Program-made: the position numbers and the translations under genes | The notes under the pieces: model-generated | Database searches by the model: none | Told to the model about the DNA's origin: nothing | The model's input: the letters and a program-made list of their open reading frames with translations, nothing else | In this document: piece after piece, positions 1-64,000 of the stretch | How positions within the stretch are numbered: the first letter of the stretch is position 1 | Layout: each line of letters opens with the position of its first letter | Assembly: GCF_001747095.1 (NCBI RefSeq) | Contig: NZ_MDGP01000001.1 | Location: forward strand, 1,719,001-1,783,000 | Origin: Roseivirga sp. 4D4 | Lineage (GTDB): Bacteria > Bacteroidota > Bacteroidia > Cytophagales > Cyclobacteriaceae | Reading direction: 5' to 3' | Length of the DNA: 64,000 bases

Positions 1-877
1 ATACGAGCAAGGCCCCATAATTATCATCTCCACCACCATTTCCTCGCAGGTCTAGAACCAAATCTTTCACCTCCCTTTCCTTTAAATCTTGGAAACTCGA
101 TTCTAGGAACGTCTCATAATCCAGGTCTTCCTGTCTCATATAATAGTTCACAAAAGTGCCTATCCGCATGTAACTATATTCCTTACCGTGGCTTAGTGTT
201 AGCACTGCCTGCTCTGGAAGCGGAGTATCCAATGCGGATATATTATCCCAATCTTTTCCTTCCACACTGACTCTCATCGTTTGCTCACCTCTGTTAACAT
301 TCATATTATATACTTCAGCATCTGGATCTATATACAGCTGATAGTAGTATCGGAAATACCTTTCCGTCAAACGATGCTTACTCGTATTTATATAGCCATC
401 TGAGGAGTGGTGTTCGAAAATTCTTTTTTTGATCTGGGCCATATTGAGACCGTTGATGTTCAATATTTGATCTCCTTTTTCTAGGCCGGTTGACCCAACC
501 ATATCGCTGACGAACAAATGATCACCCAAGAACTTAACTGATATAGGCATGAACTTACGTGAAGCTTTAAAGCTCTGATTCACACTTTGTGGCATAGACG
601 ATCGCGTGTGTCCGCAACGCACCTTATTCAACAAATAAGTCACCTTACCGAAGAACTCTGCTTCCTCCATATCACCCATTTCGCTTCTGACCTTATCAAA
701 GTAATACTTGATAGAGTCCATAGGCGTATACCGTGTAAGACCTGAATGGTATGTTCTAAATGAGCTTTCTAGTTGATTTAGGTCAGCCAAAGCCTCTGCC
801 TTAGATATTTTTTGAGCATGCGTTGTAAGACTTATTAAGGTGAGAAGTGCAGAGATCACTGCGTTTTTCAAAAGCAT
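1..877 (-). CDS. S41-family peptidase, 3' part cut by window edge
   Basis: Translating the minus strand from the ATG at 877 gives an exported protein. Residues 1-22 form a signal peptide (MLLKNAVISALLTLISLTTHA, then Q). An N-terminal helical region carries an RCGHTR motif like the GHT motif common in S41 proteases. A PDZ-like stretch follows (GLEKGDQILNINGL). The start of the tail-specific protease domain is seen as DLVLDLRGNGGGDN just before the edge. The catalytic Ser/Lys part lies outside the window, so activity cannot be judged. The gene follows the nqr operon on the same strand but is separated from it by a terminator, so it probably has its own promoter. About 292 codons are visible and no frameshift is seen. 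Confidence 0.8.
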   Translation of the reverse strand, partial: MLLKNAVISALLTLISLTTHAQKISKAEALADLNQLESSFRTYHSGLTRYTPMDSIKYYFDKVRSEMGDMEEAEFFGKVTYLLNKVRCGHTRSSMPQSVNQSFKASRKFMPISVKFLGDHLFVSDMVGSTGLEKGDQILNINGLNMAQIKKRIFEHHSSDGYINTSKHRLTERYFRYYYQLYIDPDAEVYNMNVNRGEQTMRVSVEGKDWDNISALDTPLPEQAVLTLSHGKEYSYMRIGTFVNYYMRQEDLDYETFLESSFQDLKEREVKDLVLDLRGNGGGDDNYGALLV

Positions 878-923
878 GTATGTCTTTACGTAAGTATGGG
901 TTCAAGGATTCCGGAAAAGACAT

Positions 924-948
924 AAAAAAAGGGCTCCGTAAGAAGCCC
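924..948 (-). terminator. Rho-independent terminator after nqrE
   Basis: On the minus strand a 7-bp stem GGGCTTC/GGAGCCC with loop TTAC is followed directly by seven T residues. It sits 24 bp after the nqrE stop and before the S41 gene, so it closes the nqr transcript. Confidence 0.85.
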
Positions 949-971
949 TTCAATATTGTATTAAGAATTCC

Positions 972-1583
972 TTAGATAGAAATTCCCATAAAGCTCATAA
1001 ATGCGATACCCATTAATCCGGTAATGAACATTGTAATACCTAAGCCCTTCAATCCGTCAGGCACGTTTGAGTATCTCAACTTTTCTCTAATCGCAGCAAG
1101 TGCAATAATCGCCAAGAAGAAACCAGTTCCAGAACCAAATCCGAAAACAGTAGCCTCACCGATTGTATAGTCTCTTTGCGCCATGAAAAGTGAAGATCCA
1201 AGAATAGCACAGTTTACAGCGATCAGTGGCAAGAAAATACCAAGTGATCCGTAAAGTGATGGAGAGAATTTCTCAATGGTCATCTCTACCAACTGTACCA
1301 TTGCAGCGATAATCGCAATGAACATGATGAACCTTAAGAAAGACAGATCAATCTCAGCAAAGCTTGAACCTAACCAAGATAGTGCGCCTTCATTCAGTAC
1401 ATATTCGTTCAATAACCAGTTCATAGGAACGGTGATACCTAAAACGAACACAACTGCAAGTCCAAGACCAAAGGCTGTTGAAACCTTCTTAGATACAGCA
1501 AGAAAAGAACACATTCCTAAGAAATAGGAAAACACCATGTTCTCTATAAAAATTGATTTAATACCTAAATTCAATAAATCCAT
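972..1583 (-). CDS. nqrE: Na+-translocating NADH:quinone reductase subunit E
   Basis: This is an integral membrane subunit of the Na+-NQR complex, which oxidises NADH, reduces quinone and pumps Na+ outward. The 203-residue protein has about six hydrophobic segments and the usual NqrE length. C25 (FLGMCSF) and C125 (AVNCAIL) are the two cysteines that, with those of NqrD, hold the membrane iron-sulfur centre in the family. It is the last gene of the A-E operon, 12 bp after nqrD. In most bacteria nqrF, the NADH/FAD/2Fe-2S subunit, follows here; in this window a terminator follows instead. Confidence 0.95.
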
Positions 1584-1595
1584 GATCCTATCTCC

Positions 1596-2261
1596 TTAAT
1601 GTTCTACGTATCCTGTTTTAGACCTCTGCACCCAGATGATAAATCCGAGAACAACAAATGCTCCTACTGGAGAAACCATTAAACCATTTGCAGCAAAGCT
1701 TTCAAAACCAATTGCCCCCATCAGGTCATAACCAAATACTTTTCCTGAACCCCAAAGTTCTCTGAAGAAAGCTACAGCCAGGATAATCCAAGAGTAACCC
1801 AGACCTGAGCCTAGTCCATCAAGTACCGAGTCGTAAGGCTTATTACCCAAGGCAAAAGCTTCAAGTCTACCCATTACGATACAGTTAGTAATAATCAATC
1901 CAATGAAAACAGATAACTGCTTATAGATGTCAAAAGCATAAGCCTTCAAAACTTCATTAACAAGTGTTACCAACGTAGCAACAATCGCTAATTGAACGAT
2001 AATCCTAACTCGGCCTGGGATAGCATTTCTTAAAAGTGAAATAATCAGGTTAGAGAAAATCATTACAAAGATTACAGACAATGCCATAACCATTGTAGGC
2101 TTCATTTGCGTTGTTACCGCCAGTGCTGAACATATACCCAAAACCTGAACCGTAATTGGGTTGTCATCATTCAAAGGATCAGTAATAAACTTCTTCCTTC
2201 TTTTCGATAGTAAAGCTTCTGATTCTTTGGCTACAGGAGCTTCTATAGTTTCAGTACTCAT
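1596..2261 (-). CDS. nqrD: Na+-translocating NADH:quinone reductase subunit D
   Basis: The second small membrane subunit of Na+-NQR and a paralogue of NqrE. It has 221 residues; about 30 hydrophilic N-terminal residues precede the membrane core, somewhat more than in Vibrio NqrD. C44 (LGICSAL) and C127 (ITNCIVMG) match the paired intramembrane cysteines. The segment VMGRLEAFALGNKPYDSVLD is typical of the family. It lies 4 bp after nqrC and 12 bp before nqrE, which fits one transcript. Confidence 0.95.
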   Translation of the reverse strand: MSTETIEAPVAKESEALLSKRRKKFITDPLNDDNPITVQVLGICSALAVTTQMKPTMVMALSVIFVMIFSNLIISLLRNAIPGRVRIIVQLAIVATLVTLVNEVLKAYAFDIYKQLSVFIGLIITNCIVMGRLEAFALGNKPYDSVLDGLGSGLGYSWIILAVAFFRELWGSGKVFGYDLMGAIGFESFAANGLMVSPVGAFVVLGFIIWVQRSKTGYVEH

Positions 2262-2265
2262 AAGT

Positions 2266-3030
2266 CTATTGATTATTTAGGGTCATAGCACCGCCTCTTA
2301 CGTGCTTGTCAAAATACTTCTGATAGTAGTTAATGTAGTTTAACAACATATCATTTACACCATTAGCTGTAAGTGTTGCTCCAGCCAAACCATCCACCTT
2401 ATTAGGACCTAATCTATCCTCAGGTGTCTTCTCACCTTTTACCATTGTAATAGCTACAAAATTGCCATTATCATCGTAAAGACTCTTTCCTCTGTAGCGG
2501 GCCTGAATTTCATCACTTGTAATTCTGGCACCAAGACCAGGTGTTTCACCTTTGTGATCGAAACTCACACCTTTAACACTTTTCAAGTCAGGATTTACCG
2601 CAACGAATCCCCAGATAGCATCCCAAAGGCCTGCTCCGTAAACAGGAAGAATATATGCTTCATTCCCATTGGCACTGTATTTAAAGACCGGATACATCCT
2701 GTCTTCAATAGACTTCTTGTAGTTTTTTTCGATGCTTACTTCTTCAGCAATCATCCGTCCGCCTTTTTCATTAGTATCCACAAGGTTACCCTGAAAATCA
2801 GATACCTGACTGCTGATCACCTCAGCATATCTGGCTAGAATGGCTTCAGCATCCATATCAGCCAAAGCTTCCTTTTCTGCTGGAATGGCACCAAGAATTT
2901 GCTTCTTAGTATCTAAATCCTGCGCTTTCTTTTGAGTTGGACCCAATACCTGAGACACTCCTGAAAGCAAACCTCCAAGTACTGCTGTCAGTACCAGAGA
3001 AAATATGATAATGTATCTATTAGACTGCAC
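2266..3030 (-). CDS. nqrC: Na+-translocating NADH:quinone reductase subunit C
   Basis: Subunit C carries a covalent FMN in the electron path of Na+-NQR. The 254-residue protein has one N-terminal membrane anchor (residues 5-28) and a soluble FMN-binding domain. The flavinylation motif is DGLAGATLT, with T219 as the expected phosphoester-linked FMN site; this motif is the target of the ApbE flavin transferase, whose gene is not in the window. Further family signs are the GLWDAIWGFVAV and GETPGLGARI segments. The start overlaps the 3' end of nqrB by 11 bp, which suggests translational coupling. Confidence 0.95.
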   Translation of the reverse strand: MQSNRYIIIFSLVLTAVLGGLLSGVSQVLGPTQKKAQDLDTKKQILGAIPAEKEALADMDAEAILARYAEVISSQVSDFQGNLVDTNEKGGRMIAEEVSIEKNYKKSIEDRMYPVFKYSANGNEAYILPVYGAGLWDAIWGFVAVNPDLKSVKGVSFDHKGETPGLGARITSDEIQARYRGKSLYDDNGNFVAITMVKGEKTPEDRLGPNKVDGLAGATLTANGVNDMLLNYINYYQKYFDKHVRGGAMTLNNQ

Positions 3031-4237
3031 GAGCTAACCTCCTTTTCTTATTTGCTTGAACTATATAAAAGTCAATCAGTGGAGCGAAAACATTCATAAA
3101 TAGAACTGCAAGCATGATACCTTCCGGATAAGCAGGGTTCACCACCCTTATGATCACAGTTAACATACCAATTAACACTCCATAAATCCATTTCCCTGTC
3201 TCCGTCTGTGCGGCAGAAACTGGATCTGTCGCCATAAAGACAGCACCGAACGCGAGACCACCCAAAACCAAATGATAGTGGGCAGGTAAAAGCATGAACT
3301 CATTGGCACCCGCTAGGTTGAATATAGTTCCCATAGCAAATGCTCCAGCGAAAACGCTGACAATAATCTTCCAACTACCAACACCAGTAGCTATTAAAAT
3401 CACACCGCCAATTAGTGCCATTAAGGTAGAGGTCTCTCCTATCGATCCAGGGATACCGCCTATTAGCATGTTTTGAAAACTAAAGAATTCACCCCCAAAA
3501 GGAGATGCCAAAACATTATTGGCTTGTGTCAAACCTTCTACAACTGACTGTGTACCTTGAATAGAAACATTATTTGCTACTGCAAGTGCGGTTGCACCAG
3601 AATAACCATCGACAGCAGTTTCTCCTCCCAACTGTGTCCAAACTTCCCCTGAAATCTGAAGTGGATAAGCAAAGTATAAAAATGCTCTAGATGTCATGGC
3701 AACGTTCAGTACGTTCATACCAGTACCTCCGAAAATCTCTTTGCCCACTACAACTCCAAATACTGTAGCCAAAGCCACTTGCCATAAAGGAATTGTTGGA
3801 GGAACGATCAGTGGAATCAACATACCAGTCACTAAGAAGCCTTCGTTGATTGGGTGTTTTCTAACCACTGCGAATACTGCCTCGATCAAACCACCGGCAG
3901 CGTAGGCCACTAAAACGATTGGCAATACCCAACGGGCACCAAATAATAAGTTATCAATTGAGAAGAATGAAGTAGCTTCTCCAATCGCGACATGATGCTG
4001 GTAACCCACATTGAAAATACCCCAGATAAGACATGGAATCATAGCGATCACCACAGTCATCATCATTCTTTTCAAGTCAATGGCATCTCTAACCTGAACG
4101 CCTTTATTGCCAGCCGTACTTGCTGGTGAAAACATAAACGTTTCACCTGCTTCAAAAAGGTAGTATAGCTTTTCAAGCTTACCGCCCTTTTCGAACATAG
4201 GCCTCTGTTTCTCTAAAATCTTATGTAAAAACTTCAT
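3020..4237 (-). CDS. nqrB: Na+-translocating NADH:quinone reductase subunit B
   Basis: The large membrane subunit of Na+-NQR, thought to form much of the Na+ path and the quinone end. It has 405 residues with about ten hydrophobic segments starting near residue 58. The covalent-FMN motif DGYSGATALA puts the flavin on T216. The N-terminal stretch MFEKGGKLEKLYYLFEAGETF is typical of NqrB. It starts 5 bp after the nqrA stop and overlaps nqrC by 11 bp. Confidence 0.96.
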   Translation of the reverse strand: MKFLHKILEKQRPMFEKGGKLEKLYYLFEAGETFMFSPASTAGNKGVQVRDAIDLKRMMMTVVIAMIPCLIWGIFNVGYQHHVAIGEATSFFSIDNLLFGARWVLPIVLVAYAAGGLIEAVFAVVRKHPINEGFLVTGMLIPLIVPPTIPLWQVALATVFGVVVGKEIFGGTGMNVLNVAMTSRAFLYFAYPLQISGEVWTQLGGETAVDGYSGATALAVANNVSIQGTQSVVEGLTQANNVLASPFGGEFFSFQNMLIGGIPGSIGETSTLMALIGGVILIATGVGSWKIIVSVFAGAFAMGTIFNLAGANEFMLLPAHYHLVLGGLAFGAVFMATDPVSAAQTETGKWIYGVLIGMLTVIIRVVNPAYPEGIMLAVLFMNVFAPLIDFYIVQANKKRRLARAV

Positions 4238-4242
4238 CCCAA

Positions 4243-5610
4243 TTATCCGTTTTGCATCAATTCAAGTCCTTCTCTAACAATTTCCTGAATGTCATGCTTT
4301 GAAACATCCACATACTCACAAAGTGCCAGATCTTCCTCAATCACTTCGTAAATACCAAGTGCCTCCATATTATCAAAGTCTTCGGCCATAATGGCTTTTA
4401 TCAAATAAGTCGGATAGATATCCATAGGAGTCACCTTCTCAAAGGTTCCCGTCTGAACAAAGGCACGTGGTTCACCATTTGTGTTAGAATCCAGCACATA
4501 CTCTTTGTTCTTTCCATTAAGGAATGAGAACAATCCCCAAGCTCTATGGAAACTTAACACTTCTTTCTTCGGCATAATCCAACCCAAGAAATCTGCATGA
4601 TCTCCTTCAGGAATAACAGACAACAAGTTGTCATAAAAACCTAGGTAACCCTCCTTTTCAATTCGCTCACCAGTCAAAACATTACCAGTAATGAATCTCA
4701 CATGGTCTTGCTTCAGGTTACCATCAACCAACTTGTTGATGGCTGCACCTGTGAATGTTTTATAATACTCAGGCTTGCTCACCTCAGAACCTGCAACGGC
4801 TACTAACCTAGAGGCATCATAAACTCCCTTAAGGAAAAGTTTACCAATTTGAGCAACACCATATGGTGTGATTGTCCAAACTACCTCACCTTTTCCGATT
4901 GGGTCTATATGGTGAATCTGAACACCTACGTTACCCGCAGGGTGAGGACCACTTATCTTATTATTCTCAACACCTTCGATATTAGCAAAGACTGTCGAAA
5001 CCTCTCCGTTCAGGTCATGATTCAAGTGAACTTTGCCTGACGTAAATTTCTTAAGCACTTCAACACCCGCTTTGAAGGCCGCTTCTTCTCCGTTCAGAGT
5101 GAAAGCGATATCAGCAGATAGCGGATGTGTATCAAAGGCAGAAATGAAGATAGCCTTTGGTGTATCAGCCTCATTAGCCACTATACCATAAGGTCTTTGT
5201 ATCAGGTTAGACCAAACTCCACCTTTGGTCATCTGAGCCTGAGCATCTTCTCTAGAAAGACTTCTCAGGTCGGAATCACTATAGGTTTGGAAAGTTTCGT
5301 ACTCAATTTCTTTGTCGGCCAAGATCTTTATTTCTAATAATTTTCTCTTGGCTCCCCTCTTCACTTCGACTATCTCTCCACTCACAGGAGAACAGACCAT
5401 CACATTTTCCTGCATCTTATCATAAAGTACAGGTGTACCAGCCTTCACGGTGTCGCCCTCAGCTACAAAGAGCTTGGGTCTTTTCATACCGATAAAATCG
5501 GTCGGCTTAATAGCAAACGTTTCCGAAGGAGGGGTACTCGCGATTGTCTTTTCAGCCTTGCCGGCTAGATTGATGTCAAAGCCTTTTTTCAGCTTTACAG
5601 TTTTGGACAT
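4243..5610 (-). CDS. nqrA: Na+-translocating NADH:quinone reductase subunit A
   Basis: The peripheral subunit A of Na+-NQR, first gene of the operon. The 455-residue product has no membrane segment. It begins with the family-typical KLKKGFDINLAG and contains the biotinyl/lipoyl-like early region (VAEGDTVKAGTPVL) and the GPHPAGNVG segment characteristic of NqrA and related RnfC folds. A TAnnTTTG box lies 42 bp upstream of the ATG (5653-5660), the likely operon promoter. ispH is 143 bp further upstream on the same strand. Confidence 0.95.
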   Translation of the reverse strand: MSKTVKLKKGFDINLAGKAEKTIASTPPSETFAIKPTDFIGMKRPKLFVAEGDTVKAGTPVLYDKMQENVMVCSPVSGEIVEVKRGAKRKLLEIKILADKEIEYETFQTYSDSDLRSLSREDAQAQMTKGGVWSNLIQRPYGIVANEADTPKAIFISAFDTHPLSADIAFTLNGEEAAFKAGVEVLKKFTSGKVHLNHDLNGEVSTVFANIEGVENNKISGPHPAGNVGVQIHHIDPIGKGEVVWTITPYGVAQIGKLFLKGVYDASRLVAVAGSEVSKPEYYKTFTGAAINKLVDGNLKQDHVRFITGNVLTGERIEKEGYLGFYDNLLSVIPEGDHADFLGWIMPKKEVLSFHRAWGLFSFLNGKNKEYVLDSNTNGEPRAFVQTGTFEKVTPMDIYPTYLIKAIMAEDFDNMEALGIYEVIEEDLALCEYVDVSKHDIQEIVREGLELMQNG

Positions 5611-5652
5611 ACTCTTTTAGTTGCGAATCACTAAGGTTGATCAAAATCGAGG

Positions 5653-5660
5653 CAAAAATA
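5653..5660 (-). promoter_or_regulatory. Bacteroidota -7 box upstream of nqrA
   Basis: The minus strand reads TATTTTTG, matching the TAnnTTTG -7 consensus of the Bacteroidota primary sigma factor. It ends 42 bp before the nqrA ATG. I see no clear TTG -33 element at the usual distance, so the call rests on the -7 box and its position. Confidence 0.45.
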
Positions 5661-5678
5661 ATACATTTGCACTCATAT

Positions 5679-5700
5679 AAAAGGGTTAATCTGACCTTTT
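5679..5700 (-). terminator. Possible weak terminator after ispH
   Basis: The minus strand forms AAAAGG/CCTTTT with a 10-base loop, followed by a short T-rich stretch (ATATG). It is short and AU-rich, so it may be weak or fortuitous. It lies between the ispH stop and the nqr -7 box. Confidence 0.3.
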
Positions 5701-5753
5701 TAAGGTAAGGATTCAACCCGAAATTTCTTGCGCTTCTCAGACTCCGTAAAATC

Positions 5754-6647
5754 TCATACTGAGACTGTTTCAGAGAATGATTTTTGGATATGATCTGCAA
5801 CATTTTGCATTAACCACATCGGAGTAGATGTTGCGCCACAAATACCTACTTTATCCTCTGACTTAAACCAGTCTAAATCCACTTCACTTTCGTTCTCCAC
5901 AAAGTAGCTTCTTTCATTTTCCACTTTACATACTCCGTAGAGCGCTTTACCATTAGAGCTTTTCTTACCGCTTACAAAAACGATAACGTCAACTTCGTTG
6001 GCAAACTTTTGAAGCTGTGGTTCACGATTAGATACTTGCCTGCAAATACTATCATTTGCAGTGAAGTCTATTTCTTCGAATGAACCCCTGGCTTCTCGGA
6101 TTCTCTCTTCGATCATAGATCGTATTCTGTAGAAACCCTTTGTACTCTTAGTTGTTTGAGAAAATAATGTAACGGGCTTGTTAAAATCGATCTTTTCCAG
6201 ATCCTCATCCTCCATTACAATTATAGCGTTGTTATTGGTCTGCCCCGTTAGGCCGATTACCTCGGCATGGCCTGTCTTACCATAGATCACTATTTGACCA
6301 TCAACTTTGTTGATTTTATCATAGGCCAGTTTGACCCTATTTTGAAGCTTCAATACTACCGGGCATGAGGCGTCAATCAATTCAATATTATTCTCTAATG
6401 CTAATTGATAAGTCTCTGGCGGTTCGCCATGGGCTCGAATCAAAACTTTTGAGTCTTTGATATCTTTGAGTGCATCACGATCGATGATCTGCAATCCTTT
6501 ATTTTTAAGGCGCTTTACTTCCATACTGTTATGGACAATATCACCCAAACAATACAGATCTCCATCCAACATCTCATCCTCCGCCATCTGAATGGCGAAT
6601 TCTACTCCAAAACAATACCCTGAATTCTGATCTACCGTTACTTGCAT
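5754..6647 (-). CDS. ispH: 4-hydroxy-3-methylbut-2-enyl diphosphate reductase
   Basis: IspH (LytB) makes the last step of the MEP isoprenoid pathway: it reduces HMBPP to IPP and DMAPP with a [4Fe-4S] cluster. The 297-residue product has the three cluster cysteines C12 (SGYCFGV), C95 (DASCPVV) and C202 (NDSICRQVSNRE). The substrate histidines H39 (DIVHNSMEV) and H73 (RAHGEPP) and the late GATSTP motif are also present. The stop of cmk lies 8 bp upstream, so the two are probably cotranscribed. Confidence 0.96.
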   Translation of the reverse strand: MQVTVDQNSGYCFGVEFAIQMAEDEMLDGDLYCLGDIVHNSMEVKRLKNKGLQIIDRDALKDIKDSKVLIRAHGEPPETYQLALENNIELIDASCPVVLKLQNRVKLAYDKINKVDGQIVIYGKTGHAEVIGLTGQTNNNAIIVMEDEDLEKIDFNKPVTLFSQTTKSTKGFYRIRSMIEERIREARGSFEEIDFTANDSICRQVSNREPQLQKFANEVDVIVFVSGKKSSNGKALYGVCKVENERSYFVENESEVDLDWFKSEDKVGICGATSTPMWLMQNVADHIQKSFSETVSV

Positions 6648-6655
6648 CCTCTTCT

Positions 6656-7342
6656 TTATTCTGCCTTCTCGATACGATTGTTGGCCAAATTTAACACTTT
6701 TTGCACTTGATCTTCGAACCTCAAATCAGAGGTGTCAATTTCAATTGCATCATCCACTTTTATCAATGGACTTTCGGCTCTCGTTGAGTCTTGATGGTCC
6801 CTTGATTCCAGATTAGCAATAATTTCATTTAACGCCACCTCTTCACCTTTAGCGGCTAATTCAGCCTGCCTTCTTTTTGCTCTTACCTCAGTACTAGCGG
6901 TCATAAAAACCTTTAGCTCTGCATCTGGGAAGACCACTGAACCAATGTCTCTTCCATCCATGACAACACCTTTGTCTCTTCCCATAGCCTGTTGCTGAGC
7001 AACCATAGCGACCCTAACTTCTTTAATTGCTGAAACCGGACTTACCATTTCAGACACGTACATTTTTCGTATCTCCTGCTCAACATTTTGTTGATTCAAA
7101 ATGGTTTCGTTTTTCTGAGATTCCTGGTTGAACTCAAAGTCGATTTGGATATCAGATAGAGCATTGACCACTTGATCGTGGTTTGATAAGTCTACATTGT
7201 GTTGAAGAAAGTAGAGGGTTACCGCTCTGTACATTGCACCAGTGTCGATAAATTTATAGTGCAGTGACTTCGCAACGGCCTTGGCTGTACTACTTTTTCC
7301 ACAGCCTGAAAGACCGTCTATGGCAATGTTTATTTTTGTCAT
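6656..7342 (-). CDS. cmk: (d)CMP kinase
   Basis: Cytidylate kinase phosphorylates CMP and dCMP with ATP. The Walker A loop is IAIDGLSGCGKSSTAK near the N-terminus. FIDTGAMYRAVT and the DGRDIGSVVFPDAELKVFMTAS segment, with the acceptor-site Arg/Asp, are typical. From the ATG at 7342 (MTKINIAIDG) the product is 228 residues, the family's normal size. The reading frame continues upstream to a possible start at 7390, but that adds 16 unrelated residues (MCNVVCCDVK...) and places the -7 box inside the gene, so 7342 is preferred. Confidence 0.94.
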   Translation of the reverse strand: MTKINIAIDGLSGCGKSSTAKAVAKSLHYKFIDTGAMYRAVTLYFLQHNVDLSNHDQVVNALSDIQIDFEFNQESQKNETILNQQNVEQEIRKMYVSEMVSPVSAIKEVRVAMVAQQQAMGRDKGVVMDGRDIGSVVFPDAELKVFMTASTEVRAKRRQAELAAKGEEVALNEIIANLESRDHQDSTRAESPLIKVDDAIEIDTSDLRFEDQVQKVLNLANNRIEKAE

Positions 7343-7349
7343 TATGCTG

Positions 7350-7357
7350 CAAAGGTA
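7350..7357 (-). promoter_or_regulatory. Bacteroidota -7 box directly upstream of cmk
   Basis: The minus strand reads TACCTTTG followed by CAGC, a very common form of the Bacteroidota -7 box and start point. Transcription would start within a few bases of the cmk ATG at 7342, giving a very short leader. It also argues for the shorter cmk start. Confidence 0.5.
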
Positions 7358-7446
7358 AGTTTTCACATCACAGCAGACCACATTGCACAAAAAAGAAATT
7401 AGCGCATTGATGATTTATACTCACCTATCATCATGTCATAGCCTAA

Positions 7447-8256
7447 CTAGTTCTGATGAACAAGATATGATAAGTAAATGACTGCAGGATAGGTAGAAAT
7501 GAACGACCAGAAAAAATTATTTAAATGCATTACGATTGCGATCGACAAGTGCATTAACCCTACTACGATCAAAAAAATAAAAGTAAAATCAATATTAATC
7601 AGGATAAAAAAAGGGAAGAACGATTCTACTATTATAACAGACCAGCAAGCAAGTTTAGAAGTTGATTTGCTGGAAGTAAACACTTTTGCCAGTTTCTTAT
7701 TGCCATACCCTACAGTGTTCATTATACCTTTAATGGCCTCGCCACTCCGCCATTCCTTTGACAACAATTTGGCTACACCTGAGACAAGGTAGGAGAGAAT
7801 GGACTGCGCACTTATAAAAATCAAGCTTATAGTTTGAATCCTTTGATCATCGAATAAATAAAAGCCCACAAGTCCCGCTAGAACAATTACCTGCATTTGA
7901 TCAGCCCCATCCAAACCTGTCTGATGCCTCATGTTCGCTGATAGCTTAATGAAGAAAATTAGAGCAATTAATAATATCAATGTAAGGCCTCCGAAAGCTT
8001 GAGATAGTACCATCACTGCCGCCAGAGCCTGGAAAAGAATGAGGTAAATAAACCGAGGATAACTGAATATAAAACCGAATAAATTGCCAGTAACCCCTGA
8101 AAGCACCCATTTGTGTGAAGAGCGGACAATTTGATAGCTATAAATACCTTGCAAGCTGTACTGTCTGCGCATAAACAGAATCTCGGCAGCGTCTATCAAT
8201 ATGGCAATGCTTATTAGGTTTTGAATATATAAAGCAGCCTGTTGTTCTGATAACAT
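7447..8256 (-). CDS. HTTM / SdpB-like multi-pass membrane protein
   Basis: The 269-residue product has about seven or eight hydrophobic helices and almost no soluble part. The loop RHQTGLDGADQM between helices and the end NNFFWSFISTYPAVIYLS resemble the HTTM/SdpB family. SdpB is the membrane partner that helps process the Bacillus SdpC toxin. I infer this from motif memory and gene context, so it is only moderately safe. The ATG at 8256 follows the neighbour's TGA (8259-8261) by 2 bp; an in-frame TTG at 8262 would overlap that gene. It is the last gene of a tight three-gene operon. Confidence 0.5.
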   Translation of the reverse strand: MLSEQQAALYIQNLISIAILIDAAEILFMRRQYSLQGIYSYQIVRSSHKWVLSGVTGNLFGFIFSYPRFIYLILFQALAAVMVLSQAFGGLTLILLIALIFFIKLSANMRHQTGLDGADQMQVIVLAGLVGFYLFDDQRIQTISLIFISAQSILSYLVSGVAKLLSKEWRSGEAIKGIMNTVGYGNKKLAKVFTSSKSTSKLACWSVIIVESFFPFFILINIDFTFIFLIVVGLMHLSIAIVMHLNNFFWSFISTYPAVIYLSYLVHQN

Positions 8257-8258
8257 AG

Positions 8259-8786
8259 TCAATCTCTATTGAATCTATGAAGTTGAGATATGAACATTAT
8301 TTCCGGTTCTGGAGCTTCCTCATGTCCAACAGTAGAGGTAATCATAAATTGCCTCATCTCGCTAAAGTTACTTGAGTCCATCATCATAATATGATTGAGC
8401 AGAACGATATAAGAGTAGGACAACAATATGGATTTATTATCTGGGTCTTCGACACTTAACTGCAGTACGTTCATAATGGCATCGTCTACCACCTTCATTA
8501 TCCTTTTGCTGGGATTCCATAGCGCCTCAGACAGACTGTGGCTTTCATCAAATGTCAGTTTCCATGGGGAATATTTACCATCTACTAACCTGTCTCTGTA
8601 AAGAATCCTAAAATCCGAAGTACCAGGTTTTGGAGCAAAGAAAGTCCATGATGGTATCATGGAACACAGATCATAATATTTAAGCTTATAAACCCATTTA
8701 AGCTTTTCAAACTGTGCAAAAATCGAAACGACAAGCCATATGGAGAATATTGCACTGATTAAATATAATTCAATCGGATAAGACAT
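8259..8786 (-). CDS. SdpA-like membrane-anchored protein
   Basis: The 175-residue product has one N-terminal membrane segment (residues 5-24) and a soluble domain. After the anchor comes MIPSWTFFAPKPGTSDFRILYRD. Its order of features (anchor, then W-x-FF-x-x-x-P and a charged -D-F-x-x-x-Y-R-D stretch) resembles the SdpA family of antimicrobial-peptide systems. SdpA works with SdpB to mature the SdpC toxin. The genes before and after are 7 and 2 bp away, so the three are surely cotranscribed. It could instead be an unrelated small anchored protein. Confidence 0.45.
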   Translation of the reverse strand: MSYPIELYLISAIFSIWLVVSIFAQFEKLKWVYKLKYYDLCSMIPSWTFFAPKPGTSDFRILYRDRLVDGKYSPWKLTFDESHSLSEALWNPSKRIMKVVDDAIMNVLQLSVEDPDNKSILLSYSYIVLLNHIMMMDSSNFSEMRQFMITSTVGHEEAPEPEIMFISQLHRFNRD

Positions 8787-8793
8787 TTTCTAA

Positions 8794-9660
8794 TTAGAAG
8801 AGCACACCTTTGGACATCAGATCCGCCCTATTTTCCAACAGCTCATCCAAAGAAGAAGACATTTCGAGTTGTTCTAAGAGTTTGTCCGTTTCTTCCAATG
8901 ACATTCTTTCAGGCATCAACCTATTTCCACTTCTTTCCGCCTGTCTCTCCATTTGTTTCCTACGCTCACGAGCCGTTCTTTTAGCATAAGTAGCCAGTGC
9001 GGCACCGACCACAACCACAGCACCAACTACCAACGCCACTGCTCCCCATAACATCTTAGGTTCGCTTCCAATTCGTAATTCGGATACATCACCTGATACT
9101 TTACGATTTACCGCTTGCTCAAAAAGTGAAAATTCAGGCTGTCTAATTAGAATCAAGCATTCCAATAACTCACTAGACTCATCCTTTACAAAAAGATCCA
9201 AATCAAATTTATCCACGTCCAAATCACCTCCACTAAAAGGAATAAACATACCGACAGCATCTAGACTTTCAAATATTTGCATCCCGGCTATGAACTTGTG
9301 TTTGTTGTAACTAACCTCTGCCAAGACAGGAATATCTGAAAGATGTTGAGGCTGTGTTTTTTTGCTACCTTCGATTACATTGGTAAAATCTGCATTGACT
9401 CTACCAAGTATGCCATCCATTTGTCCGTAGTTCCCGAGTATTAATTCTTCCTTAATACGGGAAAGGATATCGGATTCCTTTCTGGCCAAAACGACACATA
9501 TTTGCCCTGCTAAAAAGTGTGAGTAACCACCTTCAGGAAAGGTGACATTAATGACTTCCGGAGTTGAATTTACAGGAGTTCTTTTGTCGGTTTCTAGAAA
9601 ATACTGGTCCAATCCCTGAATCAACAAATCCCGATCTACTTGACTTGATAATTTCATCAT
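8794..9660 (-). CDS. Unrecognised protein with one GA/V-rich membrane helix; first gene of Sdp-like operon
   Basis: I do not recognise this 288-residue protein. Residues 1-200 look soluble and acidic, with no signal peptide. Residues 205-226 form a single, unusually Gly/Ala/Val-rich hydrophobic segment (WGAVALVVGAVVVVGAALAT). A strongly basic stretch follows (KRTARERRKQ), then an acidic amphipathic tail. It is the promoter-proximal gene of the operon with the SdpA-like and SdpB-like genes. By analogy it could be the substrate or an immunity/sensor partner, but it lacks the signal peptide and cysteine pair of SdpC, so no function is assigned. Two adjacent ATG codons (9660, 9657) are possible starts. 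Confidence 0.6.
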   Translation of the reverse strand: MMKLSSQVDRDLLIQGLDQYFLETDKRTPVNSTPEVINVTFPEGGYSHFLAGQICVVLARKESDILSRIKEELILGNYGQMDGILGRVNADFTNVIEGSKKTQPQHLSDIPVLAEVSYNKHKFIAGMQIFESLDAVGMFIPFSGGDLDVDKFDLDLFVKDESSELLECLILIRQPEFSLFEQAVNRKVSGDVSELRIGSEPKMLWGAVALVVGAVVVVGAALATYAKRTARERRKQMERQAERSGNRLMPERMSLEETDKLLEQLEMSSSLDELLENRADLMSKGVLF

Positions 9661-9895
9661 AACAGTGTGGTTTAAAGAGACTTAATTTAAGTATAGCCTG
9701 ATTAAAAATAAAAAAGTATTCTCATTTATCAAATTGAAAATCCATCCACTTTCAAAACGGATATGCACTCATTTAGCCTCAAGACTGAGAACCATCAACT
9801 ATTCTGAACATTTAAAGAATACTAATAAAAAAGGGGTGCTAATAAGATTTCATCTTTCCTTCTTTTGATCGAACTTAGTCTCCAAAAAAGAATCT

Positions 9896-11518
9896 ATGAC
9901 AATTTCAGGGCAAATTATAGACGTTAGAAATAGAAGAATTTATAAAGGAGAAATTCAGGTCTCTGAGAATCGAATAATCTCAATTGAAGAGAAGGACGAT
10001 GTGGAAGATCAATACATCTTACCCGGCTTTATAGATGCTCATGTACATGTGGAGAGCTCTATGTTGGTGCCTTCAGAGTTTGCACGTCTTGCAGTGGTTC
10101 ACGGTACCGTTGCCACGGTATCGGACCCTCATGAGATTGGGAATGTGATGGGTGTTGAAGGCGTTGAATACATGATTGAGAATGGCAAACAGGTGAATTT
10201 CAAGTTTAATTTTGGTGCTCCGTCTTGCGTACCAGCCACAACCTTTGAAACAGCCGGAGCAGAAATAAGCCCTGAACAAGTAGAATATCTGCTACAAAAG
10301 CCCGAGGTGAAGTATTTAGCGGAGATGATGAACTGGCCTGGTGTACTATTCAATGATAAGGTAGTTTATGAAAAGCTTGACATCGCTAAAAAACTGGGTA
10401 AGCCCATTGACGGTCATGCACCTGGTTTAAGAGGTGATCAAGCCGAACAATATATTAAGGCTGGCATCTCTACCGATCACGAATGCTTCACCGCAGATGA
10501 AGCGAGAGATAAGCTAAAGCATGGAATGAAAATAGCCATCCGTGAAGGTTCTGCTGCTAAGAATTTCGATGCTTTGGTTGAGTTATTCGGAGAAGCACCT
10601 GAAATGCTCATGTTCTGCTCGGACGATAAACACCCTGACAACCTTGTGGAGAGCCACATTGACGATATGGTCAAAAGAACACTTGCCAAGGGTTATGACC
10701 TTTTTGATGTGCTTCAGGCAGCCTGCATCACTCCTATCGATCATTATAACTTAGACGTTGGGGCACTTCAGGTTGGTGACTATGCAGATTTTATAGTGGT
10801 AAATAGTCTTGAAGACTTTGCCATTCAATCCACTTACATCAATGGGGAGTTGGTAGCCGAAAACGGGAAGAGTCATATATCGAGGGTTAACAATGCGGTC
10901 ATCAACCAATTCAATTGTGATCCAATATCGATTGAATCCATTCGGGTGAAAGCTACCTCTGACAAGGTGAATGTCATTGAAGCATTAGATGGCCAACTGA
11001 TTACCAATTGTCTGGAATTAGAAACACGAAGGGACGAAAATGGCTTTGCGATATCAGATATAGTTCAAGACATGTTAAAAATGGTGGTAGTCAATAGATA
11101 CAATAATGCTGACCCTGCCATTGCCTTTATCAAGAACTTCAATTTAAAAGAGGGTGCTTTGGCATCCTCTGTGGGACACGATTCCCATAATATCATTGCC
11201 GTTGGCGTTGATGATGCATCAATTACTAAAGCGATTAACATAATAATTGAAGCAAAAGGTGGTGTAAGTGCAGTTGCTAAAAATAAAGAACAAGTCCTCC
11301 CCCTACCCGTAGCCGGAATTATGTCTGCCGAAGATGGTTATGAAATAGCTGACGCTTATACAAAAATCGACCAAATGACTAAAAAAATGGGGAGTTCGCT
11401 GACTTCTCCATTCATGACACTCTCCTTTATGGCGCTTTTAGTTATACCTAATTTAAAGCTTAGCGACAAGGGTCTATTCGATGGAAAAAACTTCGAGTTT
11501 AAGCCTCTATTTGACTAG
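9896..11518 (+). CDS. ade: Adenine deaminase
   Basis: An amidohydrolase-superfamily enzyme that converts adenine to hypoxanthine and ammonia in purine salvage. The metal-site motif FIDAHVHVESSM (H49, H51, E53) and the following SDPHEIGNVMG are diagnostic. Later metal-site and active-site segments are GHAPGL, TDHECFTADEA and CSDDKHPDN. The C-terminal cap has SVGHDSHN and AGIMS. At 540 residues it has the usual length. It stands alone on the plus strand, divergent from the Sdp-like operon, with a 235-bp gap that shows no clear promoter box. Confidence 0.95.
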   Translation: MTISGQIIDVRNRRIYKGEIQVSENRIISIEEKDDVEDQYILPGFIDAHVHVESSMLVPSEFARLAVVHGTVATVSDPHEIGNVMGVEGVEYMIENGKQVNFKFNFGAPSCVPATTFETAGAEISPEQVEYLLQKPEVKYLAEMMNWPGVLFNDKVVYEKLDIAKKLGKPIDGHAPGLRGDQAEQYIKAGISTDHECFTADEARDKLKHGMKIAIREGSAAKNFDALVELFGEAPEMLMFCSDDKHPDNLVESHIDDMVKRTLAKGYDLFDVLQAACITPIDHYNLDVGALQVGDYADFIVVNSLEDFAIQSTYINGELVAENGKSHISRVNNAVINQFNCDPISIESIRVKATSDKVNVIEALDGQLITNCLELETRRDENGFAISDIVQDMLKMVVVNRYNNADPAIAFIKNFNLKEGALASSVGHDSHNIIAVGVDDASITKAINIIIEAKGGVSAVAKNKEQVLPLPVAGIMSAEDGYEIADAYTKIDQMTKKMGSSLTSPFMTLSFMALLVIPNLKLSDKGLFDGKNFEFKPLFD

Positions 11519-11547
11519 TGAACTAATACCATAGTTGATTTCTGGCA

Positions 11548-11555
11548 TATTTTTG
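11548..11555 (+). promoter_or_regulatory. -7 box upstream of first TPR gene
   Basis: TATTTTTG matches TAnnTTTG and lies 34 bp before the ATG at 11590. No good -33 element is seen at the normal distance. Confidence 0.35.
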
Positions 11556-11589
11556 GCTAACTTCTAAGCGAACCTTAAATTAAAATGCC

Positions 11590-12879
11590 ATGAGAGTTAA
11601 GTATATCTTTCTATTCATTCTGGCTATAACATATTCAAGTGCGTTAGCACAGGATGTCACAGAACAAGAAATAAAGAATAATTATGCTATCGCGAGCGAT
11701 AACATGGATTATAAGAAATATAACGAGGCTATTCCAGCCCTAAATTGGTTGCTCAAGAATGCTCCATCCTTTTCCCAGAGTGTTCAAGATTGGTCCATCC
11801 AAGTTTTTGAGACCATCGCAAACGAGACTGGAGATAAACAACGGAAATTGGTTCTTTTAGACTCCATGTTAATCGCTTTCGAATCCAAAAGAGAGTACTT
11901 CGGCCTAAGTGATTTGGCAAAGAATAAACTCGCTTTTCGTTACTATAAGTATTTCAGAAACAGTCCTGAGAAATATGAGGAAGCTTATGAAGCCTTTGTA
12001 GATGTGTTCAAAAAGCCTGAAACGGTGATTAACAACAACTTGGTACCATACATCTATATGGCGAAGCAATATGACGCTGCCAACAAAACGCTATCTATTG
12101 ATCAGAAGAATAAGATCTATGATGACATACAGGGCGAGGTGGCAACAAGGAAGGCCAATAACGGTAACGCTTCGAGGTTAGATAATTACATGTCTAACGT
12201 TGACAACCTCTATATAAGGTTGCTTGGAGATGATATCTCTTGTGATGCCATGACTCGACTTGCTGGTGGTTTAAGCCGAAGCGATAGCGTAAAAGTATCG
12301 AAGCGACTTATGAGCATCACTTTAGATACTAAATGTGGCCGGACTACCGAATATGAAAAAGCTTTGGGCATATTGGCGCGTAATGAGCCAAATCCTGGCC
12401 TATTCAAAATCTTGGCGCAGTATAGTGCTGTTGACAAGAAGTACAAGGAAGCCATATCTTACTACCAGAAAGCGCTAGCTTTAGAAGTTGACGATGTAAA
12501 GAAAGCGAACATCTACTTCGATATTGCTCAGCTCTATTACATCGATATGGATAAGCCTGCGGCCAGAAAGAATGCACTAGCTTCCATTGAACTTGACCCA
12601 AAAGGCTCTGCTAAAGCTTACTCTTTTATAGGTAACCTGTACATGAGTAGCTTTAACGAGTGTTCTGAAGGAAATAACCCGGTAGAAGACAGAGCGGTAT
12701 TCTTTGTGGCGTACGAAATGTTTGAAAAGGCCAAAGATGTTGCTGGTATGGAAGAGGCACAAAAGCAGTTTCCTACCAAATCTGAAGCATTTAATCATAA
12801 CATGATAGCTGGCGATGCAATCAGTGTCGGCTGTTGGATTAATGCAAAAACTAAAGTGAGAACACGCTCTAGTAACTAA
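11590..12879 (+). CDS. Exported TPR-repeat protein, paralogue A
   Basis: The 429-residue protein starts with a signal peptide (residues 1-20, ending SSALA before Q). It is rich in helical repeats; clear TPR units lie near residues 270-350 (YKEAISYYQKALALEVDD, then KANIYFDIAQLYY). The C-terminus is AISVGCWINAKTKVRTRSSN. The next gene encodes a paralogue with the same layout and the same SVGCW end, so the pair arose by tandem duplication. The role is unknown; periplasmic or outer-membrane-associated scaffolding is plausible. Confidence 0.8.
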   Translation: MRVKYIFLFILAITYSSALAQDVTEQEIKNNYAIASDNMDYKKYNEAIPALNWLLKNAPSFSQSVQDWSIQVFETIANETGDKQRKLVLLDSMLIAFESKREYFGLSDLAKNKLAFRYYKYFRNSPEKYEEAYEAFVDVFKKPETVINNNLVPYIYMAKQYDAANKTLSIDQKNKIYDDIQGEVATRKANNGNASRLDNYMSNVDNLYIRLLGDDISCDAMTRLAGGLSRSDSVKVSKRLMSITLDTKCGRTTEYEKALGILARNEPNPGLFKILAQYSAVDKKYKEAISYYQKALALEVDDVKKANIYFDIAQLYYIDMDKPAARKNALASIELDPKGSAKAYSFIGNLYMSSFNECSEGNNPVEDRAVFFVAYEMFEKAKDVAGMEEAQKQFPTKSEAFNHNMIAGDAISVGCWINAKTKVRTRSSN

Positions 12880-12940
12880 CACTCAACTATATTTGTAATA
12901 GTCATTCAACCTGGCAAAACCTTAAACTCTAATTAAGCGT

Positions 12941-12962
12941 TTGCTTTTCGATAGAAAAGCAA
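12941..12962. repeat. Perfect 9-bp inverted repeat with GATA loop
   Basis: TTGCTTTTC-GATA-GAAAAGCAA lies between the two TPR genes. No T run follows on either strand, so it does not look like a standard terminator. It could be an mRNA hairpin or an operator ahead of the second gene. Confidence 0.5.
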
Positions 12963-13006
12963 CAATTTGTTAACCATTTGAACGAAGGCGACTGCCCGTT
13001 TGCTTG

Positions 13007-13014
13007 TACATTTG
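13007..13014 (+). promoter_or_regulatory. -7 box upstream of second TPR gene
   Basis: TACATTTG fits TAnnTTTG and lies 58 bp before the ATG at 13073. A TTTG at 12977-12980 is too far upstream for an ideal -33 element. Confidence 0.35.
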
Positions 13015-13072
13015 TGCCCAATTATTTTGGCCAGAGGTAGCAAGCCATGAACTGGCAGAAAAAACAATAAAA

Positions 13073-14389
13073 ATGAAATATTTGAAACGCTTAATGCTTG
13101 GATTAATTCTGATCCAATCATTTCAATTACAAGGACAACAATTAAAAATGCCAGCAGATGCTGAGCTCGCGGCAGAAGCCTCAAGAAGGTTTGCCATATC
13201 GGTCGATGCCATATCAATAGATAAGTATAGAGAATCGGCCAACGCTCTTCACTGGTTGATGACCAATGTTCCAGATCTTTATGATGGCCTTTACATTAAT
13301 GCTTACAAGGCATATGAGGAGTTAGCAAATGCTGCGCCCAATGAAGAACAAAAAAATATGTTTCTCGACTCGATGATACTTTCTTACAACAAAAAGGAAG
13401 AAATCTTCGGCTTATCCGATAGAGAGAAAAATAACAAAGCCTATCGCTATTACAAATACTGGAAGTCCGATAAATCAAGAATTGGTGCTGGTATGGAGGC
13501 ATATAAGGTTGTTTACGAAGCCCCGAATAGTGTCATTAATAATAACATTGTCTCTTATATGGATATGGTTAGAAGGTACAGAGCTTACGGCAACGACTTT
13601 TCTAACGAAGAGGTAATCGATGTGTACAGCAAGGTCATGAACGTTATCGAAATCAAAGCCGCTGGTGGAGAAGATGCTGCTAAACTTGATAGATATAAAG
13701 CTGCAGTGAATGGGCTTTTGACTCAAGTAATGGGTGACGACCTCAACTGTGAATTTATAGAGCAGAACCTTGCCCCTCCTTTGGATCTGGGAGATGACTT
13801 GACGCTCGCAAAAAAGGTCTTTGGCCTACTACTGGAAAGAGGCTGTGGCGACAACCGCTATATTGAAATTGCTGCGAAGATTATTCAAAAGCAGGAACCT
13901 ACAGAAGGAATTGCCAAAGTGCTTGCGCAAAGAGCATTTGGAAACAAAGACTACGAGAATGCTTCTGCATTTTACATGGAGGCACTTAACCTTTCGACAG
14001 ACAACGAAAAGAAGGCTGATCTTCAGATGAATATTGCACAACTAAATCTAGCGCAAGGTAAGAAAGGTGAAGCAAGAGCTGCCGCCAGAGAAGCTGCAAA
14101 ACTTGACCCTTCTAAGGCCAGTGAGGCCCTGACCTACATTGCAAACATGTACATGAACAGCTTTGATGATTGCTCCAAAAAGCAAAGTCAAATAGACGAC
14201 AGAGCGATTTTTATGGCGGCCTATGATTTGTACCAGAGGGCTGGAAATGCACAAGGCATGGCGGAAGCAAAAAAGCAGTTCCCTACCGTTTCCGATGTAT
14301 TCACGGCAAATAAGAAAGAGGGTGAAACCATTAGTGTAGGTTGCTGGATTGGCGGATCCACCACGATCAAAACCAGACCAAGTAACTAA
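13073..14389 (+). CDS. Exported TPR-repeat protein, paralogue B
   Basis: The product has 438 residues from the ATG at 13073, which directly opens a signal peptide (MKYLKRLMLGLILIQSFQLQGQ). The frame is open upstream to a TTG at 13004, but that would bury the signal sequence and overlap the -7 box. It matches the preceding gene along its length, for example VINNNIVSYMDM versus VINNNLVPYIYM, and ends TISVGCWIGGSTTIKTRPSN. TPR-like units are densest in the C-terminal third. The TAA overlaps the next gene's ATG by one base, so the two are translationally coupled. Confidence 0.82.
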   Translation: MKYLKRLMLGLILIQSFQLQGQQLKMPADAELAAEASRRFAISVDAISIDKYRESANALHWLMTNVPDLYDGLYINAYKAYEELANAAPNEEQKNMFLDSMILSYNKKEEIFGLSDREKNNKAYRYYKYWKSDKSRIGAGMEAYKVVYEAPNSVINNNIVSYMDMVRRYRAYGNDFSNEEVIDVYSKVMNVIEIKAAGGEDAAKLDRYKAAVNGLLTQVMGDDLNCEFIEQNLAPPLDLGDDLTLAKKVFGLLLERGCGDNRYIEIAAKIIQKQEPTEGIAKVLAQRAFGNKDYENASAFYMEALNLSTDNEKKADLQMNIAQLNLAQGKKGEARAAAREAAKLDPSKASEALTYIANMYMNSFDDCSKKQSQIDDRAIFMAAYDLYQRAGNAQGMAEAKKQFPTVSDVFTANKKEGETISVGCWIGGSTTIKTRPSN

Positions 14390-14667
14390 TGAGCAGCGAC
14401 AGAATACTTCAAGAGTTAAGAGAGAAGATTGACGAGCTCATTGACAAGGCCAAGGACGCCAGTGAGGAAGTGCGTGAAGAAATGGAAGAAACCATTGAAG
14501 CCTTAAAGGTCCAAAGAGATAAGCTCGAAGAGAAGATCAGTGACTTTAAATTAAAAAATGAGCCAAAGATTGAAGAGGCCAAACACCATTTAAAGTCTGC
14601 GGCTGAAGAAATCGAACAAGCCTTTAAAAAATTGTTCCGTAAAGGCCCTGGAGCTGAAGAGCTCTGA
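14389..14667 (+). CDS. Small charged coiled-coil protein
   Basis: The 92-residue product is almost entirely an amphipathic, highly charged helix (heptads such as LREKIDELIDKAKDA and LKVQRDKLEEKISDFKLK). It has no signal peptide and no membrane segment. Its start overlaps the stop of the exported TPR gene, and a strong terminator follows, so it is the last gene of that unit. The function is not known. Confidence 0.7.
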   Translation: MSSDRILQELREKIDELIDKAKDASEEVREEMEETIEALKVQRDKLEEKISDFKLKNEPKIEEAKHHLKSAAEEIEQAFKKLFRKGPGAEEL

Positions 14668-14691
14668 TAATACTATTCGCAATGACCAAGA

Positions 14692-14721
14692 AGCCCTAAC
14701 CGTATGATTAGGGCTTTTTTT
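14692..14721 (+). terminator. Rho-independent terminator
   Basis: An 8-bp stem AGCCCTAA/TTAGGGCT with an 8-base loop is followed by seven T residues. It ends the transcript carrying the TPR and coiled-coil genes. Confidence 0.88.
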
Positions 14722-14748
14722 ATTGAATGGATCGCTATATCTTCGATT

Positions 14749-15225
14749 ATGGCAATGACAAAGACAGAGAAACTCTCGCAATTCGTACTCGTCATTATTG
14801 CATTATGTGCGGTTTTGGTTAGCGTATGGCAAGGAAGAATTTCACAAAGACAGTTAGAGATAAGCCAAGAACACAACCGACTTACCGTAAAACCCTATAT
14901 CGACATTACTCGATTTACAAACAGCAGTGATAAAACGTTGGAAGTCAAAGTTTCAAATCAAGGTTATGGGCCAGCTATTATCAACTCTTTCGAGCTTATC
15001 TATGATGGAAAGGCTTACAGTGACTGGAACAGCGTGTTGGGTGAAGCAGGTGAAGGAGGAAACATAAGGTACCTCAATAATTATAGTGAAGGTTCTTTGA
15101 TTGCCTCCGGTAAGGAGCAAGTATTAATGAGACTGGAGACTGATTTCAACAATAAAAACATCACTATTAAGATCGAATATAAGTCAATTTATAACGAGGA
15201 AGATTCGATAGAATTCACATTCTAA
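14749..15225 (+). CDS. Membrane-anchored protein of unknown function, tandem paralogue 1
   Basis: The 158-residue product has a single N-terminal membrane helix (after MAMTKTEKLSQ: FVLVIIALCAVLVSVWQ), a short charged linker (RISQRQLEISQEHNRL) and a beta-rich domain. The start at 14749 is chosen because it aligns with the paralogue's start; an earlier ATG at 14704 lies inside the terminator. The domain has the core NQGYGPAIINSFELIYDGKAY, shared with the next gene. The layout suggests a sensor or scaffold domain outside or inside the inner membrane. Function unknown. Confidence 0.7.
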   Translation: MAMTKTEKLSQFVLVIIALCAVLVSVWQGRISQRQLEISQEHNRLTVKPYIDITRFTNSSDKTLEVKVSNQGYGPAIINSFELIYDGKAYSDWNSVLGEAGEGGNIRYLNNYSEGSLIASGKEQVLMRLETDFNNKNITIKIEYKSIYNEEDSIEFTF

Positions 15226-15247
15226 AATTCACCTAAAAAGCTAAGAG

Positions 15248-15712
15248 ATGTCCATGTCAAAGTCAGAAAAGCTCACTCAATTTCTAGTGATGATCGTTGC
15301 CGTTTGTGCCGTAGTAGTCTCGGTCTGGCAAGTAAGAATTTCTCAACAGCACAATAAGCTTAGCGTGATGCCTTATCTCGACTTCTTTTCCGGATGGGCT
15401 AGTGATAGCACATGGCGACTGACCCTCATGAATGAAGGTATCGGGCCAGCTATCATCAAATCCACCGAATTGACATATGACGAAAAAGTGTATACGCATT
15501 GGGACGCGGTTTTAGATGCAGCCAATATTAGAGACAGACGGGTTAACTCGACAAATGTTGGTAATGATTCTCCATTTAAGATTGACAAGGAGATTGTGTT
15601 TCTCGAAATAAAGAATGACCCATTGAATCCGGTGACCTTCGGCATAGATGTGCTTATTAGGTACACTTCTATCTATGGCGGTGAGATTCAGGAATTAACC
15701 ATCGGTTTTTAG
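15248..15712 (+). CDS. Membrane-anchored protein of unknown function, tandem paralogue 2
   Basis: The 154-residue product is a paralogue of the gene 22 bp upstream, with the same anchor (SEKLTQFLVMIVAVCAVVVSVWQ) and the same core (NEGIGPAIIKSTELTYDEKVY). The linker is shorter, lacking the RQLEISQ segment. Both domains end in a short YKSIY/YTSIYGGE strand region. Tandem duplication is clear; function is not. Confidence 0.7.
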   Translation: MSMSKSEKLTQFLVMIVAVCAVVVSVWQVRISQQHNKLSVMPYLDFFSGWASDSTWRLTLMNEGIGPAIIKSTELTYDEKVYTHWDAVLDAANIRDRRVNSTNVGNDSPFKIDKEIVFLEIKNDPLNPVTFGIDVLIRYTSIYGGEIQELTIGF

Positions 15713-15789
15713 ATAATCGGGGTAAAAATGATCGGATTTTCCTTTTCAACCCCTCCTATGTGATAAGTTTACCTCACAACAATTGAATT

Positions 15790-16677
15790 ATGAGGCAAAC
15801 AACATTACTTACTTTTCTACTATTCATTGCTATTCAAACCTTTGGTCAAGACTTAAGGCAGACAGCCTTAGATCAATATAACAAGCAAGATTTTAAAGCA
15901 GCTGCCAAGACTTACCAGCAGTACCTCAAAGAAAACGAGGGGGATTCTCTTGATTGGTATAATTTGGCAGTTAGCAGTGCGAGAATATCGGATCATGTTG
16001 AGGCTTTGGACTATTTCAAAGAGGCAAAGAAACACAACTTCCCTCCCGCCTTCATATCCTTCGGTATGGCAAAGTCATATGCAGCTCTTAAAGAAGAGAC
16101 CAAAATGATTGAAGTACTCAACGAAGGAGCAGGTAATGGTCTTAATGCGATTGCTCTCTTAAAAAACGACCCTGCGTTCGAAGCATACCAGTCTTCTACT
16201 GGTTTTATGGAAGTCCTAAAAAAGGTCGAGCAAAATGCCTATCCCTGCTTAGGAAGTGCTAACTATCGGCATTTTGATTTCTGGATTGGAGAGTGGGATG
16301 TACTGGTTAACGGAAGAAAAGTAGGTGATAATTCAATCACCATGGCAAAAGGTGGCTGTGCTATTCATGAGAATTATACCACCGCAGGAAACTATGCTGG
16401 ACAAAGCATTAACTTCTTTGACCCAATAGACAAGAAATGGCACCAGCACTGGGTAGGAAGTGGCGGTGACGTTTACAATTACCTGGAAACCAAAAGAGAA
16501 TCAGGATTGCTTCAGTTTCAAAGCAAATTCATGGGGCCCACTGGTAATATTTCACTTTCTAGACTCACTTTCACGTTGAATGACGATGGCACCGTTCGTC
16601 AACTGTTTGAAGGCTCTACAGATGAAGGAAAAACCTGGACTCCAAGCTTTGATGGTTTATATAGAAAGAAGAAGTAA
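15790..16677 (+). CDS. Exported protein with TPR region and DUF1579-like domain
   Basis: The 295-residue product has a signal peptide (residues 1-19, ending TFG before QD). Residues 25-110 hold two TPR-like units (LDQYNKQDFKAAAKTYQQYL, then LDWYNLAVSSARISDHVEAL). From residue 158 comes a lipocalin-like or DUF1579-like domain that starts FDFWIGEWDVLVNG and ends TWTPSFDGLYRKKK. The combination is common in Bacteroidota; the ligand or role is unknown. The gene converges on the last permease gene with only 7 bp between stops. Confidence 0.75.
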   Translation: MRQTTLLTFLLFIAIQTFGQDLRQTALDQYNKQDFKAAAKTYQQYLKENEGDSLDWYNLAVSSARISDHVEALDYFKEAKKHNFPPAFISFGMAKSYAALKEETKMIEVLNEGAGNGLNAIALLKNDPAFEAYQSSTGFMEVLKKVEQNAYPCLGSANYRHFDFWIGEWDVLVNGRKVGDNSITMAKGGCAIHENYTTAGNYAGQSINFFDPIDKKWHQHWVGSGGDVYNYLETKRESGLLQFQSKFMGPTGNISLSRLTFTLNDDGTVRQLFEGSTDEGKTWTPSFDGLYRKKK

Positions 16678-16684
16678 ACTATTC

Positions 16685-19057
16685 CTACTCACTTCTAAGT
16701 GTATCTACTGGATTGAGCTTTGCTGTTTTAATGGATTGATAGAAAATAGTGCCAAGGCCAATGAGTAAGGCTAGACATCCAGCAATCATAAATGGTAATA
16801 AGCCAATAGATATTCTATTGGCGTAACCCTCTAGCCACAGATTCACCCCATAATAGGCGATCGGTATGGCTACTATAAATGAGAAGACAATCAGCCTTAA
16901 AAAGCCACCTCCAAAATGCTTTATAATATCAGACACCTTGGCACCCAATACCTTCCTCACACCAAATTCATGTAATCTTTCTTCGGCCTTGAATGCTGCT
17001 AAGCCAAACAAGCCTAAGCAGGAAATGAATATGGCTAGCACCGTAAATACCAGTACAGCATTGGCGTTTTCCTTTTCAGATTGAATCTGCCTTTCAAAGT
17101 TTTGGTCTAGGTAATAGTACTCCAGAGGTTCGTTTGTAAAACCTGACCATATCTCCTCTATTTCATCAATTGAAATAAGTTTGGCATCAATTTGAGCGGA
17201 GAGCAAATTGAACCGCCCTTTGTCATAAATAAACATAGCTGGACCGATCTCCTGTCGTAACCCTCCATAGTAGAAATCTTCTACCACACCAATGATCGTC
17301 CAATACTTACCAAATACTTTGCCGACCGGATCATCATAACCCAAGGACATAGCAGCAGTTTTATTCAACACCACCAGTGAGTCATATTGTTGTTTCTCAG
17401 AGTTGAACCACTCCCCTTCTAAAACATTCAAATCCAGTACCTCATCAAAGTTTTCATCAACATAAAAATGGTCAGCCGTAAACGAAGTTTCCGAATCCAG
17501 CAGTACAGACGTGGTTGCTGAAGAGCCATCAGCTGGCAGCCTGTGTGAAAAACCGACTTTCTTAACTGCCGGATTACGAATTAGCTCCGAACGAAATGCC
17601 TTCTTGGAAGACTTTAGCACGGGCATATTTTTGATTACCAAGACCTGCTCATTATTGAAGCCAAGATCCATGGCACTGAGATGCTTGAGTTGATTATTAA
17701 TGAATAAGCTTGCAATGATTAAGGTTGTAGAAATAGCGAACTGTAATATGACAAGTCCATTTCTCATAGTTTTGGCGGACGCCAAGTTTAATACACGCCC
17801 CAATTTCATTCCCTTTAACAGAGGGATCATTTTCGCAGATGAAAGAAAGAAGGCTGGGTAAATACCAGAAACAAATCCCAGCACAAGTACAAAAGCCAAT
17901 AGATACGCCAGCAGAATTGGGTAAGTCAGAAGGGAGACCGTGATATCACCGTTCCAATAGATATTAATCACTCGTATAAAGAGTTCCGAGAGGGCTGCTC
18001 CAATCACAGTAGATATAAATGTTATAAAGACACTTTCTACCAGAAAATATGTTGTAAGCCTCTTTTTGCTAGCACCCAGCACTTTCCTCATTCCGATCTC
18101 TTTGGTCCTGTGTGACGACTTGGCCGTAGTCAGGTTCATAAAGTTTATGGAGGCAATCACCAGAATAAAAAGCCCAATAATTGTCAAAGTCACCCTAGTC
18201 TGATAATCACCATTTGGGCCTAATTCCATTTGGACATTCGATGAAGAGTGAATTGATCGGACAGGCTTGGGAAAGAGTTTAATTTTATTCGGACTAGATA
18301 CCCACTCTGCAAAGGGCAGACTTCCAGATGGGTGAACCACAGGGTAAATATTATCCTTGGTCAGAGAATCTAGCCGGGCTTGAAAAGCATTCTGAGTGGC
18401 ACCCGGAACGAGTTTAACATAAGAATATCCACCTATACCATACCATCCTGTCGGTTTGTATTCATCATTTCGATGAGTAAGTAATACATCAAAATCAATG
18501 TGTGATTTAATTACCGAGGGCTTAGTAACACCCACTATTGTGTGTGGTGGAAAGTCAAGAAATTCTAACTGCTGCCCGAGGACATCTGTTGTTCCGAAGA
18601 GTTCCAGAGCAGTTTCCCTACTCAAAACGGTTTCTCTTGGATTCTTAAGTACCTGTCCTGGATCACCCTGAACAAACTCATAATCAAAGATTTTGAAGAA
18701 TGAGCTGTCTGCCGACAAGACCCGTTGACTATATCGATTATTGTCAACGATGACCTTCATCTGACCACCCAAAGCCCCTACTCTGGTATGGCTTTCTACC
18801 ACCGAGATATCTCCAAGCCGATAGGGTAAGTTATTTGATGTTAGGGCAACAACCCCAATGCCCATAAAGTCCTCCTCAATACGATAGATTCGCTCACTGT
18901 TACTGAAGCCCTTTTCGTAGGAGTTCTCCTGAAATAAGTAAAGAGAGATGACTAGAAAACAACCGATACCAATACTTAGACCAAGCACATTTAAACTTGA
19001 CAATAGAGGGCGCCTTTTAAAGGATCTCAAAAAAGTCTTAAGGTAGTTAAGCAGCAT
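16685..19057 (-). CDS. Duplicated FtsX/MacB-type permease (array gene 1)
   Basis: The 790-residue product has the tandem layout of this family: membrane helix near residues 20-40, a periplasmic MacB_PCD-like domain, a three-helix FtsX domain near 285-410, a fourth helix near 430, a second periplasmic domain, and a second FtsX domain at the C-terminus ending NPVDTLRSE. Both FtsX parts carry the coupling motif (KEIGMRKVLGA and HEFGVRKVLGA). No ATP-binding domain is present or encoded nearby. It is the last gene of the seven-gene array, 71 bp after gene 2. Confidence 0.9.
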   Translation of the reverse strand: MLLNYLKTFLRSFKRRPLLSSLNVLGLSIGIGCFLVISLYLFQENSYEKGFSNSERIYRIEEDFMGIGVVALTSNNLPYRLGDISVVESHTRVGALGGQMKVIVDNNRYSQRVLSADSSFFKIFDYEFVQGDPGQVLKNPRETVLSRETALELFGTTDVLGQQLEFLDFPPHTIVGVTKPSVIKSHIDFDVLLTHRNDEYKPTGWYGIGGYSYVKLVPGATQNAFQARLDSLTKDNIYPVVHPSGSLPFAEWVSSPNKIKLFPKPVRSIHSSSNVQMELGPNGDYQTRVTLTIIGLFILVIASINFMNLTTAKSSHRTKEIGMRKVLGASKKRLTTYFLVESVFITFISTVIGAALSELFIRVINIYWNGDITVSLLTYPILLAYLLAFVLVLGFVSGIYPAFFLSSAKMIPLLKGMKLGRVLNLASAKTMRNGLVILQFAISTTLIIASLFINNQLKHLSAMDLGFNNEQVLVIKNMPVLKSSKKAFRSELIRNPAVKKVGFSHRLPADGSSATTSVLLDSETSFTADHFYVDENFDEVLDLNVLEGEWFNSEKQQYDSLVVLNKTAAMSLGYDDPVGKVFGKYWTIIGVVEDFYYGGLRQEIGPAMFIYDKGRFNLLSAQIDAKLISIDEIEEIWSGFTNEPLEYYYLDQNFERQIQSEKENANAVLVFTVLAIFISCLGLFGLAAFKAEERLHEFGVRKVLGAKVSDIIKHFGGGFLRLIVFSFIVAIPIAYYGVNLWLEGYANRISIGLLPFMIAGCLALLIGLGTIFYQSIKTAKLNPVDTLRSE

Positions 19058-19128
19058 TTAATTGTTCTTTTAAGTTTTCAGAATAGTTTGAAACAACCGT
19101 TTTCAAAGGATGATATATGGACCCGGCA

Positions 19129-21528
19129 TTATTCATCTCTCAGTGAGTCGACAGGGTTAACATTAGAGGCCCTGAAAGTTTGAATACTTACGAGCACAAT
19201 TGAGACAATCATCAAGGTGGCAGCAATAGCTGTATAGGTAGCAAAGGAGTACTTAACATGGTATACAAAACTTTCCAACCACCGGTTGATAAGCACATAT
19301 GATATAGGTAGTCCTAATATCACCCCGATTAAAATTATTCTGAAATAGCCTATCGAGATAAGATGTGCCAAGCTTTTGCCTGTAGCACCCAGAACCTTCC
19401 TTAAACTAATCTCCTTCTTTTTAGAGGCTAAGCTCAAATTCAAAATGCCGTACAAGCCTAAAAAACAGATAAGGAGAGAAATTATGGAAGCATATTGTAT
19501 GGTCTTCGAAAGCTTGATCTCATTTTCATAAATCGTGCTCATAGCATCATCCAAAAAATAGAAATCAAAGGCCTCGTTCTGCTCAATTTCATTCCATACA
19601 GACGATAGATAAACGAGCGTTTCGTCAAAATTACCCCTAGATATCTCAACGATGCTAGGTTTTCCTCCTACTAAGCTTTGCGAATCATTTTGTAAGAAAA
19701 GTGGTTCTACTGCTTCGTACATAGACCCATAATTGTAATCTTCAACCACTCCTACTATATCATAAACTTGTGGTTCAAAACCAGACCTGCCAGTCATTAC
19801 TAACTTTTGAGTCAAGGCTTCTGAAGGAGCCCAGCCCAAAGCTTCAATGGCCTTTCTATTAAGAATTAGACAGTGTTCGTCATCACTAGCATTAAAGTTT
19901 CTGCCAGATACAAATTGAAGTTCAAGTATATCTGAGTATTGTTCTGAAACCCATACAGCATTGGTTCTTACACCATCACCTGTGCTATTACTCGCTTTAA
20001 TATTACGCGTCAAAGGACTTCTATATCCTGGTATAGCCGAAAGAGATGCCATACCCTTAACATTGACATTGTTCGCTACTCTCTCTCGAATAAGTATGTT
20101 TGATTTAGCCGATATTCTCGGTAAAACGATAATCGGGTCTTCTTTGAAACCTAAGCCATTTGCCTTTACATATGAAAGCTGATCATTAATGATGGCCACT
20201 CCAGAGATCACCAACACGGAGATGAAAAACTGAAAACCCAGAAGTACTTTTCTAACCGGGGCTCCTGAAATGCTGAGATGAGATGTCCCCTTTAATAGGG
20301 TATTGGTTTTGTACTTTGAAATCACCAGTGCGGGGTATATGCCTGAAGCCACTCCAATCACGAATGGTGTAATCAGCATAACCAACAAAAGTTGGGAATC
20401 TTGAAAAACATTGAAGCTCAAATTCAGATCGAAACTTGAATTGATGACTGACATCAATCGCTCAACCGAAACTCCGGCAATCATCATAGACAATAGTGCC
20501 AAAACTGTAGCCTCAAACAAGAACTGCAGGATTAACCCTACTCGAGATGCACCTACGACCTTTCTTACGGCAACTTCTTTGATGCGTCTGATCGATCGAG
20601 CAACCATCAAATTGATAAAGTTGACTGCAGCTAATATCAAAACGATAAGTCCAAACACGCCAAACACATAGACATACATCATATTACCATTAACCCCAGG
20701 CTCATTCATTTTAGGGTTGAAATAGACTTCACCAAGAGGTTGAACCGAATATTGAATGTTATCTCGATTTACCTGATGCTTCTTTCTGATACCTGATAAG
20801 GACTCATCAAGGTCAGATTTAGATATTCCGGGTAGTGTTTTGAAATAGGTGTAAACATAGAGATAGCTCCAGCTTCCACGAATTCCGGAATTCCAAAAAT
20901 TAATGCTAGACTCATCTTGAATTAACATCTCATAAGAAAGATGACTCGGTGCATTTGAGGTTCTGAAAACTCCTGAAACTAAAAGTGACAGGGTCCTTTG
21001 AGGGTCTTTGTAAGTCAGCATTTGACCAACTGCTTTATCTGAACTCCCAAAAAACTTTTCAGCCAGCTTATCGGATATAACAGTGGTATTGGGTTGGTTC
21101 AATGCCCCTTGGGGGCCCTCCCATTGATGATCAAAGACATTGAAAAATTCGTCATTGGTAAAGTATATCTGATCATTCTCAACGGATACCATTTCATTAC
21201 CAGACCGAAAAGAGAATTGTGCAGAAGGTGAATAGAACGTAGTGGCGGAAGATACTTTGGCCAAGTCATTCTTTAAGGCTTCGGCCAGCGGCTGATAACT
21301 CACGGCATACTCTTCGGTTAGCCCTTCATTATTGGTGAATACCGTATTGACCCTGTAGATAGAGTCCCAATCTGATAAATGCTTATCTACTGACGACTCA
21401 TTGTCAATGTAAATTGAGATGATCAGAAACAATATCAACCCTGTGGATAATCCCACAAGGTTGATTACAGTATACTCTTTATCCTTCGCTAGCTTCCTAA
21501 AAGTCGATTTGAGATAACTTCTGAACAT
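19129..21528 (-). CDS. Duplicated FtsX/MacB-type permease (array gene 2)
   Basis: The 799-residue paralogue has the same eight-helix, two-domain layout. The coupling motifs read KEVAVRKVVGA and KEISLRKVLGA, and the C-terminus is NPVDSLRDE. The first periplasmic domain begins with IDNESSVDKHLSDWDSIYRV. Only 3 bp separate it from gene 3 upstream, so genes 3 and 2 are on one transcript. Such proteins usually act as mechanotransmission or export permeases with a separate ATPase; the partner here is unknown. Confidence 0.9.
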   Translation of the reverse strand: MFRSYLKSTFRKLAKDKEYTVINLVGLSTGLILFLIISIYIDNESSVDKHLSDWDSIYRVNTVFTNNEGLTEEYAVSYQPLAEALKNDLAKVSSATTFYSPSAQFSFRSGNEMVSVENDQIYFTNDEFFNVFDHQWEGPQGALNQPNTTVISDKLAEKFFGSSDKAVGQMLTYKDPQRTLSLLVSGVFRTSNAPSHLSYEMLIQDESSINFWNSGIRGSWSYLYVYTYFKTLPGISKSDLDESLSGIRKKHQVNRDNIQYSVQPLGEVYFNPKMNEPGVNGNMMYVYVFGVFGLIVLILAAVNFINLMVARSIRRIKEVAVRKVVGASRVGLILQFLFEATVLALLSMMIAGVSVERLMSVINSSFDLNLSFNVFQDSQLLLVMLITPFVIGVASGIYPALVISKYKTNTLLKGTSHLSISGAPVRKVLLGFQFFISVLVISGVAIINDQLSYVKANGLGFKEDPIIVLPRISAKSNILIRERVANNVNVKGMASLSAIPGYRSPLTRNIKASNSTGDGVRTNAVWVSEQYSDILELQFVSGRNFNASDDEHCLILNRKAIEALGWAPSEALTQKLVMTGRSGFEPQVYDIVGVVEDYNYGSMYEAVEPLFLQNDSQSLVGGKPSIVEISRGNFDETLVYLSSVWNEIEQNEAFDFYFLDDAMSTIYENEIKLSKTIQYASIISLLICFLGLYGILNLSLASKKKEISLRKVLGATGKSLAHLISIGYFRIILIGVILGLPISYVLINRWLESFVYHVKYSFATYTAIAATLMIVSIVLVSIQTFRASNVNPVDSLRDE

Positions 21529-21531
21529 GGC

Positions 21532-23925
21532 TTATTCGTCTCTTAGTGAAGTAACTGGATTCGCAGTGGCTGCTCTTAAAGACCTATAACCCGTAGTCAA
21601 TAATGCTAATACCATAGAGGCAACAATGGTAGTAATGAAAATTAGAGGACCTATAGAAATGCTATACTCATACTCTTGTAGCCATGAGGTCATGCCCAAA
21701 TACCCCAAAGGGGCTGCAATCAAGAAGGCTAGGCCGACAAGCTTCGCAAACTCGCCACTAAAGTTGCCTACCAAACTAGAAACAGTTGCTCCTAAGACCT
21801 TTCTGATACCAATCTCCTTTGACTTTTGGTTGGCCATAAAGGCCACTAAACCGTACAAACCGAGGCAACCGATAAAGATTGAGATACCTGCAAAAGTGGT
21901 CATTAGTTGAGACATCTTACGCTCGCTTTCATAGTACTGGGCTATAGACACATCTACAAACTCATAGTCGAACTCATATTCCTCATGCATGCCCACCCAT
22001 ATTTCTTCAAGTGCAGCAACAATCTCTTCTGTACGTTCGGCATTGATCTTGAGTCCTATGGTCTGGTTTTGGCCTGCATCTGAAAACATTGCCATTGGCT
22101 CGATTGCATTTGACAGCGTAGTGGCATGATAATCTTCTACCACACCCACGATCGGGTACTTATTACCCCAAACATTAACAGTTTCACCAATGGCCTCAAG
22201 TGGATCCTTAACGCCTGCCTTTAACAAGAAGGATTGGTTTACCACAAACTGATTTATGGTATCACTCTTAGCCACCCAATCACCAGCCAACATCCTAAGA
22301 CCATAAGTTTCCCTGTAAGTCTCGTCAACTCTTTTAAACTGAATGTCGATTTCCTGTCTTGTGGTATCGTCTGTATAGTAATAGGCATTTGTTCCCATCA
22401 CGGAGCCAGAAAAAGGAGGATGTGAGGCTACAGATGCCACTTTAACACCCGGTATATCTGCTATTTGAGACTTCCATAGTTTTTGTTTGTCCAAGTCATT
22501 CTCCGCCATTCTAAAGAACATAATGTTCTCCTTTTCATAGCCCATATCCACACTCGTGAAGTAATTCATCTGACGCACAGCTACTATAGTCCCAAAGATC
22601 AAAAGCTGGCAAAGGAAAAACTGGAACACCACCAATGCTCTTCTTAAGGTCATGTTACTTCCCTTCTTATCTAAAGCTCCTTTCAAGGCATAGATTGGTT
22701 TAGCACCAGATAGGACAAACGCAGGGTAAAGGCCTGCCATGAGAGACACGAGCACTAATACAGCCAGCAGGTACAAGATTAGGGAAGTATCGCTCAGCAG
22801 CGAAAAACCTATTTCTAACTCAAAAAACTCATTGATTACTAAAGGAATTAACCTTTCTGTCAATGCAACAGAAACAAGAAGGGATAAAAACGTGATAGCG
22901 AATGTCTCTCCTAAGAAGCGAGCCACCAGTTGTTTGCGGCTACTGCCCAAAACCTTACGCATACCTACCTCCTTGGCTCTTTTAACCGCCATTGCCGTAG
23001 ACATGTTGATGAAGTTAAAGCAAGCCGTGACTATTAAGAATATTCCAATAGCGACATATGTCCAAAGCATTTGCTTTGAAGCACTACGACTAAAGGTTCC
23101 GAAACGATCGTCAAAATGATACTCACTAAATGGTGCCAAAAGAAAAGTCCTTTCTTCACGCTCTTCCTTGCTCCAATACTTCTCTACAAAGTCTGGAAAC
23201 TGGGCATCGACATCTTCGGGATCAGTAGATTCATCTAATTCAACAAAAAGCACATCGTTGCTGCTAATGCTTCCCCAACGCGTGAAACCGCTCTCTGCTC
23301 CTTTAGTTTCCATTGACATAAATAAGCCAAAAGGGAAATCAGAATCCTTACGCTGATCTTCCAAAACTGCAGTGATCAATAAGTCCTGCTGCTTATTCAG
23401 CCTAATGGTTTTGCCCACAGCAGATTCATCCGGAAAATACTTTTTAGCCAAGGTTTCACTCAAGGCAGCCATATTAGGCTCTTTAAAGGAGTTCTCAACT
23501 GCTCCTTCCAGCACCTTCCAGTCAAACATTTCAAAGAAGCTTGGCTGTACGTATACCAATTCGGGAGATTCCTCATAATATTGAATACTACCATCTTGAC
23601 CTGTGATGGAAATTAAACCGTACATCTCATGAGAAATGAGTGTTGAATTGGTAATACCAACAATGTCTTCAGCCACAGCAGCCCTCATAGGCAGAGGCAC
23701 TCCGCCACCAGGATATTCATTACCATCGATATAATCAATATGACCGACCCGATAGATACGATCAAGTTTTGAATGATACTGGTTAAAACTCAGCTCTTCC
23801 TTTACGATCATAAACATGATCAGACTACAAGTAATACCAAGTGTTAATCCTGAAATATTGATCAAGGTAAAAGCTCTATTTCGAGCGAAATTTCTGAGAA
23901 GAATCTTTAAATAGTTCTTAAGCAT
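21532..23925 (-). CDS. Duplicated FtsX/MacB-type permease (array gene 3)
   Basis: The 797-residue paralogue ends NPVTSLRDE. Its second FtsX domain has GLVAFMANQKSKEIGIRKVLGA-like sequence, shared with genes 6 and 7, so these three form a subgroup. It is the first gene of the second transcription unit. A 171-bp gap upstream holds a terminator for gene 4, a pair of 17-bp regulator sites and a sigma-54-like promoter 48 bp before the ATG. Confidence 0.9.
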   Translation of the reverse strand: MLKNYLKILLRNFARNRAFTLINISGLTLGITCSLIMFMIVKEELSFNQYHSKLDRIYRVGHIDYIDGNEYPGGGVPLPMRAAVAEDIVGITNSTLISHEMYGLISITGQDGSIQYYEESPELVYVQPSFFEMFDWKVLEGAVENSFKEPNMAALSETLAKKYFPDESAVGKTIRLNKQQDLLITAVLEDQRKDSDFPFGLFMSMETKGAESGFTRWGSISSNDVLFVELDESTDPEDVDAQFPDFVEKYWSKEEREERTFLLAPFSEYHFDDRFGTFSRSASKQMLWTYVAIGIFLIVTACFNFINMSTAMAVKRAKEVGMRKVLGSSRKQLVARFLGETFAITFLSLLVSVALTERLIPLVINEFFELEIGFSLLSDTSLILYLLAVLVLVSLMAGLYPAFVLSGAKPIYALKGALDKKGSNMTLRRALVVFQFFLCQLLIFGTIVAVRQMNYFTSVDMGYEKENIMFFRMAENDLDKQKLWKSQIADIPGVKVASVASHPPFSGSVMGTNAYYYTDDTTRQEIDIQFKRVDETYRETYGLRMLAGDWVAKSDTINQFVVNQSFLLKAGVKDPLEAIGETVNVWGNKYPIVGVVEDYHATTLSNAIEPMAMFSDAGQNQTIGLKINAERTEEIVAALEEIWVGMHEEYEFDYEFVDVSIAQYYESERKMSQLMTTFAGISIFIGCLGLYGLVAFMANQKSKEIGIRKVLGATVSSLVGNFSGEFAKLVGLAFLIAAPLGYLGMTSWLQEYEYSISIGPLIFITTIVASMVLALLTTGYRSLRAATANPVTSLRDE

Positions 23926-23973
23926 AGTGTTGTTGTTTTGAATCAGACTTTGGGCCGATATTCGAATTCTATG

Positions 23974-23989
23974 ACAATTAGAATGCCAA
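23974..23989 (-). promoter_or_regulatory. Sigma-54-like promoter for permease genes 3-1
   Basis: The minus strand reads TTGGCATTCTAATTGT. The GG of the -24 box and the G of the -12 box are separated by the canonical 10 bases; the -12 box is TTGT rather than TTGC. It lies 63 and 86 bp from the two upstream 17-bp sites, exactly as at the gene 7 promoter, and would start transcription about 37 bp before the gene 3 ATG. Confidence 0.6.
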
Positions 23990-24027
23990 ATCTATAAATA
24001 CCTATTTATCAGGTATTTACAAATAAA

Positions 24028-24056
24028 AAACGATTCCATAAGATACAGAATCGTTT
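24028..24056 (-). terminator. Terminator after permease gene 4, overlapping a regulator site
   Basis: A 9-bp perfect stem AAACGATTC/GAATCGTTT with an 11-base loop is followed, on the minus strand, by TTTATTTG. It would end the transcript of genes 7-4. Its upstream arm shares bases with the distal-unit site at 24052-24068. Confidence 0.6.
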
Positions 24057-24068
24057 GTTTTTACTACA
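24052..24068 (-). promoter_or_regulatory. Regulator site, copy 1 (genes 3-1)
   Basis: The plus strand reads CGTTTGTTTTTACTACA, matching the site at 33827-33843 at 15 of 17 positions. It is followed after 6 bp by the conserved second site. A likely upstream activating sequence for the NtrC-type regulator encoded at 33875. Confidence 0.6.
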
Positions 24069-24074
24069 GTAAAG

Positions 24075-24091
24075 TGTTTGTTTTTGATACA
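24075..24091 (-). promoter_or_regulatory. Regulator site, copy 2 (genes 3-1)
   Basis: The plus strand reads TGTTTGTTTTTGATACA, identical over 17 bp to 33850-33866. The identity extends three bases upstream (AAG), giving a 20-bp direct repeat between positions nearly 10 kb apart. It has a partial dyad TGTnT...AnACA on the minus strand. Confidence 0.65.
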
Positions 24092-24096
24092 CTCTT

Positions 24097-26451
24097 TTAT
24101 TCGTTTCTGAGTACTTGTGCAGGATTGAATTTATTGGCCCTAACCACTTGTAAGGACACTATTACAAGTACCAAAACTGTTGTAAGGCCTATAGCTGAAA
24201 TGAATTCAAAAGGTCCCGGTTCTATACGATATACAAACTGTTCTAACCAATCAATAATACTATAATAAACGATTGGTGCCGCCATCAGAAACCCGATAAA
24301 AATCATTCCTAAATAGCCCTTAGCAAATAAACTAAATACCTGCCTGAAGTTGGCTCCAAGAACTCTTCTCAAGCTAATTTCTTTCACCCGCTGTTCTATA
24401 GTAAATGTAGATAAGCCCATGAGCCCCAAGAGTGCGATGAAAATAGCAAGACCAGCGAAAGAAAGAAACAAGCTCCCAAGCCTAGATTCTGTTTTATAAT
24501 TGCTATCAAATTCTTGGTCTAAGAACTTGTAATCTAATGGTCTACCGGTATTAAAACTACCCCAGAGTTCTTCCATGGTAGTAACTGTCTCTTTGATATT
24601 AGTCGGGTTTAATCTGGTAACGAGGAAGCTTGAAACGTCTTTTTGCAATGCCACTCCAGTCGGTCTAATTTCACTCTTCAAAGATTCTCCATGAAAGTCT
24701 TGAATTACACCAATCACAGGATATTCATTGCCCCAAGCTTTCACTGTCTTTCCCTCAAAGGAATCCCATCCGAAAGCTTTGTAAGCAGACTCATTAATTA
24801 AAAGCCCTTTTGTATCCTGATCTGCAAACCCTCTGCCCTGCACTACTTTCATACCCATTGATTTGATAAAGTCTCGATCGGCATTATAGAAATCAAATAC
24901 AATGTTAATATCAAGGTCACTTTCTATGCTCTCATTATTCAGAAATACCAGATCTTGGCGATTGATGGTGTTATTAGAAAGAGAAGCTTCTTTTACACCA
25001 GAGATTTTCAATACCTCAGCCTTTAAAACTGCTGCATCATCATTGAACTCTCCATGTGTATTAATCTCTAGCAAATGCTCTCTATCATAGCCCAGGTTCT
25101 TGTTTTGGATGTAACTGAGCTGATGCTGGATGATGACTGTAGCGATAATCAGCAATTGAGCAATAAAGAATTGGGTCACCATTAAGCCCTTCTTGATCAT
25201 GCCCTTTGAACTTCTCTGATTATTCAATGCAACCAATGGCTTAGACCTCGAGAGTATAAATGCTGGATAAAGACCGGCAGCAATTCCAATAATCAGGGTA
25301 ATCCCAAAAGTGATGGCAAAAAACTCAATGGAGAGGTAATCCAAAACGATCTCCTTATCCATAAGGCTATTGAGATATGGCAAGCAACGTTCTGCAATTG
25401 CAAATGCTATCAAAGAACTGATAAAAACAAGCACCAATGACTCCAACAAGTAATATCTAGAGACTTGATTGGTTGACGCCCCGACTACTTTTCTCAATCC
25501 TACTTCCTTACTTTTCTTAATAGATTGAGCGGTTGATAGGTTTGTGTAGTTAATGATAGCGATCAGCAAGATTAGCACACCAATTGCGGTGAAAAGATAA
25601 ACATATCGGATATCACTGCTACCAAGAGTAGCACTGTCTAACCCTGACCTTAAGTGCAGATCAGTCAAATTCAACAAATGAAACGGTTTTTCTATGCTAC
25701 TTAAATTATAGAGCCACTCGAACATAGAGCCTTCTATCACTTTAGCCATTTGACTCCTTGCCAAATCAATGTCATGATCAGGACTCAAGAGCACCCAATT
25801 CATAGTTGGATAGTAGCCTCTTTCGGAATCAATCCTTGCGCTTCGCGAATCGAAATATGACTTACCTGAAAACAGAAAGTCAAATTGAATGCTAGAATTT
25901 GCCTTTAGGTTTTCAAAAATTCCACTTACGATGTAAGAATTCTTTTCATCAACTCGAATCGTTTGGCCGATGGCATCTTCCACTCGTTCGAAATATTTCA
26001 GGGCTGCTTTTTCTGAGACTATTGCCACGTCTGGTCTTTCTAAATCTGGATAGTCGCCCGAAATTAGATTGACATCGAACAGATCGAAAATACCAGGAGT
26101 TGTATAGATAGCGCTGTTATCATAAAAAGACTTCTCTCCATTAGAAACAAGAACGCTTCGATTTTGCGTACTCACCACTTCTTCAAACAGCGGTATACTC
26201 TCTTTCATTTCCGATGCCAATCTGTAAGGAACACGAGCTCCTTTACTAGCATTCTTACCTACTTCATGCCAGAGTAAAAAAACTGATTCCTTTCGGCTTT
26301 GGAATTGGTCGTAACTGAGCTCATCTCGAATAAACAGACTTATCAAGATTACTGTCGTCAAGCCAATGGTAAGTCCGCCTATGTTAAGAAATGAAAAAAG
26401 TTTTTCTCTTTTAAGCTTTCGCAGAAAGGTAATCAAGTAGCTCTTGAACAT
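24097..26451 (-). CDS. Duplicated FtsX/MacB-type permease (array gene 4)
   Basis: The 784-residue paralogue is the shortest of the seven and ends NPAQVLRNE. Coupling motifs are KEVGLRKVVGA and KEISLRRVLGA. It is the last gene of the unit that starts at gene 7: 11 bp from gene 5, then a terminator on its 3' side. Confidence 0.9.
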   Translation of the reverse strand: MFKSYLITFLRKLKREKLFSFLNIGGLTIGLTTVILISLFIRDELSYDQFQSRKESVFLLWHEVGKNASKGARVPYRLASEMKESIPLFEEVVSTQNRSVLVSNGEKSFYDNSAIYTTPGIFDLFDVNLISGDYPDLERPDVAIVSEKAALKYFERVEDAIGQTIRVDEKNSYIVSGIFENLKANSSIQFDFLFSGKSYFDSRSARIDSERGYYPTMNWVLLSPDHDIDLARSQMAKVIEGSMFEWLYNLSSIEKPFHLLNLTDLHLRSGLDSATLGSSDIRYVYLFTAIGVLILLIAIINYTNLSTAQSIKKSKEVGLRKVVGASTNQVSRYYLLESLVLVFISSLIAFAIAERCLPYLNSLMDKEIVLDYLSIEFFAITFGITLIIGIAAGLYPAFILSRSKPLVALNNQRSSKGMIKKGLMVTQFFIAQLLIIATVIIQHQLSYIQNKNLGYDREHLLEINTHGEFNDDAAVLKAEVLKISGVKEASLSNNTINRQDLVFLNNESIESDLDINIVFDFYNADRDFIKSMGMKVVQGRGFADQDTKGLLINESAYKAFGWDSFEGKTVKAWGNEYPVIGVIQDFHGESLKSEIRPTGVALQKDVSSFLVTRLNPTNIKETVTTMEELWGSFNTGRPLDYKFLDQEFDSNYKTESRLGSLFLSFAGLAIFIALLGLMGLSTFTIEQRVKEISLRRVLGANFRQVFSLFAKGYLGMIFIGFLMAAPIVYYSIIDWLEQFVYRIEPGPFEFISAIGLTTVLVLVIVSLQVVRANKFNPAQVLRNE

Positions 26452-26462
26452 AATCTTAGGGT

Positions 26463-28847
26463 TTATTCGTTTCTTAATGCATTGATAGGGTTTGCAATCG
26501 CAGTGCGATACGACCGAATCGTGACGATGACTAATATTGTGATGATAGCCATAACAGCCACACTAGCGAATGGCAATACTGATAGGTCTATATGATAAGC
26601 AAAGTCATTCATCCAACTAGAAACCGCATAGTAACTAATGGGAATGGATATAAATAGGGCGATGATGATGAGAACGACTACCTCCTTACTCAACAATGAG
26701 AGTATTTGACTCACAGAAGCCCCTAACACCTTTCTGATACCAATTTCTTTGATCCTCTGATCCAGCTTATAACTGATGAGACCAATTAAACCAAGGGTGG
26801 CTACAAATACAGAAAGCCCAGTGAACAATTTGATGATTTGCCCCAGCCTTGCTTCCCTCTTGAACAATTGATCGAACTGTTGATCAAAAAAGTAATAATC
26901 AAAAGGTGCATCTGATAGACCTGCATACGTATTACCAATCGATTCGAGCGCATCTTTCGGATTCCCCGAGAAGGCAATATTGATCTGTGAAGCATACACT
27001 CTATAAAAGAATACTACAGGACCGATCGCATTACTGAAATTCTGATAATGAAAGTCTTCTACTACCCCAATAACCTCAACCTCACGACCATTAAACCCTG
27101 CATCAAACTTTCTTCCCAGCACCTTGCCTCCTAATTTTTGAGCAAAGGACTGATTGATTACAGCAACTGTTCTCTCATCATCGATTTCAGGGTTGAAATT
27201 TCTTCCTTCGACTAACTTCATGCCCATCGTGGGTATAAATTGGTCGTCTGTGTATTTATATTGAATTCTTTGATATTCAGCATCCGGAACCAATTCAGAC
27301 ATACCACTCAAGGGGAGCTGATTAATCATACTATAATGACTGAATGAAACAGACTTTACATTGGCTTGTCTTAAGAGTTCCTGCCTAAGTGGTTCTCGGT
27401 TCTCATCCTCCTCACCCAATTGACTCTTACTGTTATCTACTACAATGACTCTCTCTTTATCAAAACCCAAATCCTTTTCTAAACTATACTGAAGTTGTTG
27501 TTGGGCAAAAAGTGAGAATACTGCCAACGAAAGAGAGATTACAAACTGAAAAACCACCAATCCATTGCGGAAGAGCTTACTCTTTTCACCAACTGAATAA
27601 CTGCCCTTTAATGCGGTAGAAGCGTTGATCCTAGTCAGGTAAAATGCTGGGTAAACTCCTGCCAATAAACCTGTAACAAGTCCTATAAGTGTAATCAATA
27701 ACAAAAGCTGAGGATGCTGAAAGGTATTGGCACCGAGCTCCTCTATGCCTACAACCTGAAGCCCTTGTAGCGCTGCTTCCGTCAGGCCAAAACTCACAAT
27801 AATGGCACATAAAGCTACGAACAGCGATTCTGCAAGAAATCGCTGAATTAATTGCCTCCGATATGATCCTAACACTGTTCTGACGCCAATTTCCTTGGCG
27901 CGTTTAGACGCCTGAGCAGTTGCCAAGTTCACATAGTTTATAGCCGCCAAAACAACTACAAAAAGTGCAATCGATATAAAAATGAATAAATACCTTCTAC
28001 TACCAGATTCAGAAGCTTCAAACTGGATATTCGACTCCAAGTGAACCGCTTTCAGAGGCATAACTAGTAGACCTGGTGTATAATCAGCCTTAAACGCTTC
28101 AAATGATCTTTCTTGACCAAAACGCTCATAATCGACCTTCATGAAAAGATCATTTATTCTTTGGTCAAGTGTCGCGGCCTCAGCCTTACTTTCGGTTTTG
28201 AAATAGCTGTAACCTGTAGTGAAGGAGTAACTATCCTTGATTCTTTCTTCGAATTCCCGAGGCAAGCGTGCCAGCACTGAAAACTTTAAAGAAGTATTGG
28301 TTGGTAAGTCTTCAACTACCCCTGTCACTTCAAATAAATCCTGAGATATCTGTGTGGCAAGTGTTATCTCCTGTCCCATTGGGTTTTGGTTACCAAAGAA
28401 CTTCGTAGCCATCGATTGGGTAATGATCAGACCGTTTGGAACAGATAATGCATCATCCATATTTCCATAAACCATCTGATGCTCAAAAACCTGAAAGTAT
28501 TCGTCAGTCGTATAGTAAACCGACTTGTCCACGAAACTCTGATTGTCTGTCAAAGTCAAAGTAGCTGATGGGCTTGGCATCAAGTTCACAATCGCATCTA
28601 TACCCGGTACGTCCTGCTTAATTTTGTTAAGGTGAGCTATAGATGATAACGCGAAGCTTCTCCCACTCAGCCTATAGATTGACTCATGATTCTTATAGTG
28701 TTGATCATAAGTAAATTCCTTCGACACGTATATACCGATGAGCAGCGCTGCAGCAAACCCCATAGCCAAGCCGCTAATATTAATAGCAGCATAGGCCTTA
28801 TTTCTCTTTAAGTTCCTGAGTATTGATGTGAGGTGGTTCCGAAACAT
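26463..28847 (-). CDS. Duplicated FtsX/MacB-type permease (array gene 5)
   Basis: The 794-residue paralogue ends NPINALRNE. Motifs are KEIGVRTVLGS in the first FtsX half and KEIGIRKVLGA in the second. The first periplasmic domain is distinct from its neighbours (RLSGRSFALSSIAHLNKIKQ region), so substrate contacts may differ. It is 1 bp after gene 6 and 11 bp before gene 4. Confidence 0.9.
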   Translation of the reverse strand: MFRNHLTSILRNLKRNKAYAAINISGLAMGFAAALLIGIYVSKEFTYDQHYKNHESIYRLSGRSFALSSIAHLNKIKQDVPGIDAIVNLMPSPSATLTLTDNQSFVDKSVYYTTDEYFQVFEHQMVYGNMDDALSVPNGLIITQSMATKFFGNQNPMGQEITLATQISQDLFEVTGVVEDLPTNTSLKFSVLARLPREFEERIKDSYSFTTGYSYFKTESKAEAATLDQRINDLFMKVDYERFGQERSFEAFKADYTPGLLVMPLKAVHLESNIQFEASESGSRRYLFIFISIALFVVVLAAINYVNLATAQASKRAKEIGVRTVLGSYRRQLIQRFLAESLFVALCAIIVSFGLTEAALQGLQVVGIEELGANTFQHPQLLLLITLIGLVTGLLAGVYPAFYLTRINASTALKGSYSVGEKSKLFRNGLVVFQFVISLSLAVFSLFAQQQLQYSLEKDLGFDKERVIVVDNSKSQLGEEDENREPLRQELLRQANVKSVSFSHYSMINQLPLSGMSELVPDAEYQRIQYKYTDDQFIPTMGMKLVEGRNFNPEIDDERTVAVINQSFAQKLGGKVLGRKFDAGFNGREVEVIGVVEDFHYQNFSNAIGPVVFFYRVYASQINIAFSGNPKDALESIGNTYAGLSDAPFDYYFFDQQFDQLFKREARLGQIIKLFTGLSVFVATLGLIGLISYKLDQRIKEIGIRKVLGASVSQILSLLSKEVVVLIIIALFISIPISYYAVSSWMNDFAYHIDLSVLPFASVAVMAIITILVIVTIRSYRTAIANPINALRNE

Positions 28848-28848
28848 A

Positions 28849-31272
28849 TTACTCGCTTCTAAGTGAATCTACAGGGTTGGAAGTCGCTGCGCTGAATGAC
28901 TTGATACCTGTTGTAAGCAGTCCTATCAATAGCGTAAACCCTATTGCAATTACAAAGACCCAAATGTTCAGGTCAATGCTATATTCAAAATCTGCCAGCC
29001 AGTCATTCATGAAGTAGTAACCCACAGGCGTAGCGATTAAAAAGGCGATAATAATTAGTGCCAATAGCTCTTTAGAAAATAGGTTTAGTATTTGGGGAAT
29101 TGTTGCGCCTAAAACCTTTCTGATTCCAATTTCCTTCATCTTCTGATTCGCCATAAAAGAGACCAAACCGTAAAGGCCAAGACAACCAATCAAAATGGCT
29201 ATGCCCGAGAATACTTGAAACAGTGTCAGCATGTTCGCTTCTTCTTCATAATTGGTCATTATTTCATCTGAAAGCACATTGTAGTCGAACAGAATCTCTG
29301 GATACTGCGCTGTCCATGCCTTCTCTACAGAGGCCATAAGTTCATTAAACTGAGTGTTCGAGCCTTCGAACCGAACGGCACCCTCATAGAAATAGCCAAA
29401 GTACTTGACCATAATCATTGGGTCGATTTTTTCTCTCAGACTTCTGTTATGGAATGCCTCAAACACTCCCACAATCTTCTTGTCTCCGGAAAAACCAGTT
29501 TGAATGGTTAAGCCGATCGCATCTTCAGGATTCTCAACTTCCATCAGCTTTAATATCTCTGTGGAAACCAATGCTTCAGTCAGGGTGTCTGTCTTGCTGA
29601 TGTCCCTTCCTGCCAAGAGTTCAATACCGTATAAATCAATATAGTTTTCGTCTATTACCTTAAACGCGACATCAAAAAGTGCGTCCATTTCAAGAGGAGC
29701 ATAAGCGAAGTTGGACCCGATATTAGAGTCACTCAATGGGCTTGCAAAAGCATAACTAACCTTCTCTACACCAGAAAATGTCATGAGTTCATTGCGAAGG
29801 GTACTGAGTTTATCACTTTCGTTTGTTGGCAACGGAAATGTAATAATAGAAGACTGTCTGAACCCCAGGTCACGCCCTTCGAAGTATTTCATCTGGGAAA
29901 TCACCACCAAGGTGCAGATCACCAATACCTGAGAGATGAAGAATTGAAAAATCACCAATCCTCTTCTGGTATTAATATTACCTGAAAGTGCCGATTGACC
30001 TTTCCCTCTTAATACCGACACTGGTTTTAGCCTTGACAAGATCAATGATGGATATAGCCCTGCGAGAAGTGTCACTCCCAAAATCACAGAGACCACTAAG
30101 ACTGCCAAAAGTGGATCATTTATTAAACCCAGGGATAACTCATAACCGATCACCTCACTGAGATTTGTCATTACCAATTCAGCGATCCCCATGGACAGTA
30201 CCATGGATAACAACGTGATCAGGAACGTCTCTCCTAAAAATTGGAACATTAACTGCCCTTTGTGTCCTCCTAAAACCTTTCGAATACCTACCTCCTTAGA
30301 CCTCTTAATGGCCAAAGCAGTTGAGAGATTAACGAAGTTGATACAAGCGGTCAGTATAAGAAAAAGAGCTATAGCAATCCTAAACGTATTTACCTCTGAC
30401 GACACGGCCAAATCGCCATATGTGTTGTAGGTCGGATCAAAATGAATATCAGACATTGCCTGCAGACTAAATGAGGTAGCATTCTCCGTCTCTGGAATAT
30501 ACTTTTTGACCATCTCTGGCATCACTTCATTAACCTGCTCAGGTTTTACATTTTCATTAATCAAAAAGTACACCTGGGCATTGGACGATGTCGAAGTCCA
30601 GGACTCTGGTTGATAGAAGTCAAAAACCTCATCAATAGCCTCATAGGCTATGATTATCTTAAAAGGTAATGAGGAGTTTTGAGGTGTGTCTTCTACTACG
30701 CCACTCACAAAAATTGTGAGTTCACTATTGAGCTGAATCTCCTTGCCCATTACGCGATCATAACCGCCATCGGTAACACCGAATAGTTTTTCAGCTAACC
30801 CAGCGGTGATCACAGATGCATTCGGCTTAACAAGCGCTGTTGAAGCGTCTCCAATGATCCATTCATAGTCAAATAGCTCGAAGAACTCCGGATCTGCGAA
30901 AGATATTCCATCACGTTGTTCATAGTGGATCCAATCGCCTCCAGCTCCTTCTACGCTCAATTGATTGTCTCCCACATAGAAGGTTCTTACTGGAAGGCCA
31001 AGATCTGGGTAATCGGTTTTAAATGCCTTTGCAAAGGGGTCTTGAATACCCGCCTCAAATTCTACTAGATTCGGGTTTTCGACTTTCTTAACAAAGCGAT
31101 AAAGTCTGTCAATTTTTGAATGGTGCTGATCAAAGCTCTTTTCAAAAACAACGATTTTGAAAAGCACCAATGCTGCACTAATTCCTAGCGCAAGACCAAA
31201 TACATTAATGATGGTGAAACTCTTATTTCTGATAAGGTTTCTTATGGCGGTTATGAAGTAATTCTTAATCAT
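28849..31272 (-). CDS. Duplicated FtsX/MacB-type permease (array gene 6)
   Basis: The 807-residue paralogue belongs to the subgroup with GLVSFMANQKMKEIGIRK in the second FtsX half, and ends NPVDSLRSE. The first half has KEVGIRKVLGG. The N-terminal part (IFEKSFDQHHSKIDRLYRF-type segment) is close to gene 7. It lies 14 bp after gene 7 and 1 bp before gene 5. Confidence 0.9.
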   Translation of the reverse strand: MIKNYFITAIRNLIRNKSFTIINVFGLALGISAALVLFKIVVFEKSFDQHHSKIDRLYRFVKKVENPNLVEFEAGIQDPFAKAFKTDYPDLGLPVRTFYVGDNQLSVEGAGGDWIHYEQRDGISFADPEFFELFDYEWIIGDASTALVKPNASVITAGLAEKLFGVTDGGYDRVMGKEIQLNSELTIFVSGVVEDTPQNSSLPFKIIIAYEAIDEVFDFYQPESWTSTSSNAQVYFLINENVKPEQVNEVMPEMVKKYIPETENATSFSLQAMSDIHFDPTYNTYGDLAVSSEVNTFRIAIALFLILTACINFVNLSTALAIKRSKEVGIRKVLGGHKGQLMFQFLGETFLITLLSMVLSMGIAELVMTNLSEVIGYELSLGLINDPLLAVLVVSVILGVTLLAGLYPSLILSRLKPVSVLRGKGQSALSGNINTRRGLVIFQFFISQVLVICTLVVISQMKYFEGRDLGFRQSSIITFPLPTNESDKLSTLRNELMTFSGVEKVSYAFASPLSDSNIGSNFAYAPLEMDALFDVAFKVIDENYIDLYGIELLAGRDISKTDTLTEALVSTEILKLMEVENPEDAIGLTIQTGFSGDKKIVGVFEAFHNRSLREKIDPMIMVKYFGYFYEGAVRFEGSNTQFNELMASVEKAWTAQYPEILFDYNVLSDEIMTNYEEEANMLTLFQVFSGIAILIGCLGLYGLVSFMANQKMKEIGIRKVLGATIPQILNLFSKELLALIIIAFLIATPVGYYFMNDWLADFEYSIDLNIWVFVIAIGFTLLIGLLTTGIKSFSAATSNPVDSLRSE

Positions 31273-31286
31273 AAGTTTCTAGTCTA

Positions 31287-33722
31287 TTATTCGTCTCTTA
31301 ATGAATTGACAGGGTTAGAAGTTGCCGATCTAAATACTCTGAAACCGACTGTGAACGCACCGATAACCAGAGTAGCCAGCACGCCCAGTATAAATACTCC
31401 GGCACCAAGCTGAATGTGGTAAACATACCCATCAAGCCATCCATTCATCATCAGATAGGCCAATGGACATGCGAACAAAAATGCTATCCCAATCAATGTC
31501 AATATCTCTTTTGAGAATATGCCTAGGATATTATTGATGCTCGCCCCTAATATCTTTCGAACTCCTATTTCCTTTACCTTTTGGTTAGCCATAAAGGACA
31601 CCAGTCCGTATAGTCCAAGACAACATATGAAAATGGCCATACCTGCCAGAACCTGGAAAAGGCTCGCAATCTTTTCTTCAGTTTCGTACTGCCCTGCAAT
31701 TCGGTCTTCAATAAAGTTATAAGTGAAGACATCATTCGAGAAGACCTCACTCCATATCGCATCAACTTGATCAACGATGGCTTGATAATTCCCCGTTCCC
31801 GTTAGGGATATGCCTCCTTCAAAGTATTGGGAAGGTCCTTTCATCATAAAGACTGGGTCAATATCAGATCGGAATGAACTGTTATGAAAGTCCTTTACTA
31901 CACCTGCTATATAAAATGATCGGTCATACGTGGTTTTATACCTCTGCCCTATAGCATCCTCTGGGCTTTCAAACCCTAAAGAACTGGCCAGTTTTTCGTT
32001 GATTACACTGTGATCTTCGGGAGCATCTTTTCCAAAGAAACTGCCAGCAACCAAGTCCAGGTCAAATAATTCACCATAGTTGTGATCTACATTTTTACGA
32101 TTGCTTCGAATACCATCATTATCTCCGTCACGCGGATCTTCGATCGTATCAATATTGTTTGTGTTTGATGCTCCAGGTGTCGCAATGAAGAAACTGATGT
32201 CATCAACCCCTGCAATTGAGGTGAGTCTTGATTTCAAAATCTCCATATTCTCTTCTGTGCGCTCTGGTACAGGGAAAGTCAAAACACCTTCTGACTTAAA
32301 GCCCAATGGTTGATTTCTCATAAAATCCATCTGAAATAAGACAACCAATGTACCGATGATCAATATTTGCGAAATCAAAAACTGAAACACGACTAAGCCT
32401 CTTCTAATTGAAAAGCTTTTCCCTCCAGACTTGGCAGTCAAACTACTATTCTTGATAGCATGTACAGGACTGTAGTTAGAAAGAACAACTGACGGATAGA
32501 AACCTGAGAGGAATGTCACAACGACTAGAAGTACTACCAAGAAGGCAATGGTAGATGGTTCAGAAAATAGGTTCAAACCAAGACTATAACCCAAAATAGG
32601 TTCTAACCTCATCAAAGCGGCCTCGCTGAGCGCAAGGGAAAGCAGGATTGCCATCAAGGTAATGATTGCCACTTCACCTAAGAATTGTGAGACAATTTGG
32701 CCCTTACCGCTACCTAATACTTTTCTAATACCAACCTCTTTTGCACGTTTCACCGACTGTGCTGTTGCCAGATTGATGAAATTTATGGCCGCTATGATGA
32801 TTAAGATTATGCCGATAATACGCATGCTGTCCAAGATGCTTTGATCTACATAGCCCCCTGCTCCCAACTCCGGATCTAAATGAATCTCTTTTAAAGGTTG
32901 AAGACCAAAGTATACTCCGGCTTCTTCGGCATCAATACCTATATGCTTTAGGTACTTGGTGGAGGAACTCTTTAACGAGGCCTCCGCCTGTGTTAAATCC
33001 TGGTTGACAGGAATCTTAATAAAAGTTCTGGTTGCTCCATTTCTTGTTCCCCATGACGTTAAGCCATTGGAATATGGGTAGATTCTCGCTCCCTCATAGA
33101 ACATCAGGAAATCAATTCCATAATCTGTATTTTTTGGTGGGTCGGCATAAACAGCAGAGATCAAGAGATCCAACTGATTTTCAAAAACTACTTTTTTCCC
33201 GATGATAGATTGGTAATTCGAACCATTCAGCCCAAAAAGCTTTTCAGCACCTTTTACGGAAAGTGCCATGGTATTTGGCTCACCTAGTAAGTCATTAGGG
33301 TTACCGGCAATGATTTCAAAGTCAAACATTTCGAAGAAATCAGGCTCGACAAACGCCATGTTATTGTCTTGCTTGATCTTCTTCTGAGCACCTTGTTCGT
33401 TTTCGTATTTGTAAACCCCATCCCAGTACCAGTGAATTCTTGATACTGCCCAATCAGGATAATCCATTTTGATGGCCGGCCCTAAGGGGTGCATTACGGA
33501 AGCCGTTCTTTGTATGTCACCATCATTCTCCTGAACTAGGTTAATGCGATATACCTGATCCGCATTTTGATGATGGCTTTCAAAGCTATGCTCAAATTGG
33601 GTAATCCGATAAATGATAATAGCACCAGAAATACCCAGGACCAACCCTAGAATATTGATCGTTGTGAAAACGCGGTTTCTCGCTAAATTTCGAATGGCTG
33701 TTTTGATGTAGTTCTTGAACAT
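31287..33722 (-). CDS. Duplicated FtsX/MacB-type permease (array gene 7, promoter-proximal)
   Basis: The 811-residue paralogue is the longest; it has GLVSFMANQKVKEIGVRKIL in the second FtsX half and ends NPVNSLRDE. It is the first gene of the array and diverges from the response regulator at 33875. The 152-bp gap carries a sigma-54-like promoter 26 bp before its ATG and a pair of 17-bp regulator sites further up. Function as a transporter or stress-sensing permease is inferred from the family only. Confidence 0.9.
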   Translation of the reverse strand: MFKNYIKTAIRNLARNRVFTTINILGLVLGISGAIIIYRITQFEHSFESHHQNADQVYRINLVQENDGDIQRTASVMHPLGPAIKMDYPDWAVSRIHWYWDGVYKYENEQGAQKKIKQDNNMAFVEPDFFEMFDFEIIAGNPNDLLGEPNTMALSVKGAEKLFGLNGSNYQSIIGKKVVFENQLDLLISAVYADPPKNTDYGIDFLMFYEGARIYPYSNGLTSWGTRNGATRTFIKIPVNQDLTQAEASLKSSSTKYLKHIGIDAEEAGVYFGLQPLKEIHLDPELGAGGYVDQSILDSMRIIGIILIIIAAINFINLATAQSVKRAKEVGIRKVLGSGKGQIVSQFLGEVAIITLMAILLSLALSEAALMRLEPILGYSLGLNLFSEPSTIAFLVVLLVVVTFLSGFYPSVVLSNYSPVHAIKNSSLTAKSGGKSFSIRRGLVVFQFLISQILIIGTLVVLFQMDFMRNQPLGFKSEGVLTFPVPERTEENMEILKSRLTSIAGVDDISFFIATPGASNTNNIDTIEDPRDGDNDGIRSNRKNVDHNYGELFDLDLVAGSFFGKDAPEDHSVINEKLASSLGFESPEDAIGQRYKTTYDRSFYIAGVVKDFHNSSFRSDIDPVFMMKGPSQYFEGGISLTGTGNYQAIVDQVDAIWSEVFSNDVFTYNFIEDRIAGQYETEEKIASLFQVLAGMAIFICCLGLYGLVSFMANQKVKEIGVRKILGASINNILGIFSKEILTLIGIAFLFACPLAYLMMNGWLDGYVYHIQLGAGVFILGVLATLVIGAFTVGFRVFRSATSNPVNSLRDE

Positions 33723-33747
33723 GGCTCGTCTCTTTTGATATTCTTTA

Positions 33748-33764
33748 TACTAATCCTGTGCCAA
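33748..33764 (-). promoter_or_regulatory. Sigma-54-like promoter for permease genes 7-4
   Basis: The minus strand reads TTGGCACAGGATTAGTA. GG and the -12 G are 10 bases apart as in sigma-54 promoters, with TTGGCAC a full -24 match and TAGT in place of TTGC. The upstream sites sit 63 and 86 bp away, the same as at gene 3. Confidence 0.6.
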
Positions 33765-33773
33765 ACAAATAAA

Positions 33774-33790
33774 TAACTGAAAAACAGTTA
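33774..33790. repeat. Small palindrome between promoter and regulator sites
   Basis: TAACTG-AAAAA-CAGTTA, a perfect 6-bp inverted repeat. A different palindrome (AAATACCT/AGGTATTT, 23996-24018) occupies a similar place at the gene 3 promoter. Whether either is functional is unknown. Confidence 0.4.
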
Positions 33791-33826
33791 CTTACAATAA
33801 ATCACAGTATCATTCATCAATATATT

Positions 33827-33843
33827 CGTTTGTTTTCAATACA
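33827..33843 (-). promoter_or_regulatory. Regulator site, copy 1 (genes 7-4 and regulator gene)
   Basis: The plus strand reads CGTTTGTTTTCAATACA. It lies 63 bp from the -24 box of the gene 7 promoter and 31 bp before the regulator's ATG, so it could also be used for autoregulation. Confidence 0.6.
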
Positions 33844-33849
33844 TTTAAG

Positions 33850-33866
33850 TGTTTGTTTTTGATACA
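33850..33866 (-). promoter_or_regulatory. Regulator site, copy 2 (genes 7-4 and regulator gene)
   Basis: The plus strand reads TGTTTGTTTTTGATACA, identical to 24075-24091. It is 8 bp from the start codon of the response regulator gene, so a bound regulator would cover its own gene's start. Confidence 0.65.
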
Positions 33867-33874
33867 GTTTTAAG

Positions 33875-35248
33875 ATGCCTAAAACGGAAGCCAAAATACT
33901 CGTTGTCGATGATGACATAGATATTCTCAACACCGCCAGAATGTACCTGAAGCAGCAATTCACGCTGGTTCAGATTGAGAATGATCCAACAAATATCCCT
34001 CTTCATTTTGAAAGAGAATCCTTCGACCTTGTCTTATTAGACATGAATTTCAGGAAGGGTGAAAATGATGGCTCAGACGGACTAAAATGGCTGAACACAA
34101 TTCTGAATATCGACCCAAATGCCATTGTTATTCTTATCACAGCTTATGGAGAGTTTGATCTGGCGGTAAAGGCCATTAAGGCTGGAGCTACTGATTTCAT
34201 TACCAAGCCATGGAAAAACGAAAAGCTCTTTGGTACCATCACCTCTGCCCTTCAATTGAGAAAGAGCAAATTGGAAGTCGACAAGCTTAAAAATACGCAA
34301 AAGACCATCTCTGGTGATATCGATCAGAAGTATGAGAATTTCCTAGGAGAATGCGAACCGATGCAAAGGGTATTTTCACTGATCGACAAGGTTGGTCCAA
34401 CCGATGCAAACGTGTTGATTCTGGGTGAAAACGGTACCGGCAAAGAACTAGCTGCCAGAGCATTACATAGACAATCTCTAAGATCCGATAAAGTCTTTAT
34501 TAGTGTAGATTTGGGCTCTGTCAGTGAGACACTTTTTGAAAGCGAGCTCTTCGGGCATGTCAAAGGTGCTTTTACAGATGCCAAAGAAGATAAGCCTGGG
34601 CGATTTGAGCTCGCTTCTGAAGGAACTCTTTTTTTGGACGAAATAGGTAACCTGTCGCTTCCCTTACAGGCAAAACTCCTAACCGTTCTTCAACAAAGAA
34701 AGGTCAAGAGAGTAGGTTCTAACAAAGAAATGCCCATTGACATTCGGTTGGTCTGCGCTACCAATATGCCGCTTTACGATATGGTAAAGGAAGGAACCTT
34801 CAGGCAAGATTTGCTTTATAGAATTAATACCGTTGAGTTGAGAATGCCATCGCTTGCTGAACGTAAAGATGATATGGAGCTTCTGGTCAGGCATTTTATG
34901 GATGTATATGGCAAGAAGTACAAAAAACCCAACATGCGTATTGATACCGCCACACTCAACAAACTTAAGCGTTATAACTGGCCAGGTAATATTCGCGAAC
35001 TTCAACACGCGATTGAAAGGGCCATTATTCTTGCGGATGGTAATAAATTGACAACCAACGACTTCCTATTACAGACCAGTAGTTCTGGTAAAAGTGAGGA
35101 CGCAGATACACTCAACTTGAGCGAAATGGAGAAACGCCTGATCCTTAAGGCGCTAGACAAAAATAACGGTAACGTCACTCGAGCGGCCAAAGAGTTAGGG
35201 CTCGATCGTCTCGCGCTTTACCGAAGGCTTCAGAAATATGGACTTTAA
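33875..35248 (+). CDS. NtrC-type sigma-54 response regulator
   Basis: The 457-residue protein has a receiver domain (residues 8-125, phospho-acceptor D56 in LVLLDMN, K in ITKPW), a sigma-54 AAA+ domain (Walker A GENGTGKE near 190, Walker B TLFLDEIGNL near 255, GNIRELQHAIERA) and a C-terminal Fis-type HTH (GNVTRAAKELGLDRLALYRRL). The sigma-54 contact loop reads GAFTDA rather than GAFTGA. With the kinase 14 bp downstream it forms a two-component pair, and by position and promoter structure it should activate the divergent permease array. Confidence 0.92.
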   Translation: MPKTEAKILVVDDDIDILNTARMYLKQQFTLVQIENDPTNIPLHFERESFDLVLLDMNFRKGENDGSDGLKWLNTILNIDPNAIVILITAYGEFDLAVKAIKAGATDFITKPWKNEKLFGTITSALQLRKSKLEVDKLKNTQKTISGDIDQKYENFLGECEPMQRVFSLIDKVGPTDANVLILGENGTGKELAARALHRQSLRSDKVFISVDLGSVSETLFESELFGHVKGAFTDAKEDKPGRFELASEGTLFLDEIGNLSLPLQAKLLTVLQQRKVKRVGSNKEMPIDIRLVCATNMPLYDMVKEGTFRQDLLYRINTVELRMPSLAERKDDMELLVRHFMDVYGKKYKKPNMRIDTATLNKLKRYNWPGNIRELQHAIERAIILADGNKLTTNDFLLQTSSSGKSEDADTLNLSEMEKRLILKALDKNNGNVTRAAKELGLDRLALYRRLQKYGL

Positions 35249-35262
35249 AGGACAAAAAGCAC

Positions 35263-36615
35263 ATGGTATCTAAACGTTTTGCCTTTCTAGTCATACTACG
35301 CATTGCATTGCTCATGCTGACTCTAACGGCCTTGGCATTTATTTTTGCGCGAACTGAACTCTTCTTTAACCAGATCATCCTATTGGGAGTGATCATTCTG
35401 CAAGTTTCAGAACTGATCCGGTTCATTACCCATACTAATCGGGAATTGGCAAAATTACTGATGGCCATTCGCTACTCAGATTTTTCCATCTCCTTCAAAG
35501 GCAACAAAAAGGGAAAGTCTTTCAAAGAACTTCAGGAAGCCTTTGTCGAAATCATCGAGGCTTTTAAAAAGGTAAGCGTAGAGAAAGAGGCACAGTTCAA
35601 ATTCCTTCAGGTAATTGTCGACAACTTAAAAGTAGGAGTTCTAGCCATCAAGGAGGATTACTCCATAGAACTGATGAACTCAGAGGCTCAAAACTTACTC
35701 AAAACGGCTACTCCAAACTACTGGAAACAACTGCAGCAACTCCTACCCCATTTTAGCCAGGAGATAACGGATATGGAGGACGCTGACAAGCGGCTGTTAG
35801 AACTTAATATTAAGGGAGAAAAATTACAGGTATCAGCACAAGTAAACCGTTTGAAGATTCTAAACTATCGGTACACGATAGTTACCTTCCAGGATATCAA
35901 GTCGGAAATTGAACAAAAGGAAATTGAGGCTTGGCATAAACTGATTCGCATCCTTACCCATGAAATCATGAATTCGGTTACGCCAGTGACATCGCTTACC
36001 GAGACCATGCTTATGCTCCTACAAGACGATGGCAGGCCTTTATCGCTGGAAGAATTATCTGAGGAAACCTTGGAGGATCTTCGCTTTTCCATGAAAACAA
36101 TTCAAAAAAGAAGCGAGGGCTTATTGCACTTTGTTGACGACTATAGACGACTCACACGAATCAAGGCGCTTGAACTAGAAGATGTACAGGTAAAAGGCAT
36201 GCTGGATGAAATGGCTATGCTATTAAAGGCAGAAGCCGAAAAGGACGGTGTCCGACTTAGTGTAAAGGCACCAGAATACTTATCGATTGCCATGGACAGA
36301 AAGCTTATAGAACAGGTCTTGATTAACTTAATCACTAATGCACGTCATGCACTTGAGGGCAAAGCAAATGGAGAAATACGAATAAATGCCTATTCAGATC
36401 AGCACCAAAAAATCATAGAAATCAAGGACAACGGTATCGGAATTGATGCTGCAAAAATGGAAGAGATATTTATTCCATTCTACTCCACGAAGCAACAAGG
36501 TTCAGGCATTGGATTAAGTTTGTCCAAACAGATTATGAAGAAACACAAGGGAGATCTGAGCGTCAAATCCCAAGTTGGCGATGGAGCCACTTTTTATCTT
36601 ACCTTCAAATATTAG
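35263..36615 (+). CDS. Sensor histidine kinase partner of the NtrC-type regulator
   Basis: The 450-residue protein has two N-terminal membrane helices (residues 7-29 and 37-55) with only a very short loop between them, so it probably senses the membrane itself or a partner rather than a periplasmic ligand. A PAS-like region lies near 112-210. The dimerisation/phospho-acceptor helix contains H233 (RILTHEIMNSVTPVTS). The ATPase has the N box NLITNARHAL, DNGIGI and GSGIGLSL. It is cotranscribed with the regulator. Confidence 0.92.
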   Translation: MVSKRFAFLVILRIALLMLTLTALAFIFARTELFFNQIILLGVIILQVSELIRFITHTNRELAKLLMAIRYSDFSISFKGNKKGKSFKELQEAFVEIIEAFKKVSVEKEAQFKFLQVIVDNLKVGVLAIKEDYSIELMNSEAQNLLKTATPNYWKQLQQLLPHFSQEITDMEDADKRLLELNIKGEKLQVSAQVNRLKILNYRYTIVTFQDIKSEIEQKEIEAWHKLIRILTHEIMNSVTPVTSLTETMLMLLQDDGRPLSLEELSEETLEDLRFSMKTIQKRSEGLLHFVDDYRRLTRIKALELEDVQVKGMLDEMAMLLKAEAEKDGVRLSVKAPEYLSIAMDRKLIEQVLINLITNARHALEGKANGEIRINAYSDQHQKIIEIKDNGIGIDAAKMEEIFIPFYSTKQQGSGIGLSLSKQIMKKHKGDLSVKSQVGDGATFYLTFKY

Positions 36616-36678
36616 GTCAGGCTTTTACTTATCACATGGAGTCAATATTTTCGATACTTTAAAATTTCGATTTAAGCA

Positions 36679-37929
36679 ATGGATGTCTTTACCATCATTA
36701 CGGTTCTCATAGTCTTATCGGCACTGTTCGCCTATATCAATACTCGGTTTCTAAAACTACCCTTCACGATCGGGTTGATGATCATAGCGATCTGTTTTAC
36801 CCTTGTGATTATAGTGCTTGGCTCATTTGATCATTGGATTCTGGATGAAGCCACCTTGCTCATTGAATCGATAGATTTCAAAACCGTCTTACTAGAAGTA
36901 ATGCTCAGTTTTCTGCTTTTCGCTGGAGCTCTGCATACGAAACTAGATGAACTGGCGAAACAGAAAGCGCCCATTATGATGTTTGCCACGCTTGGGGTTT
37001 TAATTTCCACTTTTATAGTAGCAGGCCTGTTTTATTTCATCGCGCAAGCTATCGGACACGAAATACAGTTTATATACTGTTTATTATTTGGAGCACTGAT
37101 CTCTCCTACCGACCCTATTGCAGTCTTAGGTATACTGAAAGACGCCAAAGCTCCTAAGAAGCTAGAGATTAAAATTGTTGGCGAATCCCTTTTCAATGAT
37201 GGAGTGGGTGTGGTCATTTTCTTGGTGATTTTGGCGATTGCAGAAAAAGGTATTGCTTCGGTCGAAGCTGAAGAAGTCGGCTTTCTGTTCTTTGAAGAAG
37301 TATTTGGAGGAATTGCCCTAGGTTTCGCCATGGGCTGGGTTGGCTTTCAACTTATGAAGTCAATCGATCATTATGAAACGGAAGTGATGATCACTTTGGC
37401 ACTCGTAATGGGTATTTATTCTATTGCTCATTACATACACTTTTCCGGCCCGTTAGCAGTAGTTGTTGCAGGTATTTTTATCGGAAACAAGTCTCCTCAA
37501 ATCGCCTGGTCTCAAACCACGCACACCTATGTCGACAAATTCTGGGAGTTAGTCGATGTGCTATTGAATGCTATTCTCTTTGTGCTTATAGGCTTTGAAC
37601 TGCTGATCGTAGCAGATGATGGCGAATACGTTTTACTAGGTTTGCTTGCCATACCGGTCACCTTGATTGCACGATATATAGCCCTCGCTGGGCCGATCTT
37701 CATATTTAGAAAGAAGTTAGACTTCATTCCTAAGACAGATCTTATAATGACTTGGGGAGGTATTCGAGGCGGAATTAGTATTGCCTTAGCGCTTTCATTA
37801 CAACCTGAAATGGAGCGAGAGCTATTCCTTACTGTGACCTACATAATCGTTGTATTCTCGATCATTTGCCAGGGTTTGACCATAGGTCCTTTGGTTAGAA
37901 AGGTATTGGGAAAACAAACTCATCATTAA
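36679..37929 (+). CDS. CPA1-family Na+/H+ antiporter
   Basis: The 416-residue protein has about twelve hydrophobic helices. The ion-site motifs of the CPA1 (NhaP/NHE) family are present: [14 protein letters not shown] and [14 protein letters not shown], with the ND pair, plus [15 protein letters not shown]. It would exchange cytoplasmic Na+ (or K+) for H+. It lies 63 bp after the kinase gene, possibly with its own promoter. Together with Na+-NQR it fits a Na+-based energy economy. Confidence 0.9.
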
Positions 37930-38029
37930 CCGTTAACCCTGAGAAAGATTTATTGGTTAGTGTCCGCAAGAAAGCAGAATCAAGCTTAACAAGATTCCAA
38001 GAGGATATTGAAACGCTTTTTGTTTTGGA

Positions 38030-38473
38030 TTAGAGAGCCTCTACCATCCATTTAAGAGCTATGCCTAACCATACTGCCAATACCCCCAGTCTCGTAAGGA
38101 TTTTTCGTCTGGAAAATATCCACAAAATGACAAGACCAGCGATATATAATAAGGCAAAGGGGTACTTAGGAATATGGAAAGGAAAGTCTATGAGGTAAAT
38201 AAGCTGGAAGAATGTGATTACTGTCGCGCATCCCAAAAAGAAGAATTGATGTCCCCTTGTCAACCTCAGGGAGTTCATTGATTCAATGGCCGCAAAAAAT
38301 GAGAAGAATATCAGGAAGTATATCGCGTAAGCCCTGAGGCCAAAATATGGATCATACTGGATGAGAGAACTCAATGCCAATAAGACTGTGGCGATCTTTG
38401 TCGTCTTCTTCTTTGCATTTTTTGACCAAACCAGAGCAAAAATTGCTGCAACGATAGTAATTGCCAGCTCCAT
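38030..38473 (-). CDS. Small multi-pass membrane protein, unknown
   Basis: The 147-residue product has about five hydrophobic segments with short basic loops (WSKNAKKKTTK, WIFSRRKILTR) and no recognised domain. It lies convergent to the antiporter gene, 100 bp from its stop. I do not recognise the family. Confidence 0.6.
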   Translation of the reverse strand: MELAITIVAAIFALVWSKNAKKKTTKIATVLLALSSLIQYDPYFGLRAYAIYFLIFFSFFAAIESMNSLRLTRGHQFFFLGCATVITFFQLIYLIDFPFHIPKYPFALLYIAGLVILWIFSRRKILTRLGVLAVWLGIALKWMVEAL

Positions 38474-38495
38474 ATCTATTACAAGTTAACATAAA

Positions 38496-38527
38496 ACCCC
38501 GACTTCTAAGATTTAGAAAATCGGGGT
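38496..38527 (-). terminator. Terminator after the 37-residue membrane peptide gene
   Basis: A 7-bp GC-rich stem ACCCCGA/TCGGGGT is extended, after a small internal bulge, by TTCTAA/TTAGAA. On the minus strand TTTT follows. It lies between the 37-codon gene and the 147-residue membrane protein gene. Confidence 0.65.
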
Positions 38528-38586
38528 CATATACCTGCGCACTGTCATTGATTGCGTCTCAATCACTGAAAATGAGGTATAGTATT

Positions 38587-38700
38587 TTAGATCATAAAAG
38601 CATTTACCAAAGTACCGATCAGCATAACCCAAAAAACCACATTTAAGAGCTTTGCAACCTTCTTCCGTTTGTCCTTGAGTAATACTTCTTGACGTTCCAT
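38587..38700 (-). CDS. 37-residue single-helix membrane peptide
   Basis: The minus strand from the ATG at 38700 encodes a very basic N-terminus (MERQEVLLKDKRKKVAKLL), then one hydrophobic helix (NVVFWVMLIGTLVNAFMI) to TAA. The charge pattern predicts the N-terminus inside. The gene stands alone between two strong terminators, so it would make its own short transcript. No conservation evidence is available to me, but the clean layout supports a real gene. Confidence 0.5.
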   Translation of the reverse strand: MERQEVLLKDKRKKVAKLLNVVFWVMLIGTLVNAFMI

Positions 38701-38718
38701 TATTCTTTTTTGTTATAA

Positions 38719-38742
38719 AAGGCCCCGAATTTTCGGGGCCTT
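38719..38742 (-). terminator. Strong terminator after the giant protein gene
   Basis: A symmetrical hairpin, AAGGCCCCGAA/TTCGGGGCCTT, is followed on the minus strand by TTATAAC. It is 38 bp after the stop of the 3287-residue gene. Confidence 0.85.
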
Positions 38743-38780
38743 ATTTTAGAAAGCAGCTTACTGACTGACTACTGACTTGG

Positions 38781-48644
<9,864 letters not shown>

Positions 48645-48654
48645 GTCTTCCGAT

Positions 48655-49143
48655 TTAAGGTTTGATTGTGATAGTGAACAAATCCATGTATTCAGTAAAT
48701 GACTTTGGATATTGATCATTTTCTGCCCTTGTCAATTGAAGCAATGGCACCATTGATCTATTGTCGATAATTGATTCGCCAGGGTTGGCGATAAAATTTA
48801 TTAACCCAGAATTCCCGTCTGTTTTGATTTCCTGTTTCCAGGAAACTGTAATATCTGTTGAATTGGAATTTTCGATCTTTAGTTTCAAATACTGGGGCAG
48901 ATCTGCTGGTGCCACAGCAACTGCTTCACTATTAATCTCCGGAGTGACTTGAGCCACCTGATAACTAATCGTGACACCTCCTTCATCTTTTAGGAGTGTC
49001 CAGTCACTTTGTCCATAGGTTTGAAATGAGATTAGCAACAGGAATATGATGCTGAGGTTAATTCTTAAATGGGGGGCGAATAGATTACCCACCATCAAAG
49101 GGGCATTGATTAACGCCCCTTTGATTGGTAAAAAGGGTTTCAT
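48655..49143 (-). CDS. Small exported protein, upstream partner of the giant protein
   Basis: The 162-residue frame encodes a signal sequence (NLSIIFLLLISFQTYG before Q) and a mature part of about 120 residues, beta-rich with no known domain. It is 10 bp before the giant gene's ATG, so it should be cotranscribed. The start is uncertain: an ATG at 49143 has the first codons inside a perfect 11-bp hairpin, while the ATG at 49095 (MVGNLFAPHLRIN) lies just after it and gives a normal signal peptide. The later start gives 146 residues. Confidence 0.65.
   Translation of the reverse strand: MKPFLPIKGALINAPLMVGNLFAPHLRINLSIIFLLLISFQTYGQSDWTLLKDEGGVTISYQVAQVTPEINSEAVAVAPADLPQYLKLKIENSNSTDITVSWKQEIKTDGNSGLINFIANPGESIIDNRSMVPLLQLTRAENDQYPKSFTEYMDLFTITIKP
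49094..49125 (-). repeat. Perfect 11-bp hairpin at the start of the small exported gene
   Basis: ATCAAAGGGGC and GCCCCTTTGAT pair perfectly around a 10-base loop. No T run follows on either strand. On the minus strand the hairpin contains the candidate ATG at 49095, so it could control translation or stabilise the mRNA. Confidence 0.6.
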
Positions 49144-49216
49144 ATACTACGTGTTTTGGTCGATAAATGGTGATACCGTAGTGAATAAAAAATCGCTACG
49201 ACAATGGAAATGTCGC

Positions 49217-49224
49217 CAAAATTA
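49217..49224 (-). promoter_or_regulatory. -7 box for the giant-protein operon
   Basis: The minus strand reads TAATTTTG, an exact TAnnTTTG box, 73 bp before the ATG at 49143. A palindromic site lies 12 bp upstream where the -33 element would be, and no TTG is seen there, which fits a regulator-dependent promoter. Confidence 0.5.
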
Positions 49225-49236
49225 CCTCTAACTCAC

Positions 49237-49253
49237 CTACCCGCTTCGAGTAG
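49237..49253 (-). promoter_or_regulatory. Palindromic operator, giant-protein operon
   Basis: CTACCC-GCTTC-GAGTAG on the plus strand, 6+5+6 with one mismatch. Flanking bases (CAC before, TTT after) also match the copy at 53590. Its place 12 bp upstream of the -7 box suits an activator contacting the -33 region. Confidence 0.55.
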
Positions 49254-49417
49254 TTTTAACAAAAAATTGTATTTGAATGAAATAAAAAATACTCTGAACC
49301 GTCCAGGCGATCTAACTGCGCAAATGCTAAGCCGCACTATTTCAAACACTTGTTAATGGGAGTCAGATTCCCTCGAAATATGGTAGTCGTTGTCAAAAGA
49401 ACCTGCGTTTTACCCAA

Positions 49418-52400
49418 TCACAGGTGTTCCCCTATTTTATCGGCAGCTTCCTTACGGCTCTTGACATTCAGTTTTATAAACAGGTTTTTGATGTGATACT
49501 TTACGGTGTTTTGGGAGACAAACAGTCTTTCTGATATTTCGGCATTGGTGTACCGCTTTGCCAAAAGTCTCATTACTTCTACTTCCCTTTCTGAAAGATC
49601 ATGTTCTTTGATCAACCATGCAACATTTGATTGAGCACCATTTGATTCCTTATGGGCAAGTTCTTTAAATGCCCTTATCACTTTAATCCGATTCTCAAGT
49701 ATATTCTTGATTCTGGCAAGGAACAGCGCAGCACTGAACGGTTTAGTCAAATAATCATCAATACCCAAAGTGAGCGCGTGAAGCCGATCTTCCTGATCTG
49801 CTCTGGCAGTAAGCATTACCACAGAGACTTGTCGGAGCCTTTCATTTTTCTTAATTGCTTCCAACAATTCAAAGCCGTCCATTATTGGCATCATCACATC
49901 GGAAATCACTATGTCCACAGTCTGGGTTTCCAGAATTTCGAGAGCTAACTTACCATTTTCTGCCTGAAGAATATCAAAATAGGGAGTGAGCGTCTTAGCA
50001 ATGAACGCACGCATCTCAGGGTGGTCTTCGGTTATTAACAATACCGGTTTTTCGAGCTCGAATTTCTGGCCATACCTTGTTATGGTATCTTTGAGTGCTT
50101 TATCCAAATTCTCGCTGTCTGCCTGGGTGAGTGGCACAATAGTCTCCTCCTTAACTTCCTTCAAAGGGAATTCAAGAGTGAATATGGTTTCTTCATTTGG
50201 TTGACTCTCTACAGTCAGCCTGCCTGCTTGCAATTCAGCCAGTTCATTAGCCAGTGCAAGACCAATACCCGTACCCCCTTCTGCCTTTTTATCTGGCCTC
50301 TCTGATTGATAATACCTATTGAATATAAATGGTAAGTCTTGAGCATCAATACCTACCCCATTGTCTATAACACTTAGTTGAGCTCTATCAGGTTCATCGG
50401 GACTATATTGCAGTCTCAACTCAATGTGGTTCCTTGTGAACTTCAGGGCATTTGACAATAGATTTCTAATGACCTTTCCTGTCTTATTCTCATCCAAGAG
50501 CACCGTTAGGTTCTTATCAGGCCAAAAATTGAATTTAATTTCAATGCCTCGACTTTTGGCTACCGTTATATAGTCACCTAATATATCCCCCAAGAATTCT
50601 CTTAGCCTAACAGGATTTTCTACGAGCTTTAATTTTCCCGCTTCAAGCTTGGCTAAGTCAAGGATTTCCTCAACCAATGAGAGGAGACTCACACCGTTTC
50701 TCTTAGCAGTGATTAAGGTTTCTCTTATCTCTTCATCTTCAATTTTCCCGCCCTCGATCAGTGACTCTAATGGTGCATTTATAAGTGTCAGAGGTGTCCG
50801 CAATTCATGTGAGATGTTAGCGAAAAACCTTGATTTGACCTTATCAAGCTCCTTGAGTCTATCGGCTTGTTCTTGAATGACTAATTTATCAGCCTCGGCC
50901 TTTTCTTTTTGCCTCCGAATTTCTTCCGTCCGTTCATAGATGGTTGCTTCAAGTCGTAATTTCTCTTTTTCAAGCCGTCTGGTATTTAACTTTACAATTG
51001 ACCATACTGATAATGTTACCAGAATGGCATAAAGCAAAAAGGCCCAAACTGTAAGGTACCAAGGTGTATAAATGGTGAATGTATACTCACCTATGGCACT
51101 AACATCTCCATAGAGGTTTCTTGCACGAACCTTAAACGTATAAGTACCGTGTCTCAGATTGGTGTAGTTCCTACTCGACTTACTACTCCAAGGCGCCCAG
51201 GTCTCTTCCGACCCTTCCAAATAGCTCTGAAACTCTATTTCTTCTATTTTATCATAATAGGAGGCGGAATATTCGAATTGGACAGCATTTTCGTTAGGCC
51301 TGAGCTCAACTGTACGATCAACATCTCCTCCTGAATAGATCAAAGAATCATTCTTATTAGATACTTCAACTGACCTGATATAGGCTGCAAAACCTTTTGA
51401 TGGCTTATGTTCATAGCCACCCGCATAGTGTTTTATACCAGTGCCTGCAATCCAGATATTATTCCCTCCCATCCCTGAAACGTACTCTGAATTATGACCT
51501 GCGATCCTTTGGAAAGGTACTTGTGTGAAGTCATACCCATCCTCTGTTCTTTTCATTAAAGACTTACCCCTTGGATTCAGTGATCCATATACATCACCAT
51601 TTTTCATCTCTATTAGCCTGAAAACATAGTCTTCAGACAGATGCTGATTAAACTTTTCCGAAGGATAGAAACTGTCGGAAGAAGCATTGTACTGATAAAC
51701 ACCAGAAGCAGTTGCAAAATAAAGGCCATCACTATGCCGAAAAACTCTGTTTCTCTCTAGTTCAGGGAGCCCTTGCTCAGGACCATACATTTTGACTGAT
51801 AAAACACTATCTCGCTTTTCATTCAATTTGATCTTGAATACACCTGTACCAGAATCAGTCATCCAGATGCCTCCGTTTGGTGTTTGTTCTAAGAAGTCCA
51901 TCTGCTTGTTGAACCCCTTTATTCTATTGTCATGTCTCCATTCCCCGTTTACCTTCACGAACCTGTGTAAGTTGCCTTCTATACTTCCAATGATCATCTC
52001 CTTGGAGTCTCGCATGGCCACGGCTGCCCACATGCGCTCGCCATTATTGAGCAAGCTTTTAAGTCCATCATCTGTGATCTGAATAAGCCCCCTATTACCT
52101 GCCGAAAAGAAATCATCACCATGCTTAATAGTCATCCAGACTCTCTGTTGGTCGTCAGAAATAGGCTTAAAAGGCTTATAATCGGCACTAAGGCTCTGCC
52201 AGGGTGAATCTTGATCTTTCACAACAATTCCTGTAGCGGTAGAAACATAGGTTCTACTATGCCAATTCTGAAAATATAGCACATAGCCATTGACCCCATG
52301 TCGGTCATCAATTGTAGTAAAAGGCGAGTTTAGAATTACCTGATGTAAGGCACCATGCTGTGCAACCCATAGGTTATCATCCTTATCTAAATAAAGATCT

Positions 52401-53332
52401 TGAATAAGGCCATCGGCTCCCATCCCCATTTCTTTATTCAACTTTTGAATTAGTTTCCCATGCTCATCTATGATCACAACACCGCCATTACCAGTGCCAA
52501 CAGCATAGTATCGATCATAAATATTGATAGCAGCGAAGCCATCATGTTTTCTTATATATTCCGACACAGAAGTTTCCCAAGTGTGCACGGCTTTGAAATC
52601 ATACCTCAAAAATCCATTGCCTTTTGTGAGAAAAAGCAGCTCGTCATCGGAAAAACGAACCATATCTGTTAGAGCCTTACTTTTAAGGCTCTCTGACCCT
52701 GATAATAACTCCAAGCTTTCTCCCTCGAGTTGCATCAAGCCTTTTGAGTGATCCACCACATAAAATTCACTATCGATTACACTGCCTAAACCAAATCCGT
52801 CTTGGGAAGTGATAACTTTGAATGTATCCTTGACAATATGATATAAGAGCAAAGCATTTCTTGAACGGTAGATAACCAAATCTCCCAAGGCATCAACCGA
52901 TCTAACATCTCCAAAGCTTAGGAGATCTGCTGGCAATTTTGGGCCTAATGACTCAAACTGAGTTCTCCCCAAAGAATCGGACCGAAAACGGCCAATCAAA
53001 CTCTTTGTAGTGCCATACACCAAATTATCGTTGCCAATTGTAACCGCTTTGAAAGAGTCATCAGACACGCGACTATCCACATTCCAATTAAACCCATCAA
53101 ATTCTATGACCCCAGTCACATTGGCTATATACATCAACCCATCAGGGGACTGCACGATTTCGAAGTTTTGTTCATGCGCACCATAATCTGTAGGAAGGTA
53201 TGTATTGATAAAGGGGGTACCAATCTCCTTAATGGTCAGGGATGGCACTTCTTGGGATAACAAGGCACAATGGAAAAGTAATAAGATAAGCCCTAAGCCA
53301 AGCCTAAGGAGGAGAAAAGAACCACTACGCAT
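49418..53332 (-). CDS. One-protein hybrid two-component regulator with LuxR-type output
   Basis: The 1304-residue protein has a signal-anchor N-terminus, a two-component-type beta-propeller in the periplasm (residues about 30-660), a Y_Y_Y domain (672-756), a membrane helix (760-780), a histidine kinase with H842 (NISHELRTPLTL) and ATPase (DNGVGI, GGTGIGLAL), a receiver with D1145 (ISDVMMP) and K1197 (LTKPF), and a C-terminal LuxR-type HTH (NAEISERLFVSQNTVKYHIK). Most proteins of this hybrid kind carry AraC-type HTH instead. It lies between two giant surface-protein genes and probably controls them. Confidence 0.92.
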   Translation of the reverse strand: MRSGSFLLLRLGLGLILLLFHCALLSQEVPSLTIKEIGTPFINTYLPTDYGAHEQNFEIVQSPDGLMYIANVTGVIEFDGFNWNVDSRVSDDSFKAVTIGNDNLVYGTTKSLIGRFRSDSLGRTQFESLGPKLPADLLSFGDVRSVDALGDLVIYRSRNALLLYHIVKDTFKVITSQDGFGLGSVIDSEFYVVDHSKGLMQLEGESLELLSGSESLKSKALTDMVRFSDDELLFLTKGNGFLRYDFKAVHTWETSVSEYIRKHDGFAAINIYDRYYAVGTGNGGVVIIDEHGKLIQKLNKEMGMGADGLIQDLYLDKDDNLWVAQHGALHQVILNSPFTTIDDRHGVNGYVLYFQNWHSRTYVSTATGIVVKDQDSPWQSLSADYKPFKPISDDQQRVWMTIKHGDDFFSAGNRGLIQITDDGLKSLLNNGERMWAAVAMRDSKEMIIGSIEGNLHRFVKVNGEWRHDNRIKGFNKQMDFLEQTPNGGIWMTDSGTGVFKIKLNEKRDSVLSVKMYGPEQGLPELERNRVFRHSDGLYFATASGVYQYNASSDSFYPSEKFNQHLSEDYVFRLIEMKNGDVYGSLNPRGKSLMKRTEDGYDFTQVPFQRIAGHNSEYVSGMGGNNIWIAGTGIKHYAGGYEHKPSKGFAAYIRSVEVSNKNDSLIYSGGDVDRTVELRPNENAVQFEYSASYYDKIEEIEFQSYLEGSEETWAPWSSKSSRNYTNLRHGTYTFKVRARNLYGDVSAIGEYTFTIYTPWYLTVWAFLLYAILVTLSVWSIVKLNTRRLEKEKLRLEATIYERTEEIRRQKEKAEADKLVIQEQADRLKELDKVKSRFFANISHELRTPLTLINAPLESLIEGGKIEDEEIRETLITAKRNGVSLLSLVEEILDLAKLEAGKLKLVENPVRLREFLGDILGDYITVAKSRGIEIKFNFWPDKNLTVLLDENKTGKVIRNLLSNALKFTRNHIELRLQYSPDEPDRAQLSVIDNGVGIDAQDLPFIFNRYYQSERPDKKAEGGTGIGLALANELAELQAGRLTVESQPNEETIFTLEFPLKEVKEETIVPLTQADSENLDKALKDTITRYGQKFELEKPVLLITEDHPEMRAFIAKTLTPYFDILQAENGKLALEILETQTVDIVISDVMMPIMDGFELLEAIKKNERLRQVSVVMLTARADQEDRLHALTLGIDDYLTKPFSAALFLARIKNILENRIKVIRAFKELAHKESNGAQSNVAWLIKEHDLSEREVEVMRLLAKRYTNAEISERLFVSQNTVKYHIKNLFIKLNVKSRKEAADKIGEHL

Positions 53333-53438
53333 TTTGGTGTATCAGAGAATTATAAAATTCTTCCAACAAGATAGGCCGATAGAAAGTCAGTACAAAATAT
53401 AGGTTCACACGCATAATTATTGTGAAGATTTGAATAAA

Positions 53439-53463
53439 AAGACCTCAGCTTCTCTGAGATCTT
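53439..53463. terminator. Bidirectional hairpin terminator upstream of the regulator gene
   Basis: AAGAcCTCAG and CTGAGaTCTT pair with one mismatch. Plus strand: seven T residues follow. Minus strand: TTTTTATTC follows. It lies between the palindromic site at 53590 and the regulator's ATG, so it may cut short transcripts from that site. Confidence 0.6.
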
Positions 53464-53589
53464 TTTTTGAAATGTTCAGATACCTTGACTATTAACTTAG
53501 AACATCTCTTGACTGACAATTCCGACTTGATATCAGATTGACATTACTTTATTTTAAATACAATATTCTGGAAAATCACATGTCAGCAC

Positions 53590-53606
53590 CTACCCAATTC
53601 GGGTAG
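53590..53606 (-). promoter_or_regulatory. Palindromic operator upstream of regulator gene
   Basis: CTACCC-AATTC-GGGTAG, a perfect 6+5+6 palindrome in the same sequence context (CAC before, TTT after) as 49237-49253. It lies 258 bp before the regulator's ATG. Confidence 0.55.
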
Positions 53607-53698
53607 TTTGATCAATTATTTTGTGATAGTCAGCACGGCAAACCTGTTTCGATTCGAATCCTATTACTAAATCATCTTTTCGTCTTATTCAATAAAAA

Positions 53699-53733
53699 AG
53701 CGCCTACCGTTCCTTGTAAGAACTGTAAGCGCT
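53699..53733 (-). terminator. Terminator after the second giant gene
   Basis: A stem with two mismatches (AGCGC...GTTC/GAAC...GCGCT, 7-base loop) is followed on the minus strand by CTTTTTTATT. It lies 25 bp after the stop of the 2139-residue gene. Confidence 0.75.
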
Positions 53734-53757
53734 CTAAAAATTATGATAAAACTAGAA

Positions 53758-56700
53758 TTACTTCTTCACCATTAACTTTAGTGTCTTCACTCCTCCTGTT
53801 GTTACTAAGCGCACAATGTATATGCCACTTGGTAGTTCATGAGTGTCATAATCCAATTTCATCCTTCTTCTAGGTTCTAGCTTTCCTTCAAAAAGTGTGG
53901 CCATTGGTATTCCGGTACTATTAAAGACAGACACCTTTGCAGGACCCTCAACATTGCTAGAGAAGCTAATACTGGTATACCCATCAGTAGGATTCGGATA
54001 AGCTTTTATCTCCAAATTTGGTTCAACAAAATCGATCACGTCATTATCAACTTCCGAAGATGCGGCACTCATAATCCCAGTCGATTCACAAGCTCCCAGG
54101 GAATCTCCATGTCTTAAATGAGACCAAACTGATCTGACACTTACACATAGCGTTCTACCATTATGGCATATATGTACCTTTTTCCCATTCCATTTATTAT
54201 GTCCATATTTTCGGCCCCACTTATTCTTTTTCTTCTTACCACTTGAGTGGAAACACCTGACATCAATTACATAAACGGTGAACGATTCAACAGATGTACA
54301 GCCCTTCTTGTCCGTAACCGACACCTCATAAGTGGTAGTCTCCTTTGGTGCTACTACAGCAATCCCTCTCCATTGAAATTTAATGCCAGGACCACTCCAC
54401 CTAGACCTAAGCCACCCATTACCACCGGTAGCCCTACTTTTCAACCATACTGCTTGAGGACCAAAACCTTTATAGATAGTATGGGTAGCTCCGTAGTGTC
54501 CCAATGGCCTCGAAGGGAACATATCAACCCTGATCGAAATCGGATCAGGTTCTGTCAGCGTGATACTTTCAGCAATAGATTGGCCTGTGGCATCGGTAAC
54601 GGTAAGTGTATAGACTCCTGCAGGCAATTGACCTAGGTCTTCAGTGTCAGCACCGTTACTCCACGAGTAAGTGTATGGCAGCGTACCTCCGGTGACTGTG
54701 GCATCAATTGATCCATCCATGCCTCCTGCACAGGTTATATTCGTACCCAATTTAGCGTTGGCTATATTGGCCTCTAGTGTCAAGCTGATTGGCGTAGTAT
54801 TAATGACGTTGACGGTTCTAGTCAACTGAGCGGCTTCATTTCCTGATGGATCAACAGCATCATAGGTCACTAGGTAAACACCAACAGAGGAAGTATTGAC
54901 GGCATCCCCTCCTATGGTCACTGACGCCCCACAATTATCCGAAGCCATCGCTCCTTGTTCAACATAGGTATCTCCAAGGTTAAGATCAATTACAGGTGAA
55001 CCATTGAGTATCAATACAGGATCCTCAACATCGCTCACCGTAACATTAAATGTTACCTGACTAGTATTACCACTTCCATCAGTGGCGGTGGCCGTTACTG
55101 GCGTAGTACCCACAGGAAACAGGGAGCCTTCGGTAATATCAAAGTCGAGTGTCACTACACCAGAGTTATCTGTCGCTGTTGCTGCATAATCTGCAACTGT
55201 TGCCCCACAGACTCCTAGATCATTGTCTATCTGGATGTCAACTACTGTAATTTCTGGATCCGCAACATCAACTACGTTGACAGTTCTAGTCAACTGAACA
55301 GCAGTATTTCCTGACGGATCAACAGCATCATAGGTCACTAGGTAAATACCAACAGAGGAAGTATTGACAGCATCCCCTCCTATAGTCACTGACGCACCAC
55401 AATTATCCGAAGCCATCGCTCCTTGTTCAACATAGGTATCTCCAAGGTTAAGATCAATCACAGGTGAACCATTGAGTATCAATACAGGATCCTCAACATC
55501 GTTCACCGTAACATTAAATGTTACCTGACTAGTATTACCACTTCCATCAGTGGCGGTGGCCGTTACTGGCGTAGTACCCACAGGAAACAGGGAGCCTTCG
55601 GTAATATCAAAGTCGAGTGTCACTACACCAGAGTTATCTGTCGCTGTTGCTGCATAATCTGCAACTGTTGCCCCACAGACTCCTAGATCATTGTCTATCT
55701 GGATGTCAACTACTGTAATTTCTGGATCCGCAACATCAACTACGTTGACAGTTCTAGTCAACTGAACAGCAGTATTTCCTGATGGATCAACAGCATCATA
55801 GGTTACTGTATAAGAACCAATAACACCTGTATCTACAGTATCGCCACCAACCGTCAATACTGCACTACAATTATCGGAAGCGGTAGCCCCTTGGTCAGTA
55901 AAGGTTTCGTTAAGGTTCAACTGAATCACTTGATCTCCGACAAGTGTCAGGACTGGTGATAGATTGTCTTGAACCTCAATATTAGCTGTAGCAGATGCTG
56001 AAAGTCCATTGTTATCTGTAACAGATAAAGAGACTTCTACAGAACCAATGTCATCACAATCAAAATTGGTTTGGCTTAAGCTAAAGCTCTGGATTCCATT
56101 GGTATCGGAGGATCCATTATCTACGCTTTGAGCATCCACGATAGCTTCCCCATTTTCATCCAATTCAACAACCAAATTTTGAGTAATAACTACCGGAGAG
56201 GTTGCATCAATGATGGTAACGGTGAAGCTTTGAAGCGTCTCCCCTCCGTTTCCATCGCTTACCTTTAATACCACAGGATAGTCACCCGAAGGTTGCCCTG
56301 CTGGATTACCCTGAAGAATTGCACCATTATTAACAAGTTTTCTAATGCGATTATTTTCAAAGTCAGCAACATATAAATTGCCCGCATTGTCAAAGGTGAT
56401 GTCCTTTGGATCGTCAAATTGTGCTGTTGTGGCATCCCCGTCCGCAAAACCCTCTATTCCTGAGCCTGCGAATGTAGAAACATCGCCATTTGGGGTAATA
56501 AGTCGAATGACATGATTATCCTGGTCTGCGACACAAACATTTCCAAAAGCATCGACTGCCACTCCGGCCGGAAACCTAAAGACAGCAGATGTACCATTTC
56601 CATTAACGAATCCGGCTGCCCCAGAACCTGCTAATGTAGAAACTGTACCATCTGGAGTAATCTTCCTGATTCTATTATTCTGAAAATCTGCTACGTAAAG

Positions 56701-59700
56701 GTTTCCTGAATTATCAAAGGCTAAGTCCTTTGGATCGTCAAAACGTGCTACACCAGACGAACCATCAGCAAAACCTTCAGTGCCAGACCCAGCAAAAGTC
56801 GTAACGTCTCCTGTTGGGGTAATCCTTCGAATCACATGATTATCCTGATCCGCAACAAATACATTGTTAGCGGCATCAACCGCTACTCCTGCTGGAAACC
56901 TGAACACAGCTGAAGTTCCATTACCATTGATAAAACCTGCGGCACCTGAGCCGGCTAGCGTAGTTACTGTACCATCTGGCGCAACTTTTCTAATTCTATT
57001 ATTACTCAAGTCTGCTACAAGCAGATTTCCAGAGTTGTCAAAAGCCAGGTCTTTTGGGTTATCAAACCTCGCTACACCAGCACTGCCATCGGCAAATCCT
57101 TGAATTCCTGATCCACAAAACGTAGAAACATCTCCTGATGGAGTAATCTTCCTTATAACATGATTATCCTGATCTGCAACGAAAATATTACCCGCATTAT
57201 CAACTGCAACACCAGCCGGAAAAGCGAAAGCCGCTGAAGTACCATTGCCATTAATAAAGTCAGCTCCTCCAGTTCCAGCAATGGTTATAGTATTACTGCC
57301 GGTAATGGCATTCAGGTTTAGCCAAGAGGGTAAAGTGACTGCTGAGACAGTAGTGTTATCATTATTATCATCTGTAGTCGTGATAGTATAGCTATAGAGC
57401 TCATTATCGTTAACCGTGAGTACTGGCGTAGATGTAAATACTGGTGCTATGTTTTCGAAAACATCTGTCACGGTTACGGTCAGAATCTGGCTCACCGTTT
57501 CGGAACCACTCGTAGCGAACACCTCCAGTTTATAAGAGTTATTGGCATCAACATCTAGCGGGTTTTCGAAATCTGGTGGTGAATTAAATACAAGCTCTCC
57601 ATTTGAGCCATTGATAACCAATAGTCCTTCATCATTTGAGGTACCAAGGCTATAATTGACATCCACATCATCTCCATTACCCACATTGGCGTTAATGTCT
57701 ATGATGGTACCAAAACTATTCTCAGCGAAAAAAGCAATATCAGGACTGGTAAATACGATTGGGCACTCTCTTTCGTCCAATGTGATGTTCCAGTTGAAAT
57801 CGTCTATAAGCGATTGACGTGCCGATTCGCCTAGACAGTACTTTACATTTTGTGCTCCTAAAGGTACATTCAACTGAAGAGTTGGTAAAGAGGCCCAGCC
57901 TATTAGCGTATTATCATAATTCTCAATTGAAATCCCACTAATTGAAAAGATACTACTCATATCTGTAACCAGCCCCACATTCCAATTGCCCAAGTTTTGA
58001 TCAAATGCAATTGTACTTCTGAAAGCATTGGCCATCGAAGTGACGTTGGCAACGTTCCAGCCCGCAATATTCTGATTGAAAGCCTGTGCACTATTAAAAG
58101 TGTTATCCATGTTTGTGACATTACCAACATCCCAACTACTAACATCACCGTTGAAAACAGTGGCATTCGCGAAGGCAAATGAAAGGTCAATAACACCACT
58201 GACATCCCAGCTATTTAAGTCTTGATTGAATGCGTTTGAATTCTCAAATGTGCCACGCATATCGGTAACATTACCCACATTCCAACTAGTTAGAGGCTGA
58301 TTAAAAGCAGCTGCCTGTTTGAAAGTATTTCTCAATGTAGTAACACTTGATACATTCCAATTGTCAAGTGGCTGGTTGAAGTTTGATGCCAATAGAAATG
58401 TATTAGATAACGAAGTAACATTGCTTACATCCCAATCCCCTATGTTCTGATTGAATGCACTCGCTCTTTGGAAGAGGTTTAAGAACGAAGTGACCTGACT
58501 GACATTCCAACTACCGATGTCTTGGTTGAAGCTGCTTGCGCTCCCAAACATGTTCGACATACTTGTCAAATTATCCAACTGCCAATTTCCAATGGGCTGA
58601 TTGAACATGGTTGCAAATAGAAACATTGAACTCATATTGGTTACATTCGAAACGTTCCAGTTTCCAATTTCTCCGTCAAAAACAGAGGCTGCGCTGAACA
58701 TAGCGCTCATATCGTTTACTTGGCTGACATTCCAACTATTCAGGTCTTGATTAAACAGCACTGCCCCTCTAAACATCATTGACATATCAGTAACACTCCC
58801 AACATTCCAAGTATCCAATGGCTGATTATAGGCAATGGCATTTCTAAACATTTCGCGCATTGTAGTGACTGCTGCAACATTCCATAAACTAATGTCTTGA
58901 TTAAAGCTAGAAGCTCCTTCAAACATGCTTCGCATAGAGGTAATATTGCTTACATCCCAATTTGAGATCGATTGATTCATTGAAATTGCACCTTCAAACA
59001 TTGAAGTTGCATCACTAACAGCACTAAGGTCTGGTATGTCAGTTGCTACGATTGTCATATTTGCAGTGCCTGCAAAAGCACCATTCATGGAGTTCCAAGA
59101 CACATCCCCCCATTGATCAATTGTCAATAGGTCAGGCCCATCATCCGAAGTACTCATAGAAATCGATGTGATATCAGCCCCAATACTTACTGTGTATGTT
59201 GCTGCAGAGGCGTAGGTGTGAGATATATCGCCAGTGGTAAGCCCAGTATCAACCACACCATCTCCCCAATCAATACTGAAATTTGTACCGGCTAATGGTA
59301 ATGTCAATTCTAGATCATCGGCAGGGATTGACCAGGTAGTGACAAAAGGATTTGTACTACCTCCAGGAAATACAGAACCTCCAAAACCATCAATTACATC
59401 AGGAGGAAAGGTAAATGCACCCAATTGCCAGTTAGCAAACGTATTGAGTGTAATTGCTACATCCGTGATTGTACCATTAAATTCATCGGGGCCATTGTAA
59501 TAGCCCTCACCACTACCAAGGTCAACGGCCGTACTACCTAAAACCAACCCTGTACCTGTTAAAGTATTAGTGCTGCTTCCATCTAAGGAGGAGTTCCCCA
59601 CAAAAGCCAGAAAGACACCCGGTGTGGCTCTAGTACCAGTAATGGCAAAAATCTGATCGGCTGTAACTCCAGTGGTAAACCCACTCTCAACCTCAGATGC

Positions 59701-60177
59701 TGAACCACTGGAGGCAGATATGCCCAGACCATTGTCATCAGCATCTTCAATATTCACGACCGTTCCAATGGGCAAAGTCGCACCTGAATCATTGATCCAT
59801 AAGACTTCTCCTTCACTCGTCAGAGAATTAAAGGAGGTTCCATTCCAACCCTCATCTGTAAAACGTATTTCCGTACCCGTTGGACAATCATCCAATAGAA
59901 CAAAGGAAAATCCATCATCATTATCATGATAAGCTACAAATACAATATCTCCTGGTGCATCAATGACACCGTTCATATTTTGGCCTAGTAACTGGTGGTA
60001 GGAGATGCTAGAGATCAGAAGAAAAAACATCAGGTACCTAAAGAAGCCTGATAGCCTCAAGACCCGAGTAAAAAAGGTATTAGATCGACATATTGTTGAG
60101 AAAGTTCTGAAATCAGTGCTAGCACTGGTTGATAAAAAAGTACCATCAGACACTTCCCTCTTGGTTGAAGAGCTCAT
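53758..60177 (-). CDS. Second giant secreted protein: DUF285 and NHL repeats, HYR modules, T9SS tail
   Basis: The 2139-residue protein has an extended signal region (membrane core MFFLLISSISYHQLLG before Q). A TTG start at 60228 is possible but the ATG at 60177 (MSSSTKREVSDG) is more likely. Next come a lamin-tail-like domain (PGDIVFVAYHDNDDGFSF), 14 BspA-type DUF285 repeats of 25 residues (NWNVSNVTNMSSMF), cadherin-like domains, a five-unit NHL region inserted into one of them, DUF5011/HYR modules with a near-exact 468-bp duplication, a SprB-like repeat (YTYSWSNGAD), a CHNGRTLCV motif and a type A T9SS tail (YPNPTDGYT ... KLMVKK). Likely a surface adhesin. Confidence 0.9.
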   Translation of the reverse strand: MSSSTKREVSDGTFLSTSASTDFRTFSTICRSNTFFTRVLRLSGFFRYLMFFLLISSISYHQLLGQNMNGVIDAPGDIVFVAYHDNDDGFSFVLLDDCPTGTEIRFTDEGWNGTSFNSLTSEGEVLWINDSGATLPIGTVVNIEDADDNGLGISASSGSASEVESGFTTGVTADQIFAITGTRATPGVFLAFVGNSSLDGSSTNTLTGTGLVLGSTAVDLGSGEGYYNGPDEFNGTITDVAITLNTFANWQLGAFTFPPDVIDGFGGSVFPGGSTNPFVTTWSIPADDLELTLPLAGTNFSIDWGDGVVDTGLTTGDISHTYASAATYTVSIGADITSISMSTSDDGPDLLTIDQWGDVSWNSMNGAFAGTANMTIVATDIPDLSAVSDATSMFEGAISMNQSISNWDVSNITSMRSMFEGASSFNQDISLWNVAAVTTMREMFRNAIAYNQPLDTWNVGSVTDMSMMFRGAVLFNQDLNSWNVSQVNDMSAMFSAASVFDGEIGNWNVSNVTNMSSMFLFATMFNQPIGNWQLDNLTSMSNMFGSASSFNQDIGSWNVSQVTSFLNLFQRASAFNQNIGDWDVSNVTSLSNTFLLASNFNQPLDNWNVSSVTTLRNTFKQAAAFNQPLTSWNVGNVTDMRGTFENSNAFNQDLNSWDVSGVIDLSFAFANATVFNGDVSSWDVGNVTNMDNTFNSAQAFNQNIAGWNVANVTSMANAFRSTIAFDQNLGNWNVGLVTDMSSIFSISGISIENYDNTLIGWASLPTLQLNVPLGAQNVKYCLGESARQSLIDDFNWNITLDERECPIVFTSPDIAFFAENSFGTIIDINANVGNGDDVDVNYSLGTSNDEGLLVINGSNGELVFNSPPDFENPLDVDANNSYKLEVFATSGSETVSQILTVTVTDVFENIAPVFTSTPVLTVNDNELYSYTITTTDDNNDNTTVSAVTLPSWLNLNAITGSNTITIAGTGGADFINGNGTSAAFAFPAGVAVDNAGNIFVADQDNHVIRKITPSGDVSTFCGSGIQGFADGSAGVARFDNPKDLAFDNSGNLLVADLSNNRIRKVAPDGTVTTLAGSGAAGFINGNGTSAVFRFPAGVAVDAANNVFVADQDNHVIRRITPTGDVTTFAGSGTEGFADGSSGVARFDDPKDLAFDNSGNLYVADFQNNRIRKITPDGTVSTLAGSGAAGFVNGNGTSAVFRFPAGVAVDAFGNVCVADQDNHVIRLITPNGDVSTFAGSGIEGFADGDATTAQFDDPKDITFDNAGNLYVADFENNRIRKLVNNGAILQGNPAGQPSGDYPVVLKVSDGNGGETLQSFTVTIIDATSPVVITQNLVVELDENGEAIVDAQSVDNGSSDTNGIQSFSLSQTNFDCDDIGSVEVSLSVTDNNGLSASATANIEVQDNLSPVLTLVGDQVIQLNLNETFTDQGATASDNCSAVLTVGGDTVDTGVIGSYTVTYDAVDPSGNTAVQLTRTVNVVDVADPEITVVDIQIDNDLGVCGATVADYAATATDNSGVVTLDFDITEGSLFPVGTTPVTATATDGSGNTSQVTFNVTVNDVEDPVLILNGSPVIDLNLGDTYVEQGAMASDNCGASVTIGGDAVNTSSVGIYLVTYDAVDPSGNTAVQLTRTVNVVDVADPEITVVDIQIDNDLGVCGATVADYAATATDNSGVVTLDFDITEGSLFPVGTTPVTATATDGSGNTSQVTFNVTVSDVEDPVLILNGSPVIDLNLGDTYVEQGAMASDNCGASVTIGGDAVNTSSVGVYLVTYDAVDPSGNEAAQLTRTVNVINTTPISLTLEANIANAKLGTNITCAGGMDGSIDATVTGGTLPYTYSWSNGADTEDLGQLPAGVYTLTVTDATGQSIAESITLTEPDPISIRVDMFPSRPLGHYGATHTIYKGFGPQAVWLKSRATGGNGWLRSRWSGPGIKFQWRGIAVVAPKETTTYEVSVTDKKGCTSVESFTVYVIDVRCFHSSGKKKKNKWGRKYGHNKWNGKKVHICHNGRTLCVSVRSVWSHLRHGDSLGACESTGIMSAASSEVDNDVIDFVEPNLEIKAYPNPTDGYTSISFSSNVEGPAKVSVFNSTGIPMATLFEGKLEPRRRMKLDYDTHELPSGIYIVRLVTTGGVKTLKLMVKK
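54806..55741 (-). repeat. Two near-identical 468-bp tandem repeats
   Basis: Units 54806-55273 and 55274-55741 are both 468 bp (156 codons) and differ at only a few bases. Each encodes one HYR-like plus one DUF5011-like module. A third, partial copy follows and then diverges. The frame is kept. Confidence 0.85.
57940..59010 (-). repeat. DUF285 repeat block (75-bp units)
   Basis: Fourteen 25-residue units, each with an NWNV/SWNV turn and an xMxxMF or related hydrophobic end. DNA identity between units is moderate, so the block is old. Confidence 0.8.
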
Positions 60178-60261
60178 ATTATGTGTGTTTGTGTTAAAAA
60201 AGAAGCCCCAAATTAGAGACCTCAGCAAGCTGAAAGATAGTCACAATAAGTCATCGCAGTC

Positions 60262-60281
60262 AATACCAAATTTTGGGTATT
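60262..60281 (-). promoter_or_regulatory. Possible operator upstream of second giant gene
   Basis: AATACC-AAATTTTG-GGTATT on the plus strand, an inverted repeat related to the CTACCC/GGGTAG sites but one base wider (TACC-N7-GGGTA). It lies 85 bp before the ATG at 60177. Confidence 0.4.
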
Positions 60282-60454
60282 TATTACCTTCATTTACGAA
60301 GTAAAAAACTATTCATTCTTAATCTATTGATTGAGCTCATATGCTAATTGATGGAATGACAAACGATATCAACGTTTTGGCTAAGTGGTTTTTTGTGATG
60401 CGCTATTTTTAGCTAGCTTGTTCTCAGAAACCATGGGCTCCGACCCCTTACTCA

Positions 60455-61042
60455 ATGCAAAAAATCAAAAAAGTCTGCGTTTACTGTGCCTCTAGTGATA
60501 AAATCGATGAAAAGTATTTTGAGGCAACACGAGTTATTGCAAAGGCACTAGTAAAGAATAATACTACTGTGGTATATGGTGGTGGTGCCAGGGGGCTCAT
60601 GGGGACTTTAGCTGATACGGTAATTGAAGAGAGTGGAAGAATTATTGGCATAATGCCTCATTTTATGAAGGAAGTCGAATTTCATCATAAGGATGTTAAT
60701 GAGTTCATATTCACTGCCGATATGCATGAACGTAAAAAACAATTCATGGTTGGAGTGGATGCCTTAATCACATTGCCAGGTGGATGCGGTACCTTCGAAG
60801 AACTCATGGAAGCGATCACTTTAAAACGACTTGGAATCTTCACTAAACCCATTGTGATACTCAACCTAGATGGCTACTATGATCCTCTTCTACATATGCT
60901 TGAACAGGCAATAGAAGAGGGTTTTTTAAGCGAAAACCATAGGCCCATCTGGACCGTTTTGACCGACCCCACACGAGTTCTTGAAGCCATTCAACAAAGT
61001 GCTCCTTGGTCTAAGGACGCTATAAAATTTGCACAAGTCTAG
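60455..61042 (+). CDS. LOG family nucleotide-sugar/lysine-decarboxylase-like protein
   Basis: The 195-residue protein has the Rossmann-like motifs of the LOG/TIGR00730 family: VVYGGGARGLMGTLAD and PGGCGTFEELMEAITLKRLG. Members with this motif hydrolyse nucleoside 5'-monophosphates such as cytokinin ribotides to free base and ribose 5-phosphate. The ligand here is unknown. It has no close operon partner. Confidence 0.85.
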   Translation: MQKIKKVCVYCASSDKIDEKYFEATRVIAKALVKNNTTVVYGGGARGLMGTLADTVIEESGRIIGIMPHFMKEVEFHHKDVNEFIFTADMHERKKQFMVGVDALITLPGGCGTFEELMEAITLKRLGIFTKPIVILNLDGYYDPLLHMLEQAIEEGFLSENHRPIWTVLTDPTRVLEAIQQSAPWSKDAIKFAQV

Positions 61043-61131
61043 TCAGAAGGATACTCTTATATTATCAATTAAACACGAATGATTGGCTGAAAGCTGAAAA
61101 ATGCTGAAATTCCATTTTCAAAAGTGCCCTA

Positions 61132-63618
61132 ATGCACATTAATAGACTCTTACTCTTTTTACTACTCACCCTCAGCACCTTAAATGGCTTCGGACAAAGG
61201 AATTCTTTCCAGAACAGCCACTCCATCTATTCTGCCGATGAGGAAATAATTGAGGCAGACGAAATCTTGGTCTACCGTGATGATGAAAATAGACTAATCA
61301 TTGATGATGTTCGTCAACTACAAGCATCTGATTTCATTCACCTGGACGACATCTCCATTTTCAATAAGGATGCTACCTATTGGGCTTACTTTCGGCTTGT
61401 AAGCCGAGCTGATCAAGACATAGACTTCGTGCTTCACGGTGGGCGAAATGGAAAGGAGACCTATTACCTGATTCGGGATGAAGAAGTCAGCGTAAAGAAA
61501 ACCGGTTATCATTTCCCAAGTGGCGAAAGAGATATTAGACAGGGTTATCCTACCAGAATAAACATGACCCTGCCGGCTGAAGAAACCGTTCATGTTTACA
61601 TTAAAGTTGAAAGCACAGACTTTAACCCTATTGACATAAGAGCTTCTTTAGTACCCAAAGATATATGGACTAACAGGCTTGAGAACATGAATCTGCTTGA
61701 AGGAATCTTTTCAGGCATACTGTTTGTCGTGATCATTTTGGCCTTTTTCATTTTTGGATATACGCGCGAGCGGGTTTTCCTATTCTTTGCCATATATGCT
61801 CTTTCTAACATGGTCTATTTTCTCAATATGCATGGCATCATTGAGCTTTATGTACTAACAAACTTAATAGATCCGATACCCTCATTGTGGATTTTACCAC
61901 TATTGAGTGCTGCTGCCTACTTCACCTTCTCGCGCTTTTTCCTTGAAACGCACATCGACCAACCTAAATGGGATAGGCTACTCACAGTGTTGTCTTATTT
62001 CTCGCTGGCAATGTTTCTGGCATTATCCACTTACCTGTTTCTAACTGGTAACATGTATTTCGCCATAGCTGTAATGCACATAACGATTCTAGTGCTTTCA
62101 GCATTCGCTTTGGTTTTAATTGTTCGGGCAGCTAGAACCAATAACATCATAGCCAAGTATTTTGCCTACGGTACCATGTTCTTTTTGGCTTCTGTACTTA
62201 TCGTGGTAGTTGGTCAATTAATTGAAGCTTCAAGTAACATCCCTATCCTTGTCCAAGGAGGCATCATTGTAGAAATTGTGGTCTTTAGTCTGGGAATAAG
62301 CCATAAATTGAAACGCCAATTTGAGGATCATGACATTACTCAGCGATCGTTAATTCTACAGTTAAGAAAAAATGAGCGGTTACAAATTGACATTAATCAA
62401 GAACTCGAAGAAATAGTCGCTGACCGAACGCAACAGATCAAGAAACAGAACCAGGCCTTGAAGGAAGCCCGGCAAGAGGCTGAAAAAGCTACCAAAGATA
62501 AGTCAGACTTTTTGGCTGTAATGAGTCATGAAATTAGGACACCTCTCAATGCCATCATCAGTCTGTCCCATATCATGGAGATTGACAACAAGGACAAAGA
62601 GATGAAGGAGTATATCGATGCGCTCAAATTCTCAGCTGAAGGTCTTCACTCTTTGATTAACGATATTCTAGATTACAATAAAATTGAGGCGGGTAAGCTT
62701 AGATTGGAGTCTACAGAGTTCTCGCTTATAGATTTACTAAGAAACCTTGGAGAAAGCTTTAAATATAAAGCCAACAATAAAGGGATAGAACTCAAAATTG
62801 AAATTGGGGAACACCTACCCGATCGACTCTTCGGAGACCCTACAAGATTGACTCAAATACTGAACAACCTTATCAGTAACGCCATCAAGTTCACTCATGA
62901 AGGTCATATCCATATAAAAGCTGTGCTAGCCGGAATTAAAGATGAGACAGCAAAAGTAGCCTTTAGTGTGGCTGATACTGGTATAGGTATACCAGAAGAC
63001 AAGCTTCAAGCTATCTTCGAAGAGTATGAGCAAGCGAGTGAAGAAACCACCAGAGAATATGGTGGTACGGGATTAGGTTTATCTATTGTCAAGAAGCTAC
63101 TCGACTTAATGGAAAGCAAAATACAATTGAGGAGTATCGAAGATAAGGGCACCACTTTTGGTTTTGAGATTGACTTTAAGATAGACCCTGAGTTTGACAT
63201 GATCGACTTGCAACAGCAAGACAGAGACAAGGATTTGAATCAGCGAAAAATACTTGTGGTTGATGATAATGACATGAATCGCTTGGTCCTCAAGCGATTA
63301 TTTCAAATCTGGAATGCCTCTTTCGATGATGCCGACAATGGTTATGATGCACTTGACAAAATCCAAGAGACTGAATACGATGTGGTCTTAATGGATATCG
63401 AAATGAAACCAATCAATGGTTTTGACACCACAAACCAACTCCGAAAAATGCGTCCGGATGGCACCCCAAAAGTCATTGCAATGAGCGCACATAATGCTTC
63501 GGAATTTGAGATAGAATTGAAGCAGTTCGGTTTTGTCGACTTCGTTCATAAACCATTTGACCCAGAAGATCTTTTTCAAAAACTAAACCTCTACACTAAT
63601 CGACAAAATGAGCAATAG
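61132..63618 (+). CDS. 7TMR-DISM hybrid histidine kinase
   Basis: The 828-residue protein starts with a signal peptide (residues 1-20), then a periplasmic 7TMR-DISMED2-like domain (residues 30-180), seven membrane helices (about 185-390), a coiled coil, and a kinase core with H466 (FLAVMSHEIRTPLNAI), N box NNLISNAIKF and GGTGLGLSIVKK. A receiver domain ends it (D755 in VVLMDIEM, K807 in VHKPF). There is no HPt or HTH, so phosphate would pass to a separate protein. DISM proteins often sense carbohydrates or other small ligands; the ligand is unknown. Confidence 0.9.
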   Translation: MHINRLLLFLLLTLSTLNGFGQRNSFQNSHSIYSADEEIIEADEILVYRDDENRLIIDDVRQLQASDFIHLDDISIFNKDATYWAYFRLVSRADQDIDFVLHGGRNGKETYYLIRDEEVSVKKTGYHFPSGERDIRQGYPTRINMTLPAEETVHVYIKVESTDFNPIDIRASLVPKDIWTNRLENMNLLEGIFSGILFVVIILAFFIFGYTRERVFLFFAIYALSNMVYFLNMHGIIELYVLTNLIDPIPSLWILPLLSAAAYFTFSRFFLETHIDQPKWDRLLTVLSYFSLAMFLALSTYLFLTGNMYFAIAVMHITILVLSAFALVLIVRAARTNNIIAKYFAYGTMFFLASVLIVVVGQLIEASSNIPILVQGGIIVEIVVFSLGISHKLKRQFEDHDITQRSLILQLRKNERLQIDINQELEEIVADRTQQIKKQNQALKEARQEAEKATKDKSDFLAVMSHEIRTPLNAIISLSHIMEIDNKDKEMKEYIDALKFSAEGLHSLINDILDYNKIEAGKLRLESTEFSLIDLLRNLGESFKYKANNKGIELKIEIGEHLPDRLFGDPTRLTQILNNLISNAIKFTHEGHIHIKAVLAGIKDETAKVAFSVADTGIGIPEDKLQAIFEEYEQASEETTREYGGTGLGLSIVKKLLDLMESKIQLRSIEDKGTTFGFEIDFKIDPEFDMIDLQQQDRDKDLNQRKILVVDDNDMNRLVLKRLFQIWNASFDDADNGYDALDKIQETEYDVVLMDIEMKPINGFDTTNQLRKMRPDGTPKVIAMSAHNASEFEIELKQFGFVDFVHKPFDPEDLFQKLNLYTNRQNEQ

Positions 63619-63997
63619 AACAAACTATTCATCCGGTAGCCCTTGGGAAGATATCGTTGGGTATTCTAGAGCGGTTCGGGTAGGCAACACCATAGAAGTA
63701 ACAGGTACGGTGGCTGATCACGAAGGTGAGTTACTCGGAGGCGATGACCCCTACCTTCAAACCAAGTACTCATTAGATAAGATAAAAGCGACTTTGGAGA
63801 GTGCCGGAGCAACACCTGAGGATGTGGTGAGAACAAGAATGTTTGTGACTAACATAGATCACTGGGAAGCGATCGGCAAGGCACATCAAGAGGTATTTGG
63901 TGATATAAAACCATGCACCACAATGGTGGAGGTTTCCCGATTGATTGACGATAAATATCTTGTGGAGATTGAAGCGACAGCTATTATCGATCAATAG
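63608..63997 (+). CDS. RidA (YjgF) family protein lacking the catalytic arginine
   Basis: The 129-residue product is a full-length RidA-family protein: SRAVRVGNTIEVTGTVAD, the conserved RTRMFVTNIDHWEAIGKAH, and a closing VEIEATAI. Canonical RidA uses an Arg in a P-A-R-S motif to bind the imine substrate; the same place here reads PCTT with T104. Imine deaminase activity is therefore doubtful, and it may be one of the Rid subfamilies with other roles. The ATG overlaps the kinase gene by 11 bp, so the two are coupled. Confidence 0.85.
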   Translation: MSNRTNYSSGSPWEDIVGYSRAVRVGNTIEVTGTVADHEGELLGGDDPYLQTKYSLDKIKATLESAGATPEDVVRTRMFVTNIDHWEAIGKAHQEVFGDIKPCTTMVEVSRLIDDKYLVEIEATAIIDQ

Positions 63998-64000
63998 ACA

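Follow-up and report, generated by a model that had tools for sequence, protein, structure and literature searches.

Organisation of the transporter array and adjoining regulatory genes

The window analysed here, a stretch of 64,000 nt from the genome of Roseivirga sp. 4D4, contains an array of seven membrane-transporter genes on the minus strand (order of transcription 7 to 1) and, on the plus strand, the genes of a response regulator and a histidine kinase. The host, which belongs to the Roseivirga group, is a marine bacterium.

35263..36615, plus strand: histidine kinase, 450 aa (two hydrophobic segments at the N terminus, separated by almost no loop)
33875..35248, plus strand: NtrC-type response regulator, 457 aa (REC, sigma-54 AAA+ with GAFTDA, Fis-type HTH; domain search)
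31287..33722, minus strand: permease 7 (MacB_PCD and FtsX, duplicated; domain matches)
28849..31272, minus strand: permease 6 (ORF and PF12704 match)
26463..28847, minus strand: permease 5 (ORF and PF12704 match)
24097..26451, minus strand: permease 4, closing gene of the first proposed unit (ORF and PF12704 match)
21532..23925, minus strand: permease 3, opening gene of the second proposed unit (ORF and PF12704 match)
19129..21528, minus strand: permease 2 (ORF and PF12704 match)
16685..19057, minus strand: permease 1 (ORF and PF12704 and FtsX matches)

PF12704 (MacB_PCD) scored above cut-off in all seven permeases, which are thus of the MacB/FtsX type, and the FtsX domain was found in both proteins checked for it (permeases 1 and 7). 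The same two proteins fell below the cut-offs of TIGR03434 (ADOP duplicated permeases; 241 and 249 bits versus 622) and NF038008 (DarB darobactin permease; 131 and 97 bits versus 700). The array genes are paralogues of one another, and no ATPase gene is present among them. To our knowledge, the numerous FtsX-type permeases that such genomes keep in arrays without an ATPase gene have no assigned role.

The regulator matched PF00072, PF00158 and PF02954 above cut-off, corresponding to a receiver domain, an AAA+ domain and a Fis-type helix-turn-helix. Its loop reads GAFTDA, compared to GAFTGA in sigma-54 activators; either GAFTDA or GSFTDA was seen in 110 of 112 members of the regulator family examined, and the available part of one study lists GAFTDA among loop variants compatible with activity (PMC4641369).

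Paired sites and their spacing to the promoter boxes

Two 40-bp blocks (17 + 6 + 17 bp), at 24052-24091 and 33827-33866, each contain two dyad-like 17-bp sites lying 23 bp apart, and are accompanied by further promoter-like features.

33850..33866, minus strand: distal site (site 2 of the preliminary description), TGTATCAAAAACAAACA, 8 bp short of the regulator ATG
33827..33843, minus strand: proximal site (site 1 of the preliminary description), TGTATTGAAAACAAACG (motif search and ortholog alignment)
33782..33794, minus strand: IHF-consensus-like element, TAAGTAACTGTTT (array strand), 1 mismatch, between the putative enhancer and the -24 box
33748..33764, minus strand: candidate sigma-54 -24/-12 box of unit 7-6-5-4, TTGGCACAGGATTAGTA (motif and ortholog spacing)
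24075..24091, minus strand: distal site of the internal promoter, same letters as 33850-33866 (TGTATCAAAAACAAACA), 5 bp past the gene 4 stop
24052..24068, minus strand: proximal site of the internal promoter, TGTAGTAAAAACAAACG (motif search)
24028..24056, minus strand: terminator-like hairpin with a T run after it (folding, z -3.2 for 24010-24100)
24007..24019, minus strand: IHF-consensus-like element of the internal promoter, TAAATACCTGATA, 0 mismatches
23973..23989, minus strand: candidate sigma-54 -24/-12 box of unit 3-2-1, TTGGCATTCTAATTGTC (motif and second-copy spacing)

The heading of the preliminary description speaks of identical paired sites, which holds for the distal site only; the two proximal sites differ from each other at 2 of their 17 bases. 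Its reading of a common 6-bp spacer agrees with ours, as does its placement of the NtrC-type regulator gene next to one pair (ATG 8 bp from the distal site). It had also judged a chance repeat very unlikely, and both searches agree: the window contained two pairs with 0 mismatches, the next best match having 7 mismatches or worse, and the best match in 60 first-order Markov windows had at least 8. A genome-wide search for the motif pair (up to 3 mismatches over 29 fixed positions; 0 matches for a control pattern) returned only two places in 4.58 Mb, both before array genes. Chance as the origin of the pairs was rejected on these grounds.

Across the genus, the pair was present in 16 of 19 genomes and occurred twice in 10 of those 16. 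The whole pair carried no more than one change in 15 of 17 orthologous regulator-side gaps (L078 had two changes, and L076 an inverted distal site).

At both places site 1 lies 63 bp and site 2 lies 86 bp from the -24 box, counted from the T preceding GG, in line with the initial reading. The GG-N10-G pattern was found at both boxes (GG at 33762-33761 and 23987-23986, G at 33750 and 23975, minus strand), with GG and G kept and the -12 end reading GT in the window versus GC in the consensus. Measured from the pair to GG, the distance was 104 bp in 17/17 gaps beside the regulator and in 9 of 10 second copies (105 bp in the remaining one), and it held while the DNA between the sites and the IHF-like element averaged only 38% identity.

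Predicted division of the array into two units

Intergenic gaps along the array, from gene 7 to gene 1, measured 14, 1, 11, 171, 3 and 71 bp. The 171-bp gap contains the second site pair and the terminator-like hairpin, the 5′ arm of which opens with the final five bases (AAACG) of the internal proximal site. Of ten second copies, eight carried the hairpin (in one case a weak one), versus 0 of 7 regulator-side copies examined. Because of the gene gaps and of the site pair and hairpin in between, the split into 7-6-5-4 and 3-2-1 put forward earlier is supported as the predicted organisation of the array.

Sister circuits and their operators

The genome contains six regulator-kinase loci of this type, each with its own operator; the five sister operators occur at one place each in their own genome, and the operator of the array locus at two. 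Two hydrophobic stretches within the first 58 residues, separated by a minimal loop, were visible in hydropathy plots of six out of six kinases. Promoter geometry is nearly alike in five of the six loci, the distance from distal start to GG being 102-105 bp in group B, 103 in D, 103-104 in F and 103 in E (counted from TGT), while the group A pair lies ~12-16 bp closer to the box than the pairs of other groups.

Conservation of these operators varied: the footprint was not found in 6/14 A and 2/16 E orthologs, the distal site was lost in 1/15 B, and 3/13 X carried 11-13 differences over the 40 positions. A de novo search for dyad pairs in all gaps returned the pair as top match in B (13/15), D with D2 (8/8) and C (10/17), and did not recover pairs in A, E, F and X, for which footprints were taken from alignments.

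Operators were also scanned at 22 regulators of other genera, against shuffles keeping base composition only. The A-type operator scored z 9-10 in three of five regulators with an A-type helix (a fourth was weak, z 4.1) and was top match in none of the remaining 17. No E-type operator was found at eight regulators with an E-type helix, and no operator match was obtained for L085 (A-type helix) or L166 (B-type helix). In Reichenbachiella L110 the helix reads DRLALHRR, compared to DRLALYRR in the array regulator, and a dyad (TGTTTGAAATCAAACA) is placed 81 bp ahead of GG, in register with the array's proximal site; the C profile did not single out this locus. At four loci (L165, L170, L188 and L090), profiles of groups with a different helix scored z 4.3-6.1. 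Overall, operator type largely follows the lineage of the neighbouring regulator. The regulator tree covered regulators among the matches listed, without L087 (its frame is interrupted), without L033-L036 and without the duplicates L095-L109; no regulator ORF was obtained for L094, L189 and L190.

IHF-like element and predicted sigma-54 control

In 48 of 90 promoters a match to the generally known IHF consensus fell at a single register ahead of the box, the promoters being all from one genus and not independent, versus a maximum of 4 in shuffles that keep base composition only; this set omitted 6/14 A, 1/15 B, 2/16 E and 1/13 X. The match was shifted by 1-2 bp in groups A, D2 and F. Only one HU/IHF-family gene scored above the Pfam cut-off, with a match covering HU and IHF alike, which gives no sign of an IHF heterodimer.

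The genome yielded a single rpoN match (PF04552, E 1e-56). Together with fixed spacing across relatives, the adjacent NtrC-type regulator and the IHF-type element in fixed register, this supports the sigma-54 control of the array promoters predicted in the preliminary description. A sigma-70 consensus scan, which does not cover Bacteroidota promoters, found 26 promoter-like sites compared to 45.1 in shuffles and thus gave no lead to sigma-70 control.

Proposed mechanism and alternative explanations

We consider it very probable that paired enhancers, the adjacent regulator and sigma-54 together fire two permease units, and that the array locus counts among six circuits of this kind. The 40-bp blocks would act as enhancers (upstream activating sequences) for the NtrC-type regulator of 33875-35248, which, once phosphorylated by the kinase of 35263-36615, would assemble on an enhancer. 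A protein of the HU/IHF family may bend the enhancer-promoter DNA at the conserved element, ~20 bp ahead of the -24 box, and the regulator ATPase would open sigma-54 polymerase and fire permeases 7-6-5-4 and 3-2-1. The 7-6-5-4 transcript would stop at the hairpin built into the second enhancer. Since one enhancer ends 8 bp from the regulator ATG, the regulator bound there probably also represses its own transcription. The six circuits have similar promoter geometry but operators of different sequence, which may let every two-component system address its own transporter locus.

In 17/17 orthologs (in L076 with the distal site inverted) 5-8 bp separate one pair from the start of the regulator, which would also fit sites that serve mainly autoregulation of the regulator-kinase operon, with the array promoters controlled by something else. 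We regard this as very unlikely, as the pair is found again upstream of gene 3, distant from any regulator gene and at an equal distance to the -24 box, with a second copy in nine further genomes, and as operators of the other groups lie ~20 to >400 bp from the regulator start with the distance to the -24 box kept constant. Binding by another protein, such as a repressor or global regulator, is likewise very unlikely in our estimate: TGT/ACA dyads are common to several regulators in the available part of PMC4641369, and several operator profiles match moderately at regulators with different helices, but the pair occupies just two places in the genome, one adjoining the regulator gene, and operator type largely tracks the lineage of the neighbouring regulator.

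Paralogy of the array genes and the 90% identity of the two blocks within their own genome could suggest that the second block is a functionless, passive copy, left when a permease gene was duplicated together with the DNA upstream of it. However, past the sites the two copies share only 47% identity, yet spacing, sites and box are kept. In addition, position 7 of the proximal site is A in 9 of 10 second copies versus G in 17/17 regulator-side copies, suggesting two kinds of copy long kept apart. Passive duplication, extremely improbable in our view, was rejected because the flanking DNA drifted while the spacing stayed.

Beyond the enhancer-based model, a wider scenario is conceivable, though we hold it to be doubtful. 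Six insulated sensor-transporter circuits might descend from one ancestral sigma-54 cassette, with geometry nearly frozen and operator and recognition helix changing together. Each kinase, without an extracellular sensor, might read the state of its own FtsX-type permeases within the membrane in a Bce-like manner, but through a sigma-54 regulator; sister E might supply ATPase, adaptor and outer-membrane channel, and the enhancer-terminator arm might separate units of an expandable array.

Comparison with known systems

Three features are new: six parallel regulator-kinase loci, each with its own operator and five in near-equal geometry; an IHF-consensus element in fixed register; and an internal putative enhancer whose last bases double as the arm of the terminator-like hairpin. 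Neither these operators nor these arrays were mentioned in titles and abstract openings among the matches listed. The available text of PMC12316311 calls sigma-54 control less explored beyond Pseudomonadota. Near-frozen geometry with changing operators offers a natural data set on DNA choice by Fis-type helices, the regulator family predicts pairings of transporter genes and kinases, and the enhancer-terminator overlap represents a testable mode of packing units in a gene array.

The promoter design resembles that of E. coli PspF/pspA, a system of divergent gene order. There, according to the available part of PMC3709507, two enhancer sites are used, IHF helps activator binding and looping, and PspF bound at the enhancer lowers its own expression. 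Two putative enhancer sites, predicted IHF-type assistance and a probable self-lowering of the activator are the points of likeness at the array locus. Unlike the array regulator, with its REC domain and kinase, PspF lacks a receiver domain and is held by PspA, and the array locus differs further in that a single gene array has two promoters and one putative enhancer contains a terminator-like hairpin. The REC-AAA+-Fis architecture, paired dyad enhancers and sigma-54 recall NtrC, ZraR and AtoC; however, the array regulator stayed under the cut-off of every equivalog among the matches listed (best 25 versus 90), and its likely targets are FtsX/MacB-type permeases, unlike the regulons of those proteins.

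Sigma-54 promoters have been predicted before FtsX-type permeases (COG0577) in Bacteroidia, Bacteroidota included (PMC12316311); the available text of that study gives no operator, regulator or array, whereas the present analysis describes the enhancer pair, the family of regulators and the layout. The sigma-54 regulome of Desulfovibrio vulgaris, as far as covered in the available part of PMC4641369, comprises many regulators with their own motifs, several with TGT/ACA half-sites 9, 11 or 12 bp apart. Regulators and targets are mixed in that portrayal, in contrast to the single paralogous circuit family found here, which shares promoter geometry and transporter type.

The available sources on Bce-type modules (BceRS-BceAB) describe a similar placement of a transporter beside a kinase without a sizeable extracellular domain, as hydropathy predicts for the array kinase. 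Bce loci employ an OmpR-type regulator and an ATPase; the array locus has a predicted sigma-54 regulator, and an ATPase gene is absent among its array genes. As for the darobactin exporter DarBCD, permeases 7 and 1 match DarB below the curated cut-off, and the sister E locus encodes a DarD-like ATPase, a DarC-like adaptor and TolC, with all Dar scores under curated cut-offs; the DarBCD-like parts are here split over loci.

Twin site pairs in the permease array

Within the window (C1:1719001-1783000 of the Roseivirga sp. 4D4 genome), the locus and its neighbours are arranged as follows.

16685-33722, minus strand: seven permease genes, numbered 7 to 1
33875-35248, opposite direction to the permease genes: regulator gene
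35263-36615, opposite direction to the permease genes: kinase gene
33827-33866: site pair beside the regulator gene (regulator-side copy)
24052-24091: site pair inside the array (second copy)
38781-48719, minus strand: giant surface-type protein, 3312 aa
49418-53332, minus strand: hybrid two-component protein, 1304 aa (Y_Y_Y, HisKA, HATPase, receiver, LuxR-type HTH)
53758-60228, minus strand: giant surface-type protein, 2156 aa

All seven array permeases carried MacB_PCD above the Pfam cut-off, and intergenic distances from permease 7 to permease 1 were 14, 1, 11, 171, 3 and 71 bp. The 16 matches to the regulator came from Roseivirga (12), Cytophagales-type assemblies (3) and Reichenbachiella (1). 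MacB-type permeases are greatly expanded in this genome (150 scored PF12704 matches, often two per gene; 195 candidates), with many in arrays and most frames among the matches listed spanning 790-920 aa. Repeats in the two giant proteins were Ig-like, HYR, laminin-G or DUF285/NHL/SprB; a secretion-system C-terminal sorting domain scored above cut-off in the 2156-aa protein and just under it in the 3312-aa protein.

The preliminary description had proposed two site pairs with 6-bp spacers, equally distant from a GG-N10-G box, and all of these elements were present. The distal site (site 2) was, as claimed, identical at the two places, while the proximal site (site 1) differed at 2 of 17 bases. 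A genome-wide search for the pair, allowing up to three mismatches in 29 fixed positions, returned these two sites and no others among 4,577,373 bases; the reversed control gave 0. A chance origin, already considered improbable, was further disfavoured by 60 first-order Markov windows, in which the closest match had at least 8 mismatches. The -12 end of the boxes departs from consensus, which counts against the sigma-54 model.

Conservation of the pair and its spacing

The site pair was detected in 16 of 19 genus genomes (own genome counted), ten of which had two copies, 5.3 to 21.8 kb apart where one contig held both. Of the three genomes missing the pair, one had an inverted distal site and two were of 80 and 84% completeness; in four of the six single-copy genomes the array-side contig end lay less than ~5 kb from the locus, in the fourth as judged by the length of the L108 contig. 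In one genome, the palindrome TGTTTGTTTTCAAACA stood in place of the distal enhancer site (L076, a gap of G018 and the same stretch as L103).

With the regulator-side box picked by score in an 80-bp stretch, distance being ignored, the start of the distal site was 104 bp upstream of the GG in 17/17 gaps; among second copies the distance was 104 bp in nine of ten and 105 bp in the other. Pairwise identity in regulator-side copies was 93% for the sites, 38% for the gap after them, 56% for the IHF-like stretch and 68% for the box (77%, 46%, 54% and 72%, respectively, in second copies). Low identity yet constant length between sites and box is a mark of a working enhancer-promoter unit.

A terminator-like hairpin (AAACGATTC..GAATCGTTT plus a T run, 24056-24028) was found in the 171-bp gap, its 5' arm beginning within the final five bases of site 1. 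The hairpin scan overall showed no excess (13 found vs 13.8 in shuffles); folding of this region beat 199 of 200 shuffles. A similar hairpin, with letters changed but still paired, was seen in 8/10 second copies (one weak), the exceptions being L197, whose upstream ORF lies on the opposite strand, and L208, and in none of seven regulator-side copies.

Sister circuits and their promoters

Eleven strong sigma-54 activators were identified in the genome, six of them located next to a kinase gene and to a divergently oriented transport locus. The regulator tree resolved groups A-F, D2 (sister of D) and X (missing from this genome). GAFTDA or GSFTDA replaced GAFTGA in all 90 regulators of these groups; GAFTGA or GSFTGA was present in 4/5 of the remaining strong activators of the genome. 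Operators were group-specific, every group having one of its own.

Circuits and groups: gene content in this genome; operator; distance from distal start to GG (bp)
A: seven permease matches; GTCCG-n4-CGGAC; shorter than in other groups
B: eight permease matches, a count leaving out ~2 kb inside the array; GTnTCA-n3-TGAnAC; 102-105 (L160: second-ranked box)
C: locus of the window
D (L054, G000:C1:3001956-3005492): beta-lactamase-fold serine hydrolase first, then a single permease; TGTTCC-n5-GGAACA; 103
D2: 105-106
E (L056, G000:C1:2249327-2252814): adaptor, ATPase and TolC, no permease; TGTTCG-n4-CGATCA with TGTgTTA..TGTACA; 103 counted from TGT, 14/16
F: one permease; TGTTCTAGGTTGGAACA; 103-104 (L147: second-ranked box)
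X: TGCCCA-n4-TGGGCA; 99-103 counted from the dyad

Operators A, B, D, E and F each occurred at one place in the genome in a search at up to three mismatches, a threshold that would overlook weaker sites. A recognisable footprint was absent among orthologs in 6/14 cases for A, 2/16 for E and at one B distal site, which counts against the model.

Alignment of promoters on the GG (nine sets pooled) revealed a common dyad, TAA..TG..CA..TTA, centred ~20 bp upstream. The IHF consensus is WATCARNNNNTTR. Allowing one mismatch, it occurred in a single register in 48 of 90 promoters, a count that overstates independence because the promoter rows are related, and in the mirror register in 31 (mean over offsets 1.4; at most 4 in 200 rounds of shuffling). 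Groups B, C, D, E and X, together with the second copies, supplied the 48; for A, D2 and F, the match was off by 1-2 bp. Only one HU/IHF-family gene was found in the genome.

Correspondence between regulators and operators

Recognition helices vary by group, and regulator and operator mostly go together. When operator profiles were run on 22 regulators of other genera, the A-type operator ranked top at z 9-10 in three of five regulators with an A-type helix (a fourth was weak) and never among the remaining 17. The B-type operator (z 9.8) was found at one of two regulators with a B-type helix, and the E-type operator at none of eight with an E-type helix, within 700 bp. Profiles B, D or F matched moderately (z 4.3-6.1) at four regulators whose helices are of other types, which counts against the correspondence.

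The helix of L110, from Reichenbachiella faecimaris, is one residue off the DRLALYRR of the C regulator, and the C profile failed to pick this locus out. The gap upstream of its regulator contains the palindrome TGTTTGAAATCAAACA, 81 bp before the GG, in the exact register of the C proximal site and sharing its TGTTTG half-site. This is in line with binding by the adjacent regulator, without being proof of it.

Proposed model and comparison with known systems

In the proposed model, the kinase would signal to the regulator, which would occupy the enhancer and make looped contact with sigma-54 polymerase; activation at two promoters would then yield units 7-6-5-4 and 3-2-1. In each of the six circuits, the N-terminal part of the kinase carries two hydrophobic stretches separated by almost no loop, so the signal may, conjecturally, arrive via the membrane or via the permeases. 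Among the genes of the array, none for an ATPase was seen. Products of the E circuit are a DarD-like ATPase, a DarC-like adaptor and TolC, scoring under the Dar cut-offs; this circuit is a possible, if conjectural, shared supply or exporter core for orphan permease arrays.

Negative autoregulation of the regulator is likely, because the enhancer adjoins the regulator start, and would parallel that of PspF, as reported in PMC3709507. TGT/ACA dyads are described as common among sigma-54 regulators of this kind in PMC4641369, and sigma-54 promoters had already been placed computationally before FtsX-type permeases in Bacteroidia, according to PMC12316311. The twin enhancers would best be regarded as a well-supported variant of an already described type of system.
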